Of a DNA stretch of 56,579 nucleotides, positions 1 to 56,579 are shown one piece after another. Source of the stretch: Virgibacillus sp. AGTR (GTDB taxonomy: Bacteria; Bacillota; Bacilli; Bacillales; Amphibacillaceae); assembly GCF_016919725.2 (NCBI RefSeq), contig NZ_JAJERH010000023.1:1-56579 (forward strand), in the 5' to 3' direction. Position 1 is the stretch's first letter, and every line of letters begins with the position of its first letter. The position numbers were made by a program, and so were the translations under genes. The notes beneath the pieces were generated by a model. That model was not told the origin of the DNA. It searched no databases and was given only the letters and a program-made list of their open reading frames with translations.

Positions 1-148
1 TATCAAACTCACATTGCTTTTGTCCAATGACAAACAATACACGTAGTAACTTACAACACAAGGCAATGAGTGACTGTTGCTTTTTCAATCCTGTCATTCT
101 TTGGTACACTTTTTGTCTTTTAGTGGTCTTTAGTATGTCAGAAGTGGG
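1..148 (-). pseudogene. C-terminal piece of a transposase, possibly IS110 family, running off the window
   Basis: Read on the minus strand, this stretch stays open after an in-frame TGA at about 149-151 and encodes a lysine-rich then hydrophobic helix (segments KRQKVYQRMTGLKKQQ and LIALCCKLLRVLF). That pattern resembles the C-terminus of IS110-type transposases, where a basic stretch precedes a final helix. No catalytic residues fall inside the window and the frame continues past its left edge, so both family and intactness are uncertain. It lies just downstream of the Wadjet operon and may mark the edge of a defence island. Confidence 0.3.
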
Positions 149-191
149 TCATTTCAATGGCTGTATCACCACATAACCCTATCAAACCCTA

Positions 192-3100
192 TCATTCAAA
201 CAAATCTAACTGCTCTGCCTGCCCTAACCGATCAATAACAGCTGGCTCATGGTCCTGAAAATAAGCATGATGCAGCCATTTATCTGTTGTCATGACTTTT
301 TTGCTTTCATCCTTTGACGCGCGTAATCGACAGCTATAAATAATCGGGAAGTAATCCTGCAGAAACTTGCCTTCTGCATGAGCTGTTAACGCAATGATTT
401 GGAAGCCTAACTGCTCGGCGATGAAAAAGACTGGACTTAGAACATGATCACTTGATGCTTTGCCAAATGGATTATCTAAAATAACAGCACGGTCGGTTAA
501 GTTGGCTTTTTTCTTTTCTGCTACATATTTTAATATGCCTAAGAAGAGCGTCATGTTTTTACTCCACTTTTCTCCTCCTGACCAGACATTGCTTTGCTCC
601 CAGGAATAAGAGCGTGTAGAAATTTGATTATCATTGGTTACTTTACGGCAATGCACCTTCATCACATCGCGATCCATGACAACCTTGAGTAATTGCTTGG
701 ATTCCAGCCATTTTTCTAAATCCACACGAATCTTATTCATATCCTGATGCCCTTGCTCATTGTGGTATTTCTCACCATCTAATTGGTTAATGATCCACTC
801 AGTATGATCACGAATGCGTAACTTACCGTCTTCTGGCTCCCATTTTGGAATCGAAAAGCTATAGATTGGCTTCCAGTTATCTACTTTCACTCTCGTTTTC
901 TTTGGGATTTGCTCGAGTTCTTCAACTAATGTTTGCAAATGGGTATGAATTTGATTGATAAAAAGTTGAAGCTCTTCATCACTTTTGCGAATATGCTCAT
1001 TGGCATATTTAGTGATTCGTTGAATGCTTGCGAACATATTCTGTTTAAAGGTGACGACTTCCTGATAGTCACGCTTCTGTTCGATTCCTTGAATCGTCAT
1101 TTGTTGTAATTTTTTATCGGTAATTTTTGTTCGACAAAAGATACGGAACTGATCCCTAGCAAGACGGACAAGCTCGCTTTCGTCATCGACTAGCTGCTTC
1201 ATTTCTTTTAGCTTATCTGTCGCTTGTTTGGCAAAACGGTTGCGCTGGTATTGAAAATCAGTTGCTTCTTGTTCCGTTAACGTAATACTCGCAATTCCTG
1301 GTGCGTTAAAGTGATACCCTTCTATAAAATTCTCCAATAGCCTCTCCGCTTCATCAAGACTAGCTAACTCCTTGTTCACACGCTTGAACTCTTGATCGAG
1401 ATAAGCTTTTTGCTTTTTTAGCTCGTTTTGTTCTTGTTGTAACTGTTCGTTAACAACGTTTAAGTCTTGCTCAAATCGCACTACTTCGTCATCAGGGAAT
1501 CGTTTATAAAAGTCTTTATATGCTTCATTTAGTAACTCTTGTTTGACATGTAAATCTCGTTCAGTCGTTTGATAGGTTGCTCTAATTTCGGTTAATTCAC
1601 TTTTTGCTGTCTGTAATTGTCCGTGTAATCGGTCAATATACTGGTCACCATCAGCTGGGAATACTTCTGTTTTATCAACGGATGGGAAAGCTTGTTCAAT
1701 TTCGTCCATCCGTTCTGTAGTCGTCTCGATCCGCTGCTGTTCGGTTTCTTGTTTCGCTTCCCATTCACCGGTTTGACGTGTGATCTTTTCTTTCTGTAGC
1801 TGTAATTCTTTGCGTTTTGATTTCAGACTGGTGATCCTTTCATCTGTGAACGTTGCTGGTAATGTTGCTACTTCCTGATATTGCTCTTCACTGGTGATTA
1901 CTTCTTGTTTCATCTCTAGATCACGAATACGGTCGTTTAACAGATCGACATCTTCTTGATAACGAGTCATCGATCGTTTCGTCTGCTTGATTTTCTGCGC
2001 TAGTTCCTGTTGTTGTTCTTGGTATGTGTCAACTTCCTGCTGATGCTGGGAGATTTCCTTTTGGAAGCTTACATATTGCTGGCCATCTCGCAGTTTTGAT
2101 TCGATTCCGGTGCGCTCAGCCTCTGCTTCTTCTGCTCTGTTATGATATTTATCGATGGTTGCTTGATGATCCGTAATTTGTTTGTCTGTTTGCTCGATCT
2201 TGGCTGCTAGATTTTCCTGCTCTGTTTGCAGACTGTGTAACTGCTCTTGCCAGTCTTCTACCTGCTGAAAAGGATATTTCCTTAAAAACTGGCGGAATTG
2301 TGTCAACGCTTGCTCCCAGCTTTTCAGCTCGATCTCAACGTTTTCTCTTGTTGTTGTGATCTCGCCAGCATGACGTTTTAATTGCTGTTTCCACGCGATA
2401 AACGTTTCGGAGTCTATGTTGTCACGCCAATGATTCGGGACGATCCAGTTGCCTTTTTCGATATCCGTTATAGCGGTTGCTTCTTCTGTCGTCACCACCA
2501 TCACCGGCAAGATAAAGCGATCGGAAACCTGTTCTAAACGCTTGATTAATCGGGGCTTTGCCTTTGTCGTTGTCACCAAAATACTCGGCCATAACGTCGC
2601 CTGCTTTAACAATGCCTGCTGCTCTTCTGGTAGCTGATTGAGATAACTCACACCTGTTTCCAGATAATCGAGTTGATTCTTCCATAGTTCGATTTGTTCG
2701 GAGAGGAATGGATCACTGAAGAAAGTCTCTTGCTCCCCGTAGTCATCAACATAGCGTAACGCAACCCGCTCCTTATCCAACCATTTCTTGCGCTCGATTC
2801 GTTGTTTTTCAATATAGTTTTCGAGTTGACCTTCGATCGATTGTTGCTGTAAGTGAATACCTGCAACATCCTGCCAAGCACTTCTTAACATCGCCAGAGA
2901 CTCGACCAATTGTTGCTCTTCATCTGACATCGCCTGTAACTGTTGTTAGACACGCTGTATTTGTAAAGCTTGTTCTTGGAAATCCTTTTGTAAGTGATTT
3001 CTTTCTTGCTGCTCTTCGTCTATTTCACGCGCCAATCGTTTTCTTTCTGTTTTCAAGTGAACCAATTCATCATCTAACACTTGGTAACGAGCTTGCCATT

Positions 3101-4589
3101 TTGGTAATAGCTCTTCAATTGTTTCCTGTTCTGGATTCGCGAGCAGTGCTTGACGCAAGCGATCACTATCTTTTTCACGAGTTTCGATAAAAGATTGAAG
3201 CTTGTTTACCTCGTTACTCCACTGTTGCTCCGTTTGCTCATGGTTGGTGAGTTGTTTCTCTAAGGTTTTGATTTGCTCTTGTAATGGATTCCTTTCCCGT
3301 TGTAAGTCTTGTTGTTGCTTGTTAATGTCATCGATTTGATCTTGATAGGCACCATGTAAGGCTTGCTCTACTTCTATCAGCTGATCCTTTAACATCTCGA
3401 TATCTGCTTCCTTTTCGAACGAAGCAATTTGATCTTGGATAAAGGATAAGGATTCATTTGCTGCTTGTTGTTGTTCGGCAAATTTGGCATACCGTAATGC
3501 TGCGTGACGCCCTTCGATATCAGCTACCGTTGTTTTTTGTTCTTGCAAAAGAAGCTTAGCGTTTTGAAATTCTTTGTTCATTTGCTCTTTTTCTGCTTCT
3601 TTTGCGGCAACTTCGCTGGAAGCGATCTTCGCTTTATGTTGGTGCGTGTCATCCTGCCAGTTAGTTATTTTTGCTTCAATCGCTTCTTTTTCTGTTAAAA
3701 AGGTCTGTTTGTCTGCTTTGGTTTGTTCCCAGATTCCTTTGGTTCGTTGCTTCGCCTCGAGCAATTGTTGCTCTTTCGTATGGAGACGCTCAAAAGCAGT
3801 CGTATAGCCAACTAATTCATCCTGGATCTTCTGGTTTTCAGCAATCGTTTCTTTTAACTTTTGATAATTTTTAAAGCTTTCATACCGTTGCTCAAACAAA
3901 TCAGCAAAAAGGGTAGGATTATGACCAGCCATCGCGCTTTCAACGGTTGGAATTAGCAAGCGATCAAACAGCTGATTCGTCGTTCTACACGCTTCAAAGA
4001 AGGCTTCAACACCACCTTCTGAACTATTGATTTTGACAATGTTCTCCCACTCGCTGGCAATAATCTGATAGTTGTCTTCAATGTATTGGCGATACTCTTT
4101 AATCGTGGCAAAGGTATTCGCTGACAATGATTTATCCTTCATCATACTATAGTAATCTTGCATTTCCCCGCGCTCAGTAGGACGCTTACCACCTTGCACC
4201 TCACGGACGAAAGGGATCTCCTCAATCGCATGGGGATCACCATGCTGATATTCGTAGACATAACGGAGCGAATCGACGCCATGCTTATTCATAAAAAGGG
4301 TGACAGCTGTCACGACGTAACGCCTTGGTTTGTCATTAATGATCCATTCGACCGCAATATGGGCAGGCGCGCTTTCTAATGTTAATGTTTTGCCGATTTT
4401 GCGACTAGCGAGCTCTGTGTGTGGTAGCATTGCCTGTAGTGCTGTTTGAATCAACACCGTTTTACCGCCACCATTTTCTAATAGAATTGCCCCATTGTAG
4501 CCATCAAATAAAAATAATTCATCATTATAACGTTTATTGCCTTCCTCATAGATGACATTGGCTAAGCGAATTTTACTAATCGTTGGCAT
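192..4589 (-). pseudogene. jetC: JetC, SMC/MukB-like ATPase of a Wadjet system, interrupted by one in-frame TAA
   Basis: JetC is the SMC-like motor of Wadjet, which extrudes DNA loops and leads to cleavage of closed circular plasmids. The N-terminal half carries a Walker A loop (ENGGGKT) near residue 45 followed by coiled coil. The C-terminal half has more coiled coil, an ABC signature (WSGGEKWS) and a Walker B strand (VILDNPFG). The halves are in one frame, separated only by a TAA at 2946-2948, with five more codons before an internal ATG at 2930 that has no ribosome binding site. Full length would be about 1,465 residues. The start at 4589 is chosen because GGAGGGAGAG lies just before it; an ATG at 4613 lacks a site. 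It overlaps jetB by 14 bases. The gene may be dead, read through, or made as two pieces. Confidence 0.85.
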
Positions 4590-5316
4590 CTGTATTCTCT
4601 CCCTCCATCTCATAGATAAATGTAAGGATTCCTTTGTTATATTCCACTTCCATAAAATAGCGCTGGATAATGGTTTGCGCTTTATCAGTTAAGGTTATTT
4701 CTTGATTTCCAAGGGCTTTGACTAAATCTTGATCAAGTAAAAAACGCTTCACAGTATCGATAAAGCTATAGCGACTAATCGTATTACCTGTTTGACGTTT
4801 GGCACTCTCTTTCACATCATTCATATCATTCCATTTATCGACTATTTGGCGCCAGTGATAGGAGAATTCACGCTCTTTTTCCTTTAAAACTTCTTCTTCT
4901 AAGGCCTGCAATTGCTCAATCCGTTCCTGAATCTGGTGCATCCACTCCTCGATCCGTAAGAAATCACGTGTCGGGCGTGCGCTTTGATAAGAATTATAGA
5001 AGCTACCAAACAAAATGATCGTCGTAAAATACAGTAAGTAAATATCTGCATTAGTAGCGCCAGAACGCAAATAATGGCGTTTAATCCAGTCATTACTAAC
5101 ATGAAAGCTCGACAATTTCGTCTCAGGAATTAAATATAAATGTTCACTCGTATTAACGATAACAGCATCTACTTCTTTTGCATATAAATCTAGTAAACTA
5201 CGAATATCATCGTCGGCTCGATATAACTGGACCGCTTCTTGATCTGTAACAGACGTACGCGCTAATTTCGTATAAATACGAAAGGCTTCGATTACCTTTT
5301 CCTCACTGTAATGCAC
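4576..5316 (-). CDS. jetB: JetB-like Wadjet subunit (DUF6063-like)
   Basis: This 246-residue protein sits between the JetA-like and JetC genes and matches the size and position of the small kite-like JetB subunit that bridges JetA to the SMC heads. It is mostly helical with a charged coiled-coil segment near residues 125-150 and a winged-helix-like C-terminus; I see no catalytic motif. The GTG start overlaps the TAG stop of jetA (TAGTG), with GGAGGAG seven bases upstream, so translation is probably coupled. The resemblance to DUF6063, which would point to a type III Wadjet, is from memory of the family; assignment rests mainly on context. Confidence 0.75.
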   Translation of the reverse strand: MHYSEEKVIEAFRIYTKLARTSVTDQEAVQLYRADDDIRSLLDLYAKEVDAVIVNTSEHLYLIPETKLSSFHVSNDWIKRHYLRSGATNADIYLLYFTTIILFGSFYNSYQSARPTRDFLRIEEWMHQIQERIEQLQALEEEVLKEKEREFSYHWRQIVDKWNDMNDVKESAKRQTGNTISRYSFIDTVKRFLLDQDLVKALGNQEITLTDKAQTIIQRYFMEVEYNKGILTFIYEMEGENTDAND

Positions 5317-6818
5317 TATGACTCCTCCAATCGGATCACCATCTCTTGAATGGAATAACGTTTATAACGATTTAAAATGGCTTTCTCTTCGGTAATAACT
5401 AAACGATTATCACCAAGGATGTACAATGCTTCGGTTAATAGCGATTTACCATCCTCGTCATGCTCCATATCTCCACGCGTTATCGGTGAACGCTGATGTA
5501 AGATTAACCAAAATTCATAAAAAGACCTTGATGCGTACAGTTGGGCTTGATTGGTCTCGGTTAAATAGTCAAAAAAGGTAGATAGTCTGATTTCTCGCAT
5601 CTTACTTAAAACAGATAATAATTCTTCCATTAGTTTTTTATATAGTTTTCTTAACGCTTTTGCTCTAGCATCGATTTCCTCATCACTTTCCGCTTCAGGC
5701 ATTGTCGTCGTTTGATCTGCTTGTTGATCTTCGACAATAGTTTGATCAGCAAAAAGTGTTAGTGGTGACCAGGTTCGTTCTTCCTCTACTTTTAAGAACG
5801 GATGGAGCACACCTTTCATCGTTTCCAGTGGCAACGGCACCGAAATAATATGCGAGGTAATTTCATGATCGAAATTAAACGCTTCAATTCCCGTGTAATA
5901 CAACGACTCTTGCGCTGTAATTAAGGTCGTATTTTTTAATGATAAGGTCTGTTCTAGTAGTCTCGAATGATCGTAGTGAACCGCCTCTAGCTCTCTAGTG
6001 ATCGTCAAAATTAAATCATACGTTTTTTGTTCTTTGCGATGAATATCTTTCGCATAGAGCCTGTCCTTCGTTTCTTTCACAAATTGGCGCAACTCTTTAA
6101 ATTCATCATCTTCACGCTGCAAACGACTGTAACTATCATTTAATAACTCTTTATAACGATCAAACGTTTCTTCTGAAACAATACTGCGTTGAATTTCCTG
6201 TTTGAGTGCCAGCATCCGCTCATCAATACTTTCCACTGCGACACGCATTTCATTGACTTGTCTTAATGCCCCATTGAACTCGCCGCGCTCTAATTGTTTA
6301 CGAAGCATCAATTGATTAATCGATAATTGAAATTCACTATAGAACTCTTTTGTAGCAAAGACAAGTTCCAAGCCATCATCGTCTAACGCATAAAACTGTT
6401 CATTTGTCGTTGGATTAAAATTATTCGTTTTGAGAATCGAATATTCGAGCTGTTCGTCTTGACCTGTTTCCCAGTTATAGAAGGAATAGGTTCGCTTGAC
6501 CCCTGTCCCTGGACGAAAATTATCGATCAGACTACTAGCAAGACGAGAATAATCACTTGCTTGTAACTGATACTGTTCTGCCGTCACTTCTTGAATAAAG
6601 GCAGCTAACTGCTTGACCCCTGTTTTATAGTGACGCATCACTTTTTGTTCAAAGAAAAATAGTAACGTTAATAGTCCTAAACCTTTCATATCAATTAACT
6701 TACCATTCTCATCCTTTTCCCGTTTACGTTCTAAATCCGTTAAGGGATCAAATAACGCCAGACGACGAATCCGTTCCTGATAGCCTGCTGTAATCGTTGC
6801 TATATCATGTCGTTCCAA
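5316..6818 (-). CDS. jetA: JetA-like Wadjet subunit (kleisin)
   Basis: This roughly 500-residue, highly charged helical protein has the size and position of JetA, the kleisin that links the two SMC heads of the Wadjet motor. It has long helical segments around residues 180-285 and an acidic linker near residue 380; no enzymatic motif is visible. I place the start at the TTG at 6818 because GGGAGGG lies six bases upstream. The ATG at 6833 contains that site and has none of its own. The gene overlaps jetD by 19 bases and jetB by one base, giving a tightly coupled operon. Confidence 0.75.
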   Translation of the reverse strand: MERHDIATITAGYQERIRRLALFDPLTDLERKREKDENGKLIDMKGLGLLTLLFFFEQKVMRHYKTGVKQLAAFIQEVTAEQYQLQASDYSRLASSLIDNFRPGTGVKRTYSFYNWETGQDEQLEYSILKTNNFNPTTNEQFYALDDDGLELVFATKEFYSEFQLSINQLMLRKQLERGEFNGALRQVNEMRVAVESIDERMLALKQEIQRSIVSEETFDRYKELLNDSYSRLQREDDEFKELRQFVKETKDRLYAKDIHRKEQKTYDLILTITRELEAVHYDHSRLLEQTLSLKNTTLITAQESLYYTGIEAFNFDHEITSHIISVPLPLETMKGVLHPFLKVEEERTWSPLTLFADQTIVEDQQADQTTTMPEAESDEEIDARAKALRKLYKKLMEELLSVLSKMREIRLSTFFDYLTETNQAQLYASRSFYEFWLILHQRSPITRGDMEHDEDGKSLLTEALYILGDNRLVITEEKAILNRYKRYSIQEMVIRLEES

Positions 6819-7822
6819 TTTGATCCCTCCCATATTTGTTGTAATTCCTTTGTTCTTAATGTTTCTTGTGGGTAATAATAGCCTTCAGCGAGTAATCGCT
6901 TGATTTGACGCTGCTCTTGTTGATCGAACCACTGTAAAAAGGCATCCTCTGCTCCCTCACGCTTTCTTTGATAGGCTTTACCTTGCGCAGGCTGTTTTGC
7001 CAAGCAAGCTCGGTAAAAAGGAAACGCTAAACGTAGTTCGATTTTGTTCGCCAAACTATGCCAGATCGATATCCCCTCACGGTCGATATCACCAAAATAA
7101 AAGAAGTGGTGGTCAGCAGTGATTGGATATTGCTGATTAAATTGCTCGATACTCTGTATGATCGTTTTGCCACTTCCATAAATCAAGGTGGCAAAGGCTG
7201 TTTGTTTGATGGCTGGCAATAGACCTTGATAGGTGGTTTTATTCTCAACAATTAAATGGAGTTGTTTGGGCTCTTGTACTTGATTGGGATTAATCGCATA
7301 TTTTAATGGTTCTGATACAGGCATTATTTTCATTTTATCGAATAGGTGAACCCGTTCTAATAATTCTTTACCTTTTTTCTCAGTTATCCATTTCTCATCA
7401 CCAGCAATCTCATAGCTTCTTTCTGGTGTTGGAATCGCTTCTGTAGGAAAACCATTTGTTCGTATATATTGATCTATTTGTCGTAAGTAGGGTAAATCCT
7501 TCTGCCACTGTTTCGGATCATGTTGATAGTAATAGTCAAGGTTTATTTCACGATGGAATTGAATACGGTACTGTTGTAAGAGGTGATGATGCGCTTGTTT
7601 TAACTTCGCTTTTTGAATACGATAATGCAAGGCGACAGAAGGTTTTCTAGGTGAACGCCCTTTGCTTTTCACCATCGCTAAAATGCCCGCTTCTTCTAAA
7701 GCAAGCACTTCTTCAGCAAAAGCTTCATAGCTATCGAAAAAAGGTGATGATAATTCTTGTAGTTGATTAATATCGATTGTTTTCTTTGGATATAAAGCAA
7801 GTGCTTCTTTTAGTTCTTTCAT
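6800..7822 (-). CDS. jetD: JetD, TOPRIM nuclease subunit of a Wadjet system
   Basis: JetD is the nuclease that cuts plasmid DNA when the Wadjet motor stalls. The protein (about 340 residues) has a helical N-terminal DNA-binding half and a C-terminal TOPRIM fold with the diagnostic FGDIDREGISIW motif, whose acidic residues bind metal, as in topoisomerase VI-like/DUF2220 proteins. It is the first gene of the operon, whereas the classical order is jetABCD. The start at 7822 is favoured because AGGATG lies about eight bases upstream; in-frame ATGs at 7831 and 7891 are less well placed. The upstream region holds a transposase remnant, so the operon promoter must lie close by. Confidence 0.85.
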   Translation of the reverse strand: MKELKEALALYPKKTIDINQLQELSSPFFDSYEAFAEEVLALEEAGILAMVKSKGRSPRKPSVALHYRIQKAKLKQAHHHLLQQYRIQFHREINLDYYYQHDPKQWQKDLPYLRQIDQYIRTNGFPTEAIPTPERSYEIAGDEKWITEKKGKELLERVHLFDKMKIMPVSEPLKYAINPNQVQEPKQLHLIVENKTTYQGLLPAIKQTAFATLIYGSGKTIIQSIEQFNQQYPITADHHFFYFGDIDREGISIWHSLANKIELRLAFPFYRACLAKQPAQGKAYQRKREGAEDAFLQWFDQQEQRQIKRLLAEGYYYPQETLRTKELQQIWEGSNWNDMI

Positions 7823-8036
7823 ATTTTTCATCCTATGTGTTGAGATATGTCTTATTTTATCATATCGGGGGCAGGGGATGGGATGGGACAACTTTTGAGT
7901 TTTATTACTGAAATAATAAGGTAATTGGAAAATAGTGTGGAAAAATCAGCACCATAAATATCTTCATACACCCATTTATAACCAGTTTGTGACCAATCTG
8001 GGAATTGATCAGCTAACAATTTTCCGAAAATAACTT

Positions 8037-8254
8037 CAACCTCTCGAATTTCTTTTTAACTTTACGATAGCCTTGAATAAGCAAAATCTTTGCTCTAAGG
8101 GCTTCAAAAAAGTAACCACGACCAACAATGGTTCATTGTCTTAATTAAAAGATTCAAGGACTCTGTATAGGTGTTTATAATGGGAGAATTGAAATAGTTT
8201 AGTATCTCTTCTTCCCAATTATTCATTGGCTTAATTAGATCTTCAAAAATAGGT
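8037..8254 (-). pseudogene. ISL3-family transposase C-terminal remnant
   Basis: On the minus strand the translation contains WEEEILNYFNSPIINTYTES followed by LNLLIKTMN and, after a one-base frameshift near 8130, GRGYFFEALRAKILL. This is the typical end of ISL3-type DDE transposases, in which an asparagine-rich 'IxNxYTExxNxxIK' helix is followed by 'RGYxFxxxRxRIL'. The upstream DDE domain is absent. It is a dead fragment between the Wadjet operon and the dlt block and shows repeated insertion here. Confidence 0.6.
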
Positions 8255-8274
8255 CATTAATTTTTTAGGAACAT

Positions 8275-8466
8275 TTGAAAGCATGGCTTTATTTGAACAA
8301 GGCATATGGGTATACGGAAGAGAATTATTTGGAGGAAATCACTAAAACAGCGAAGCAAAACTATAAAAAGAAAGTCGAGCGAAAAGAAAAGGTGAAGAGT
8401 ACTTTACTCCTCACCGACTGCAAAAGATGCAAAAAAGCCTGGAATGCAACCTTTGAGACATTTTAA
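8275..8466 (+). CDS. Short lysine-rich hypothetical ORF, possibly part of a decayed intron
   Basis: A 63-codon frame with a TTG start preceded by AGGA. The product is basic (many lysines) with two closely spaced cysteines near the end (DCKRCKKAW). I do not recognise a family. It ends directly before a structure resembling group II intron domain V, so it could be what remains of an intron-encoded protein, but it shows no maturase motif. It may equally be a chance open frame in decayed sequence. Confidence 0.2.
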   Translation: MKAWLYLNKAYGYTEENYLEEITKTAKQNYKKKVERKEKVKSTLLLTDCKRCKKAWNATFETF

Positions 8467-8550
8467 TATACGGGAAAGCCGTATGCCTTAATATGGCATG
8501 TACGGTTTGATAAGGGGGAAGATATGAGAGTGTTTTCCCTACTTTATTGT
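8467..8550 (+). ncRNA. Group II intron 3' end (domains V and VI), fragment
   Basis: AAGCCGTA at about 8476 pairs with TACGGTTT at about 8502. A second short helix (TGCC/GGCA) and a two-base bulge on the 3' side give the shape of group II domain V, including the conserved AGC near its 5' base. A following GGGGGAA...TTCCCT hairpin fits domain VI. The terminal loop is enlarged relative to the usual tetraloop, suggesting decay. No reverse transcriptase is present. A domain I-like piece lies about 7.3 kb downstream in the same orientation. Confidence 0.45.
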
Positions 8551-8965
8551 ATAGGGATAATCTAAATTTATTTCTACATTTGTTCAAGGACGCAGGGTTT
8601 CCTATAGCTTCTTTTTATTAAGGAAATAGGTCTTACCAGGATATCGGAACCGAAAAATATATCTAGGATAGATGCATCGAGTATAGTCATTTGCGCATGT
8701 TTCTCAATACCACCAGCCTTGTGGAATATTTGCAAGCTGCCAGGTGCGTATGAGTTGTTTCGACCTCATTAGTGAAAGGAGAATTAACGCAACATGAGCT
8801 GATCCGCGTATGCAATAAACAAGCTATATCACTAAGATATTGAATTGCCTTTTTGTAAATTCATATACTGATTATCTTTGCTCACGATAGCCCTCTATTC
8901 TGGTCATATGCAGGTACAAAAAAGATTCCGCAACTTGAAAAAAATGTGTACGATATAGAGGGGGT
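8551..8965 (+). other. Non-coding stretch, nothing recognised
   Basis: No frame with a plausible ribosome binding site and no RNA structure that I can name. It separates the intron fragment from the sensor-kinase gene and is probably decayed sequence. Confidence 0.4.
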
Positions 8966-8969
8966 ATGT

Positions 8970-8987
8970 GGACACATAAATAACATA
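8970..8987 (+). promoter_or_regulatory. Candidate response-regulator box upstream of the sensor kinase
   Basis: GGACACATAAATAACATA lies about 50 bases before the kinase start. It matches GGACACATAAAAGACATA upstream of the response regulator at 16 of 18 positions. It also sits within a hairpin-like GGGTATGT...ACATACCC arrangement (about 8963-8990). A paired copy in front of both genes suggests an autoregulatory operator. Confidence 0.35.
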
Positions 8988-9036
8988 CCCATAGCTTAAG
9001 TTATTAAAAAACGCTTATGAAATAAAGGAGTATAAC

Positions 9037-10779
9037 ATGAGAAAACGCGGTATCACCGTTAAATTATTCGCTGTGACAGCTTTATTCTTTTTGGTGTTTT
9101 ACGCCATGATTATGATATTTCAGTTATTATTTTTTGATCGATTTTATCAGCATCATAAAACAAAAGAAGCAGCAAAGCACATACATCAGTTAGCAGAAGC
9201 TTATGAGAAAAATTCCTGGAGCGAAGAGGAACTGACAAAACAGACACTCTCTTACATGAGAGAGACCAAAAGCCCGTTGACGATTGTGGACGCAGAAGGT
9301 TTTCAGCTGGTGCAGGATCCGTTTAACATTATGCTGGAAACAGAAGACGGCAAAGTTGTGGAAATATCGCTTTCCTTACTCGTCACAGATTACGGAAAAC
9401 AGCTGCGCGCATTACATATCGCAAAAGGAGATACATTGATTGTGCAAGGAGAAGCAGATGCCATGGTTCCTTCCGTCATTTATCCATCTGTTATTACAAA
9501 GAATACGTCTAGTGTCGGTGAAGATCTGGTCGATAATGAAGTGACAATCGAAGGGGAAGTAAAAAGCATTTCGCTGCCTAAGGCTGGGATGTGGAATAGG
9601 GGGATCGGACTTCTCTATGATGCACTGGTGGAATGGTTCCCGCTTGAGAAGGCGCAGATAAAGCAGCTTTCTAAAGGGGAGAGCCTGCAGCTGGACTGGG
9701 TAGAGTCATGGAGTGGAAAACATAATTTAGTACTAATTGAGCCGTTTGAGAAAGATGGAGAAATGCAATTTATGTTCTCTGTCACATCTCTTCAGGAAAT
9801 TAGAGACACTAATGAATCACTTCAAGTATTTTATGTATATATAGGAATCGCAGGCTTTATACTCATCCTATTGCTGTCGCTATTCTACTCACGTCTTGTT
9901 AGCAGACCGCTGATTAAGCTGAATGAAATGGCAAAAAAAATGGTGCATCTGGACTTCTCATCAGCAAAGCCGATTAAGCAGAAGGATGAACTTGGGAGCC
10001 TTTCAAACAATATGCTGGTTATGGCACAAAATCTCGATGTCGCATTAAATGATTTGAAACAAGCGAATGGAAAGCTAAAGCAGGATATGGAAAAGCGCGA
10101 GCAGATGGAGAAGGAGCAGCGCGAGTTTTTTGAGCATGCATCACATGAATTAAAGACACCGCTCAGCATTGTCAAAAGCTTCGCAGAGGGGCTGCAGGAT
10201 GGTGTCAGTCCGGATAAGCGAGATCACTATATTGAAGTAATTATTGAAGAGTCGGACAAGATGGAAGTGCTGATCAAGGATATGCTGGATTTGGCTAAGT
10301 TGGAAAACGGTGCAATCCGATTAAGAAAAACATCTTTTCTACTTAGTGAAATGATTGAGAGCTTGGCAAATAAACTATTTTGTATCGCGAAAGAGAAAAA
10401 TGTCATAATTGAAATCATGCCGAAGAATGAACAGCCTGTTTTGGCGGATTATGAGTGGATGGAACGAGTAATGCAAAATCTCCTTATCAATGCTGTCCGG
10501 CACAGTGAGAGCGATTCTGTCATTTCGATTCGAATCGAATTAGATCAAGAAAACGGTGACAGTGTATTCTTAATTGAAAACAAAGGCAAGCAAATACCGG
10601 AAGAGCAGCTGGATGAGATCTGGAAACGTTTCTATCGGACCGAATCCTCTCGAAGCCGAATGACAGGCGGTACAGGATTGGGGCTAGCTATCGTCCAGCA
10701 AATTCTAGACCTGCATGCATTTCATTACGGAGCGGAAAACATGCCTGACGGTGTGCGTTTCTATGTTCGTTTCAAATAA
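9037..10779 (+). CDS. Membrane sensor histidine kinase (HAMP, HisKA, HATPase)
   Basis: This 580-residue kinase has an N-terminal membrane segment (about residues 8-32), an extracellular sensor domain of some 230 residues and a second membrane segment near 268-290. Then come a HAMP linker, a dimerisation/phosphoacceptor domain with HASHELKTPLS (phosphorylated histidine at 370), and an ATP-binding domain with an N box (NLLINAVRHS) and a G box (GGTGLGLAIV). It should phosphorylate the OmpR-type regulator that follows. Kinase-before-regulator is the reverse of the common order. Its position directly before dltXABCD suggests sensing of envelope stress such as cationic peptides; that is inference. 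The start has GGAG eight bases upstream. Composition is more G+C-rich than neighbouring regions. Confidence 0.9.
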   Translation: MRKRGITVKLFAVTALFFLVFYAMIMIFQLLFFDRFYQHHKTKEAAKHIHQLAEAYEKNSWSEEELTKQTLSYMRETKSPLTIVDAEGFQLVQDPFNIMLETEDGKVVEISLSLLVTDYGKQLRALHIAKGDTLIVQGEADAMVPSVIYPSVITKNTSSVGEDLVDNEVTIEGEVKSISLPKAGMWNRGIGLLYDALVEWFPLEKAQIKQLSKGESLQLDWVESWSGKHNLVLIEPFEKDGEMQFMFSVTSLQEIRDTNESLQVFYVYIGIAGFILILLLSLFYSRLVSRPLIKLNEMAKKMVHLDFSSAKPIKQKDELGSLSNNMLVMAQNLDVALNDLKQANGKLKQDMEKREQMEKEQREFFEHASHELKTPLSIVKSFAEGLQDGVSPDKRDHYIEVIIEESDKMEVLIKDMLDLAKLENGAIRLRKTSFLLSEMIESLANKLFCIAKEKNVIIEIMPKNEQPVLADYEWMERVMQNLLINAVRHSESDSVISIRIELDQENGDSVFLIENKGKQIPEEQLDEIWKRFYRTESSRSRMTGGTGLGLAIVQQILDLHAFHYGAENMPDGVRFYVRFK

Positions 10780-10798
10780 TGGGATAAATTACTTATTA

Positions 10799-10816
10799 GG
10801 ACACATAAAAGACATA
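10799..10816 (+). promoter_or_regulatory. Second copy of the GGACACATAA box, before the response regulator
   Basis: GGACACATAAAAGACATA lies between the kinase stop and the response-regulator start and matches the upstream copy at 16 of 18 positions. The duplication at both gene starts is what supports a regulatory role; the binding protein is unknown. Confidence 0.35.
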
Positions 10817-10860
10817 TAACCTTGTTAATTTATGTATATAGAGTGGAAGGAAGATTCACG

Positions 10861-11532
10861 ATGGGAAAGACAGTGTTGCTTGTCGAGGATGAAGTAAGAA
10901 TCCGGGAAGTTGTAGCCGATTACTTCAAACAGGACGGCTGGGAAGTGTATGAAACGGATAATGGTAGCAGTGCTATCGATTGGTATGATGCGGTTTATCC
11001 GGATTTAGTCATTCTCGATATCATGATGCCGCAAATGGATGGATTTGCTGTTACCAGGCAGGTGCGAAAGAGATCTGGCGTACCAATCATTTTGCTGACA
11101 GCGAGATCTAGTGACGATGATAAAATTCATGGGTTTGAACTTGGAGCCGACGAGTATGTAACCAAGCCATTTAGTCCGAAAGTGCTAGTCGCACGTGCTA
11201 ATTCTTTAATGAAACGCGCAACCGAACATTACCTGCCCACTGGTCATATGATCAGCTTCGGTCAAGCAATCGTTAATATGAAGTCCCATCAGCTTCAGCT
11301 TGAGGGCAAACAAGTAGAATTGACGCCAAAAGAATATGAATTATTGGTGTTCTTGCTTCACCATAAAAATAACGTCCTTTCACGTGAGGCAATTTTGAAT
11401 CACGTATGGGGGTTGGACTTCGATGGTGATAGTCGCGTTGTCGATACACATATTAAAAAGCTGAGAGCTAAGCTAAGCTGTGAATCACATCACATCAAGA
11501 CTGTTATTGGAACCGGCTATAAATTTGAATAA
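10861..11532 (+). CDS. OmpR/PhoB-family response regulator
   Basis: A 223-residue two-domain regulator. The receiver has an acidic pocket (VEDE near residue 9), the phosphoacceptor Asp53 in LVILDIMMP, and the conserved lysine in VTKPF. The C-terminal winged helix has the recognition-helix pattern RVVDTHIKKLRAKL. The start at 10861 follows GGAAGGAAG; an upstream TTG at 10822 has no site. The stop lies only 14 bases before dltX, so regulator and dlt genes are probably co-transcribed, which makes dltXABCD the natural target. That differs from the stand-alone dlt operons I know in Bacillus, but the regulon is untested. Confidence 0.9.
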   Translation: MGKTVLLVEDEVRIREVVADYFKQDGWEVYETDNGSSAIDWYDAVYPDLVILDIMMPQMDGFAVTRQVRKRSGVPIILLTARSSDDDKIHGFELGADEYVTKPFSPKVLVARANSLMKRATEHYLPTGHMISFGQAIVNMKSHQLQLEGKQVELTPKEYELLVFLLHHKNNVLSREAILNHVWGLDFDGDSRVVDTHIKKLRAKLSCESHHIKTVIGTGYKFE

Positions 11533-11546
11533 AAGGAAGAGAAAAG

Positions 11547-11693
11547 ATGAATAAACTCAAGCAGCTGTATGCGCACACTGGTGTCCGTTTTGCTTTGCAT
11601 ACTTGTTTTTATCTGGCAATTCTTGTCACCTTGTTTTTGATGTACGGCTTCCATACGGCTAATACAGGCAACTATATCTATAATGATTTCTAA
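11547..11693 (+). CDS. dltX: DltX, small membrane protein of the D-alanylation operon
   Basis: A 48-residue protein with a basic N-terminus, one membrane helix (about residues 17-35, [20 protein letters not shown]) and a short tail ending in NYIYNDF. This is the form of DltX, the small protein found immediately before dltA in Firmicutes and needed for D-alanine transfer to teichoic acids. AAGGAAGAG lies just upstream, and dltA starts 17 bases after its stop. It is easy to miss because of its size. Confidence 0.9.
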
Positions 11694-11710
11694 ATGGAGA
11701 AGATAATAAC

Positions 11711-13213
11711 ATGAAACTTTTAACACGTATTGCACAGCATGCGGCAAGCAACCCGGAACAGACGGCATTTCGTACAGAGGACCAGGTGCTGAACTACGAA
11801 TTGCTTTGGGACAGGTCGAGCAGACTGGCAAGCTTCATACATGCCAGACAGCTTGGACGGCAGACACCAATTGTTGTATATGGTCATATGGGAACCGATA
11901 TACCGGTATCTTTCCTCGCCTGTGTGCAGGCTGGCCACCCTTATATACCGGTAGATGCATCCATTCCAATGGAACGGATGCGCTATATCGTGGAAAAATC
12001 CGGTGCAGAATTAGTAATTAATACAACAGATAGCAGCCTGGAATTTGATAATATCGCTGTTTTACACGTGTCAGCACTGCAGCTGGAAACAGTAGAGCCT
12101 ATTGGTGATCAATATTGGGTCCAGCCTGATGAAGTTTTTTATATCATTTATACATCCGGCAGTACGGGAAATCCAAAAGGTGTTCAAATAACCGCTGCAA
12201 ATCTGCAGTCATTTACTAACTGGATGACAGGTGACTTTCCGTTAGAGCAAGGAAAAGTGTTCTTGAATCAGGCACCGTTTTCATTTGATTTGTCTGTCAT
12301 GGACTTTTATCCAGCGTTGCAAAGTGGCGGTTCGGTTCATGCATTGGAGAAAGATGTAATCAATAAGCCAAAGCTTTTGTTTGAGAACTTGAGTCGCTCG
12401 GCATTGCAAATTTGGACATCGACGCCATCCTTCGTACAAATGTGTTTTCCGAATCCGGACTTTAATGAAAAAATGCTTCCTGAGCTTGAGGTATTCCTGT
12501 TCTGTGGTGAGGTACTGCCGTTAGCTGTAGCCAAAGAGCTGAAAAAACGTTTTCCGAGAGCGAGAATCTTTAATACATACGGACCTACAGAAGCAACGGT
12601 TGCTGTGACGTCTGTTGAAATTACGGAAGAATTGCTCGCGAAAGAGAAGGCATTGCCGGTTGGCTATCCAAAGCCCGATATGCGTATTCTCGTTGTGGAC
12701 GAATCGGGAAATCTGTTACCTGAAGGTGAAAAAGGGGAGCTTATCCTTGCAGGGCCAAGTGTGTCAAAGGGCTATCTGGGTGAGCCGCTGCTGACAGAAA
12801 ATGCATTCGGCATTATAAACGGAATGAACGCCTATCGTACTGGAGATGCCGGCTTTATTCAGGACGGCTTGGTGTATTGCCAAGGCAGACTGGATTATCA
12901 AATCAAGCTGCACGGCTACCGGATGGAGCTGGAAGAGATTGAATTCCACCTTAATCAATCTGATTATATTAAGGCTGCCATTGTTATCCCTCATGCGCCA
13001 AACGAGGAAATTGAATACTTGATTGCGGCAGTGGTACCAGCCGATCATGACTTTGAGAAGGAATACAAGCTGACAGCTGCTATTCGAAAAGATCTTGCTT
13101 TGCGCTTGCCGGCATATATGATCCCGCGGAAGTTCACGTATCATACTGCTATTCCAATGACGATGAATGGGAAAGTAGACCGTAAGAAAATGAAGAAAGA
13201 GGTATTCGCATGA
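11711..13213 (+). CDS. dltA: DltA, D-alanine--carrier-protein ligase
   Basis: This cytoplasmic adenylating enzyme activates D-alanine with ATP and loads it onto the DltC carrier. The 500 residues are full length for the family. Visible motifs are the phosphate-binding loop [11 protein letters not shown] (about residues 150-160), YGPTEATV (about 294), YRTGDAG (about 375) and the C-terminal lysine region [14 protein letters not shown] lies before the start. The stop overlaps the ATG of dltB (GCATGA), so translation is coupled. Confidence 0.95.
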
Positions 13214-14367
13214 CCCCGTATAGTTCTTTCCTTTTCTTTATCATTCTAGGTATTTTGCTACTGCCGACGATGATTCTCGGCACAATGGGTAAGCGGCTGC
13301 GGTATTACAATGTGTTCGTCACCATTGTTGTATTGGCTATTATATTTTCAGGAGGGGACGCAGGCTTCTTCTCGTTAGTAGCCTTCACCATTCTTCAGGT
13401 TGTACTGGTCAAAGGCTATATTACTTATCGACAGACAAAGAATAGCAGCCTCGTATTCTATGTAATAAGTTTTCTATCGATCCTGCCTTTGATTTTATCC
13501 AAGGTTTTGCCGATTTTAGCAGTGGATAACTGGGCAAGCTTTCTGGGTATTTCCTATCTGACATTCCGAGCTGTTCAAATCATTATTGAAACAAGAGATG
13601 GATTGATTAAGGATCAGCTCTCGATTTTTCAGCTTGTCAATTTTATGCTGTTTTATCCAACAATTTCATCAGGTCCGATTGATCGCTTCCGCCGATTTCA
13701 AAAGGATGAAGAAAAGCATTGGACACCGGAGGAGTACAAGGAACTGCTTTATAAAGGGATTAACAAAATCTTCCTTGGTTTTTTGTATAAATTTATAATC
13801 GGCTACAGCATCAATACGTACTTCATTATGAATCTAGAATATATAGCGGATTACAAGTTTATCTATCATCTGTTGTATATGTACAGCTATAGCTTGTACC
13901 TGTTCTTCGACTTTGCCGGCTATACGGCGTTTGCAGTCGGAGTCAGTTATATGATGGGAATCCGGTCACCGGAGAACTTTAATAAGCCATTCATCAGCCG
14001 CAACATCAAGGATTTCTGGAATCGATGGCATATGTCACTGTCGTTCTGGTTCCGTGACTATGTGTTCATGCGCTTCGTCTTTTTAATGAAGAAGAAAAAA
14101 TGGATACAGAACAAAATGCTCGTCTCGAATCTAGGTTATATTCTGCTGTTCCTGCTAATGGGAGTATGGCATGGTTTAGCGATTCAGTACATCATTTATG
14201 GAGCATATCATGCCTTGATGATGGCCGGATTTAATTTCTTCGAGACCTGGAATAAAAAACATAAACGCTGGCCAACAGGAAGAGCGATGACAATTGTGTC
14301 TATCGTTATCACTTTCCATGTCGTTTGTTTCGGTTTTTATCTGTTTTCTGGCAGACCATTTCAATAA
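13210..14367 (+). CDS. dltB: DltB, MBOAT-family D-alanyl transferase membrane protein
   Basis: DltB is a polytopic membrane O-acyltransferase that passes D-alanine from DltC across the membrane. The 385 residues contain about eleven hydrophobic helices, the [15 protein letters not shown] segment and the conserved catalytic histidine in GVWHGLAIQ near residue 320, all typical of MBOAT proteins. It overlaps the end of dltA by four bases and is followed after nine bases by dltC. Confidence 0.95.
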
Positions 14368-14382
14368 AAGGGGAATATGAAT

Positions 14383-14619
14383 ATGAATTTTAAAGAAAAA
14401 GTACTACAGGTTATTGCAGAAGTTTGTGAAGATGATGTTGTGAAAGAAGAGCATGATTTGGATATATTCGACGCAGGACTGATTGATTCATTTGCGACAG
14501 TAGAATTACTTGTTCAATTCGAGGAGCAGCTTGATATCAATGTACCGATTACGGAGTTCGATCGAGATACATGGAATACACCAAATGCTATCGTTGATCG
14601 TCTGAATGAGTTGAAATAA
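14383..14619 (+). CDS. dltC: DltC, D-alanine carrier protein
   Basis: A small acidic acyl-carrier-type protein (78 residues from this start). The DSF of GLIDSFATVELL supplies the serine (residue 36) that receives 4'-phosphopantetheine, on which DltA loads D-alanine. I prefer the ATG at 14383, nine bases after AAGGGG, over the ATG at 14377, which is only three bases from that site. The stop shares a base with the dltD start (TAATG). Confidence 0.95.
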   Translation: MNFKEKVLQVIAEVCEDDVVKEEHDLDIFDAGLIDSFATVELLVQFEEQLDINVPITEFDRDTWNTPNAIVDRLNELK

Positions 14620-15779
14620 TGAAGAAGAAGTATTTTTTTGGACCAATCATTCTTGCATTGGTCCTGTTTGCCGGGGTAGTACTCGTACCCGTATCATGGC
14701 TTGCTAAGTTAGTTCCGGAGGATCGTTTGGAGGAATCGGCTACCAGTCTGGAGTCAAATATGTTCCAAGGAACATATTTGCAAAGTGAAATGCTCAAACA
14801 TTCGACGTATGTTCCAATCTATGGTTCTTCCGAATTGTCGCGCTGGGATCCATTCCATCCATCAAATTATTTCGAAATGAATGCCGCTGTCTTTACACCT
14901 TATTTAATAGGAAAAGGCGGGATGACCTCTATTATTCATGATTTAAACTTTGCCACGCATGCTGATCAATTGAAGAACAAGCAGATGGTCATCATCGTAT
15001 CGCCGCAATGGTTTGTAAAGCATGGTACAGACGAGCAGCATTTTACACCCAACTATTCCGCTCTGCAAGCCTACCAGCTTCCTTTTAATAAGGAAGTGGA
15101 CGAGCAAGTGAAACGAAAATTGATGCAACGCCTGATAACGTATGATGCGGTTAAGAACGACACGATACTTTATCAGCTTTATGATGCTTATTTGAATGAC
15201 AAAAAGGTTAAGTTTAATATTTTTTCAGTTTCTGCAAAGGCTTATATATCCTTACTTAAGAAAAAGGATCTGTATTTCACACTTCTGAAGGATAAACCAA
15301 CTAATCGGCATCAGTCAAACGAAGTGAAGGACAAGACGTGGGAAGAACTGCAGGCACAAGCTGATGCTTATGGCGAGAAACGGACACAGCATTCCAAATT
15401 TTATATTGATGACAACGTGTATAAGTATAGGAAGCATTATATCAAGGGAATGAAAGGAAAGAATAAAGGACATTCCTATGCAGAATCACTTGAGTATGAA
15501 GATTTCCAGCTGATGCTTGATATTCTCAAGGAAGCTAATGCCGACCCTCTTTTTGTCATTATACCTGTGAATGGGGCGTATTATGACTACACAGGCTTCC
15601 CCGAAAAAGGACGGCAAGAATACTACACTCGTATAAAGAAGCAAATTAATGATAGTGGCTTTACTTACGCCGATTATTCCGACCATGAATACGACCCTCA
15701 TTTTATGCGTGATACGATTCATATTGGCTGGAAAGGCTGGGTTTATTTAAATGAGGATATGCAGAAGTTCCTTGAATAG
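14619..15779 (+). CDS. dltD: DltD, teichoic-acid D-alanylation protein
   Basis: DltD is the membrane-anchored extracytoplasmic protein that completes transfer of D-alanine to lipoteichoic acid. The 386-residue protein has one N-terminal membrane helix (about residues 5-27) and an SGNH-hydrolase-like domain with the serine motif YGSSELSRWDPF near residue 68. The paired Asp/His motif RDTIHIGWKGW lies close to the C-terminus. It overlaps dltC by one base and ends the operon, followed eight bases later by a terminator. Confidence 0.93.
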   Translation: MKKKYFFGPIILALVLFAGVVLVPVSWLAKLVPEDRLEESATSLESNMFQGTYLQSEMLKHSTYVPIYGSSELSRWDPFHPSNYFEMNAAVFTPYLIGKGGMTSIIHDLNFATHADQLKNKQMVIIVSPQWFVKHGTDEQHFTPNYSALQAYQLPFNKEVDEQVKRKLMQRLITYDAVKNDTILYQLYDAYLNDKKVKFNIFSVSAKAYISLLKKKDLYFTLLKDKPTNRHQSNEVKDKTWEELQAQADAYGEKRTQHSKFYIDDNVYKYRKHYIKGMKGKNKGHSYAESLEYEDFQLMLDILKEANADPLFVIIPVNGAYYDYTGFPEKGRQEYYTRIKKQINDSGFTYADYSDHEYDPHFMRDTIHIGWKGWVYLNEDMQKFLE

Positions 15780-15786
15780 CACTAGG

Positions 15787-15815
15787 ACGATTCACCTAAT
15801 AGGTGGATCGTTTTT
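15787..15815 (+). terminator. Rho-independent terminator of the dlt operon
   Basis: ACGATTCACCT (15787-15797) pairs with AGGTGGATCGT (15801-15811) with one wobble pair and a three-base loop, followed by a T run (15811-15815). Confidence 0.85.
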
Positions 15816-15835
15816 GGTTTGCCCAGCATGGGCGG

Positions 15836-16010
15836 ACTCTAAGGAGGGAAGTCTTCAGTACGACCTTGTAGCGGTACGTACTTAGTCAAAAGTAAGGGTG
15901 TCCATGGGTGACGTGGAATTTGCAGGAAGCTCGAGGCAAACCTCAGGTCTGACGAATAGAAAGCATATAGGAGGCAACGTATGAGGATAAGACTGACAAA
16001 GAAGTTATAA
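15836..16010 (+). mobile_element. Group II intron 5' part (domain I), fragment
   Basis: The stretch contains the run of conserved blocks common in domain I of bacterial group II introns: GGGTGTCCATGGGTGACGTG, then a GGAAGCTCGAGGCAAACCTC hairpin, GGTCTGACGAATAGAAA and ATGAGGATAAGACTG. It stops abruptly near 16010 with no reverse-transcriptase gene and no domains II-VI. The orientation is the same as that of the domain V/VI piece on the other side of the dlt block. Confidence 0.6.
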
Positions 16011-16054
16011 TTCAATTGCTACTATGGTGTGTCAACACTAAATCGAACAAATTT

Positions 16055-16165
16055 TTATAGGTTGATTAACTTGTATTCAGTAGGTGTTAAATAATTTAGT
16101 GATCCGTGAATTCGAATGTGGTAGAATCAATGAACATAATTAAAAAGTTCAAGGGCAAGTTCGTG
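16055..16165 (-). pseudogene. IS3-family (IS150-type) transposase C-terminal remnant
   Basis: The minus-strand translation reads ALELFNYVH, then a TGA where tryptophan is expected, then FYHIRIHGSLNYLTPTEYKL and a stop. This is the signature ending of IS3-type OrfB integrases (YVHWYNxxRxHxxLxYxTPxxY). Only the last 35 or so codons survive, with a stop inside, so it is dead. Confidence 0.7.
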
Positions 16166-16476
16166 CGGTTAGTAGAACCTTGTTCTTTTTTGACTATATA
16201 ATCCTTTCATGTGGATTTTGTACATAATAAATTATTGGAATTTTCTATATTAAGTTTATGAGTTTAAACTAAATGCGGGAAATCATTTTAGCAAATCTAT
16301 TGAAAGACAAGGGAGCATCACAAGGATGTAACATCTATTATTCGTAATTGTGAAAAAGCCCACTCCTATTAATCAGGTCTGACCTCAATAAATTTTTACC
16401 TTTGATAGTTGTCCAAAGGAGTGCCCCTACATTAATTCTATGCTCTACAACTATTTTCCCCTATAAAGTGTTTAAT

Positions 16477-16670
16477 CTATTTTTCATTTATTTTCTTAAT
16501 ATATATGTATCCAGTTAACATTAATACTGCTAAATAAATTGCTTCTATCTTTATTTCTCCGCCTCTAATTAGAGAGTAAAAAAAGAGATTACGCCTATAA
16601 TAAAAAAGAAACCCGTCAAGTTTTTTAACATTCTATTATATTTTTAAAAAATCTCGTTGGTTTTATTCAT
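16477..16670 (-). pseudogene. Decayed small two-helix membrane protein gene
   Basis: Minus-strand codons from an ATG at 16670 give MNKTNEIF, a TAA, then a hydrophobic helix (LTGFFFIIGVISFFTL). After a frameshift, a second helix follows (IEAIYLAVLMLTGYIYIKK) and a stop at 16477. The two helices and basic tail suggest a small integral membrane protein, now broken. I cannot name the family. Confidence 0.22.
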
Positions 16671-16871
16671 ATATTAATCATCTTCCTTTTATTGATTTTG
16701 ATTCCAGCATTAAAGTATACAGGGGTTTTAGTATACACCAATATGATAATCATTATGAATTCCATAGCTGCATTTGGCAATTGAATTTTAGAGTATTCTT
16801 AATAATATTTTTAATTATATCAACAAAAAAATACAAAATAGGAAAATAACACTAGATAAATAGACTAGAAA

Positions 16872-17015
16872 ATGGTGATGATTAAAGTGGAAAAGCAGAT
16901 TTTAGCTTATAATCAGGAGTTCAAAGAACTAGATTCTACAGATTTACAGGAAGGTATTTGTAATAATATTGAGCAGGAACGTTCAGAGGTGTTCAATAAT
17001 ATAGCAAAGAACTAG
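16872..17015 (+). CDS. Short acidic hypothetical ORF
   Basis: A 47-codon frame rich in Glu/Gln with no clear ribosome binding site, lying among pseudogenes. It could be the end of a lost coiled-coil gene or a chance frame. No function can be suggested. Confidence 0.15.
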   Translation: MVMIKVEKQILAYNQEFKELDSTDLQEGICNNIEQERSEVFNNIAKN

Positions 17016-17099
17016 AATTTATAAAAAGAGAACTTAATAGAGAAGGTGGAAGAAGAAATCAAGAGCCAGACAGGCCATAAAAGAAAACTAAAAACAGGA

Positions 17100-17680
17100 G
17101 GATAAAACTATTTGATGATGTTAAATCAAACAGTAGAGAAACGATTGAAAAAGAATGAGAGAGTATAATATAGGGATAGCACTTAATGATCCATATAATT
17201 GAAAAGGCCATTTCTCCTAATACATCATGGGTTGGTGGGAGGATGCAACGAAATATCAAAGTTGGCAATTCAATGTAAAGCCGGTGCAGTTGATACTACT
17301 TGTGTAAGGATACGGTTTGGGGAAACAATTCCCTATGTTAATTGGAAGCTATCTAATATAGTAGCCATAAAAATTAGAATCGAAATCTCAAAAATTACAA
17401 AGTATGCCTGAATTGTAACTATAAATAAAAGAATGCACAAAGGATTGAACCGCCTGTTAACAGCATTGTTTTTTAACCAGTACTATCAACCAGAATAATG
17501 GATAAAGCCATAAAGATAACATTAACTATACCTACAATAACAGTTTGAAACATAGAAATAGTCGTTCCTACTCATAATTGTTCAAAGATGAAAGGAGAAT
17601 AGTAAAGAATAACGTTAATCCCGATTAACTGCTGGAAAATAGCAACAGCAATACCAACAAATTATCCAGTTTAGATTAGA
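17100..17680 (-). pseudogene. Sugar-porter (MFS) transporter pseudogene
   Basis: The minus-strand translation shows AIFQQLIGINVILYYSPFIF, a stop, then TTISMFQTVIVGIVNVIFMA, LSIILVDSTG and, after another stop, a glycine-rich helix (LLTGGSILCAFF). Further down come SPNRILTQVVSTAPAL and DVLGEMAFSIIW. These are the hallmark segments of helices 7-12 of sugar-porter family transporters (QQxxGINxxxYY; DRxGRK, with the arginine codon here a stop; RxxxxA). At least four stops or frameshifts and loss of the N-terminal half make it nonfunctional. Confidence 0.7.
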
Positions 17681-17830
17681 CTTTACAATTTTAAGGTGTG
17701 TTTTTGTAAAACTATAGAAATTCAACCTACCGGTAATGGGAATTATTGGTGATAACTAGTACAATGTCTGATAAAATAGGATTATAGTCACATATAATTT
17801 TTACATATGGAGAAAAAATGAGGGATAACA

Positions 17831-19777
17831 ATGCTAGTTTATGAAGCTATAAAATCCGAATTTTTGGAAGATGTTTTTCATGACGAATTAACGAATAATA
17901 TTATTAACAATTTCCAGTCTAAAATAGGTACGGTGAATAAGAGCGAGGTTCGATCATGGGATAATTCCATGCAGTATATGTATCGTGTCTTAATGGATGC
18001 TGACATACCAGATACTGCCGGGATTGCGATTGAATATAAGGTTCCTTATTCCTCTAAGAGGGTAGATTTTTTGATTACTGGAAAAAGAGATCAAGAAGAA
18101 TCAGTTGTTGTAGTAGAGCTGAAACAATGGGATAAGGTAGAAAAGGTTCAGGGAAAAGAAGCAATTGTTAAGACTAGGTTTAATCATGGTCTTGCTGAAA
18201 CAACCCATCCTTCTTATCAGGCGTGGTCTTATGGATCGTTAATTAAAGATTATAATGCCACAGTACAACAGGAAGAAATTGATATTTATCCCTGTGCCTA
18301 CTTACATAACTATATAGTAAATGGAGATTCTGACCCATTAACAGATGATATTTATAAATATTACATAGATCAGTCTCCGGTTTTTGCAAAGGGAGATGCA
18401 AAGAAACTTCGAGATTTTATAAAAAGGCATATTAAATATGGAGATAATAAAGAAACTCTCTATAAAATTGAAAAAGGAAAGATACGTCCATCAAAATCAT
18501 TACAAGATGCTTTAAATTCGATGCTGCAAGGAAATGATGAATTTGTAATGATTGATGAGCAAAAAGTTGTTTTCGAAGAAGCCTTAAGGTTAGCAAATGA
18601 AGCTAAACGAACAAATACAAAGCAGGTGTTTATTGTAGAGGGCGGTCCGGGAACTGGAAAATCTGTTTTAGCAATAAATCTATTAGTAGAATTAACTAAA
18701 AAAAGTATGGTAGCCCAATATGTAACGAAAAATTCTGCCCCACGTAATATTTATGCTACGAAACTTAAAAAGGATTTTAAGAAAACCCAGATAGATAACT
18801 TGTTTAAAGGATCAGGGAGCTATGTTGATGCACCAAGTAATGAATTTGATGTATTAATAGTAGATGAAGCACATCGGTTAAATGAAAAGTCCGGAATGTT
18901 CCAGAACTTAGGTGAAAACCAAGTCAAGGAACTTATTAATGCAGCCAATATGACGATTTTCTTTATTGATGAACACCAGAGAGTGACTCTCAAAGATATT
19001 GGCAGTGTTGATTTAATTAAAAAATACTCGGCTGAAAACAATGGAGAAGTACACCAGTTAGAATTGGAGTCTCAATTTAGATGCAATGGCTCTGATGGTT
19101 ATTTAGCATGGATTGATGATGTCTTACAAATTAAACATACTGCGAATACCAACTTTATAGGAAAAGACTATGATTTCCGTGTGTTTGACGACCCCAGCGA
19201 TCTTTTGGAATGTATTCGTCAGTTAAATAAAGATAAAAATAAAGCAAGAATGTTAGCAGGATATTGTTGGGAGTGGCCAAAAGAAACAAGAACCAAATCA
19301 GATACTCCTGATATAGTTATTCCCGAAAAAGATTTTGGAATCAGCTGGAATCTGGACAATACATTAACGTGGGCTATAGATGATGAATCGGTAAATGAAG
19401 CAGGTTGTATCCATACATCGCAAGGTTTGGAGTTCGATTACGCTGGTATTATTATTGGTGATGATTTATTTTACAAAGATGGTAAGGTACATACAGACTA
19501 TACGAAACGAGCAAAATCTGATAGATCACTATTTGGTATTAAAAAGATGATAAAAGAAAAACCCTACGAAGCGGAAAAAATAGCTGATAATATTATTCGC
19601 AACACATATCGTACTCTATTAACACGTGGCCAAAAAGGCTGTTTTGTTTATTGTACAGATCAGAAATTAGCGAACTATTTGCGACGAAGATTGGAAAGCG
19701 TGGTTGAATACGATGCAAATGAATTTTTTGGTGAAAAAACACGAGTGGCAGAGGATAGAGGAGAATATACCGAGTAA
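17831..19777 (+). CDS. PD-(D/E)xK-like nuclease fused to a DUF2075 ATPase/helicase domain
   Basis: The 648-residue protein begins with a probable PD-(D/E)xK nuclease fold: RVDFLITG followed by VVVVELKQW (about residues 77-100) gives the D...ExK arrangement. A DUF2075-type P-loop domain follows, with Walker A GGPGTGKS (about residue 275) and Walker B VLIVDEAHR (about 340), and a second RecA-like half with IHTSQGLEFD and YRTLLTRGQKG near the C-terminus. Schlafen-like DUF2075 proteins are frequent in defence islands. It leads a run of three genes (NUDIX, then a PLD-helicase) on the same strand. GAGGGAT precedes the ATG. Cytoplasmic; substrate unknown. Confidence 0.85.
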   Translation: MLVYEAIKSEFLEDVFHDELTNNIINNFQSKIGTVNKSEVRSWDNSMQYMYRVLMDADIPDTAGIAIEYKVPYSSKRVDFLITGKRDQEESVVVVELKQWDKVEKVQGKEAIVKTRFNHGLAETTHPSYQAWSYGSLIKDYNATVQQEEIDIYPCAYLHNYIVNGDSDPLTDDIYKYYIDQSPVFAKGDAKKLRDFIKRHIKYGDNKETLYKIEKGKIRPSKSLQDALNSMLQGNDEFVMIDEQKVVFEEALRLANEAKRTNTKQVFIVEGGPGTGKSVLAINLLVELTKKSMVAQYVTKNSAPRNIYATKLKKDFKKTQIDNLFKGSGSYVDAPSNEFDVLIVDEAHRLNEKSGMFQNLGENQVKELINAANMTIFFIDEHQRVTLKDIGSVDLIKKYSAENNGEVHQLELESQFRCNGSDGYLAWIDDVLQIKHTANTNFIGKDYDFRVFDDPSDLLECIRQLNKDKNKARMLAGYCWEWPKETRTKSDTPDIVIPEKDFGISWNLDNTLTWAIDDESVNEAGCIHTSQGLEFDYAGIIIGDDLFYKDGKVHTDYTKRAKSDRSLFGIKKMIKEKPYEAEKIADNIIRNTYRTLLTRGQKGCFVYCTDQKLANYLRRRLESVVEYDANEFFGEKTRVAEDRGEYTE

Positions 19778-19910
19778 AGACTATTTTACGAATCAATAAT
19801 TTAATCGCATTTTTGTTAGAGGATTACTGGAAAGAGTTCTAAATAAAATACTTCTATTATTTAGTTGGTATAATTGATAGTAGAAATATGATTAGTAGGA
19901 GAGAATTCAA

Positions 19911-20303
19911 TTGGAAATGAAAAATATATATGTAGTCGGAGCAGTGATAGTCAAAGATGATAAAATTCTCTGTGCGCAAAGAGGTGAATCAAAGTCATTA
20001 TCATATAAATGGGAATTTCCTGGAGGGAAAATTGAAATATATGAGACGGCAGAACAGGCATTGAAGCGAGAAATTAATGAAGAAATGAAATGCGATATCA
20101 AGGTTGGAGATCAGGTGGATTATACTGTATATGAGTATGACTTTGGAATTGTACACTTAACCACATACTACTGTACCTTGCTTAAAGGGACACCTGTACT
20201 AACTGAACACCAATCTATAAAATGGCTGTCTAGAAAGGATCTTTCAACACTTGATTGGGCACCTGCAGATATTCCAACAGTAGAAAAACTAATCAAGATG
20301 TAA
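19911..20303 (+). CDS. NUDIX (MutT-like) nucleoside triphosphate pyrophosphohydrolase
   Basis: A 130-residue NUDIX hydrolase with the GX5EX7REXXEE box (residues about 38-60) directly after KWEFPGGK, the layout of MutT-type (deoxy)nucleotide-cleaning enzymes. The start is TTG at 19911, seven bases after GGAGAG; the ATG at 19917 is too far from it. The gene lies 133 bases after the DUF2075 protein and 28 bases before the PLD-helicase. Placement between two nucleic-acid motors suggests that it hydrolyses a modified or signalling nucleotide for the same system rather than general housekeeping. That is inference from context only. Confidence 0.85.
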   Translation: MEMKNIYVVGAVIVKDDKILCAQRGESKSLSYKWEFPGGKIEIYETAEQALKREINEEMKCDIKVGDQVDYTVYEYDFGIVHLTTYYCTLLKGTPVLTEHQSIKWLSRKDLSTLDWAPADIPTVEKLIKM

Positions 20304-20331
20304 AAGATTGGTTATCAGAGGGGAGAGTTGT

Positions 20332-23229
20332 ATGAAAGATTTTCTTCGTGATTTAGAGAGTTCCTTATATAAAGGTTTTATTAACAGAGAATATGGAAAG
20401 TCAGATATTTATAAACCTAGATTATTATTTAATAATGTAAGAAAGAACGAAGATGTTTTAACAACCTTAGTGCAAGAGCTTAATAATTGCCATTCTTTCA
20501 TATTTTCAGTGGCATTTATAACAGAAAGTGGGCTTGCTACATTAAAATCACATTTACTTGATCTAAAAAGGAAAGGGATAGAAGGTAAAATATTGACTTC
20601 TACCTTCCTTAATTTTAATCAACCAAAAGTCTTTAAAGAGCTGATGAAAATAACTAACGTTGAAGTTCGATTAACTGATTTAAAGGGGTTCCATTCCAAA
20701 GGATATATTTTTGAGCACAATATACATTATTCACTGATTGTAGGGAGTTCTAATTTAACTGCAAATGCTTTGAAAGAAAACTATGAATGGAATGTGCAGT
20801 TAAATTCATATAAAAATGGAGAATTAATAAAACATTTCAAAAAACAATATGAGGAAATTTGGCAAAATTCTATTTCTTTAACAAATGAATGGATTAAATC
20901 TTATGAAGAAGTTTATAAACCGATTGACTACCGATCTGCAACAAAAGTAATGGAATTATCTCAGGAATATAATACCAGCTCTTTAAAGACTACAATAACA
21001 ATTAGTCCGAATAAAATGCAAAAAGTAGCATTAGAGCAAATAGAATCTGTACGAGAAAATGGGAATAATAGAGGATTAGTTATTTCTGCAACAGGAACAG
21101 GGAAAACCTATTTATCAGCTTTTGATGTTCAACGTGTGGCACCTAAGAAAATGCTATTTGTTGTACATCGTGAACAAATTCTATATAAAGCTAAATCTGA
21201 TTTCCAGGCTGTTTTAGGTGGATTAGATAGAGACTTTGGAATCTTATCTGGTTCAAGTAAACAAACTAGTGCTAAATATTTATTTACTACAATACAGACT
21301 ATTTCAAAACAGAGCACCTTGGAGCAATTTGATCCAAAAGCATTTGATTATATTTTAATTGATGAAGTACATAAGGCAGGAGCATCCTCCTATTTAAGAG
21401 TAATAAATTATTTTAAACCAAAATTCATGTTGGGAATGACTGCAACTCCAGAGAGAACAGATGATTTTAATATATATGAGCTCTTTGATTACAATATTGC
21501 TTATGAGATTCGGTTACAAGAAGCTTTAGAAGAAGATATGCTTTGTCCATTTCATTATTTTGGTGTAACTGATTTAGAATATAATGGTCAATTAATTGAT
21601 GATACTACAATCGTCTCTAGATTAGTAATGGATAAACGAGTAGAGCATATTATAGAAAAAATTCATTACTATGGGTATTCTGGAGAACGTGTAAAAGGAC
21701 TTATGTTTTGCAGTAGAAAAGAAGAAGCCATTAATTTATCTCATGCTTTTAATCAAAGAGGATATCGAACAGTTGCGTTAACAGGTGATCATTCGCAAGA
21801 AAAAAGAATGCAAGAAGTGGTCCGATTAGAAAAAGGTTCCTTAGATTATATTATTACGGTAGATATTTTTAATGAGGGAATTGATATTCCAAGTGTAAAT
21901 CAGGTAGTTATGCTCCGTCAAACGCAATCAAGTATCATTTTTATCCAACAGTTAGGGCGTGGTTTGAGAAAACATCAGTCAAAGGATTTCGTCACAATCA
22001 TTGATTTTATTGGTAATTATAAGAATAATTATATGATACCTATAGCTCTTTCAGGGGATAAATCTCAGAATAAAGATAATATTAGAAGGTGGGCAACAGG
22101 GACGAGCTATATTAAAGGGGTATCGACTATTAATTTTGAAGAGATAGCTAGGAAGCAAATTTTTAAATCAATAAATGCAAGTAATTTAACTACTTTAAAG
22201 ATACTTAGAAATGCTTTTATAGAATTAAAGAACCGCCTAGGTTGTACACCTTATTTACAAGACTATATAGAAAATCATTCCATTGATCCTACTGTAATAA
22301 CTGGTAAGTTTAATAACTATTATATGTTCCTTATAAAAATGAAAGAGGATATTCCCGTTATCGACACGTATGAACAAAGTGTATTAACTATGCTTTCAAA
22401 GGAAGTCCTTGATGGTAAGCGTAAACACGAACTTCTACTGATAGATCAATTGCTAGAAAAAGGATTATTGAAGCATAGACAGTATATCCAGGTGTTACAA
22501 AATCAGCATTGTATTGTTGATGAGAAAACAATGAAATCTGTTCATCGAGTTATTGATTTGTCCTTTTTTACACGAACAGATCAAAAGAAGTATGGAAATA
22601 AACCAATAATTGAAGTGACCTATGATGGAACTTATAAATTTAACTCAATTATAATAGAAAGCTTACAAACCAACTCGTTTTTTAAAAAGTTAGTAAGAGA
22701 TGTAGTAAATAGTGGCCTTAAACGAAGTAAGAAATACAAATTGGATAGTTCCCTTACACGATATGAGAAGTATACGAGAAAAGATGCATGTAAATTATTA
22801 AACTGGGACAATGATGAAAGTTCTACGTTGTACGGTTATAAGCCAAAGCATCAAACTTGTCCAATATTTGTCACTTATCATAAAAATGACGGAGTAGAAG
22901 CTAGTATAAATTATAGGGATGAGTTCATAAATCCTGAAGTATTTAAATGGTATACAAGAAGCAAGCGCACCTTGAATTCGGAAGAGGTAAAAAAGATAGT
23001 CCATGCTAAAGAAATGAATATGGAACTTCATTTGTTTATAAAAAGAGATGACGATGAAGGAAGTGGCTTTTACTATTTAGGTCAAACACTTCCAGATGAA
23101 AACACAATTATACAAGATAAGATGTTAAATGATATTGAGAAGGAAATTCCGGTTGTTCATATGAACCTGGTTTTAGAAAAGCCTATAGATCATAAATTAT
23201 ACCAATATATTATATCTGATAATGTATAG
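20332..23229 (+). CDS. PLD nuclease-SF2 helicase-DUF3427 fusion protein
   Basis: This large protein (965 residues) starts with a phospholipase D-like nuclease module: FHSKGYIFEH and VGSSNLTANAL at about residues 110-145 carry the HxK and GSxN parts of an HKD motif. An SF2 helicase follows: ATGTGKTYLS (motif I), LIDEVHK (II), GMTATPERTD (III) and QQLGRGLRKH (VI). The last 350 residues fit DUF3427. One HKD motif implies dimeric nuclease action. The start at 20332 has GGGGAG six bases upstream; the in-frame TTG at 20308 has no site. It is the last gene of the cassette, with no clear terminator before the IS4-type element. Likely a DNA-targeting effector. Confidence 0.88.
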   Translation: MKDFLRDLESSLYKGFINREYGKSDIYKPRLLFNNVRKNEDVLTTLVQELNNCHSFIFSVAFITESGLATLKSHLLDLKRKGIEGKILTSTFLNFNQPKVFKELMKITNVEVRLTDLKGFHSKGYIFEHNIHYSLIVGSSNLTANALKENYEWNVQLNSYKNGELIKHFKKQYEEIWQNSISLTNEWIKSYEEVYKPIDYRSATKVMELSQEYNTSSLKTTITISPNKMQKVALEQIESVRENGNNRGLVISATGTGKTYLSAFDVQRVAPKKMLFVVHREQILYKAKSDFQAVLGGLDRDFGILSGSSKQTSAKYLFTTIQTISKQSTLEQFDPKAFDYILIDEVHKAGASSYLRVINYFKPKFMLGMTATPERTDDFNIYELFDYNIAYEIRLQEALEEDMLCPFHYFGVTDLEYNGQLIDDTTIVSRLVMDKRVEHIIEKIHYYGYSGERVKGLMFCSRKEEAINLSHAFNQRGYRTVALTGDHSQEKRMQEVVRLEKGSLDYIITVDIFNEGIDIPSVNQVVMLRQTQSSIIFIQQLGRGLRKHQSKDFVTIIDFIGNYKNNYMIPIALSGDKSQNKDNIRRWATGTSYIKGVSTINFEEIARKQIFKSINASNLTTLKILRNAFIELKNRLGCTPYLQDYIENHSIDPTVITGKFNNYYMFLIKMKEDIPVIDTYEQSVLTMLSKEVLDGKRKHELLLIDQLLEKGLLKHRQYIQVLQNQHCIVDEKTMKSVHRVIDLSFFTRTDQKKYGNKPIIEVTYDGTYKFNSIIIESLQTNSFFKKLVRDVVNSGLKRSKKYKLDSSLTRYEKYTRKDACKLLNWDNDESSTLYGYKPKHQTCPIFVTYHKNDGVEASINYRDEFINPEVFKWYTRSKRTLNSEEVKKIVHAKEMNMELHLFIKRDDDEGSGFYYLGQTLPDENTIIQDKMLNDIEKEIPVVHMNLVLEKPIDHKLYQYIISDNV

Positions 23230-23339
23230 CTCAAAGTAATACGGTTTATTAGTTTTTTAGTTCTTAACCAAATATGTAAGGGGTTTAGTGTTTTTGATGG
23301 TTAACTAGTAATTAGAATAGTAAAGGTAAATTCTTTAAT

Positions 23340-23359
23340 TAATAACTCAACTTTCGCAG
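23340..23359 (+). repeat. Left terminal inverted repeat of the IS4-type element
   Basis: Twenty bases ending in CAACTTTCGCAG, a perfect reverse complement of 24850-24869. Confidence 0.85.
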
Positions 23360-23511
23360 CTAGAAAAATGCGTATAATATAACTAGCTGTAAAGCGTGTT
23401 ACGGTTCAAGTATGTACATTGACAAATGAAATAGGCATAAAAAAACACCTCAACATTTGGTATAGTGTAATTGTCTAGAAAAACACTATCAACAGAAGAG
23501 GTGTCTCCTTT

Positions 23512-24862
23512 ATGATAGCGAATAATGACCAAAATAATCAACTACCAAATGAACTTTTTTCAACCTTTAAAGAATTAGAACTGTTTAAACATCTTAGAAA
23601 AGCTGGTATTACGAAGCCTCTGGGCTTTACTTGTGTCTATCTTTTCCAATTAATTTTTTGTTTGATCTTCGAAAATAAGAACTGGTATCAAGTACTTCAA
23701 AGCAAGAAAGCGAAAGATTGTCGAGAAAAAAATACCGTCTATCGTTTTTTAAACAAGTCTACTTTTGCCTGGATAAGATGCTTACTATATCTAAGCACAG
23801 ATACGATTGAAAAAGTAACACACCTAACGAATCACGATCGACCAAAATTATTGATTGTAGACGATTTCTTCATATGACCGTAATCGCAGTAAATCAGTTG
23901 AATTATTAGCTCGCTGTTTTGACCATGCCTCCCCAAAAATGCGCTTTTATAAAGGGTTTCGTATGCTTATTTTTGGGTGCCACTTTCATGCCAGTAGACT
24001 TTTCTTTATTAAGCTCGAAGAAGAGCCAAATTAATGGAATTTCATCAAAGGTTGATAAGCGTAGTTCCGGTTATAAACGAAGAGTAGAAGCATTACAAAC
24101 CGCACCTGAGCAAATACCACGTATGGTGGAACGCGCGATGAATGCCGGTATTGATGCTTCCCATGTGTTGATGGACTCTTGGTTCACGTACCAGCCTCTC
24201 GTTAAGGAAATAAAGGACCAAGGACTTGATGTCATTGGCATGGTGAAGAACTTGAAACAGCGTTACCTTGTGAATGGTCAACGAGTGAGCTTAAAGGAAC
24301 TTTATCATTTAGCGAAACCGACAGATGGAAAGAAAAGCATTCTTCGCTCGATTCATACAACTTAAGCGAATGGCGTTCCTATTAAAGTTGTGTTTGTTCG
24401 CAATCGTAATAAAAAGAGTGAATGGTTAGCTATTTTAAGCACATATTGTACACTCAGTGATCAAGAGATCATTCGTATTTATGGGATGCGATGGGACATT
24501 GAAGTTTTTTCAAAACATCAAAATCTCTTTTGAAACTCCAAAAAGAATTCCAAGGTCGTTCGTATGAAGGCTTAATTAGTCATACAACCATCGTATTCGC
24601 ACGATATATTATTCTCTCGTGGCAAAACCGATGTAGCACAGACGCGCGAATACTTGGCGGCATGTTTTATGCATTATGTGATGAAGTTAATGATCTCGTT
24701 TGGGCTGTGGCAATACAACAATTAACCGAGCTTCATGAAGCTGCTTTGAAAAAGAGCAACAAGAAAGTACAAAAACCAATAAAGAGTCAACTACAACACT
24801 GGATTGCAGGCCTACCCAATTATATCAGGGCTTATCTGCCTATTTCAGTCTGCGAAAGTTGA
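23512..24862 (+). pseudogene. IS4-family transposase, broken
   Basis: The conceptual product is an IS4-type DDE transposase: LLIVDD (first Asp), RNRSKSVELLARCFDH, FSLLSSKKSQINGIS, HVLMDSWFTYQPL (second Asp), VIGMVKNLKQRY and YGMRWDIEVFF (Glu). The frame shifts near 23870 and again near 23970, and a TAA falls at 24363-24365. A further shift near 24525 is needed to reach the C-terminal part that ends at 24862. No functional enzyme can be made, so the element could move only with help in trans. Confidence 0.85.
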
Positions 24863-24869
24863 GTTATTA
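24850..24869 (-). repeat. Right terminal inverted repeat of the IS4-type element
   Basis: CTGCGAAAGTTGAGTTATTA, a perfect reverse complement of the left end at 23340-23359. Confidence 0.85.
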
Positions 24870-25080
24870 TGATAAAGAAAATCAATGAAAATGTAGAATA
24901 AATGATATAAGGTCGACAAAATAGATTACCCTTATTACATCAAAACATTATCATTTGTTTGAAAGACATTTAGTTGAAATCTAATTTTGTCTATGAAAAA
25001 TTCTGCATTTTTATTTTGCAATACACAAAAGTAGCTTATAGACCAAATTTTCTGTAAATGGATGATGATGGGGGGAGAAT

Positions 25081-28000
25081 ATGAATAGAAGGAAAGATAT
25101 TTTAAATGCTTGGATTACGATAGAGCAACTATCCGAAGGTTCTATTAATAAAAAGGACAAATTGCTAAAGCCTTTACATACAAAGGAGGAAGACTGGAAA
25201 AAGTTTTTTTCAGACTTTTTAACTAAACAAAAGGAAAAACAAAATTTATCCGATAAGTTCTTTAAGAAGTCGGGCTTAGTATTATATTTTGATATTTTTA
25301 ATTTTCAAGAAGTTGTTGATATATTGAGGAAGAAATACAAGATTGCTAAAACCGACGAAGAAGTTAGTAACTCTGACAAATTCACCTTGTCTATATATTT
25401 TGATAACCAATTAAATTTTATAGCAGACAAATTGTTCTTTACGATGAGTGGTTATATCCGACAATATGGTAAGTTACCTGAAGAGTTTTTTAAAGTTGAA
25501 AACTCATTTAGAGAAGATTTGAACAGGAAATTTGATGAGGATTTTAATATTACAATTGCTGAACTTTTACAAAAGTATCATGTTTCCACAGAAAACTTTC
25601 GCTATGCATTTGTGAAAAATTTGGATAATGGAGATGTAAACCTACATTCGTTCTTTATTGAAGATCTGAACAAAGCAAAGACAATAACTAATAAAAACTT
25701 GAATCGATATTTTAATGGCTTTTCTGGGGAAAGGCAAAATCTAGATGGTAAAAAAGAATCAACTCATTTTAGCTCACATATTTTCGAGACAATTTTACAA
25801 CCTAAATTTTATCCGTTGGGACGTTTTCCAAGTAATCCTGATTTTGCGCTTTCATTCATGCAACAGGTTGCGGTAAATCTAGCTTTAAATGATAAAAATG
25901 ATATTCGTAGTGTCAATGGGCCGCCAGGAACAGGGAAAACAACGCTGTTGAAAGATATTTTTGCTGATTTAGTAGTACAGCAGGCAGCGGAAATTGCACA
26001 GCTTTCTAATAAAAGTATTCCAGGTGGTCTAGTTTATTGGCAAAGTGCTAAACTTGGCGTTTTACCACGTTCCATTTCAGATAAGAATATTATTGTTGCA
26101 AGTTCAAACAATGGGGCAGTCCAGAACATTGTTAAGGAGTTACCAAAGAAAGAAGAAATTGCTGACGATTTTCAAAAACAACTAGCGGAAGCGAATTATT
26201 TCAAAGATGTTTCTAATTCTAAATTAACTGGTGAAGGTTTCGGGAAAAATCGTGAGATTAAAAATGAGCTTTTAAATGAGGAAAATTGGGGTACGTTCTC
26301 GTTAGAAGGTGGAGCGTCAACAAACATTAACAGGTTACTTTTAAACATCGAAGCAATTGAAAAAGATTTAGAAGAAAATTATCAAGCGAATACAGGTGTG
26401 TTTCAAGAATTCTTACGTCTCTATGATGAATTAAAAATTGAAAGAGAAAAAATTCAAGAATATAGCGAGAAAATGTATTTTCTTAAAAAATTAAAAACCC
26501 AGCATAAGGAGCAATCCATTACTTTTGAACAAGAAGAAAAGAAGAAACGAACAAATTTGATTTCACAGGAAAAAGAAGCGAATCGTGAACTTGAAAGACT
26601 GAGACAAGTAAGTGTATATCTGCAAAAAGATTTATTGAATGTCTCCAGTGAAATTAAAAATTTAACTAATGTACAAGCTCAAACTGAAAGGAATTATGAT
26701 GTAGTTACTTCACAAAAGCCAAGTTTTTTATGGTTCCAGAAAATATTTAATAAATCAAAAGTTGAGCAGTATTTCAAAAAACTTAATAATACGAATGATC
26801 ATTTAAATCATCTTTCTCAACAAAAAACTAAATTGTTGAATGACCGCATGCAACTCGAAAATAGGTTAAAGGAAAATGTTACAAAAAGTAAGTATGCTCA
26901 AAAACAAATTCAGGATACAAAAGCTGACTTCGATCGATGGATGAATACTCAACAAAATGATTTAAAAAAATTGGAACAAGAAATTGCGTTATTGGAAAAA
27001 CTCAAATTTCAAAGAGGCATAAAGGAACTGGATTTTTCACTATCATATGATGAACTTCAGAAGTCTAACCCATGGTTTACGAAGCAGTTCCGTATTTTAC
27101 AATCAGAGTTATTTATTTCAGCCTTAAAAGTTAAAAAGCAATTCCTGTATGAAAACAGAAAGAATTTGAAAGCGGCAAGGATTATTTGGAATAAGCAGTC
27201 TGAATACATTGGAAAAGAGAATGGACATCAGTTAATTTCAGAATCATGGCAATGGTTGAATTTCACCATCCCTGTTGTCAGCACTACTTTTGCTAGTTTT
27301 GGTAGAATGTTTAAAAATCTTAATGAAAATTCAATTGGTAATCTATTCATAGATGAGGCTGGTCAAGCACTACCACAAGCTGGTGTTGGCGCAATTTTTA
27401 GAAGTAAAAAGGTAATGGTTGTTGGGGATCCATCACAAATAAAACCAGTAGTGACGTTAGATTCAAATGTTCTGACCTTGATTGGAAGATATTACAAAGT
27501 TGATGAAAAATTTGTCTCTACTGATGCGTCTACTCAAACAATTGTGGATGCCACAAGTCAGTATGGTTTCCAAAAAAATGATGTTGAATGGATTGGTATA
27601 CCACTTTGGGTACACAGACGCTCGAACTATCCAATGTTTACGATTTCAAATGAAACATCGTATGATGGGTTGATGGTACAAGGTAAATCAGAAGATGAGT
27701 CACAAGGAAAATCACAATGGTATGATTCAGCCGGAAAAGCAAATGACAAATTTGTTAAAGAGCAAGCTGACTTACTGAAAAGTCTGATTGATAAACGTTT
27801 GCAGGAAGATCCAAATTTAGCGGACGAAATCTATGTTATATCCCCATTTAGAAACGTGGCTTATAAACTGGCACGAGTTTTAGATGAAATTAACTTCACG
27901 AAACGAGAAAATGAGAAAATAACAAATATTGGAACTGTCCATACTTTTCAAGGGAAAGAAGCAAGAATTGTCTATTTTGTTCTTGGAGCGGACTCTAATA

Positions 28001-28167
28001 GCAGTGGGGCAGCAAGATGGGCTGTTTCTGATCCGAATATGATGAATGTTGCAGCTACACGAGCTAAAGAAGAGTTTTATGTTATTGGTGATAAGAAATT
28101 GTATGCATCACTTGGTAGTGAAGTAGCAAATAAAACGATTTCGATTATTGACGACTATAATAGGTAA
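25081..28167 (+). CDS. Large SF1 (UPF1/Dna2-like) helicase with coiled-coil insertion
   Basis: The 1,028-residue protein has motif I NGPPGTGKTTLL (about residue 280), a long Lys/Glu-rich coiled coil inserted between motifs I and II (about 430-660), motif II NLFIDEAGQA (about 757), motif III VVGDPSQIKPV, IGTVHTFQGKEARIV (motif V) and MNVAATRAKEEFYVIGD (motif VI). This is the layout of UPF1/Dna2-type SF1 helicases; the coiled-coil insert is reminiscent of several antiphage helicases. The N-terminal 250 residues contain no nuclease motif that I recognise. GGGGGGAG lies five bases before the ATG. It is separated from the upstream cassette only by a dead IS, so it may once have belonged with it. 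Confidence 0.85.
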   Translation: MNRRKDILNAWITIEQLSEGSINKKDKLLKPLHTKEEDWKKFFSDFLTKQKEKQNLSDKFFKKSGLVLYFDIFNFQEVVDILRKKYKIAKTDEEVSNSDKFTLSIYFDNQLNFIADKLFFTMSGYIRQYGKLPEEFFKVENSFREDLNRKFDEDFNITIAELLQKYHVSTENFRYAFVKNLDNGDVNLHSFFIEDLNKAKTITNKNLNRYFNGFSGERQNLDGKKESTHFSSHIFETILQPKFYPLGRFPSNPDFALSFMQQVAVNLALNDKNDIRSVNGPPGTGKTTLLKDIFADLVVQQAAEIAQLSNKSIPGGLVYWQSAKLGVLPRSISDKNIIVASSNNGAVQNIVKELPKKEEIADDFQKQLAEANYFKDVSNSKLTGEGFGKNREIKNELLNEENWGTFSLEGGASTNINRLLLNIEAIEKDLEENYQANTGVFQEFLRLYDELKIEREKIQEYSEKMYFLKKLKTQHKEQSITFEQEEKKKRTNLISQEKEANRELERLRQVSVYLQKDLLNVSSEIKNLTNVQAQTERNYDVVTSQKPSFLWFQKIFNKSKVEQYFKKLNNTNDHLNHLSQQKTKLLNDRMQLENRLKENVTKSKYAQKQIQDTKADFDRWMNTQQNDLKKLEQEIALLEKLKFQRGIKELDFSLSYDELQKSNPWFTKQFRILQSELFISALKVKKQFLYENRKNLKAARIIWNKQSEYIGKENGHQLISESWQWLNFTIPVVSTTFASFGRMFKNLNENSIGNLFIDEAGQALPQAGVGAIFRSKKVMVVGDPSQIKPVVTLDSNVLTLIGRYYKVDEKFVSTDASTQTIVDATSQYGFQKNDVEWIGIPLWVHRRSNYPMFTISNETSYDGLMVQGKSEDESQGKSQWYDSAGKANDKFVKEQADLLKSLIDKRLQEDPNLADEIYVISPFRNVAYKLARVLDEINFTKRENEKITNIGTVHTFQGKEARIVYFVLGADSNSSGAARWAVSDPNMMNVAATRAKEEFYVIGDKKLYASLGSEVANKTISIIDDYNR

Positions 28168-28254
28168 TCAAATGAATATAATATATTGAATTTGCAAATA
28201 AACACTGAAGTTGAATTAGATTTTATCTTAAACATATGGAGTTAGATAAGGTAG

Positions 28255-28437
28255 TTGTTTTCGGAATTAAATTCTGCATACCTAGCATCTTCTTACAGTG
28301 AATTTAATAGAGAAATTACAAGGTTACTTGAAAATGATAAAATTTTCAGTCGAAAATATAAAGAAATCTTACAGGATGAAAAACTAAAGATTCCAAGTAT
28401 GCTAGAACAAGTTGATGATATTAACGATGAAGAGTAA
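28255..28437 (+). CDS. Small acidic ORF downstream of the SF1 helicase
   Basis: A 60-codon frame (TTG start, weak AAGG close upstream) encoding a helical acidic peptide, ending just before a strong terminator. It could be a small partner of the helicase or its decayed tail; I do not recognise it. Placement before the terminator is the main argument that it is transcribed. Confidence 0.35.
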   Translation: MFSELNSAYLASSYSEFNREITRLLENDKIFSRKYKEILQDEKLKIPSMLEQVDDINDEE

Positions 28438-28461
28438 CTGTGACGTTACAGTTACTTTTTT
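28433..28461 (+). terminator. Terminator of the SF1 helicase transcript
   Basis: AGTAACTGT (28433-28441) pairs perfectly with ACAGTTACT (28448-28456), loop of six, followed by six T. Confidence 0.8.
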
Positions 28462-28856
28462 CGTATGAAAAAATAATTGGAATGGTTCTAATTCTCAACA
28501 CTTGTAAAATAAAAAAACTCATTTGATACATCATGGACAACCATATCACAAGTGATGATAAATAAGAAAGTACATCTAAATAATTAATGATCCATGATCG
28601 ACATGCAATTTTGAAATATAATCAAGGAAAATCGGAAGTTATGGGCAAAAGGGTATGATGTTAGTACAGTAGGACTTTATCAAAAAAAGTCGCAAAATAC
28701 ATTCGAGAACAAGAGTTCAAAAAAACGATTTCGAGACAATCTAAACAAGCGAGCATATGTAGATCCATTAAAAAAGAGAGGAGAATAAACGGTTGATGGT
28801 CAATTCAAAGGTCCCTTTAGGAGTTCGTTGGTAAAGTGCCCTCATAGGACGAAATT
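28462..28856 (+). other. Intergenic decayed sequence between helicase and iol terminators
   Basis: No gene with a ribosome binding site. A short open stretch around 28620-28785 (translation containing KGYDVSTVGLY) hints at transposase debris but is too weak to assign. Confidence 0.3.
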
Positions 28857-28860
28857 AAAA

Positions 28861-28880
28861 CCGCCCGTAAAAACAGGCGG
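28861..28880 (-). terminator. Terminator of the iol operon
   Basis: On the minus strand CCGCCTG pairs with CGGGCGG (one wobble) around a six-base loop, followed by TTTTAATTT. It lies 70 bases after the iolG stop. Confidence 0.75.
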
Positions 28881-28950
28881 CTAGTTACTTCAGTTCCCAT
28901 AGTTGAGTTTTATACCATCCATGAGAAAGTATTGTATCTAGTATCTAAAC

Positions 28951-29961
28951 TTATTGAAGCTCACTTAATTCTACCGTGCGATTTTCCTTCCAGGAAATTT
29001 TAGCAGCCTTTGCTAATAACTCAGCCTGTAATCCATCCTCGAATTTAGCTACAACGGGTTTATCTTCTAAAATAGATTGTGCAAAATCATGAATCTCAGC
29101 GATGTATCCTTCATTATAACGCTCAAGAAAGAAATACATTGGCTTATCTTCTGTAACAGAAGCATTTGTGCTTACTTTAACATTTGTCGGCTTCTGATTT
29201 TCAACTTGGACCATTCCGTTGTTGCCGAATACTTCGATCCGTTGATCATATCCATATACTGCTTGGCGACTGTTATCAATAATTCCCAGCGAATCATCTG
29301 CAAAGGTAAGTGTAATAATTGCCGTATCAACATCATCATTACGTGAAAAACAATCATTCACCAGAGAAGAAGCCTTTACTGAAATATTTTTAACATCCTG
29401 TCCAGATAAGTAGCGGATCATATCGAAATCGTGAATTGCCATATCGATAAATAACCCCCCGGAGCGTTTTATATATTCTTCTGGTGGAGCTTCTGGGTCA
29501 CGAGAAGTGATTTTAATAACATGTGGTGTACCAATGTCACCATTGCGAACAACATCATGTGCTTTTTTGAAATGTGTATCGAAGCGACGGTTAAATCCTA
29601 CTTGGAATTTTACGCCTGTTTGTTTAATCACTTGTAAGGTCTCTTTTGTTTTCTCGATATCAAAGCTGATGGGCTTTTCACAGAAAATATGTTTATGGTT
29701 TCTTGCGGCTTTTGTAATAAAATCAATATGTGTATCAGTGCTTGAGCAGATAAACACAGCATCAATTTCCGGATCATTCAGAATATCATCCACATTCTCT
29801 GTGATAATAGGAACTGCTTTTAAATAGTCTATATCGCTTAAGTGATTAGTGTCTACATCTGAGATTGCTTTTAGCTGATAATGCTCGGATAGAAGAATGT
29901 TTTTGGCATGCAGCTTTCCGATACGTCCGGCACCAATGATGCCTACAACTACTTTTGACAT
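28951..29961 (-). CDS. iolG: IolG, myo-inositol 2-dehydrogenase (Gfo/Idh/MocA)
   Basis: IolG oxidises myo-inositol to scyllo-inosose with NAD+, the first catabolic step. The 336-residue protein has the Rossmann glycine motif GIIGAGRIGKLHA at the N-terminus, the Gfo/Idh lysine motif CEKPISF (about residue 95) and the active-site DMAIHDFDMIRYL (about 172-184) with its Asp and His. GGGGGAATTAATTT precedes the ATG. It is the last gene of the operon. A second homologue at 41104-42123 may use another inositol isomer. Confidence 0.9.
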   Translation of the reverse strand: MSKVVVGIIGAGRIGKLHAKNILLSEHYQLKAISDVDTNHLSDIDYLKAVPIITENVDDILNDPEIDAVFICSSTDTHIDFITKAARNHKHIFCEKPISFDIEKTKETLQVIKQTGVKFQVGFNRRFDTHFKKAHDVVRNGDIGTPHVIKITSRDPEAPPEEYIKRSGGLFIDMAIHDFDMIRYLSGQDVKNISVKASSLVNDCFSRNDDVDTAIITLTFADDSLGIIDNSRQAVYGYDQRIEVFGNNGMVQVENQKPTNVKVSTNASVTEDKPMYFFLERYNEGYIAEIHDFAQSILEDKPVVAKFEDGLQAELLAKAAKISWKENRTVELSELQ

Positions 29962-30031
29962 AAATTAATTCCCCCAAGTCGGTAACTGTCTATATGTAGA
30001 GGCAGTCATGTTATTTATGAAACGTTTATTT

Positions 30032-30895
30032 CTATTGTAATGCTTTGTTGGAAGTACCAAATAAATGTATTTTCTCTGCTACTACCCTTTCAATGGCACT
30101 CATCCCTGTTTGCATGATTTCCGGGATATTATGTGAATCTGGATGTAGTTCCAAATATTTACGTACTGCTTTTGTCCAAGCTTGATTGCATTCGGTATTT
30201 ACATTGATTTTTGCATGACCATATTCAATTGCTTTAACAATTTGATGTGAAGGTATTCCAGATCCTCCATGCAGGGCTAATGGAATTTCATTTAAATTTG
30301 TGGAAATCTCCTGCATTAAATCAAACGCCAATTTAGGCTCGCCTTGATATATGCCATGAACAGATCCAAGCGCTGCTGCAAGCAAGTCTACTCCAGTTTC
30401 TTCTACAAGCTGATAGCATTCCTTGGGATCTGCATATTTAATACCAGAAGTTATTCCGTCCTCTGTACCTCCTACAGAACCGATTTCTGCTTCAACAGAT
30501 ACATTCTGCTTTTTGGCGTAATCGACAACTTCTTTCGTGTTAGCAATGTTTTCTTCCAAGGGCAACTTTGAACCGTCGTACATTACCGAACTGTATCCTG
30601 CGTCAACTGCTTCTATACAGCGTTCTACAGATAGTCCGTGGTCGAGATGTAGAACAACAGGTACAGTGATTCCCATTTCTTCAACCATTTTTTTAGTTGT
30701 GGAAGCAATCAATTTAAATCCGCCAAGATAATCAACAATTCGATCCGTAGAAGCTAGAATAACGGGAGACTTTTCTCTTTCTGCTACACGTAGGGTTGCT
30801 TCTGCCCATTGGAAATTATTTATGTTAAACTGGCCAATAGCATAGTGCTTTTTCTTTGCTTCAGGCATCAGTTCTTTTAATGATACAAGCGACAT
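30032..30895 (-). CDS. iolJ: IolJ, 6-phospho-5-dehydro-2-deoxy-D-gluconate aldolase
   Basis: This class II aldolase cleaves 5-dehydro-2-deoxy-gluconate 6-phosphate to malonate semialdehyde and dihydroxyacetone phosphate. The 287 residues show the zinc-site histidines and loops of the family: VLHLDHGLSVE (about 80), EIGSVGGTEDG (about 135), GSVHGIYQ (about 180) and LHGGSGIP (about 210). Class II fructose-bisphosphate aldolases look alike; the iol context decides the call. TTGAGG lies eight bases before the start. Confidence 0.88.
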   Translation of the reverse strand: MSLVSLKELMPEAKKKHYAIGQFNINNFQWAEATLRVAEREKSPVILASTDRIVDYLGGFKLIASTTKKMVEEMGITVPVVLHLDHGLSVERCIEAVDAGYSSVMYDGSKLPLEENIANTKEVVDYAKKQNVSVEAEIGSVGGTEDGITSGIKYADPKECYQLVEETGVDLLAAALGSVHGIYQGEPKLAFDLMQEISTNLNEIPLALHGGSGIPSHQIVKAIEYGHAKINVNTECNQAWTKAVRKYLELHPDSHNIPEIMQTGMSAIERVVAEKIHLFGTSNKALQ

Positions 30896-30985
30896 ACTTT
30901 AACCTCAATTCTTGATAGACTATATCCAGATGTCCACTTCAGCATATGGATTTGACGTGAACATCCTCTTAACGATAGTTGTTAC

Positions 30986-31873
30986 TTAGTTTAAAATGTT
31001 TTCATCAATGTACTTCCGAGCCATTATCGCATATTCAAGTGGATGGGCAATTTCCGGGTCTTGCTCAGCTTCAACAACAATCCAGCCACAGTAGTTATGT
31101 TCTTGTAGCTTATCAAAAACTTTTTTAAAGTCGATACCGCCATCACCTGGAATGGTAAACATTCCAGCAAGAAAAGCGGATTGGAACGATGTACCGTTTT
31201 CTTTGCTAGTTTGCATGACATTATCACGAATATCTTTAAAATGTACATGTTTAATTCGGTCAATATGTTTCTCTAATAATGGCATATATTCTTTATCAGA
31301 GGCATAAATATGACCAGTATCATAAAGTAAGTGAACCAAGGCAGGATTTGTGTTTTCCATTAAGCGGTCCACTTCTTTTAATGTTTGGACAACGGTTCCA
31401 AGGTGATGGTGATAGACAAGCTTTAAACCATAGCTATTTGCTATTTTACCAAGGACATGAAGGCCGTTCGTAAGCTGCTTCCATTCTTCATCTGAAAATG
31501 TTGGCTTATTAGCAAAAACATTTTGTGCTAACCCTTGAATACTGTAGGTTTGCTCGGAAACGACAGCAACGGCTGCATTAACTTTTTTTAAATAGGTACA
31601 ATGCTTATGAAAAGCTTCAGATGCTTTCTCGATACCATCTCGAACAATAAAGCTGGAAAACCATTGACCAGCAATTTTTAAGTTACGAAGTTCAATTTCT
31701 TTTTTTAATGTTTCTGCATCAGGAAAGAAGCCTCCAACCTCGGTACCTTCAAACCCTGCTACAACAATATCGCTTAAAAGGTGAGATAGTGTGTTAGCTT
31801 TACCAATTTCGGGTATATCATCATTACGCCATCCGATTGGGGCAATCCCCCATTCAATATCCTGTTTCCCCAT
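30986..31873 (-). CDS. iolE: IolE, myo-inosose-2 dehydratase
   Basis: IolE removes water from scyllo-inosose to give 3D-(3,5/4)-trihydroxycyclohexane-1,2-dione. The 295-residue TIM barrel belongs to the xylose-isomerase-like superfamily; metal-binding positions appear in [18 protein letters not shown] and HVHFKDIR, with a final Glu in WIVVEAEQD. The start has only a weak site (GGACGTGAT), and the gene lies 22 bases after iolD. Confidence 0.9.
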
Positions 31874-31895
31874 AGATCATCACGTCCAACTTCGA

Positions 31896-33812
31896 TTAAT
31901 ATTGTCTTGCATTATCGCGAACTTGCTGTGTTTTTGCGTAAGCTCTTTGTACGCTTTCTCTTTCTGAAACTTCAGCTACACCTACATTCCACCAACTGCC
32001 ATCGTAACCATCTGTCATTGTTTTTGGCAGCACTTTTATTTCAATTAATGTAGATACACTTTGCCTTTTTGCGTCTTCCATAGCTGTAGTTAAATCTTCC
32101 AAATTATTTACAGAATAGGTTTTCAAACCATATCCCTCGCCAATTTTACTGTAATCAATATTCATGATTTCGTTATGCAAATTACGGAATTCTGTTCCTG
32201 TACTTCCATTTCCGTGATCCATTTGCAAATTATTGATACAGCCAAATCCAGAATTATTGAATAGCAAAAGGTTGATTTTTTTATCATATTGAAGTGCTGT
32301 CACAATTTCAGAATGAAGCATTAAGAAGCTTCCATCTCCAACAACAGCATATGATTCCTTGTCAGGGTTCGCTAATTTAGCTCCTAAAGCTCCGGCAATT
32401 TCGTAACCCATACAAGAATAGCCATACTCTAAATGGAACGTATTCGTCACATTAGCATTCCATAGACGCTGCATATCACCTGGAAGGGAGCCTGCTGAAG
32501 ATACAACAATTGCGTCGTCATCGACTATATCGTTGATTTTAATCAATGCGGCTGTTTGTGTTAGTTCCGTTTTTAGAGCATCTGCATACGCATTTAAAAT
32601 CTCTTGACTGAAATGCTCCGAAATTTCTGGTGTGAAATTATCTCGATGGAATTCGATTCCAGCTAAGCGATTGCGTTCCTTCTCCCACTCAAGTCTTAAT
32701 GCATTCATTTCTTCAGCGTAGCTTGATTGATAGTCACCAATATGTTTGTTAATTAATTGCAGTGTTGCTTTGGCATCAGCTACAACTTGAAAACCATCAA
32801 ATTTATATGCTTGTCCTCGATTTACATTGATATTTAAAAATGTTGTATTATCAAAGTCAAACAATGTTTTTGATGAAGTCGTGAAATCTGAATACCTCGT
32901 ACCGATTCCGATAATTAAATCAGCATTCATTACCGCTTTATTCGCAGCAGAAGTACCTAAAATACCATTTCCACCAAGATTATTATTGTGAGTAAACGCA
33001 ACGGTTGATTTTCCAGCGTGTGTTTCTACAATTGGAATATTCGCTTTTTCGGAAAGCTCAACTAATTCATCTCTCGCTTGTGAATACTTAGCACCGCCAC
33101 CAACTAATAGAACTGGACGTTTACTTTGAGTAATGGAGGATATTGCTCCATCTAATTCCCGTTGCGTCGGCAATTTGCGATCTACATAGTGAACCCGTTT
33201 ATTAAAAAAGCTAGTCGGATAATCATAAGCCATTGCTTCAATATCTTGAGGCAAACAAATGGTTACAGGTCCGGTTGTTGCTGGATTAGTTAATACTTCA
33301 AACGCTCGTAACAACGCGCTCATTAGTTGTTCTGGTCGATCAATACGGTCCCAATATTTTGAAACGGCTTTGAATGCTTCGTTGGTGGTTATATCTGTAC
33401 TATGCTCATGCTCTAATTGCTGTAGAACAGGGTCTGGCTGTCTTGTTGCAAACGTATCTGCCGGTAAGAATAATACCGGGATATTATTTGCGAAAGCAGT
33501 TCCTGCCGCAGTTAACATATTCGCTGAACCTGGACCTGCGGATGCAGAAACACCAAAAATCTTTTGGCGAAGATGCTGTTTGGAAAAAGCAACTGCTGCA
33601 TGAGCCATCCCTTGTTCATTCTTTCCTTGATAGCTTTTTAGATGACCTGGATTATTTTCAAGAGCTTCTCCTAAACCTAAAACATTTCCATGTCCATATA
33701 TGTGGAAAATACCTTCAACAAAAGGTGTTTCAATACCATCTATAGAAATAAATTGTTGGTTTAAAAATTTTACTAGCGCTTGTGCAGTTGTTAGACGGAT
33801 TCTTTTACTCAT
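31896..33812 (-). CDS. iolD: IolD, trihydroxycyclohexane-1,2-dione acylhydrolase (ThDP-dependent)
   Basis: IolD opens the six-membered ring to give 5-deoxy-glucuronate. The 638-residue protein is a thiamine-diphosphate enzyme of the acetolactate-synthase type: an N-terminal Glu in GLGEALENN, a central domain, and the ThDP/Mg2+ motif GDGSFLMLH...LLLFNNSGFG near residues 480-515. AGAAAGGAAGG precedes the start. Placement between iolC and iolE matches the Bacillus operon order. Confidence 0.92.
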   Translation of the reverse strand: MSKRIRLTTAQALVKFLNQQFISIDGIETPFVEGIFHIYGHGNVLGLGEALENNPGHLKSYQGKNEQGMAHAAVAFSKQHLRQKIFGVSASAGPGSANMLTAAGTAFANNIPVLFLPADTFATRQPDPVLQQLEHEHSTDITTNEAFKAVSKYWDRIDRPEQLMSALLRAFEVLTNPATTGPVTICLPQDIEAMAYDYPTSFFNKRVHYVDRKLPTQRELDGAISSITQSKRPVLLVGGGAKYSQARDELVELSEKANIPIVETHAGKSTVAFTHNNNLGGNGILGTSAANKAVMNADLIIGIGTRYSDFTTSSKTLFDFDNTTFLNINVNRGQAYKFDGFQVVADAKATLQLINKHIGDYQSSYAEEMNALRLEWEKERNRLAGIEFHRDNFTPEISEHFSQEILNAYADALKTELTQTAALIKINDIVDDDAIVVSSAGSLPGDMQRLWNANVTNTFHLEYGYSCMGYEIAGALGAKLANPDKESYAVVGDGSFLMLHSEIVTALQYDKKINLLLFNNSGFGCINNLQMDHGNGSTGTEFRNLHNEIMNIDYSKIGEGYGLKTYSVNNLEDLTTAMEDAKRQSVSTLIEIKVLPKTMTDGYDGSWWNVGVAEVSERESVQRAYAKTQQVRDNARQY

Positions 33813-33839
33813 TTGTTCAACCTTCCTTTCTCTTGAAGT

Positions 33840-34820
33840 TTAAGAACGCTCGCGAATAAGCTGTTCAATTTCTTCTACAGTCGGCATTGCTTCGGAAGAG
33901 CTATGCTTGCTGACTACGATAGAAGCAGAAGCACTGCCAAATTTCAAAGCAGTTTCATAGTCTTTTCCTTTGATAAGCGCATAAAGGAATGCAGATGCAT
34001 AGGAATCTCCGGCACCAAATGTTTTTAATACCTTTGTTTTGTATGCTTGACCGCGGTGAACTGTTCCATCTGGCTCGTATGCATAAGAACCATCAACACC
34101 ATGCTTGATAACAACAAGCTCAGTATGATGCTGGAATAAGTGATGAACCGTTTTTTCGTTATCACCTGTAGAATTAAGCTTTTCCATTACATCGTATTCG
34201 TCACGTGTACCGATAACGACATCGGATTGCTCAGCAACAAGAGAATAGTAAACAGCTGTTTCTTCAGTTGATTTCCATGTATATGGTCGGTAGTCTAATT
34301 CAAATATGACTTTTACATCATTCTTTTTAGCGTATTGAATGGCTTGCAATACCGCTTCACGAGAAGGGCTTTGTGCAAGTGCAGTGCCAGAAACAAGAAG
34401 CATTTTTGCTTTTTTAATATAATCTTCATTTACTTCTGTAGAATCTAAATAAAGGTCTGCTACTTTATCACGATACATTAAGATGCTACATTCTTCTGGA
34501 CTTAGAATTTCTGTAAACGTAAGTCCGGATTTATGTCCATCGGTATCAAAAACGATATTGGAAGTATCAATTCCTTTATCCTGCATATATTGCTTGATAA
34601 AGTTGCCATGCTGATCCTGTGAAATTTTTCCGATAAATCCAGCTTTCAGTCCTAATTTTGAGCTGCCGATAGCTATATTAGCAGGTGAACCGCCAACGTA
34701 TTTTGTAAACGTCATTGTTTCTTCCATTGGACGGTTGTATTCGTTTGCATTTAAGTCAATAGCTGCACGGCCAATCGCGATAATATCGAATTCTCTATCC
34801 TGGTTAAATGTGAGTGACAT
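33840..34820 (-). CDS. iolC: IolC, 5-dehydro-2-deoxygluconokinase (PfkB family)
   Basis: This ribokinase-type enzyme phosphorylates 5-dehydro-2-deoxy-gluconate, providing the substrate of IolJ and the inducer of IolR in Bacillus. The 326 residues have the PfkB N-terminal motif (VGGSPANIAIGSSKLG, about 43-58) and the C-terminal anion-hole motif KTFGAGDSYASAF (about 266-279) with the catalytic Asp. AAGGAG lies seven bases before the ATG. Confidence 0.92.
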   Translation of the reverse strand: MSLTFNQDREFDIIAIGRAAIDLNANEYNRPMEETMTFTKYVGGSPANIAIGSSKLGLKAGFIGKISQDQHGNFIKQYMQDKGIDTSNIVFDTDGHKSGLTFTEILSPEECSILMYRDKVADLYLDSTEVNEDYIKKAKMLLVSGTALAQSPSREAVLQAIQYAKKNDVKVIFELDYRPYTWKSTEETAVYYSLVAEQSDVVIGTRDEYDVMEKLNSTGDNEKTVHHLFQHHTELVVIKHGVDGSYAYEPDGTVHRGQAYKTKVLKTFGAGDSYASAFLYALIKGKDYETALKFGSASASIVVSKHSSSEAMPTVEEIEQLIRERS

Positions 34821-35001
34821 GATTTTCGCTCCTTAAATTGTGAATTTTCATAGAGGAACCGTCCGCGTCCTATTTTATAAAAATAGAAAGAGGGAGGGAC
34901 GATTCAAAATCTATTAATCCAGAAAACCTAAACTATGGCATGATTTCATTTTCATTCTGGTATAGCCATGTCCAGCTCCAAGCGCTTTCCGCTTTTGGTT
35001 T
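34821..35001 (-). other. iolB-iolC spacer with a hairpin
   Basis: A 181-base gap inside the operon, unusually long for it. The minus strand can fold CTATTTT/AAAATAG at about 34872-34890, flanked by repeated CGTCC-type motifs, which could modulate message stability between iolB and iolC. No gene is visible. Confidence 0.3.
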
Positions 35002-35820
35002 TTAATCTCTATCAATAATCCATTCGTGGTCTTTTTCGTTATGAAATTTCCAAATACGTTCTGGCCCCGCCATGACATTTAAATAGTAGGAAGCATAGCC
35101 ATCTGGAACGCCGACTGGATGATAGCCTTTCGGAACAAGGACAACATTTGCGTTTTCTACAGCCATTGTTTCATCTAAAGAACGATCCTCTGTGTACACA
35201 CGTTGGAAAACAAATCCTTGTGGAGGGTCCATCTCATGATAATAGCTTTCTTCCAAGAAGGACTCTTCCGGGAGATTATCCTGATCATGCTTATGCGGAG
35301 GATAGCTTGACCAGTTAGCTGTTTCTGTAAATACTTCTACAACAAGCAAGCTGTTTGCAGAAGGGTCAGAGTCTGGCAAAATGTTGTGTACCTGACGTTT
35401 GTTATGATACTTGCCTCGATGCTCTACCCCATTATCCTCAGCTTTAATCAGCTTTGTCGGCAGCTCTTTATCGGATGGGGCAAAGCATAGTGCTACACGA
35501 GCTTTTGTAACGGCTGTAATCGTAGCTGTTTTATTGTGGGAAATATAAACACTGTCCGTTGGTTTTCGTTCAAATACACTGTCACGCGTACCGATTTCCG
35601 AGAAGCTTTGATATCCATCTGTGACAGTGATTTTTCCTGTCAGTGCCACAACGCAAAGTTCTAAATTAGTCAGCTTTTCATCATAGCTAGTATGAGGTTC
35701 TAAATCAACAACTTTAAAACCGACATAATGAAGATCGGAATTTTTCTCTGTCACTTCATGAACAAGCGTCACGCCGTCTGCTAGTTTATTATTTTCAGGT
35801 TTTCTTAGTAAATGACTCAT
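35002..35820 (-). CDS. iolB: IolB, 5-deoxy-glucuronate isomerase
   Basis: IolB isomerises 5-deoxy-glucuronate to 5-dehydro-2-deoxy-gluconate. The 272-residue bicupin shows the metal-site pattern SSYPPHKHDQDNLPEES (about residues 168-184) and a later YHEMDPPQG...VPKGYHPV segment, characteristic of the KduI/IolB family. AAAGGAG lies eight bases before the start. Confidence 0.92.
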   Translation of the reverse strand: MSHLLRKPENNKLADGVTLVHEVTEKNSDLHYVGFKVVDLEPHTSYDEKLTNLELCVVALTGKITVTDGYQSFSEIGTRDSVFERKPTDSVYISHNKTATITAVTKARVALCFAPSDKELPTKLIKAEDNGVEHRGKYHNKRQVHNILPDSDPSANSLLVVEVFTETANWSSYPPHKHDQDNLPEESFLEESYYHEMDPPQGFVFQRVYTEDRSLDETMAVENANVVLVPKGYHPVGVPDGYASYYLNVMAGPERIWKFHNEKDHEWIIDRD

Positions 35821-35910
35821 AACGGACTCCTTTCAATATGGGCTGAGGCCGGGGTAGTGGGATAACAAGCCCTAACCTCATGTTAATACTGGAAAGCTGG
35901 TATTCTCTTT

Positions 35911-37368
35911 TTATGAAAAATCAGGTTCAAGATAACGAGCTGTTACTACCTTCTTACGCGTATAGAAATCTACACTGTCTTTGCCATTAGCATGCAATGT
36001 ACCATAGAAGGAAGACTTCCATCCAGAGAATGGGAAGAATGCCATTGGAGCCGGCACACCTAAGTTGATTCCTAACATCCCTGCATCGATATTTTCACGG
36101 AAGTAGCGTACGGATAACGCGCTTGTAGTGAATAGGCAAGCACCGTTAGCGAATTCAGATTGGTTAGCGAATTCAACAGCTTCTTTCAAGTTTTTCACAC
36201 GTACAATAGATAGTACGGGAGCAAAAATTTCATCTTTCCAGATGGACATATCTTGAGTTACCCCGTCAAAAATAGTTGGTCCAACAAAGTAACCGTCTTC
36301 TAATTGTTCATCGCGGCCGTCACGAATTAATGTAGCTCCTTCTTCAATACCTTTTTCGATGTAGCCAAGTGTACGTTGTTTTACTTCATCGCGAATAACT
36401 GGTCCTAAGAAGATGCCTTCATCCAGGCCATTACCCATTTTAATGTTGTCAGCAGCTTCTTTTAATTTAGCGATAAATTCATCTGCAACAGAATCTTCTA
36501 CTGTTACAACGGCGCAAGCCATGCAACGCTCTCCAGCTGAACCGAATGCTGCGCTAATTACTTCTTTAGTTGCTAAGTCTAAGTCAGCATCTGCTAGTAC
36601 AGTAGAGTGGTTTTTCGCACCAGTTAATGCCTGAACGCGTTTTAAGTTTTCACTTCCGCGTTTGTATACATATTCTCCAACAGGCTTAGAACCTACGAAG
36701 GATACTGCTTTCACAGCAGGGTGATCTAAAATATCATTAACCACATCATGTGCACCATTAACAATGCTGAATACACCCTTCGGAAGACCAGCTTCATCTA
36801 ATAATTCTGCAAGTCTAGCTGCAAGAATAGGTGTCTTTTCAGATGGTTTTAAGATGAAGGAGTTACCTAAAGCGATTGCCATTGGGAACATCCAGCATGG
36901 AACCATCATTGGGAAGTTAAATGGAGCAATCCCGCCGACAACCCCTACAGGATAACGATAGTTTGTAGCTTCTACATCTGTTGCGATTGTTGCAAGTGAA
37001 TCACCCATCATTAGGGTTGGCGCACCAGCAGCAAATTCTACGTTTTCAATACCACGTCCAACTTCACCTAATGCTTCACTAACGCTCTTTCCGTTTTCTT
37101 GTGTAATTAATTTAGCTAATTCTTCTTTATGTTCCTCTAATAGGTTTTGATATTTAAATAAGATACGAGCGCGTTTTGCTACAGATACCTTTTTCCATTT
37201 ATCTTGAGCTGCCTGAGCGGATTGTACGGCATCTTCGAAATCTACAGAAGTAGAGATTGGTACCTGAGCTAATACCTCTTTTGTAGCTGGATTATAAACA
37301 TTTTCATAGTTATCAGTTTTACTTTCGACCCACTCACCGTTAATAAAGTTTCTAAGTTTTTTAGACAT
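35911..37368 (-). CDS. iolA: IolA/MmsA, (methyl)malonate-semialdehyde dehydrogenase
   Basis: This CoA-acylating aldehyde dehydrogenase converts malonate semialdehyde to acetyl-CoA and CO2 with NAD+, the last step of the pathway. The 485 residues show the catalytic cysteine in GSAGERCMA (about 277-285), the glycine motif [11 protein letters not shown], and LTGAKNH where general aldehyde dehydrogenases have ELGGK, a feature of the MMSDH subfamily. GAGGAGG precedes the ATG. Confidence 0.93.
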
Positions 37369-37442
37369 TTGATATCCTCCTCTTTATTCTTACAACTTCT
37401 AATACTAGCAATCTGAAAGATAGATAGCGCCTTCATAAATCT

Positions 37443-37832
37443 CTAGATATCACCTGTTAAGAATTGGGCTTTTCCAAAGCCAAAGCTCCATTCTCCAGCT
37501 CCGTTTGTAACAAACGTTATCATTACATCCTTCGAATCAATCTGGCACTCAGACTTTAATTTGTCAGTCAAAATCCGATAAAAGTCTTGCTTCATTTTAT
37601 CGGTTCTTTGCGTGCTGATTACAGTAAACAAAAGTACATTACTACTTCTACTAAATCCTAATCCAGTATCTTCTAGTATCATTTCATATGGTTCATGTTG
37701 AGTAACGATTTGATAGCGATCTCCCTCAGGAACTTGAAACGTTTTCAATAAAACATGATGCGTTACATCCATAATCTGTTTGATTTCTTCAGGCTTTTTA
37801 CCCTTTATTAAATCAATTTTTACTAAAGGCAT
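37443..37832 (-). CDS. Tautomerase-family protein in the iol operon
   Basis: A 129-residue member of the 4-oxalocrotonate tautomerase/MIF superfamily. Met is followed by proline (MPLVKIDLIKG), the catalytic N-terminal base of the family, and the protein is the size of a fused two-repeat tautomerase. It overlaps iolR by ten bases and lies 74 bases before iolA, so it is co-expressed with inositol catabolism. It might speed keto-enol steps of the diketone intermediates; this is inference, since the Bacillus iol operon that I know has no such gene. AAAGGAG precedes the start. Confidence 0.8.
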   Translation of the reverse strand: MPLVKIDLIKGKKPEEIKQIMDVTHHVLLKTFQVPEGDRYQIVTQHEPYEMILEDTGLGFSRSSNVLLFTVISTQRTDKMKQDFYRILTDKLKSECQIDSKDVMITFVTNGAGEWSFGFGKAQFLTGDI

Positions 37833-38638
37833 TTCTTTACTCCTTTATTCGGATTTGCAGTCACTAGCTCAACTTTATTATTCGTACAATATTCGACATA
37901 CTTGTTATTTGGTAATCGATCAGTAATGAGATAATCCAATTGATTTAAGTCGCAATAAGTAGTGAGGGCGACTTTATCAAATTTTTGGTGATCAACTAAT
38001 AAAAACTTCTGATCAATTTGTTTAGCAATATAGGATTTTAACTCTGTTTCCTCAGGAATTGAACTTGTAATACCATTTTTAATAGAAATGGCAGTTGCAG
38101 CTAAAAAAGCTTTGTTGATATTGTATTTTTTAATAATTTCCTGTGCCTGAAGGGTTGTGAAAGATTGAGATCTTCGATCGAGCAATCCTCCGAGACTATA
38201 AACGGTAAGATTCTCAAAAGGAATCGTTCTCAGAATAATGTCAATATTATTAGTGACAATTGTAATCGTTTTTTCTTGAATATGTTCTATCATTTCCAAT
38301 ACCGTTGTACCTGTGTCTATAAAAATAATGTCACCTTCTTGAACATATGTAGCAGCTTGTTGTGCAATTCGTTGCTTTCCTGCTAGATTTGTTTCTTTCC
38401 GGTAGGTGAAGGAAGTTAAAGGTTTTGTTACTTCATTATTTTGTGATTTTTCTTGTACAGGATTTTTTACAGCTGCACCACCGTGGACTTTTATGATTTT
38501 TCCAGATTTTATTAATTCTTGTACATCATTACGAATTGTATTTTTAGAAACAGCGAACTTATCAACGAGTTCATCGTAGGAAGCTTGTTGCTTATGGGTA
38601 ATATATTCTTCCAATTTAGCGATGCGCTTAGATTTGAT
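37823..38638 (-). CDS. iolR: IolR-like DeoR-family repressor, probable AUC start
   Basis: A DeoR/GlpR-type repressor with an N-terminal winged helix-turn-helix (YDELVDKFAVSKNTIRNDVQ) and a C-terminal sugar-phosphate sensor domain (DIIFIDTGTT; LLVDHQKFDK). As first gene of the iol operon it probably represses it. The start is unusual: the near-perfect anti-16S sequence AGAGGTGATC is followed eight bases later by an ATC at 38638. The in-frame GTG at 38647 lies inside that site and cannot use it, and no ATG is near. An ATC start gives the normal family N-terminus. Confidence 0.85.
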   Translation of the reverse strand: MKSKRIAKLEEYITHKQQASYDELVDKFAVSKNTIRNDVQELIKSGKIIKVHGGAAVKNPVQEKSQNNEVTKPLTSFTYRKETNLAGKQRIAQQAATYVQEGDIIFIDTGTTVLEMIEHIQEKTITIVTNNIDIILRTIPFENLTVYSLGGLLDRRSQSFTTLQAQEIIKKYNINKAFLAATAISIKNGITSSIPEETELKSYIAKQIDQKFLLVDHQKFDKVALTTYCDLNQLDYLITDRLPNNKYVEYCTNNKVELVTANPNKGVKKCL

Positions 38639-38647
38639 GTTGATCAC

Positions 38648-39128
38648 CTCTTTTCTTGTCTAAGATTATAGCACATAAAATACAAAAAGTTAACAATAAT
38701 ATTACCAAAACTTTATATAAAGTTAGATAAATTATGTGTATAAGTTTTAAGTTTGGTTGTCTATGGGTATAGTAGTTTTCGTGCATTTGATTCATTAAAT
38801 ATGACTTGGAACTCTCGGATTATATAATGTAGAATAAGACTATCTTTATAAATGTAAACGGATTTGTAATAAGAAGAAATAAGTTTAAAGTAGGATTGCT
38901 GACTTAGTAGGTAGTAATAGAAGTAAATGGTGAAGACTATGATTAAAAGCTTATTGGAAAGGAAGTAAATACCAGGGGGATTGAATTACGATGTTTTATT
39001 CATTGGTGAAAATGATTTGATTTGTGCATAAATTATTAAAAAGTTAATATATAGTTAACATGAATATGATTGCACGAACTTATCTTAGCATTGTGGAAGA
39101 TGAAAAAATAAAGAAGGGAGCACTTAGT
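38648..39128. promoter_or_regulatory. Divergent control region between the two DeoR-type regulators
   Basis: A 480-base AT-rich intergenic region with no gene. AAAAAGTTAA occurs twice, at about 38681 (facing iolR) and at about 39040 (facing the second regulator), each next to TAACAAT/GTTAAC-type sequence. These could be operators for one or both repressors. The minus-strand iol operon promoter and the plus-strand regulator promoter must lie here. Confidence 0.4.
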
Positions 39129-39896
39129 ATGTTAAAAGCACAACGAGTAAATGCCATACTCGAATTTGTGAAAGAGAAAGAGTCCGTATCACTTGATGAG
39201 TTAGTGGAACGATTTGATGTATCAAAAAATACAATTAGGCGAGATATACAAGAACTTGTTGATGGAGAAAAACTAGTGAAGGTGTACGGTGGAGTTTCAA
39301 TAGCAAAACCTTTAACAGTTCCTTATCAAGATCGTAAAATAAAGCAATTTAATGAAAAACAACAACTTGCTAAATTAGCAGCAGAATTTGTTGAAGAGGG
39401 AGATATTATTTTTATTGATTCTGGTACAACTACTGTAGAGATGCTAGAATTTATGAAACATAAAAATATTACCATTGTAACCAATAATTTAGATTTCACA
39501 TTGGATGCCAGTGCATATCCGAATTTACATATTTATTCAACTGGTGGTGTTTTCGAACGATCTACAAGGTCATATGTTGGAACAGAAAGTGCAGAAGTAA
39601 TTCAAAAGTATAATTTTAATAAAGCTTTTATGGCTTCCACCGGTATCTCTTTAGATAAGGGGATAACAAACTCTTCGCCTTTAGAGACACAAGTAAAAGC
39701 AAAAGTGATTCAGAAAAGTGAGCAAGTATTTATACTCGTTGACCATACAAAATTTGATAAATATGCATTAACTACCTATTGTGATTTTAGTGAAATTGAT
39801 TATTTAATAACAAATCAAGAACCACCGATAGAGTACATTAAACACAGTGAGCATAATCAATATAGCGTTTTATACCCCAGTCATATTAGTGTATAG
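39129..39896 (+). CDS. Second IolR-like DeoR-family regulator
   Basis: A 255-residue DeoR/GlpR-type regulator with helix-turn-helix (LDELVERFDVSKNTIRRDIQ) and effector domain (GDIIFIDSGTTTVEM, RSTRSYVGTES, LVDHTKFDKYALTTY). The RSYVG segment resembles the RSFVG of Bacillus subtilis IolR, so this may be the closer functional IolR. The start at 39129 has AAGAAGGGAG upstream; the ATG at 39060 has no site. It is followed by an orphan PTS IIB/IIA pair and faces away from the iol operon. Its likely target is the inositol-type genes at 41104-43754, whose promoter carries 11-bp-spaced repeats. Confidence 0.85.
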   Translation: MLKAQRVNAILEFVKEKESVSLDELVERFDVSKNTIRRDIQELVDGEKLVKVYGGVSIAKPLTVPYQDRKIKQFNEKQQLAKLAAEFVEEGDIIFIDSGTTTVEMLEFMKHKNITIVTNNLDFTLDASAYPNLHIYSTGGVFERSTRSYVGTESAEVIQKYNFNKAFMASTGISLDKGITNSSPLETQVKAKVIQKSEQVFILVDHTKFDKYALTTYCDFSEIDYLITNQEPPIEYIKHSEHNQYSVLYPSHISV

Positions 39897-40014
39897 TGAA
39901 AAGTTGACTTAGCTTTAGGCAACAAATTAGTAAGCTCTTACAGTAAAATATCACGTTTTGTATGCTTAAGATTTGTGTGGATAAAAATAATAAATTACAG
40001 GAGTGGTGATAATT

Positions 40015-40311
40015 TTGGATAAAGTAATTGTAGTCTGTGAAGCTGGGATAACTACGAGTTTATTAGTAAAAAAATTAGAGGATCTTGCTAAGGAAAAGGG
40101 GGAGGATTATGATATTCAATCCAAAAGTATGGAAGAAGGGTTAGACTATCTGAAACAGAATAAAGTTGATGTTGTATTATTGGGTCCACAAGTTCATCAT
40201 GTAGCTGATAAATACATCGAATCGACAGATGCTAAAGTGGTTAAAATCTCTGTAAGTGACTATAATACAATGAATGTCTACAGCATTTATGAGCAAATGA
40301 GTGAGTTATAA
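40015..40311 (+). CDS. PTS lactose/cellobiose-type IIB protein
   Basis: A roughly 98-residue IIB domain of the lactose/cellobiose PTS family. The phospho-cysteine is in IVVCEAGITTSLLV (Cys8) followed by the usual P-loop-like turn, and the end of the domain has VVLLGPQVHH. The TTG at 40015 lies eleven bases after AGGAG; GTGs at 40003/40006 are too close to it. It is followed at once by a IIA gene, but no membrane IIC exists nearby, so it cannot transport alone and may serve in signalling. Confidence 0.82.
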   Translation: MDKVIVVCEAGITTSLLVKKLEDLAKEKGEDYDIQSKSMEEGLDYLKQNKVDVVLLGPQVHHVADKYIESTDAKVVKISVSDYNTMNVYSIYEQMSEL

Positions 40312-40313
40312 GG

Positions 40314-40631
40314 ATGTTAATTGATGTGCAAGTATTCATGCCTTTAATTATGGAAGCTTCACAAGCAAAGACATTCGCTTATAATGCATTGGAGTTTGCA
40401 AAGGGAAGAGATATCACAGGATATGAAGAGGCGATTTCTTATGCAAAAAAGCATTTGATAAATGCACATAATAAACAAACGGAGTTACTTCAGTTAAATT
40501 CTAGAGAGCAGCAAGCTGATATCAATGTTTTTTTAATACATGCGATGGATCATGTGACAAATGCTCAAATAATTTGTGATATGGCACAAGAATTAGCAGA
40601 GCTTCACTTGAAAATGGCAGAAAAAGTATAA
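40314..40631 (+). CDS. PTS lactose/cellobiose-type IIA protein
   Basis: A 105-residue helical IIA protein of the lactose/cellobiose family, with the three-helix bundle pattern: EASQAKTFAYNAL, INAHNKQTELLQL near residue 50, and the phospho-histidine region in FLIHAMDHVTNAQ. It starts three bases after the IIB stop and is followed by a strong terminator. The IIB-IIA pair downstream of a DeoR regulator, without a IIC, suggests a phospho-relay that regulates rather than a transporter. Confidence 0.82.
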   Translation: MLIDVQVFMPLIMEASQAKTFAYNALEFAKGRDITGYEEAISYAKKHLINAHNKQTELLQLNSREQQADINVFLIHAMDHVTNAQIICDMAQELAELHLKMAEKV

Positions 40632-40651
40632 AGCTTATGATGTAGAAGAGG

Positions 40652-40913
40652 CTGAGATAAAAGAATGAAGAAACAGTAAAAACGAACGATAATTATTCAA
40701 AATTAATTATCGTTCGTTTTTTGATTATAATCATTCAATTAGCACCTGAAATAGGCGAGACTCCTGCGGGAACAGCACGATCCACTTGGTAAAGTTTTTT
40801 TCTTTACCAAGTTAGCTGAGGCCGTGCCCCGCGGAAAGCGAGTATATTTTCACGGTGCGGCGTGATAACATGATTATTCGTGTTTTGAGTAAAGAAGTTG
40901 TGTTTTATCTCAG
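40652..40913. repeat. MITE-like element with terminal inverted repeats and a GAGACTCCTGCGGGAA module
   Basis: The ends are CTGAGATAAAA (40652-40662) and its inverse (40903-40913). Inside lie the terminator hairpin at 40678-40722 and a perfect 11-bp hairpin ACTTGGTAAAG/CTTTACCAAGT (40784-40812). There is also the GGCGAGACTCCTGCGGGAA...CCCGCGGAAAGCGAG module, which I know as an interspersed repeat in many Bacillaceae genomes. It is non-coding. Confidence 0.55.
40678..40722. terminator. Strong bidirectional terminator after the PTS IIA gene
   Basis: AACGAACGATAATTA (40681-40695) pairs perfectly with TAATTATCGTTCGTT (40704-40718), extendable by three A:T pairs, followed by a run of T to 40722. 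Confidence 0.88.
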
Positions 40914-40994
40914 GTTCTTTTATGGAAGGTAATTTGTATAGTATGAAAGTAATTCTACTATAATTCAATTATATCACAAAAAATAACAAATAAT

Positions 40995-41083
40995 TGACCA
41001 ATATTTAACTAATACTTGACTAATTATTACATGTTGTACTAATATATAACAAAGATATAACTAATAATAACATTTAACTAAAA
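40995..41083 (+). promoter_or_regulatory. 11-bp-periodic operator repeats over a sigma-A promoter
   Basis: Six related units (TGACCAATA at 40995, TAACTAATA at 41006, TGACTAATT at 41017, GTACTAATA at 41036, TAACTAATA at 41058, TAACTAAAA at 41075) precede the dehydrogenase gene. The first three are exactly 11 bp apart, and 41036 to 41058 is 22. They resemble the tandem 11-mer (WRAYCAADARD) bound by Bacillus subtilis IolR. They overlap a promoter TTGACT (41016) - 18 bp - TAATAT (41040), so binding should repress. Confidence 0.6.
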
Positions 41084-41103
41084 TTATTATAGGAGGAAAT
41101 AAA

Positions 41104-42123
41104 ATGGAAACGCTTAAAATAGGTGTAGCTGGATTGGGAAGGTTGGGTTTAATTCATGCAGAAAATATATATAACATGAAAGGAATAGAATTAACAGCAA
41201 TCTCTAATCTAGATGAGAAAATAAACAAAAAAGTGAAAGAGAAATATAAGGTTCCTTATACTTACACAAGCTATGAGGATATGCTGGAAAATCCAGAATT
41301 AGACGCAGTTTGTATTGTAACCCCGTCTGGATTCCATACAGAACATATAAGATTAGCATTAGCAAAAAATTTACATATATTTTGTGAGAAGCCAATTGGT
41401 TTAGATGTAGAAGATATTAAAAATACGATTAAAGTTATTGAGAAACATGATCGTATTTTTCATTTAGGGTTTATGAGAAGGTATGACGAAGACTATTTAT
41501 ACGCTAAAGAATTGATAGATAATGGAGGAATTGGAGATATCTCACTAATTCGTTCATATAGTATTGACCCAATTCAAGAATTAGATAGTTTTGTAAACTT
41601 TGCAAAAAAGAGTCCTAGTGGTGGGTTATTTCTAGATATGAGTGTTCATGATATTGATGTAATTAGATGGTTAACTAATTCGGAAATTTCAACCGTTTGG
41701 GCTACCGGTAATAATAAAGCTGCTCCTGAATTGAGTGAAGTGAATGAGTTAGATATGGGAACGGTGACTATGAAATTAGAGAATAATGTAACCGCTTTAC
41801 TTGTGGCGGGTCGTACCGCTTCACATGGGTACCATGTAGAGACAGAAATCATTGGGACTAAGGGAATGATTCGAGTTGCCGCAGCACCTGAAAAGAATAA
41901 AGTGACAGTATTTAACGAGCATGGTACAGTTCGCCCGTCCTCACAACATTTTCCTGAGCGATTTGCACGAGCATATGAGAATGAAATAAAAGATTTTGTA
42001 CGTTGTATTCGTGAAAATAAGTCACCGGAAGTAACAAGTCTTGATGGATTACGAGGAACAGAAGTGGCTTTAGCCTGTCAAAAATCGTTCAATGAAAATA
42101 AATTAGTAGACGTTAAATATTAA
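41104..42123 (+). CDS. Gfo/Idh/MocA oxidoreductase, inositol 2-dehydrogenase-like
   Basis: A 339-residue NAD(P)-dependent dehydrogenase with the glycine motif GVAGLGRLGLIHAEN, the lysine motif CEKPIGLD (about residue 97) and the active-site DMSVHDIDVIRWL. It is a paralogue of the IolG encoded at 28951-29961 but clearly diverged, so it may act on another inositol isomer such as scyllo-inositol. AGGAGG lies seven bases before the ATG, and 38 bases separate it from the symporter gene. It appears to be controlled by IolR-type repeats. Confidence 0.85.
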   Translation: METLKIGVAGLGRLGLIHAENIYNMKGIELTAISNLDEKINKKVKEKYKVPYTYTSYEDMLENPELDAVCIVTPSGFHTEHIRLALAKNLHIFCEKPIGLDVEDIKNTIKVIEKHDRIFHLGFMRRYDEDYLYAKELIDNGGIGDISLIRSYSIDPIQELDSFVNFAKKSPSGGLFLDMSVHDIDVIRWLTNSEISTVWATGNNKAAPELSEVNELDMGTVTMKLENNVTALLVAGRTASHGYHVETEIIGTKGMIRVAAAPEKNKVTVFNEHGTVRPSSQHFPERFARAYENEIKDFVRCIRENKSPEVTSLDGLRGTEVALACQKSFNENKLVDVKY

Positions 42124-42161
42124 GAAATATCTGAATAAATCATTTGTTAGGGGGGAAAGAG

Positions 42162-43754
42162 TTGAATCTATTTAGTATTTTTAGTTTTGTGTTAGTATTG
42201 GCGTTCATTTACTTATATGCTTATTATCGCAGTAGAAGCATAGATAAAAAAGATTCAGAGGGGTATTTTCTAGGTGGCCGTTCTCTCGTCGGAACAACTG
42301 TTGGTATGACTATTATTATGACAAATCTTTCTACTGAACAATTAGTAGGTCAAAATGGTCAAAGTTATGTAGCTGGTATGGAAGTTATGGCATGGGAGGT
42401 AACAGCTTCTGTAGCCATTGTTATGCTAGCTTGGGTTTTCTTGCCGAAATATTTTAAATATGGTGTAAATACGATTTCAGATTTTATTGAGATTCGCTAT
42501 GATACGTTTACAAAAAGAATAGTTTCCATCCTCTTTATAGTTACTTATGTAGTAAGTTTTATGCCAGTTGTATTATATTCCGGTGCATTAATTTTTAATG
42601 ATTTGTTTGGGATTGAAGAGCATCTTGGTGTTAGTAACATAACTGCAGTTGTCATTATTTCTACAGTTATTGGCTTGGTAGGTGTTACGTATCTGTTTGT
42701 AGGGGGACTTTCACTTATAGCACATAGTGATACGCTGTATGGAATTGGTCTCCTTCTTGGCGGATTGACAATTGCGGTTTTAGCAGTTATTGCTTTAGGG
42801 GAAAATAGCTTTTTCCGTGGTTTAGATATATTTTTAAATAGTTCCCCTGAAAAACTAAATGCATGGGGAGCTCTAGATTCATCTATCGTACCATGGCCAA
42901 CTTTATTTTTAGGAATGCTATTTAATAATTTGTATTTCTGGTGTACAAACCAAATGATTGTGCAAAAAGCACTTGCAGCTAAAAACTTAAAGGAAGCACA
43001 AAAAGGGGCAATGTTCGTTGGTTTCTTTAAAATTACAGGCATGTTATTCTTAGTTATTCCTGGTATTTTAGCTTACAATATGTTTGGTGAAGGAATGCAA
43101 ATGGACCTTGCTTATCCTGCATTAGTAGCAGAAGTGTTACCTAATTGGGCTGCCGGATTTTTTGGGGCAGTAATATTTGGAGCAATTATTAGCTCTTTTG
43201 TAGGGGCGCTAAATGCTACTGTTACTTTATTCAGTTTAGACTTCTATAAGCCGGTTATTAATAAGCAGGCAACAAACCATCAAATAGCAAAAGCAGGAAG
43301 AATTCTAACGGTTGTAATTGGGATAATAGTTGTTTTGATAGCACCTTTTATTTCACTTTTCCCACAGGGATTATATGCAGTAATCCAAGAGTTCAATGGA
43401 TTATACAGTATGCCACTTTTAGCTATCATTCTAGTTGGTTTCTTTTCTAGAAAAACATCTGCTACTGGGGCGAAAGTTGCATTACTATTTCACATTATTG
43501 TTTATGCGCTTTCAAAGGTAGTGATTCCTGATGTACATTATTTATATGTCTGGAGCGTTTTGTTCCTATTAGACTTAGGTATCCTATATTTCTATAGCCA
43601 GTTGAAGCCGGATCAAGAGGACTTTCAATTTGATAAATATAAAAACAAAGTTGATATTACTCCTTGGAAACATTCTAAGTGGGTAGGTATTTTAATACTG
43701 GTTATTGTAGTAGCATCTTATATTGTTTTTTCTCCACTTGTATTAGCGAAATAA
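42162..43754 (+). CDS. Sodium:solute symporter family transporter
   Basis: A 530-residue SSS-family permease with about fourteen membrane helices and the family segments GYFLGGRSL (after helix 1) and GGLSLIAHSDTLYG. It is most like the YidK-type subgroup. Together with the preceding dehydrogenase it forms an uptake-plus-first-oxidation unit. The main iol operon here lacks a transporter, so this probably imports inositol or an isomer. The TTG at 42162 is chosen because GGGGGG lies six bases before it; the TTG at 42144 has no site. Confidence 0.85.
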   Translation: MNLFSIFSFVLVLAFIYLYAYYRSRSIDKKDSEGYFLGGRSLVGTTVGMTIIMTNLSTEQLVGQNGQSYVAGMEVMAWEVTASVAIVMLAWVFLPKYFKYGVNTISDFIEIRYDTFTKRIVSILFIVTYVVSFMPVVLYSGALIFNDLFGIEEHLGVSNITAVVIISTVIGLVGVTYLFVGGLSLIAHSDTLYGIGLLLGGLTIAVLAVIALGENSFFRGLDIFLNSSPEKLNAWGALDSSIVPWPTLFLGMLFNNLYFWCTNQMIVQKALAAKNLKEAQKGAMFVGFFKITGMLFLVIPGILAYNMFGEGMQMDLAYPALVAEVLPNWAAGFFGAVIFGAIISSFVGALNATVTLFSLDFYKPVINKQATNHQIAKAGRILTVVIGIIVVLIAPFISLFPQGLYAVIQEFNGLYSMPLLAIILVGFFSRKTSATGAKVALLFHIIVYALSKVVIPDVHYLYVWSVLFLLDLGILYFYSQLKPDQEDFQFDKYKNKVDITPWKHSKWVGILILVIVVASYIVFSPLVLAK

Positions 43755-43760
43755 ATATCT

Positions 43761-43805
43761 AGAAAGCAAACATTTTTTATGGATATAATGTTTGCTTTCT
43801 ATTTT
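43761..43805 (+). terminator. Terminator after the symporter gene
   Basis: AGAAAGCAAACATT (43761-43774) pairs perfectly with AATGTTTGCTTTCT (43787-43800), followed by ATTTTT. Confidence 0.88.
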
Positions 43806-44119
43806 TGTCAAAGCTTCGCGTTTTTCTAGCTATTCTACCTAGTTTCTTTCTGTTCTAATGGAGCTTATTTTATCTTCCTTGAACAGCTCGCTCTATACAA
43901 TGGTTTAAGAGAAAGCTATTTTAGAAGAAAGCATTCGTGTTTGTTTGGATCAAGGAAGGTTTTAATAGGAAGCCTAGTGAGGAATGGAAAGTGATACTTA
44001 CCTTCATTTGTTCTTTATTAACTCAGTAGTTCCGGTGGGTTAGAATATGCTGACTCTGAATTGTCCCCTAATAATCCAAGGTAAAGAACAATTGGATATA
44101 TTTAAAATACTATATCTAT
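43806..44119 (+). other. Intergenic stretch, nothing recognised
   Basis: No open frame with a ribosome binding site and no structure that I can name lies between the symporter terminator and the pbuE terminator. Confidence 0.4.
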
Positions 44120-44159
44120 AAAAGAAACCAAAATGTAATACTAACGTTTGGTTTCTTTT
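44120..44159. terminator. Terminator downstream of pbuE, possibly bidirectional
   Basis: AAAAGAAACCAAA (44120-44132) pairs with TTTGGTTTCTTTT (44147-44159). A/T runs on both sides let it serve either strand. It lies 72 bases past the pbuE stop. Confidence 0.75.
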
Positions 44160-44231
44160 ATTTTAAATCTAGATGCTATGGAAAACGATGACTAAATGGT
44201 CTTTCTAATAAAGATTAGCTTAACCCTACCA

Positions 44232-45422
44232 TTACCCTCGATCACTCACCGTATCACCAACCATTGCCCCTTCTTCACCCTTCTTTTTACTTGTTAAAGA
44301 AAAAGCGGCAAACAGTAAGGATACAATCACAAGTGCGCCACCGAAGTAAGCTGCATTGGTAACTGTTCCAGTATGATTTAATACGAGTCCCCCAGATGCG
44401 GACCCGATAGAAATGCCGATTTGCAGTGCAGAGTTATTGAAGCTTTGCTGAATGTCGGATGTTTCCGGATCTGTATCAATCAAATAGCTTTGTTGTGGTG
44501 GAGATAGACTCCAGCTCAGTGCTCCCCAAATCATCATCACGGGGATGAATAGAACAAGGGAGAAGGTCGTTAATGGTAATAAGAATAGCATCGCAGCAAA
44601 GGTCGTGATTACGAAAATGATACTTTTCTGCGGACCAACCGAATCAGATAGGTACCCTCCAAATGCTCCTCCGCTAACTGCTGCAATTCCAAATAATAGA
44701 TAACAAATACTTATCCAATATGCATTCATATGGAGCTCAGTCTCTAGAAATGGTGTGAAGTATGCATACAGCGTATAATGTCCTGCTAGCATAAATACTG
44801 TTGCCAAATGGGCACTACCAATTTTCAAGCTAGCAACAGCTTTTAACTGTTGTTTGAGTGGAACTGCTTTTCTACCTGGAATTTGTTCTAAGAAGATGGA
44901 AATAAGCACAAACGAAATAATAGATAAAATGGCAATGCCAAGGAAAATCACACGCCATCCGAAGTTATCGGAAATGAGTATTCCTAATGGCACACCCATG
45001 ACAAGGGATGAACTAATCCCCATATAGATAAGTCCAAGCGCCTTTGCTCGATGTTCTGTTGTAACAATCTTGGCAGCAATCGTTAACGATAGTACTACAA
45101 TCAGTGCTGTACTCATCGCACTTAAAACCCTTGCAATCATCATAAATGTAAAATCAGGGCTGAAATACGTCATGATATTACTGATGAAAAAGATACCTAA
45201 GGAAATAAGGTATACTTTTTTACGCTCCAATTTACTTGTTAGAACAAGTAATACTGGACCAAAAACTGCATAAATAAGTGCGAAAACGGTAATAAACTGT
45301 CCAGCAGAGCTAAGAGAGGTATTTAAATCCTCTGCAATCGTAGGAAGTATTCCACCAACGATCAGTTCAACAAGTCCAACCGCAACAGTGGATAATGCTA
45401 ATATAAAAACTTTTATATTCAT
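44232..45422 (-). CDS. pbuE: PbuE, MFS purine (adenine/hypoxanthine) efflux pump
   Basis: A 396-residue DHA1-type major facilitator with twelve helices. The N-terminus ([20 protein letters not shown]), the [17 protein letters not shown] loop and the [20 protein letters not shown] region closely follow Bacillus subtilis PbuE (YdhL), which exports purine bases. The start at 45422 aligns with the PbuE N-terminus; an ATG at 45446 would add eight residues, and neither has an ideal site. An adenine riboswitch precedes it, as in B. subtilis, so expression should rise with adenine. Confidence 0.9.
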
Positions 45423-45465
45423 ATTCTGTTTTTCGTCCTTTCTCATAGATAGTTACTTAGGAAAC

Positions 45466-45518
45466 AAAAAAATCCTGATTACAAAAAATGATAGACTCAT
45501 TTTCTGTAATCAGGATTT
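45466..45518 (-). terminator. Riboswitch-controlled terminator upstream of pbuE
   Basis: Bases 45497-45518 pair with 45470-45491 (21 of 22) around a five-base loop, followed on the minus strand by seven T. The 5' arm includes the 3' part of the aptamer (ATCCTGATTACAG), so ligand-bound aptamer and terminator exclude each other, the logic of an ON switch. Confidence 0.88.
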
Positions 45519-45566
45519 TATGGTTCCTGGTAGAGACCCCCAAGCCATATTCTTGAGGTTATACAG
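45504..45566 (-). promoter_or_regulatory. Purine riboswitch aptamer, adenine type
   Basis: The minus-strand RNA has the purine-aptamer order: P1 (CTGTA/TACAG), TATAACCTCAAG, AATATGGCTTGGGGGTCTCT, ACCAGGAACCATAAAATCCT, GATTACAG. P2 is CCTCAAG with CTTGGGG and P3 is CCAGGA with TCCTGA, with loop sequences AATATGG and ACCATAA. The discriminating pyrimidine near the P1 junction is T (GATTA), as in the adenine-binding add and ydhL aptamers, where guanine types have C (GACTA). Confidence 0.9.
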
Positions 45567-45597
45567 TGTACGATTTATTTTTAGTGAACACTTAAAT

Positions 45598-45626
45598 AGT
45601 TTACTAGGAGTTAGAGAAGTTTTCAA
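45598..45626 (-). promoter_or_regulatory. Sigma-A promoter for the riboswitch-pbuE transcript
   Basis: On the minus strand, TTGAAA (45626-45621), a 17-bp spacer and TAAACT (45603-45598) lie about 30 bases before the aptamer. Confidence 0.6.
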
Positions 45627-45833
45627 GTGTAAGATTATTCTAGTATAATTTTAATTAGTATGGATGGAAAAGAGAATTAAGCGCATAGAACGCGTTTAAA
45701 TTGTCTAATCAACGTGACGATAATATAAGCGGCAAATAAAATAATTAGAGAAATGTATACATAACGTAACGAACGATACAAGTAATTCTACAATTACATC
45801 GATTTGGTTAGTATAGTGAAAGGGCTGATTAGA

Positions 45834-46835
45834 ATGTTCTATCCTTTAGAATTACAAAATAATACGTTGAATATTCCGAATTTTGAGGTTGAGAAAACTA
45901 CATTTAAAGATCTAGGTTTAAGAGAAGCTCAATTAGAGGAATTTTTAGCTTCTAATCTAGAATTGTTAGTAGAAGATGATGAAAATTTATTATTAGTCGG
46001 ACAACAAGTTCGTAATATAAGTAGTGGACGCACAGATTTAATAGCTGTTGATGAAAATGGAAATCTTGTGTTAATCGAAATAAAACGTGATCTGGATGAC
46101 ATTAAATCTCGAAAAGAGCCTTTTTAATTTCAGGCGATCAGATACGCAGCGACTCTTGCAAAGATAAATAATGTGGAAACGCTGGTAAATAAAATTTATG
46201 CACCATACATTGAGAAAAAAAGAGAGATCTCACAACAAGGACTAACTGCCGTAGAACAGGCTCAGCGTAATTTGAATACATTCTTGGAAAGTAACGAATC
46301 AAAAGGAATATTTAACAAAAAGCAGAGAATCATTTTAGTAGCTTCACAGTTTGATGATCAAACTTTATCTGCGTGTGCATGGTTGAGTAACAATAATGTT
46401 GATATCTCTTGTTTTACAATTGAACCACTCAAATTTGCAGATCAACTTTTTATTGATTTTACTAAGATATTGCCAGTACAGAGGAATGAGGATTTCTATG
46501 TAGATTTGGCAGAATCTAATAGTAGTATTAAAAGGGATAATTCAAATCGAATAAGTAAAAAAAGATATCTGCCTAGAATGAAGGAACTATTTGAGTGGGG
46601 GATACTATCACCAAATCAAAAAGTATCTATTAAAAATCAAGATAATTCAGATGCAACTGTAGTAGATGAAAAAACGGTTTCATTTAATGAGAATATAATG
46701 TCTTATAATCAATGGGGAAAAGTTGTAACAGGCTGGAGTGCAATGAGTGTATATGAATGGATTATTCCAGAAGGACAAACAAAAACGCTTCATGAACTTC
46801 GTTTAGAAAGATTAGATAACAGACAGTGGGATTAG
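45834..46835 (+). pseudogene. NucS/DUF91-like endonuclease, interrupted by one in-frame TAA
   Basis: The N-terminal part has a PD-(D/E)xK core (GRTDLIAVD then LVLIEIKRDLDD), as in NucS/DUF91-type nucleases. A TAA at 46125-46127 follows KEPF where the family reads EFQAIRYAA, so a single GAA-to-TAA change explains it. Beyond it the same frame runs open for 236 codons to 46835, through IILVASQFDDQTLSACAWL and an Asp/Asn-rich C-terminal domain. Full length would be about 333 residues. The ATG at 46173 could start a fragment lacking the catalytic site. A single-gene locus with its own terminator, of a kind common in defence or DNA-repair contexts. Confidence 0.75.
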
Positions 46836-46902
46836 TGAAAAATTCTAGATAAGGATAGTAAGCGTTTTTTTACTCCAACAACGCTTCTTACCTGTAAATA
46901 TG

Positions 46903-46943
46903 AAAATAAGCATTGGGAGGTTAATATCAATGCTTATTTTTTT
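46903..46943 (+). terminator. Terminator after the NucS-like gene
   Basis: AAAATAAGCATTG (46903-46915) pairs perfectly with CAATGCTTATTTT (46928-46940), followed by T residues. Confidence 0.85.
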
Positions 46944-47089
46944 CCTCTTATTTACCACGGTGAACCGTACCTCAAGTAAAACCGATATTTGTTTTATATT
47001 ATAGAAAATTTATGGTAAATGAAGGGGAAATATTTTGTGTTTTGTTTACATGCTCACCAATCAAGGAAAGAACTAAATTTATAAAGAAA

Positions 47090-47275
47090 ATATGAAGCCA
47101 TACCTGATTCACCTATGGGGGAATAATTCCAAGTTGACTTTGGTCATACCAAAACATAGAAAACTCATGATACTAAAGAAGTAAAGCTCAACTATATGGC
47201 CCTTGTTTCATCTCATTCTTAATATAAATACAAAGAATGTTTACACAGATCTAATGAACACACTTTGAAACGTTA
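47090..47275 (+). pseudogene. IS21-family IstA transposase remnant
   Basis: The plus-strand frame reads IPDSPMGE, stop, FQVDFGHTKT, stop, then KTHDTKEVKLNYMALVSSHS, a stop, and YKYKECL. This is the core of IS21 IstA transposases around the first catalytic Asp (PPGExxQVDFG ... LSxSRYKY). Three stops and loss of both ends mark it as dead. The rest of the 46944-47424 interval holds nothing that I recognise. Confidence 0.6.
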
Positions 47276-47424
47276 AGGGAAATTACTAGTTAATATAAGT
47301 TGTTGTTATTTTTTTAGGGAACTCATTTACATTATCTGCTATAAACAAGGTATGTATTTGTTTTATTTATGTTATAGTTAGAATAAATTAATTATAAAGA
47401 AAATTCTATAAAGGGGGAATTGGT

Positions 47425-48120
47425 TTGGCTCATGAGATAGAATGTATAAACGTGAGCAAGGTATTTCAAGGGGATGGTATCAGTACATTTGCTTTAGATA
47501 ATATTAACTTACAGTTTAAAGAAGGAGAATTTGTATCAATTGTTGGTCCTTCAGGCTCTGGTAAGTCAACTTTACTTAGTCTGTTAGGTGCGTTAGACCT
47601 TCCGACTAAAGGAAAAATAAATTATGGAAACAATCCAATAAATAAATTAAGTCAGAAAAAACTTGCTGATTTTCGATTTAAAAATATTGGATTTATATTT
47701 CAACAATTCCATCTATTACCTTATCTTACATCTATAGAAAATGTTATGGCTCCATTATTTTCACGCAAAATAAGCTACGATAAAAAAGAGCGTGCAGAAG
47801 GATTGCTATCTCAAATAGGTTTGGAAGATAAATTTAATTCATTACCCTCCCAGCTCTCCGGTGGACAGCAACAGCGTGTGGCAATTGCTCGTGCTTTAGT
47901 TAATGAACCAAATTGGATTCTAGCAGATGAACCTACTGGAAATCTAGATACTTATACTGGTGAAATTATTTTTGATCGTTTAATTACTCTGAATCAAGAA
48001 AAAGGGTGCGGTGTAATTTTTGTAACACACGACCCGAATTTAGCATCACGAGCAGAGCGCATTATTAGAATGAAAAATGGGAAGCTAATCAGTGATACTA
48101 GGAGTGAGTCTTATGTTTAG
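47425..48120 (+). CDS. ABC transporter ATP-binding protein (MacB/LolD type)
   Basis: A 231-residue ATPase with Walker [10 protein letters not shown] (about residue 40), Q-loop [12 protein letters not shown], signature [15 protein letters not shown] (about 143), Walker [12 protein letters not shown] and H-loop FVTHD. It pairs with the FtsX-type permease that overlaps its end. MacB-type pairs act on peptides and lipoproteins at the membrane and often give resistance to antimicrobial peptides. The start is TTG, with GGGGGA upstream. Confidence 0.92.
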
Positions 48121-51100
48121 GTTCATTTGGAATTCCTGGTGGCGTAACAAGGAACGCTTCTTATTATTGATTATTGGCGCTCTTATCGTAAGTATTGGTC
48201 TTAGTTATTTAGTGGGTATTACCCAAGCATCAAACGCAACAATAGTGGATGAACTACAACAGAGATGGAAATCATCATACCACATTGTTGTACGTCCGCC
48301 CGATTCTCGTAGTGTGACTGAAGAACAAAACTTATTAGAGCCAAATTATCTCAGTGGACTTTCTGGTGGTATAACGCTCAACCAATACAAAGAAATTAAG
48401 AAAATGACAGATATTGATGTAGCAGCTCCTATTGCTATGATGGGATATATGCAAAATTCTACTCAACTTAATCAAGTTAACTATTCAGAACCAGGTATTT
48501 ATCGTATGACAATAAAAGAAACAACTAATACAGGTGTTAAACAGGAAGTAGATGAAAGTAACATTTATTTTACGGTAAATTGGGATGTCCCAAAAGATAC
48601 AAGTGAATATGGTGTTACTAGATTTTTAGGGGATTTATCGTATGGAACGAATGTATTAATTGCAGGTATTGATCCGAAAGCAGAAGCGGAACTAGTAGGT
48701 ATTAATCATGCAATTGTGAATGATAGTGAGTATCTTAATGAGAAAGATTCTGTTAAAGCTGAAGAAGTCATTGATGGAATTAAGACAAATAAAATACCGG
48801 TCATTATAAGTAACCAAGAATATGTAGACGGTAAAATTAATTATACAATTGAAAAACTCGAACTACAGTTTGGAGATGACCCTACTTCTGTAATGGAAAA
48901 AATTAAGGAAAAAGGTGGGAAATCTTATTTAGAAAAAGTTGCTGGGACTGAAGTTGATCAATTTAACTATACCACTAAGGAAGCCCATCAAAAAGTTGTC
49001 AAGCAAATTAGTGACAATATTAATTCTAAAGATTCTAGCTGGATGCCGTATAAACCCTCTTCAGTAAATTACCGAGAAGTAACTAGCCCATACGTTGAAA
49101 GGTGGCCATTTGCTTATGAAGTAGAGCCGTATATTGTACCAGAAGATTCATTACTTGCTGTTAATTATGCCTATCGTCCAATATCTATGTTTGGTGACGA
49201 AAGTTCTTCTTGGCCGAGAATTCAATTAGACTTTAAAGGGGTATTTGATCCAAGTAAATTAAATGTATCCAAAGATCCTTTAACAGAACTACCGATGGAA
49301 ACTTACTTTCCTTCCAAAGCGCAATGGGTGTTAGATGATAATGGGAAACCAATTAATCCTCCAAAAAAAATGAAACCATTAAATAATCCATACGGTTTTT
49401 TAACAAAGCCACCTTTAATGCTTACTACACTGCAATCTGCTGCCGAAATATTAGGAGATGAACCCATATCTGCAATTCGTCTGAAAATAAAGGGTGTAAA
49501 AGAATTAAATAAAGAAAGTGAACAAAAGCTACAGGCAGTTGCGAAAAGAATAGAAGATAAAACAGGTTTGTTAACTGATATTACCTTAGGATCGTCTCCA
49601 CAACCAGCACTCACCCATATTCCAAAAGTAGGAAATGAAAAGAGTATCGGTTGGGTGGAACAGCCTTGGATTAAACTAGGATCATCTGTAACCATTTTTC
49701 AGGAATCTAAAGTAGGGATGTCGGGTGTTATTGCAAGTGTTATTATTGTGGCAATTGTATATGTGTTTTCATCAAATATTATTATGATGTATGCAAGAAA
49801 AAAAGAGTTTGCAGTCTTGCTTTCCATTGGGTGGAGACCGAATCAATTAAGCAAATTACTCTTTATTGAGGCAACACTAATTGGTTTATTTGTGTCGATA
49901 ATTAGTTGGCTTATTCTTGGGCTGATATATGTAATGCATGATATACAAACATCAGCTATTCGCTTATTTCTTATTGGCATAATGGGTATTACTATATATG
50001 TAGCGGGGGCTATTATTCCTGGGTTATTAGTGAGAAAGGTTCCTCCATTTGAAACGATGAAAGCGGGAGAAGTATCCACTCATAAAAGACATTTATTTAA
50101 AACTAAAACAATTCTTAGTATGAGTTTCAAGAACCTGCTTACAAAGTGGAAACGAAGTATTTTATCAGTAATATCTATCGCATTGCCAACAAGTCTGTTA
50201 ATCTTCTTCTTGTTTGTCACTTTTCATTTACGTGGAACTATGTTTACGACATGGCTAGGTGAGTATGTAGCATTAGAAGTTGGGATGATGCATTATGTAG
50301 CGATGGGCGTTGCAATTGCAATCGCTATTTTAACTACCACGGAAATTATTTGGCAAAATGTAGCGGAAAGGCAACCTGAACTTGCGGTTCTTAAAGCAGT
50401 TGGATGGCAGAACAGAACAATTCGATTGTTAGTGCTAATTGAAGGTGCAATAAGCGGATTAATTGCTGGGTTGCTTGGAATAATTTTTGCCTTCGGAATG
50501 GTATGGGGAATATATCATCAGTTTCCAATTGAAAGAATACCATTCTTTCTCCTTACTATTTTTATTCCAATTACTACCGGCATAGTAGGGGCAACATTAC
50601 CAGCAAAAAAAGCAGTAAAAATACAGCCTTATGAAGGGTTGACTGGTGGTGTTGTCAATTCAAAGAAAACTGAAAAAAATTTCCGGTATGTGTTTAGCAC
50701 AATGGGTATTTGTCTATTTATAGGTATTATTGCTTTGTTGGCGCAAGCGATCCCTGATGTACAAGAATCAACTAATAATAAGCAATCAAAAGCTTCAGAT
50801 GTGAAGGGAACTTCGGGAGAAGTTAAAGAAGTTTTTTCATCTGACCATAGCCAATCGGAAATAGATACAACTATAGAAAAATCTAAAAAAGAGTCTTTGC
50901 AAAGTATAGTTAAAAGTGCAACAAAGGTTTTTCATTTAGGTAAAACCTATCAAGATGGAGATAGAAGGTTTACTTTTACATTATTGGAGGAGGCTCCAAC
51001 AGATATTGAAAAGAAAAGTGAGGATACAAAATTCATAACTATATCCTCTGAATTAGTTAGAGATAAAATACCTTTAGCAACGGTTATTGATTATCAACCG

Positions 51101-51343
51101 CATATAACGTACCGCTTGGTTGATGACAAAGGTTTCGAATATGAGCCAGTAGATTATCAAGTTTTAGAGTCAGAAAATTGGAAGGGAAGAATACGATTAG
51201 GATCACCTGGAAAAGTTAAGTTGTCACTGACTTATGAGGTACCTAAAGATACTAACAATTTGATATTGAAAGGTTTTCACAGATTTTGGGCAAAATCAGG
51301 TATTCTTGTGGTAAAGATGACTGGTAAAGTAGAGCAGGATTAA
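48113..51343 (+). CDS. FtsX-family ABC permease with extra C-terminal domain
   Basis: A 1,076-residue permease. Helix 1 is near residues 12-35, followed by a very large extracytoplasmic domain (about 36-535). Next come helices in SGVIASVIIVAIVYVFSSN and the typical FtsX motif EFAVLLSIGWRPNQL, then a second FtsX half with PELAVLKAVGWQNRTIRLL. After a final helix (about 885-905), a soluble extracellular domain of about 170 residues follows, resembling DUF4352-like folds. The ATG at 48113 has GGAG eight bases upstream and overlaps the ATPase gene by eight bases. It may extrude or sense peptides. Proximity to the cysteine-rich peptide cluster makes self-protection a reasonable guess. Confidence 0.85.
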   Translation: MFRFIWNSWWRNKERFLLLIIGALIVSIGLSYLVGITQASNATIVDELQQRWKSSYHIVVRPPDSRSVTEEQNLLEPNYLSGLSGGITLNQYKEIKKMTDIDVAAPIAMMGYMQNSTQLNQVNYSEPGIYRMTIKETTNTGVKQEVDESNIYFTVNWDVPKDTSEYGVTRFLGDLSYGTNVLIAGIDPKAEAELVGINHAIVNDSEYLNEKDSVKAEEVIDGIKTNKIPVIISNQEYVDGKINYTIEKLELQFGDDPTSVMEKIKEKGGKSYLEKVAGTEVDQFNYTTKEAHQKVVKQISDNINSKDSSWMPYKPSSVNYREVTSPYVERWPFAYEVEPYIVPEDSLLAVNYAYRPISMFGDESSSWPRIQLDFKGVFDPSKLNVSKDPLTELPMETYFPSKAQWVLDDNGKPINPPKKMKPLNNPYGFLTKPPLMLTTLQSAAEILGDEPISAIRLKIKGVKELNKESEQKLQAVAKRIEDKTGLLTDITLGSSPQPALTHIPKVGNEKSIGWVEQPWIKLGSSVTIFQESKVGMSGVIASVIIVAIVYVFSSNIIMMYARKKEFAVLLSIGWRPNQLSKLLFIEATLIGLFVSIISWLILGLIYVMHDIQTSAIRLFLIGIMGITIYVAGAIIPGLLVRKVPPFETMKAGEVSTHKRHLFKTKTILSMSFKNLLTKWKRSILSVISIALPTSLLIFFLFVTFHLRGTMFTTWLGEYVALEVGMMHYVAMGVAIAIAILTTTEIIWQNVAERQPELAVLKAVGWQNRTIRLLVLIEGAISGLIAGLLGIIFAFGMVWGIYHQFPIERIPFFLLTIFIPITTGIVGATLPAKKAVKIQPYEGLTGGVVNSKKTEKNFRYVFSTMGICLFIGIIALLAQAIPDVQESTNNKQSKASDVKGTSGEVKEVFSSDHSQSEIDTTIEKSKKESLQSIVKSATKVFHLGKTYQDGDRRFTFTLLEEAPTDIEKKSEDTKFITISSELVRDKIPLATVIDYQPHITYRLVDDKGFEYEPVDYQVLESENWKGRIRLGSPGKVKLSLTYEVPKDTNNLILKGFHRFWAKSGILVVKMTGKVEQD

Positions 51344-51381
51344 AAATATAGCATAAAATGAATCTCCAATGATATTATAAT

Positions 51382-51406
51382 AGGCTGGTTCTTGTCCAGC
51401 CTTTTT
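51382..51406 (+). terminator. Terminator of the ABC-FtsX operon
   Basis: AGGCTGG (51382-51388) pairs with CCAGCCT (51396-51402), loop of seven, followed by TTTTT. It faces the convergent peptidase gene. Confidence 0.75.
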
Positions 51407-51436
51407 AGGTTTATAGAACAAAGATTAAGACTAATA

Positions 51437-52582
51437 TTATGTATATTTTAAGTAGAAAGTCTTTAATTGATTATGTAGATCGTCATAGTTATCCAAGTTT
51501 TGTACTAAAGCCATGTTCGTCCGTGCATTCAATTTTTTTAATTTGCATTGTGTTCTACTATTAATATAATTAAATTCCTTTAAATTTTTAAATATATTAT
51601 CAAGTTTTTGCAACCCATATTTACTGAAAAGGAAATAAACTAATAGAAAACCTTGGTTATATATTTCATGACCAGATCTATAGTCAAGTTTGTTTAATTC
51701 TGATAAGGATAAGAGAGTATAGCCAACATCCTTTAGAACTTTTTTTACATAATTTTCCGAATTACTCGCAGAAAAATTAATAGAATTACCTTTAAATATA
51801 AAAGATTTTTCTAATAGAACAGCTAGTCCTTCTTGTAGCCACAGTGAAGCATTATCATTAGTGATATTTGAAAGCATTTTATGTGATAGTTCATGAGTTA
51901 GCATTTGTAAAAAAATTTTTGTCTTTTCTTTCGTATAATGGGGTACCAAAATTTTAATAGATTCTTTTTCTTCACTCCAACCGTACGTTGTAAAACAGGG
52001 TATGGAAGTTGAGATTTGATCTAAAGTGCTAAATATTTTAATTTTAACCTGATTTGGATTCCATTTAAATAATTTATTGTAATTATCTATAATTCTATTG
52101 CCATAATTTATTGCTAATAAAGCCTGGTCATGAACGTCTTTAAAGTATTTTACGTCTATATTCTGGCTTTTAACATTTAAAAAAGGGTAATCATCTAGTA
52201 TCCATTTACTATGAGAACTATCTTTTACTATACGGTATACTACACTATAATCTTTAACCCTTCCAGACGGTCTAGTAATTTTTAAATTAAAATATAGCAG
52301 TCCCTGCTTCTTATTACATAGTTTAATTTTATGGACCGAAGTTTCAAAAATAAAGAACTGCTTTTTTTGAGCTACTACTTCCTCCATCCATCTATGTTGC
52401 TCCTCGTAAAAAATAGAGTTTAAAGAATTCTGGAAACTCATAAATGTATCGATATCATTATTGTTTATGCTTTTTATTAAACCAGAAAAGTGTTTTTTAA
52501 TCTTGTATTTAACTTGTTTTCTCTTTGTAAATAAATTCAGAAGCCATCTTGCAATAATATAAATCCATATTCTTTTTACCAT
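51437..52582 (-). CDS. Membrane-anchored gluzincin metallopeptidase (peptidase MA-like)
   Basis: A 381-residue protein with one N-terminal membrane segment (about residues 4-20), a domain of about 120 residues of unknown fold, and a metallopeptidase domain. Its zinc motif THELSHKML (HExxH, about residue 230) is followed by WLQEGLAVLLEKS, whose Glu is the third ligand in the gluzincin/peptidase MA pattern. AAAGGAA lies nine bases before the ATG. It sits 21 bases beyond the terminator that follows the cysteine-rich peptide gene, so it should receive read-through transcripts. It could mature the peptide, degrade it for immunity, or act on the envelope. The gene is very AT-rich. Confidence 0.82.
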   Translation of the reverse strand: MVKRIWIYIIARWLLNLFTKRKQVKYKIKKHFSGLIKSINNNDIDTFMSFQNSLNSIFYEEQHRWMEEVVAQKKQFFIFETSVHKIKLCNKKQGLLYFNLKITRPSGRVKDYSVVYRIVKDSSHSKWILDDYPFLNVKSQNIDVKYFKDVHDQALLAINYGNRIIDNYNKLFKWNPNQVKIKIFSTLDQISTSIPCFTTYGWSEEKESIKILVPHYTKEKTKIFLQMLTHELSHKMLSNITNDNASLWLQEGLAVLLEKSFIFKGNSINFSASNSENYVKKVLKDVGYTLLSLSELNKLDYRSGHEIYNQGFLLVYFLFSKYGLQKLDNIFKNLKEFNYINSRTQCKLKKLNARTNMALVQNLDNYDDLHNQLKTFYLKYT

Positions 52583-52602
52583 TATTTAGCATTCCTTTCT
52601 CT

Positions 52603-52644
52603 AAAAATAAGACTGCCGACTTTTTTATCGGCAGTCTTATTTTT
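52603..52644 (-). terminator. Strong terminator/attenuator after the cysteine-rich peptide gene
   Basis: AAAAATAAGACTGCCGA (52603-52619) and TCGGCAGTCTTATTTTT (52628-52644) form a perfect 17-bp stem with an eight-base loop and a T run. Its location between a small structural gene and the peptidase gene is typical of an arrangement that makes much of the first product and less of the second. Confidence 0.9.
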
Positions 52645-52671
52645 GCTTGCTCGTCAGACGGATTTAAAAAG

Positions 52672-52839
52672 TTAACAGGGACATTCTGCAACAAATTCTG
52701 AGCATACTGTGCCATCACGCCCATCATATACTTCTCTGCACAATGCATCTCTCTTGAAAATTCTAAAGCAATCATAGTCATAACAGCAATAATCTTTACT
52801 CTTACGAAACGCAGCATCTCCACATGGTACATATTGCAT
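52672..52839 (-). CDS. Cysteine-rich 55-residue peptide, candidate disulfide-rich bacteriocin
   Basis: This short gene has an almost ideal ribosome binding site (AGGAGGTGA, seven bases before ATG), a promoter about 100 bases upstream and a perfect 17-bp terminator 28 bases downstream. The product has eight cysteines at 6, 18, 19, 24, 34, 46, 53 and 55, many aromatic and charged residues, and no hydrophobic signal segment. It begins MQYVPCGDAAF and ends VCSEFVAECPC. Neighbours encode thiol-redox proteins, an exporter and a metallopeptidase. The size and cysteine load recall defensin-like bacteriocins such as laterosporulin, as an analogy only. I know no named family. A 107-codon frame overlaps it, but with no such signals. 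Confidence 0.8.
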   Translation of the reverse strand: MQYVPCGDAAFRKSKDYCCYDYDCFRIFKRDALCREVYDGRDGTVCSEFVAECPC

Positions 52840-52946
52840 AATCTTCACCTCCTATTGAGGAATTATATTAATAGTTTTATTAAAACTACTAAAAACTAAG
52901 AAACATATTATATATAATTATTGAATGTTCAAACTATTAAAAGAGA

Positions 52947-52975
52947 ATCTTAAGGGGAAAATTGTTAATTGTCAA
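52947..52975 (-). promoter_or_regulatory. Consensus sigma-A promoter of the cysteine-rich peptide gene
   Basis: On the minus strand TTGACA (52975-52970), a 17-bp spacer and TAAGAT (52952-52947) are close to ideal, giving a leader of about 100 bases before the peptide ATG. Confidence 0.8.
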
Positions 52976-53006
52976 GATTTGATTCAGGTATCCCTTACTA
53001 TAATAG

Positions 53007-53564
53007 TTATAAAAAGTGAATTGCTTTATATGGAACTGGAGTAGCATTTTCTGCAATATAATTGTGATTTATTTTTACAAAAGCTGGCATAAACTTGAGT
53101 TTTAAAGTTTTGTATAGTGACTGATTTACTAGGTAGACCCTAAAAGAATTATTGTATAACATTACTAATTCTTTCGCTTTATCAACATCTTGTTCCTTAA
53201 AAATAACAAAGTAATTATCTTTTTGGTTACTGTTGAAGAATTCTTCAAAGTTAATACTACATTGAAGACAACTTTTATCCAAAAAAACTAAAATACTATC
53301 ATTGTGAACCAAATTGTGTAGTTCAATATAAGAATTATCCCAAGGGTCCTTAAGTATTAGATTAGGAATTTTAATGCCTTGGGCAAACCCACTAGAATTA
53401 ATATTTAATTCTCGCTGCTCAAATCTTTTTTCTACAGAATCAATCCATTTCTTATATTTAGACCACCAAGTAAGTAATCTATACAGTAGGTAGATAACCA
53501 TAACAAGGCATATTAAAATTAAAAAACTGTTTATAAAATTAAAATACAATTTATCACACCACAC
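53007..53564 (-). CDS. Membrane-anchored thioredoxin-fold protein (CLQC)
   Basis: A 185-residue protein with an N-terminal membrane helix (about residues 10-33) and a redoxin domain facing outward. FLDKSCLQCSINF (about residues 95-107) carries the CxxC redox centre, and FMPAFVKI holds the cis-proline found opposite it in thioredoxin folds. This is the plan of MauD/TlpA-type thiol-disulfide proteins. The GTG start has no clear ribosome binding site, so the exact N-terminus is uncertain. The promoter TTGACT-16-TAAAAT at 53620-53593 overlaps that of the divergent exporter gene. It precedes the cysteine-rich peptide gene and probably helps form or correct its disulfides. Confidence 0.78.
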   Translation of the reverse strand: MWCDKLYFNFINSFLILICLVMVIYLLYRLLTWWSKYKKWIDSVEKRFEQRELNINSSGFAQGIKIPNLILKDPWDNSYIELHNLVHNDSILVFLDKSCLQCSINFEEFFNSNQKDNYFVIFKEQDVDKAKELVMLYNNSFRVYLVNQSLYKTLKLKFMPAFVKINHNYIAENATPVPYKAIHFL

Positions 53565-53573
53565 AGTAATTTA

Positions 53574-53620
53574 TTTACAATTCTTACATTTCATTTTATA
53601 CTATTATTTAAAAGAGTCAA
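53574..53620. promoter_or_regulatory. Overlapping divergent promoters
   Basis: Plus strand: TTTACA (53574-53579), 17 bp, TATACT (53597-53602), driving the exporter operon. Minus strand: TTGACT (53620-53615), 16 bp, TAAAAT (53598-53593), driving the CLQC protein. The two -10 boxes overlap by two bases, so polymerase binding on one side should exclude the other. Confidence 0.55.
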
Positions 53621-53652
53621 CCTATTCTGAAAAAATATTGGAGTGTAATATT

Positions 53653-55452
53653 TTGCGAACTAAACAAATTATTTCATCTTTATCCTTCAGTTATAAAAGT
53701 GTATGGGGTGTTAGTAGAATAGGTCTAACGGTAATTCTAACTACCAAAATTATTCTAGGATTTCTACCTTTACTTAGTGTATGGCTTTTTGAAAATTTAT
53801 TTGATAGTATTTTGGCTGCTGTAAAGGAAAATGCATTTTCTATAGAAATTATGTTATATCTAGCGGGTCTAGCGGGGACGGTATTTTTTGCTTTTGCATT
53901 TAACAAGTTTACAGATATAGTAAGGAGTATTTTAATCTATAAATTTGAAGTGAAAATGAAAGGAAAACTTTTTAATTCAGCTAAAGATATATCGTATATT
54001 AACTATGAAGATCCACGATTTCAGAATAGTTTTTTACGTGCTTTTACTGGACAAAAAAATATTATCAGTGTGGTTGATAGTAGTACAACTATTATTCAAA
54101 CTACGATTTCCCTCATATCTGTCTTAATATATTTAATAAATATTAGCAAATATTTTTTAATTCTTTTATTTGTAATGGTTATTCCATTAATCTTTATTGA
54201 AACTAAATATGGCAAACAAAGATTTAATTTATCTAAAGGGTTAGTTGAGAGAGGACGTAAGGAAAATTACTTTGAAAGTTTATTAATAAGACGTGAATCC
54301 TTAAAAGAAATTAGAATAAATAATCTTGAGAACTTTTTTATCTTAAAATGGCAAACAAGTTATATAAAAAACGCAAAAGAAAAAATAAAACTTGATATCA
54401 AACAAACAAAGTGGTTATTTCTTGCAAATTTACTTCTTTTCATTTCATTTATTGGTTCAGGTACCTATGTATACTATTTAATGGTAAATGGATTATTAAC
54501 AATTGGTGCATTAGCAGCTGTTTTACAAGCTATACAAAGATTACAAGGAATAGTCCCCAGTTTTACAGGGAGTTTATCAAATTTCTATGAGTATACTTTG
54601 CATGTAAGAGAATTTATAAATTTCCTGCCGCCAATTAATAAATGCATTGAGGAAAAAGAGACGATTAATTCATTGGAGTCAATCGAAGCTACCAACTTAA
54701 CGTTCTATTATCCAGATAAATTAGAGCCTAGCCTTGACAATTTAAATCTTAGTATTAAGAAAGGGAAGAAAACTGCTATTATAGGAGGTAATGGGGCGGG
54801 AAAAACCACTCTAGTTAAGTGTTTGACAGGTCTATATGATACAAATGATATGATAAAAATAAATACTGAATATGATATATCAAAAATTATAAAAAAAAGC
54901 TATTGGGATAAAATTAGTGTGCTTTTTCAAGATTTTAATAAATACGACCTTACAGTGAAAGAAAACATCGGTATGACTAATCTTGATAAGTTAGAGAATA
55001 AGGAAGCAATCGCTAAATATATGAAATATACAGGTTTACATACTTACGTAGAAAAATTACCTTTGAAATATAACAGTGTACTTGGAAGGCTATTCAATGG
55101 TGGCCAAGAATTATCTGGCGGGCAGTGGCAAAAATTAGCAATAGCAAGGGCTTTATTCAAAGAAGGGGATATTCTTTTTTTGGATGAACCAACTTCTGCA
55201 CTCGACCCTGAAAGTGAGCTATTTGTAATTGAAAATCTTTTTGAAGTAATCGGAGATTTAGGAGTTGTTTATATTACCCATCGTATCAATGTGGCCATGC
55301 TCGCAGATGAGATAATTTTGATGGAAAACGGTAGAATAATTGAACAAGGATCACATGAAAGATTAGTTAAACAGAGGGGAAGATACTTTGAGCTTTACAA
55401 TAAGCAAATTGAACAACTAAAAAAGAGGAGGGGTGGTGTTTCGGTTGGGTGA
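53653..55452 (+). CDS. Exporter-type ABC transporter (membrane domain fused to ATPase)
   Basis: A 599-residue half-transporter with six membrane helices (about residues 15-300) and a C-terminal ATPase: Walker A IIGGNGAGKTTL (about 375), Q-loop VLFQDFNKYDLTVKEN, signature ELSGGQWQKLAIARAL (about 490), Walker B ILFLDEPTSALDP and H-loop YITHR. It lacks an N-terminal C39 peptidase, so it cannot remove a double-glycine leader, which fits the leaderless-looking peptide nearby. The TTG at 53653 lies nine bases after GGAG; the TTG at 53638 precedes that site. It overlaps the MauE-like gene by about 17 bases. Confidence 0.88.
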   Translation: MRTKQIISSLSFSYKSVWGVSRIGLTVILTTKIILGFLPLLSVWLFENLFDSILAAVKENAFSIEIMLYLAGLAGTVFFAFAFNKFTDIVRSILIYKFEVKMKGKLFNSAKDISYINYEDPRFQNSFLRAFTGQKNIISVVDSSTTIIQTTISLISVLIYLINISKYFLILLFVMVIPLIFIETKYGKQRFNLSKGLVERGRKENYFESLLIRRESLKEIRINNLENFFILKWQTSYIKNAKEKIKLDIKQTKWLFLANLLLFISFIGSGTYVYYLMVNGLLTIGALAAVLQAIQRLQGIVPSFTGSLSNFYEYTLHVREFINFLPPINKCIEEKETINSLESIEATNLTFYYPDKLEPSLDNLNLSIKKGKKTAIIGGNGAGKTTLVKCLTGLYDTNDMIKINTEYDISKIIKKSYWDKISVLFQDFNKYDLTVKENIGMTNLDKLENKEAIAKYMKYTGLHTYVEKLPLKYNSVLGRLFNGGQELSGGQWQKLAIARALFKEGDILFLDEPTSALDPESELFVIENLFEVIGDLGVVYITHRINVAMLADEIILMENGRIIEQGSHERLVKQRGRYFELYNKQIEQLKKRRGGVSVG

Positions 55453-55999
55453 TTTTTTTATTTCTATAGGTAGTTATTTAATTTCGATTATTTTTATTGC
55501 TTCTTTTATTGATAAGATAACAAATTGGAAAATTTTCAAAGTAAAGGTAGAAGAATATAGAATAATACCAAATCGTTTAATTAAACCTTTAAGTACAATT
55601 TTTATGGCTACTGATGCTTACATAGGTTTTATGTTTTTATTAAAAGAAATAGGTCTATTGAATATACTGTTATTAGTTTTCATATTGATAGTATATACTA
55701 CAGCTATATTAATTAATTTGTTTCGAGGTAATATTTATATTTCTTGTGGATGTGGTGGCGTTCTTGAAAGCGACAAACTATCTACCTTACTTGTATATCG
55801 TAATATAGTATTGATAATTTTAGGTATTTCTTTGTTGAAAATGAATGATTTTCTAAACATTAACTCGGACAGCTACATTGTTCTTCCTTTTTTAGTTTCT
55901 ATAGCAATCCTATTATTATATGGTGTCGCTAAAGTATTTATCGAACATAATATAATGATTAGAAAGTTACGTGCTAGGTTAGTATATTTTGAAGAATAA
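55436..55999 (+). CDS. MauE/DoxX-type redox-associated membrane protein
   Basis: A 187-residue protein with four or five membrane helices and a cysteine pair in ISCGCGG (about residue 103), as in MauE-type proteins, which with MauD are required for forming the many disulfides of methylamine dehydrogenase small subunit. Here it should exchange electrons between the membrane and the thioredoxin-fold proteins. The start is uncertain: GTG at 55436 is four bases after AGGAGG and TTG at 55445 is thirteen. It overlaps the exporter gene and is followed after 14 bases by the CPIC redoxin gene. Confidence 0.82.
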   Translation: MFRLGDFFISIGSYLISIIFIASFIDKITNWKIFKVKVEEYRIIPNRLIKPLSTIFMATDAYIGFMFLLKEIGLLNILLLVFILIVYTTAILINLFRGNIYISCGCGGVLESDKLSTLLVYRNIVLIILGISLLKMNDFLNINSDSYIVLPFLVSIAILLLYGVAKVFIEHNIMIRKLRARLVYFEE

Positions 56000-56013
56000 C
56001 AGGGGGAGTTTAT

Positions 56014-56562
56014 ATGATCATGGATGTTATGATAACGGTGATTCTCGTCTTACTTATAGCAGTTCTAGGTATTCTTTATTACATGTTAAAATATAACAGT
56101 AATTTTCTAAAACAGATTCAAAGTATAAAGGGGATTCAATTTAATACATTGGATATAGGTGAAGAATCTCCTCTCTTTAGAGTGATGGATGATAATGGGA
56201 AAAAAGTTATTGCAAAACAGTTATTCTATAATAAGAATACTTTAATATTATTTGTGAATTCTAAGTGTCCAATTTGCAAATCAATTTTAGGTAAAGTGGA
56301 CTTAATAAATGATAATTACGATCTTAACATAATTGTGATAAATAATGATGAGTCTTTAGATGATTCGCTAATTAAAAAGTTATTACCACTTTCCATCACT
56401 TACATTAGATCAGTTTATATAACGACAGCGTATCATGTCTATACTACTCCAATGGGAGTTCTTATAGAAAACGGGAAAGTTAAACAGTACAGTAAAATAT
56501 CGGATTTTTATGTACTTAATAATATGTTGGTTTCTGAGAAAGGAAAACAAATAGCAAATTAA
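56014..56562 (+). CDS. Membrane-anchored thioredoxin-fold protein (CPIC), TlpA/MauD-like
   Basis: A 182-residue protein with an N-terminal helix (about residues 5-25), an AhpC/TlpA-type start (GEESPLFRVMDDNGKKV), the redox centre VNSKCPICKSIL (about residues 87-98) and a cis-proline segment YTTPMGVLIENGKV. It has the layout of MauD-type disulfide proteins and is the second such protein in this locus, the other lying across the divergent promoter. GGGGGAG lies seven bases before the ATG. It follows the MauE-like gene directly; the cluster may continue past the window end. Confidence 0.85.
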   Translation: MIMDVMITVILVLLIAVLGILYYMLKYNSNFLKQIQSIKGIQFNTLDIGEESPLFRVMDDNGKKVIAKQLFYNKNTLILFVNSKCPICKSILGKVDLINDNYDLNIIVINNDESLDDSLIKKLLPLSITYIRSVYITTAYHVYTTPMGVLIENGKVKQYSKISDFYVLNNMLVSEKGKQIAN

Positions 56563-56579
56563 ACAATTAGTTAATCATA

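Follow-up and report, generated by a model that had tools for sequence, protein, structure and literature searches.

The window, by which we mean the whole stretch of DNA analysed (56,579 bases, an entire contig), carries a version of a recurrent cassette for disulfide-rich peptides, to which this version adds an ATPase/FtsX pair and a metallopeptidase-like protein. The cassette is regarded as recurrent because in 17 of the 18 MauE loci with a nearby exporter there is a small frame of 47-70 residues, of which 6-8 are cysteines, and the sequences of these frames are mostly unlike. The fuller reading, to which we give an even chance, is that the cassette is a self-contained unit by which one small peptide rich in disulfides is produced, oxidised and exported.

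The peptide gene and its conserved neighbourhood

The last gene of the cluster ends 17 bases before the end of the window, therefore further genes may lie past it. Every gene named in the preliminary description is present, and the CLQC and CPIC redoxins, the CGCGG MauE protein and the HELSH peptidase were all located as described:

47425..48120, plus strand: ATPase of a MacB/LolD-type ABC transporter (best NCBIfam match LolD, below cut-off)
48092..51343, plus strand: FtsX-type permease of 1083 residues, partner of the ATPase (PF02687)
51382..51402, plus strand: hairpin resembling a terminator, where the FtsX and peptidase genes converge
51437..52582, minus strand: zinc metallopeptidase-like protein, HELSH...E (PF13485, below cut-off)
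52603..52644, minus strand: intrinsic terminator of the peptide gene, 18-pair stem (by fold z)
52672..52839, minus strand: structural gene of the 55-residue, eight-cysteine peptide, leader not evident (by homologues)
52845..52853, minus strand: ribosome binding site AGGAGGTGA
52947..52975, minus strand: promoter-like TTGACA-17-TAAGAT, at chance level
53007..53564, minus strand: first membrane redoxin, CLQC, with an N-terminal span followed by a basic flank
53638..55452, plus strand: ABC exporter, a half-transporter with spans and ATPase (PF00005, 103.9 bits)
55433..55999, plus strand: MauE, CGCGG motif, five predicted spans (PF07291)
56014..56562, plus strand: second membrane redoxin, CPIC, MauD-like (TIGR02661, below cut-off)

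The cluster is AT-rich, as had been claimed, with 28% GC versus 36.5% in window positions 1-47424. The ATPase/FtsX pair (47425-51343) had been overlooked, and is a member of the neighbourhood in four of five clusters.

The peptide gene encodes 55 residues, eight of which are cysteines, and five bases separate AGGAGGTGA from its ATG. The fold of its 18-pair terminator has a z of -5.6, equalled by none of 200 shuffles. The gene, its ribosome binding site and its terminator are present as first described. The same cannot be said of the consensus promoter: TTGACA-17-TAAGAT upstream of the gene matches the consensus at 10/12 positions, but such sites are about as common in the DNA (35) as in its shuffles (mean 33.3), which is chance level. 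The first cysteine is residue 6 and no N-terminal leader is evident before it, as in a leaderless peptide. Both CC and CPC occur in the sequence. The peptide is acidic (net -2), as is the peptide of L059 (net -8), and the acidic charge of the window peptide contrasts with many bacteriocins.

Comparison of the peptide with Pfam and NCBIfam gave no match, the 10 other cluster peptides matched nothing there better than E 0.04, and the peptide profile found no PDB chain below E 0.1. Structure models of the peptide are weak (pLDDT 69 at best and 38-46 for the other four); a strand-helix-strand-strand order was modelled, and Foldseek matched nothing at E 0.001. Membership of the defensin-like bacteriocins (laterosporulin, actifensin) was considered in the light of these comparisons and not adopted. 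The peptide had no match in the phage records and viral contigs searched, and models of defence systems matched the ATPase and permease only in a generic way.

Homologous peptides, 40-55% identical and set in the same gene neighbourhood, occur in three Exiguobacterium records, with two copies plasmid-borne, and in one genome of the window's order. In an alignment of 8 peptides, the window's included, six cysteines are invariant, accompanied by other invariant residues, and all eight sequences start with M-x-Y/F-x-P-C. Eight cysteines thus hold for the window copy, while C19 and C34 are confined to it and only six are conserved among relatives. The idea was to count as refuted if related clusters had no frame with conserved cysteine spacing; such a frame was found in them, and the idea survived this check. 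In L021, L022 and L031 an ATPase 61-65% identical to that of the window accompanies the peptide, and in the same three loci the FtsX permease (46-49% over about 1070 residues) and the metallopeptidase-like protein (27-31%) also have relatives. Across the other four clusters the exporter is 39-54% and the second redoxin 40-59% identical, and the first redoxin has relatives in L021, L022, L029 and L030. In G107 (L029) the core is present with the peptide gene following the second redoxin at the opposite end of the unit, and the FtsX pair and the peptidase were not seen within the 19 kb read. The peptide is absent from the other searched genome of that genus.

The possibility that the 55-codon frame arose by chance within an ordinary redox and transport island is practically negligible: small frames readily arise in AT-rich DNA, but the peptide and its neighbourhood are conserved in other genomes, which refutes it. 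A metallothionein-like peptide that stays reduced and binds metal, with redoxins maintaining the reduction, was likewise considered and rejected as very improbable. Its eight cysteines with CC and CPC would suit such a role, and TlpA-class redoxins often act as reductants. Against it stand the six invariant cysteines, spaced out among further invariant residues, the exporter in the unit, the lack of any Pfam or NCBIfam match of the peptide, and the speculation, in the available text of PMC7794033, that MauE makes the disulfides of methylamine dehydrogenase.

One scan of genome contigs for the peptide confirmed nothing, and a second, with a five-peptide query, found one Exiguobacterium contig; contig scans of this sort therefore overlook members. 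Weak peptide matches in 14 of 61 genomes (window excluded; E 0.0099 or more) and in 5 of 397 genomes (G000 and G107 excluded; E >= 0.0016, partial, some with internal stops) were set aside as noise.

Recurrence of the cassette with unlike peptides

The MauE profile has matches in 22 of 397 genomes of the window's order. Of the 22 MauE places besides G000 and G107, all but G110, at a contig end, were retrieved. In 18 of the 22 loci examined, an exporter lies within 1.3 kb of MauE. None of the four MauE loci without an exporter has a small cysteine-rich frame, and L060 has a four-cysteine candidate only. Small frames with at least six cysteines number 19 per 23,990 free bases inside clusters (two of them, in L061 and L062, being other-frame overlaps of the true peptide) versus 2 per 88,226 outside, of which one (L077) is the cluster's own peptide just past the span set. 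Furthermore, a C-terminal motif, derived from these same cluster peptides, has 20 matches among 2,324 small frames, each of them at a cluster peptide, and misses the peptides of L021, L032, L033, L060, L064, L072, L074, L077 and L078. By the profiles used here, two redoxins are encoded in only 11 of the 18 exporter loci and one in the other seven.

The window MauE matches PF07291 with 75.2 bits, above the cut-off of 27. The CxC is kept in 28/28 MauE proteins and exact CGCGG in 23/28; it is missing in two peptide clusters (L070 and L077), which have other CxC forms. The second redoxin is MauD-like only, given its 45.3 bits to TIGR02661 versus a cut-off of 188.6. The first redoxin alone has no significant Pfam match, and its family profile (A5) matches ResA in the PDB at E 0.004.

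The side of the membrane

The disulfides had been proposed to form outside the cell. The positive-inside rule, which is a tendency and not a proof, makes this doubtful, because the distribution of charges has the domains of both redoxins and the CxC loop of MauE facing the cytoplasm; the other part of the earlier interpretation, a dedicated cassette for a cysteine-rich and presumably exported peptide, holds. In 28/28 MauE proteins the charges put the CxC loop in the cytoplasm, with a mean K+R per segment of 0.3/5.4/0.5/3.2/0.7/3.9 and the CxC in the 3.2 segment. Hairpin bounds were set by hand for this count, and five frames were read from starts that seem too early (N-end K+R 5-7). The MauE structure model is of low confidence (pLDDT 54.5) with five long helices, and was used solely for the break that separates span 2 from span 3. 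TlpA-type redoxins have their domain in the cytoplasm by charge in 14/14 genera, and first redoxins in 9/11 genera (15/19 proteins) with a weaker bias, the two exceptions being g74 (a tie that depends on the start) and g53 (L077, a weak span). The redoxin tally counts genera, its numbers were transcribed manually, some of its values vary with the start codon chosen, and one of 43 rows was excluded: a gene of ResA type in L060 that lies some 5 kb away from MauE.

These patterns can be compared with proteins of the same genome. Of its 13 AhpC/TSA matches, five are ResA-like (a strong N-terminal span and CxxC), with 11, 13, 4, 3 and 2 basic residues before the span and 3, 1, 1, 2 and 1 after it, and the BdbC encoded by the host reads 7/1/2/1/3 with its cysteines in charge-poor loops. 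The cassette redoxins and MauE show the opposite pattern to both. L090 and L091, which have an AhpC/TSA match and a span and are without CxxC, show no clear bias (2 before and 3 after, and 2/2).

The cassette could also work with the peptide exported in reduced form and the redoxins and MauE oxidising it only afterwards, on the outer side, which we consider rather unlikely. This is the kind of action on sublancin that is ascribed to BdbAB; ResA/TlpA-type redoxins are usually outward-facing, an orientation that the five ResA-like controls fit, and BdbC is available in the host. The opposite charges of the cassette proteins argue against it, and so do the companions of MauE and MauD elsewhere. 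In two amine dehydrogenase clusters (L092 and L093), MauE and MauD stand beside a cysteine-rich light chain with RRSFLAKAG at its N-terminus, twin-arginine-like by eye, and this MauD has the N-terminal arrangement of the cassette redoxin. In addition, L073 brings TatC and a cysteine-rich protein, the start of which is twin-arginine-like, together with MauE and a MauD-like protein, and L066 has MauE and a redoxin within a lasso peptide cluster with a four-cysteine precursor. These twin-arginine-like and lasso signs suggest folding inside. The amine dehydrogenase family PF02975 itself had no match in the window's own genome, nor in 14 control genomes, so that this search has no positive control. 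The cytosol normally keeps disulfides reduced, which counts against oxidation there. On balance, the charges lead us to lean slightly towards oxidation at the cytoplasmic face.

Proposed pathway and comparison with known systems

Building on the gene content, its conservation, the cysteine pattern and the recurrence with unlike peptides, all directly observed, we infer the following steps. The 55-residue peptide would be synthesised without a leader, and the two anchored redoxins would accept electrons from its thiols at the cytoplasmic face of the membrane, giving three conserved disulfides and, in the window copy, a probable C19-C34 bridge. The CGCGG thiols of MauE would then re-oxidise the redoxins and pass the electrons to membrane quinone. 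The folded peptide would exit through the ABC exporter, among the Pfam matches of which no leader peptidase domain is found, in agreement with the preliminary description. Outside it may act like a bacteriocin, with the ATPase/FtsX pair shielding the producer, while the cytosolic metallopeptidase may trim or clear it. Leaderless synthesis and exit through the exporter are highly likely in our judgement, and formation of the disulfides by the cassette redoxins and MauE is likely. More tentatively, with somewhat less than even confidence, MauE and MauD-like redoxins may form a general membrane machine that makes disulfides at the cytoplasmic face, passes electrons to quinone and serves clients that fold before export; with the same reserve, Tat enzymes, lasso peptides and ABC-exported cysteine-rich peptides can be proposed as its clients.

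If so, the cassette would be a peptide pathway of bacteria in which oxidative folding has its own machinery facing the cytoplasm, and in the literature searched no description of such a pathway was found. To call the system new is too strong, since decRiPPter had already predicted Streptomyces candidate RiPP families with mauE (one also with mauD) and precursors with at least 8 cysteines, according to the available text of PMC7794033. These likewise have a small cysteine-rich precursor beside MauE and a predicted modification by MauE; the window peptide has the eight cysteines of that definition and its relatives have six. Compared by description, the exporter/two-redoxin unit, the membrane side and a leaderless peptide are not named in that text (PMC7794033). 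Class I lasso clusters resemble the cassette in having a DoxX-family membrane protein and a CXXC protein (SviE/SviF-type) beside genes for a disulfide peptide and a transporter, as far as described in excerpts of PMC9266682 and PMC7168211. They differ in that the tested redox genes are dispensable there, product formation having persisted after deletion of sviF, mslE or mslF (PMC9266682, in part), and lasso enzymes were not noticed in the window cluster. Sublancin and glycocin clusters also have dedicated thiol-disulfide oxidoreductases (PMC9504619, PMC9266682, in the portions available), but the glycocin cluster of PMC9504619 includes a peptidase-domain exporter and a glycosyltransferase, whereas none of the Pfam matches of the window exporter is a peptidase domain. 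Leaderless bacteriocins are translated without a leader (excerpts of PMC7616364 and PMC8657885), as the window peptide probably is; however, they are described as free of post-translational modification, and the text available from PMC8657885 does not count dedicated oxidases among the features of the group. The methylamine/aralkylamine dehydrogenase systems (L092 and L093) share the MauE family, the arrangement of the MauD-type redoxin and a cysteine-rich companion, although there the companion is an enzyme subunit of larger size that starts with a twin-arginine-like motif, and the window redoxin fails the MauD cut-off. Laterosporulin has six cysteines and an entry in the PDB. It is a class IId defensin-like bacteriocin with a 50-residue frame, a product that begins directly after Met and a nearby ABC transporter that similarly has no N-terminal protease domain, but MauE and a redoxin are not mentioned in the available part of PMC3293901, and the window peptide profile has no PDB match below E 0.1.

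Small cysteine-rich peptides recur in this group, each accompanied by redox and export genes of its own, and none of the 11 tested matched Pfam or NCBIfam significantly; stable scaffolds and antimicrobials might be drawn from them. The question of which side of the membrane hosts MauE/MauD-like activity also becomes testable; if it is the inside, bacteria would own a dedicated cytoplasmic route to disulfides that could be transferred to production strains.

For the candidate peptide itself an antimicrobial role is moderately favoured. A pheromone-like signal made by the same chemistry is distinctly unlikely: the acidic peptides of the window (net -2) and L059 (net -8) would fit it, but the plasmid location in two Exiguobacterium and the wide variety among the peptides are in keeping with warfare, the ATPase/FtsX pair could confer immunity, and no receptor or two-component gene was noticed by eye in the reading frames of 47425-56562. 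The ATPase probably serves in immunity or in a second export step, and immunity as the role of the ATPase/FtsX pair could equally be right or wrong. The ATPase scores 249.2 bits to LolD (NCBIfam), under the cut-off of 307.75. The metallopeptidase-like protein, with 22.6 bits to PF13485 (Peptidase MA family), fails the cut-off of 32.4 and has a weak PDB match to M1 aminopeptidases (best E 0.00038), and its HExxH and E251 are invariant among three aligned proteins; it is probably cytoplasmic, as neither a signal peptide nor a span is evident by eye. The FtsX permease matches PF02687 with 79 bits (cut-off 25.5), and comparison with L022 places its true start probably near 48113.

Composition of the peptide cluster and its relatives

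The cluster is located near the end of the window, a stretch that makes up one whole contig (56,579 bases), and the genes of the cluster are found on both strands.

Genes of the cluster (window coordinates, strand, description)
47425-51343: ATPase/FtsX pair
51437-52582, minus: HELSH peptidase
52672-52839, minus: peptide gene, 55 codons, eight cysteines
53007-53564, minus: first redoxin (CLQC)
53638-55452, plus: ABC exporter
55433-55999, plus: MauE protein (CGCGG)
56014-56562, plus: second redoxin (CPIC)

The peptide gene has a ribosome site (AGGAGGTGA) and its own terminator hairpin. The promoter assigned to it in the preliminary description is no better than chance in the AT-rich DNA found here. 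The peptide has no match in Pfam or NCBIfam. For MauE the Pfam score is above the cut-off. The second redoxin resembles MauD, with a score far under the MauD cut-off, and the Pfam matches of the exporter include no peptidase domain. The HELSH peptidase bears a weak likeness to M1 aminopeptidases and has no signal detectable by eye, and the ATPase of the FtsX pair is closest to the LolD/MacB types, with a score under the cut-off.

A tblastn search of 72,556 plasmid records revealed relatives on two Exiguobacterium plasmids, 51-55% identical at the best places. In both, the peptide frame lies where the gene listing is empty and is flanked by the first redoxin and the ATPase/FtsX pair, with the exporter, MauE and the second redoxin on the opposite side. 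A four-peptide profile run against 397 genomes of the order added one sure case (genome G107, E 1.1e-22), arranged as redoxin, exporter, MauE, redoxin and then peptide; an FtsX pair or peptidase of the window kind was not seen in the 19 kb read there, and the peptide is absent from the one other genome of that genus searched. A scan of genome contigs with five peptides as query identified the full gene set in Exiguobacterium sp. s193, where the peptide copy number is uncertain because the contig ends repeat the peptide. The related clusters therefore do contain the conserved cysteine-spaced frame predicted earlier. Cysteines 6, 18, 24, 46, 53 and 55 are invariant in all eight aligned peptides, and C19 and C34 are both present in the window peptide alone, as would be expected of an added bridge; the eight cysteines originally reported thus hold for the window peptide, but family-wide only six are conserved, with two in addition. 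Since the remaining cluster genes are 25-65% identical to their window counterparts across the five clusters, the ATPase/FtsX pair is part of the neighbourhood in four of them; the genes first named are present, but this pair had been omitted and the unit should probably be extended leftwards. The plasmid of Exiguobacterium acetylicum also encodes another paralogue of the peptide, more divergent than the first and next to the peptidase (L021:4203-4376), at a place where no gene is listed.

A MauE-exporter cassette across the order

A MauE profile built from six sequences (threshold E 1e-8) matched 22 of the 397 genomes of the order, the window's own genome and G107 included, and 2 of 398 genomes drawn across the phylum, own genome included. 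The regions round 21 of the 22 other MauE places, together with one of two Priestia plasmids, gave 22 loci. An exporter lies at most 1.3 kb from MauE in 18 of these, and the 18 represent about ten genera because several share a genus; 17 encode a small frame of 47-70 residues with 6-8 cysteines, and the eighteenth (L060) a small frame with four. None of the four MauE loci without a nearby exporter has such a small cysteine frame in its cluster. By profile, two redoxins are present in 11 exporter loci and one in 7. Over the 22 loci, the clusters contain 19 small frames with at least six cysteines in their 23,990 free bases, against 2 in the 88,226 outside; two of the 19 (L061, L062) overlap the true peptide in another frame, and one of the two outside (L077) is that cluster's own peptide. 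The cassette extends beyond the window peptide family, and the small-peptide redox and export association is real and broader than first stated.

The cluster peptides differ greatly in sequence. A C-terminal pattern, [FY]-D-...-G-x-x-C-...-C-x-C, is common to the window peptide and part of the others, and many of the others carry a short hydrophobic-basic stretch ahead of the first cysteine that is missing from the window family. One locus (L059:7737-8122) holds a tandem pair of peptide genes whose identical proteins have eight cysteines and are strongly acidic (net -8).

No published account of these peptides was found in a search that left most subscription journals outside, nor any literature joining MauE, TlpA, peptide and Bacillus. 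Among papers on MauE, disulfide and ABC transporter, judged by title and abstract, only decRiPPter concerns peptides; in Streptomyces it reports mauE in three candidate families and mauD in one of them, every precursor having at least eight cysteines (PMC7794033).

The probable membrane side of peptide oxidation

Both redoxins have a single N-terminal span. Exported redoxins carry basic residues before the span, and in the TlpA-type redoxins these follow it in 23 of 24 proteins (mean K+R 3.8 after, 0.33 before), the exception being a ResA-like gene lying away from its cluster. The same holds for 15 of 19 first redoxins and, counted by genus, for 14/14 TlpA-type and 9/11 first redoxins. In MauE, which has CxC in 28/28 proteins (exactly CGCGG in 23) and five long helices in a low-confidence model, mean K+R runs 0.3 (N end), 5.4, 0.5, 3.2 (CxC loop), 0.7 and 3.9 (C end), an alternation that favours a CxC loop inside in all 28. 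As controls, the AhpC/TSA matches in the same genome (13 in all) and BdbC were measured. The five matches that combine a strong span with CxxC are oriented as exported redoxins, two with a span and no CxxC have no clear charge bias, and for BdbC the accepted topology is reproduced.

The company of MauE and MauD is also informative. In two amine dehydrogenase clusters (L092, L093), MauD has an N-terminus of the same kind as the cassette redoxins, and the light chains have many cysteines and, by eye, a twin-arginine-like start; in L092, MauD is above the NCBIfam cut-off and the light chain is above that of Pfam PF02975 and under that of NCBIfam. Published abstracts name folded proteins as the cargo of Tat, and MauD is absent from the papers found with them. 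This known MauE/MauD setting agrees with an inside orientation. The charge patterns, the controls and this company, with the lasso (L066) and TatC (L073) loci described below, together favour oxidation of the peptide at the inner face, ahead of export, so that the outside location proposed in the preliminary description should probably be reversed.

Electrons would then pass from the peptide thiols to the redoxin CXXC, the MauE CxC and quinone, the quinone step being proposed from what is known of DoxD-type proteins, and the folded peptide would leave via the ABC exporter. The HELSH peptidase might, at a guess, trim or clear the peptide, and the ATPase/FtsX pair may serve as immunity.

Lasso peptides, the folding of which is cytosolic, offer a parallel, and the papers found that join DoxX, bacteriocin, disulfide and ABC transporter concern them. 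In the window's order, a lasso cluster directly follows MauE and a redoxin (L066:8744-14360), its B2 protein above the cut-off and its cyclase and four-cysteine precursor matched under it; this MauE and redoxin are a counterpart of SviE/SviF. Lasso products are reported to persist after deletion of sviF, mslE or mslF (PMC9266682), a result that speaks against an indispensable role. In a further locus (L073:7672-11058), TatC (above cut-off), MauE, a MauD-like redoxin and a cysteine-rich protein are grouped together, the last with a twin-arginine-like start and no family match.

Other features of the window

The minus-strand frames at 192-7891 form what we take to be a putative Wadjet/JetABCD-like set, in which the large SMC-like part is split over two frames. 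By eye, three successive frames at 23512-24862 resemble pieces of one transposase, and large helicase/nuclease-like frames of about 30-35% GC surround them (17831-28167), a region that is possibly a defence or mobile island.
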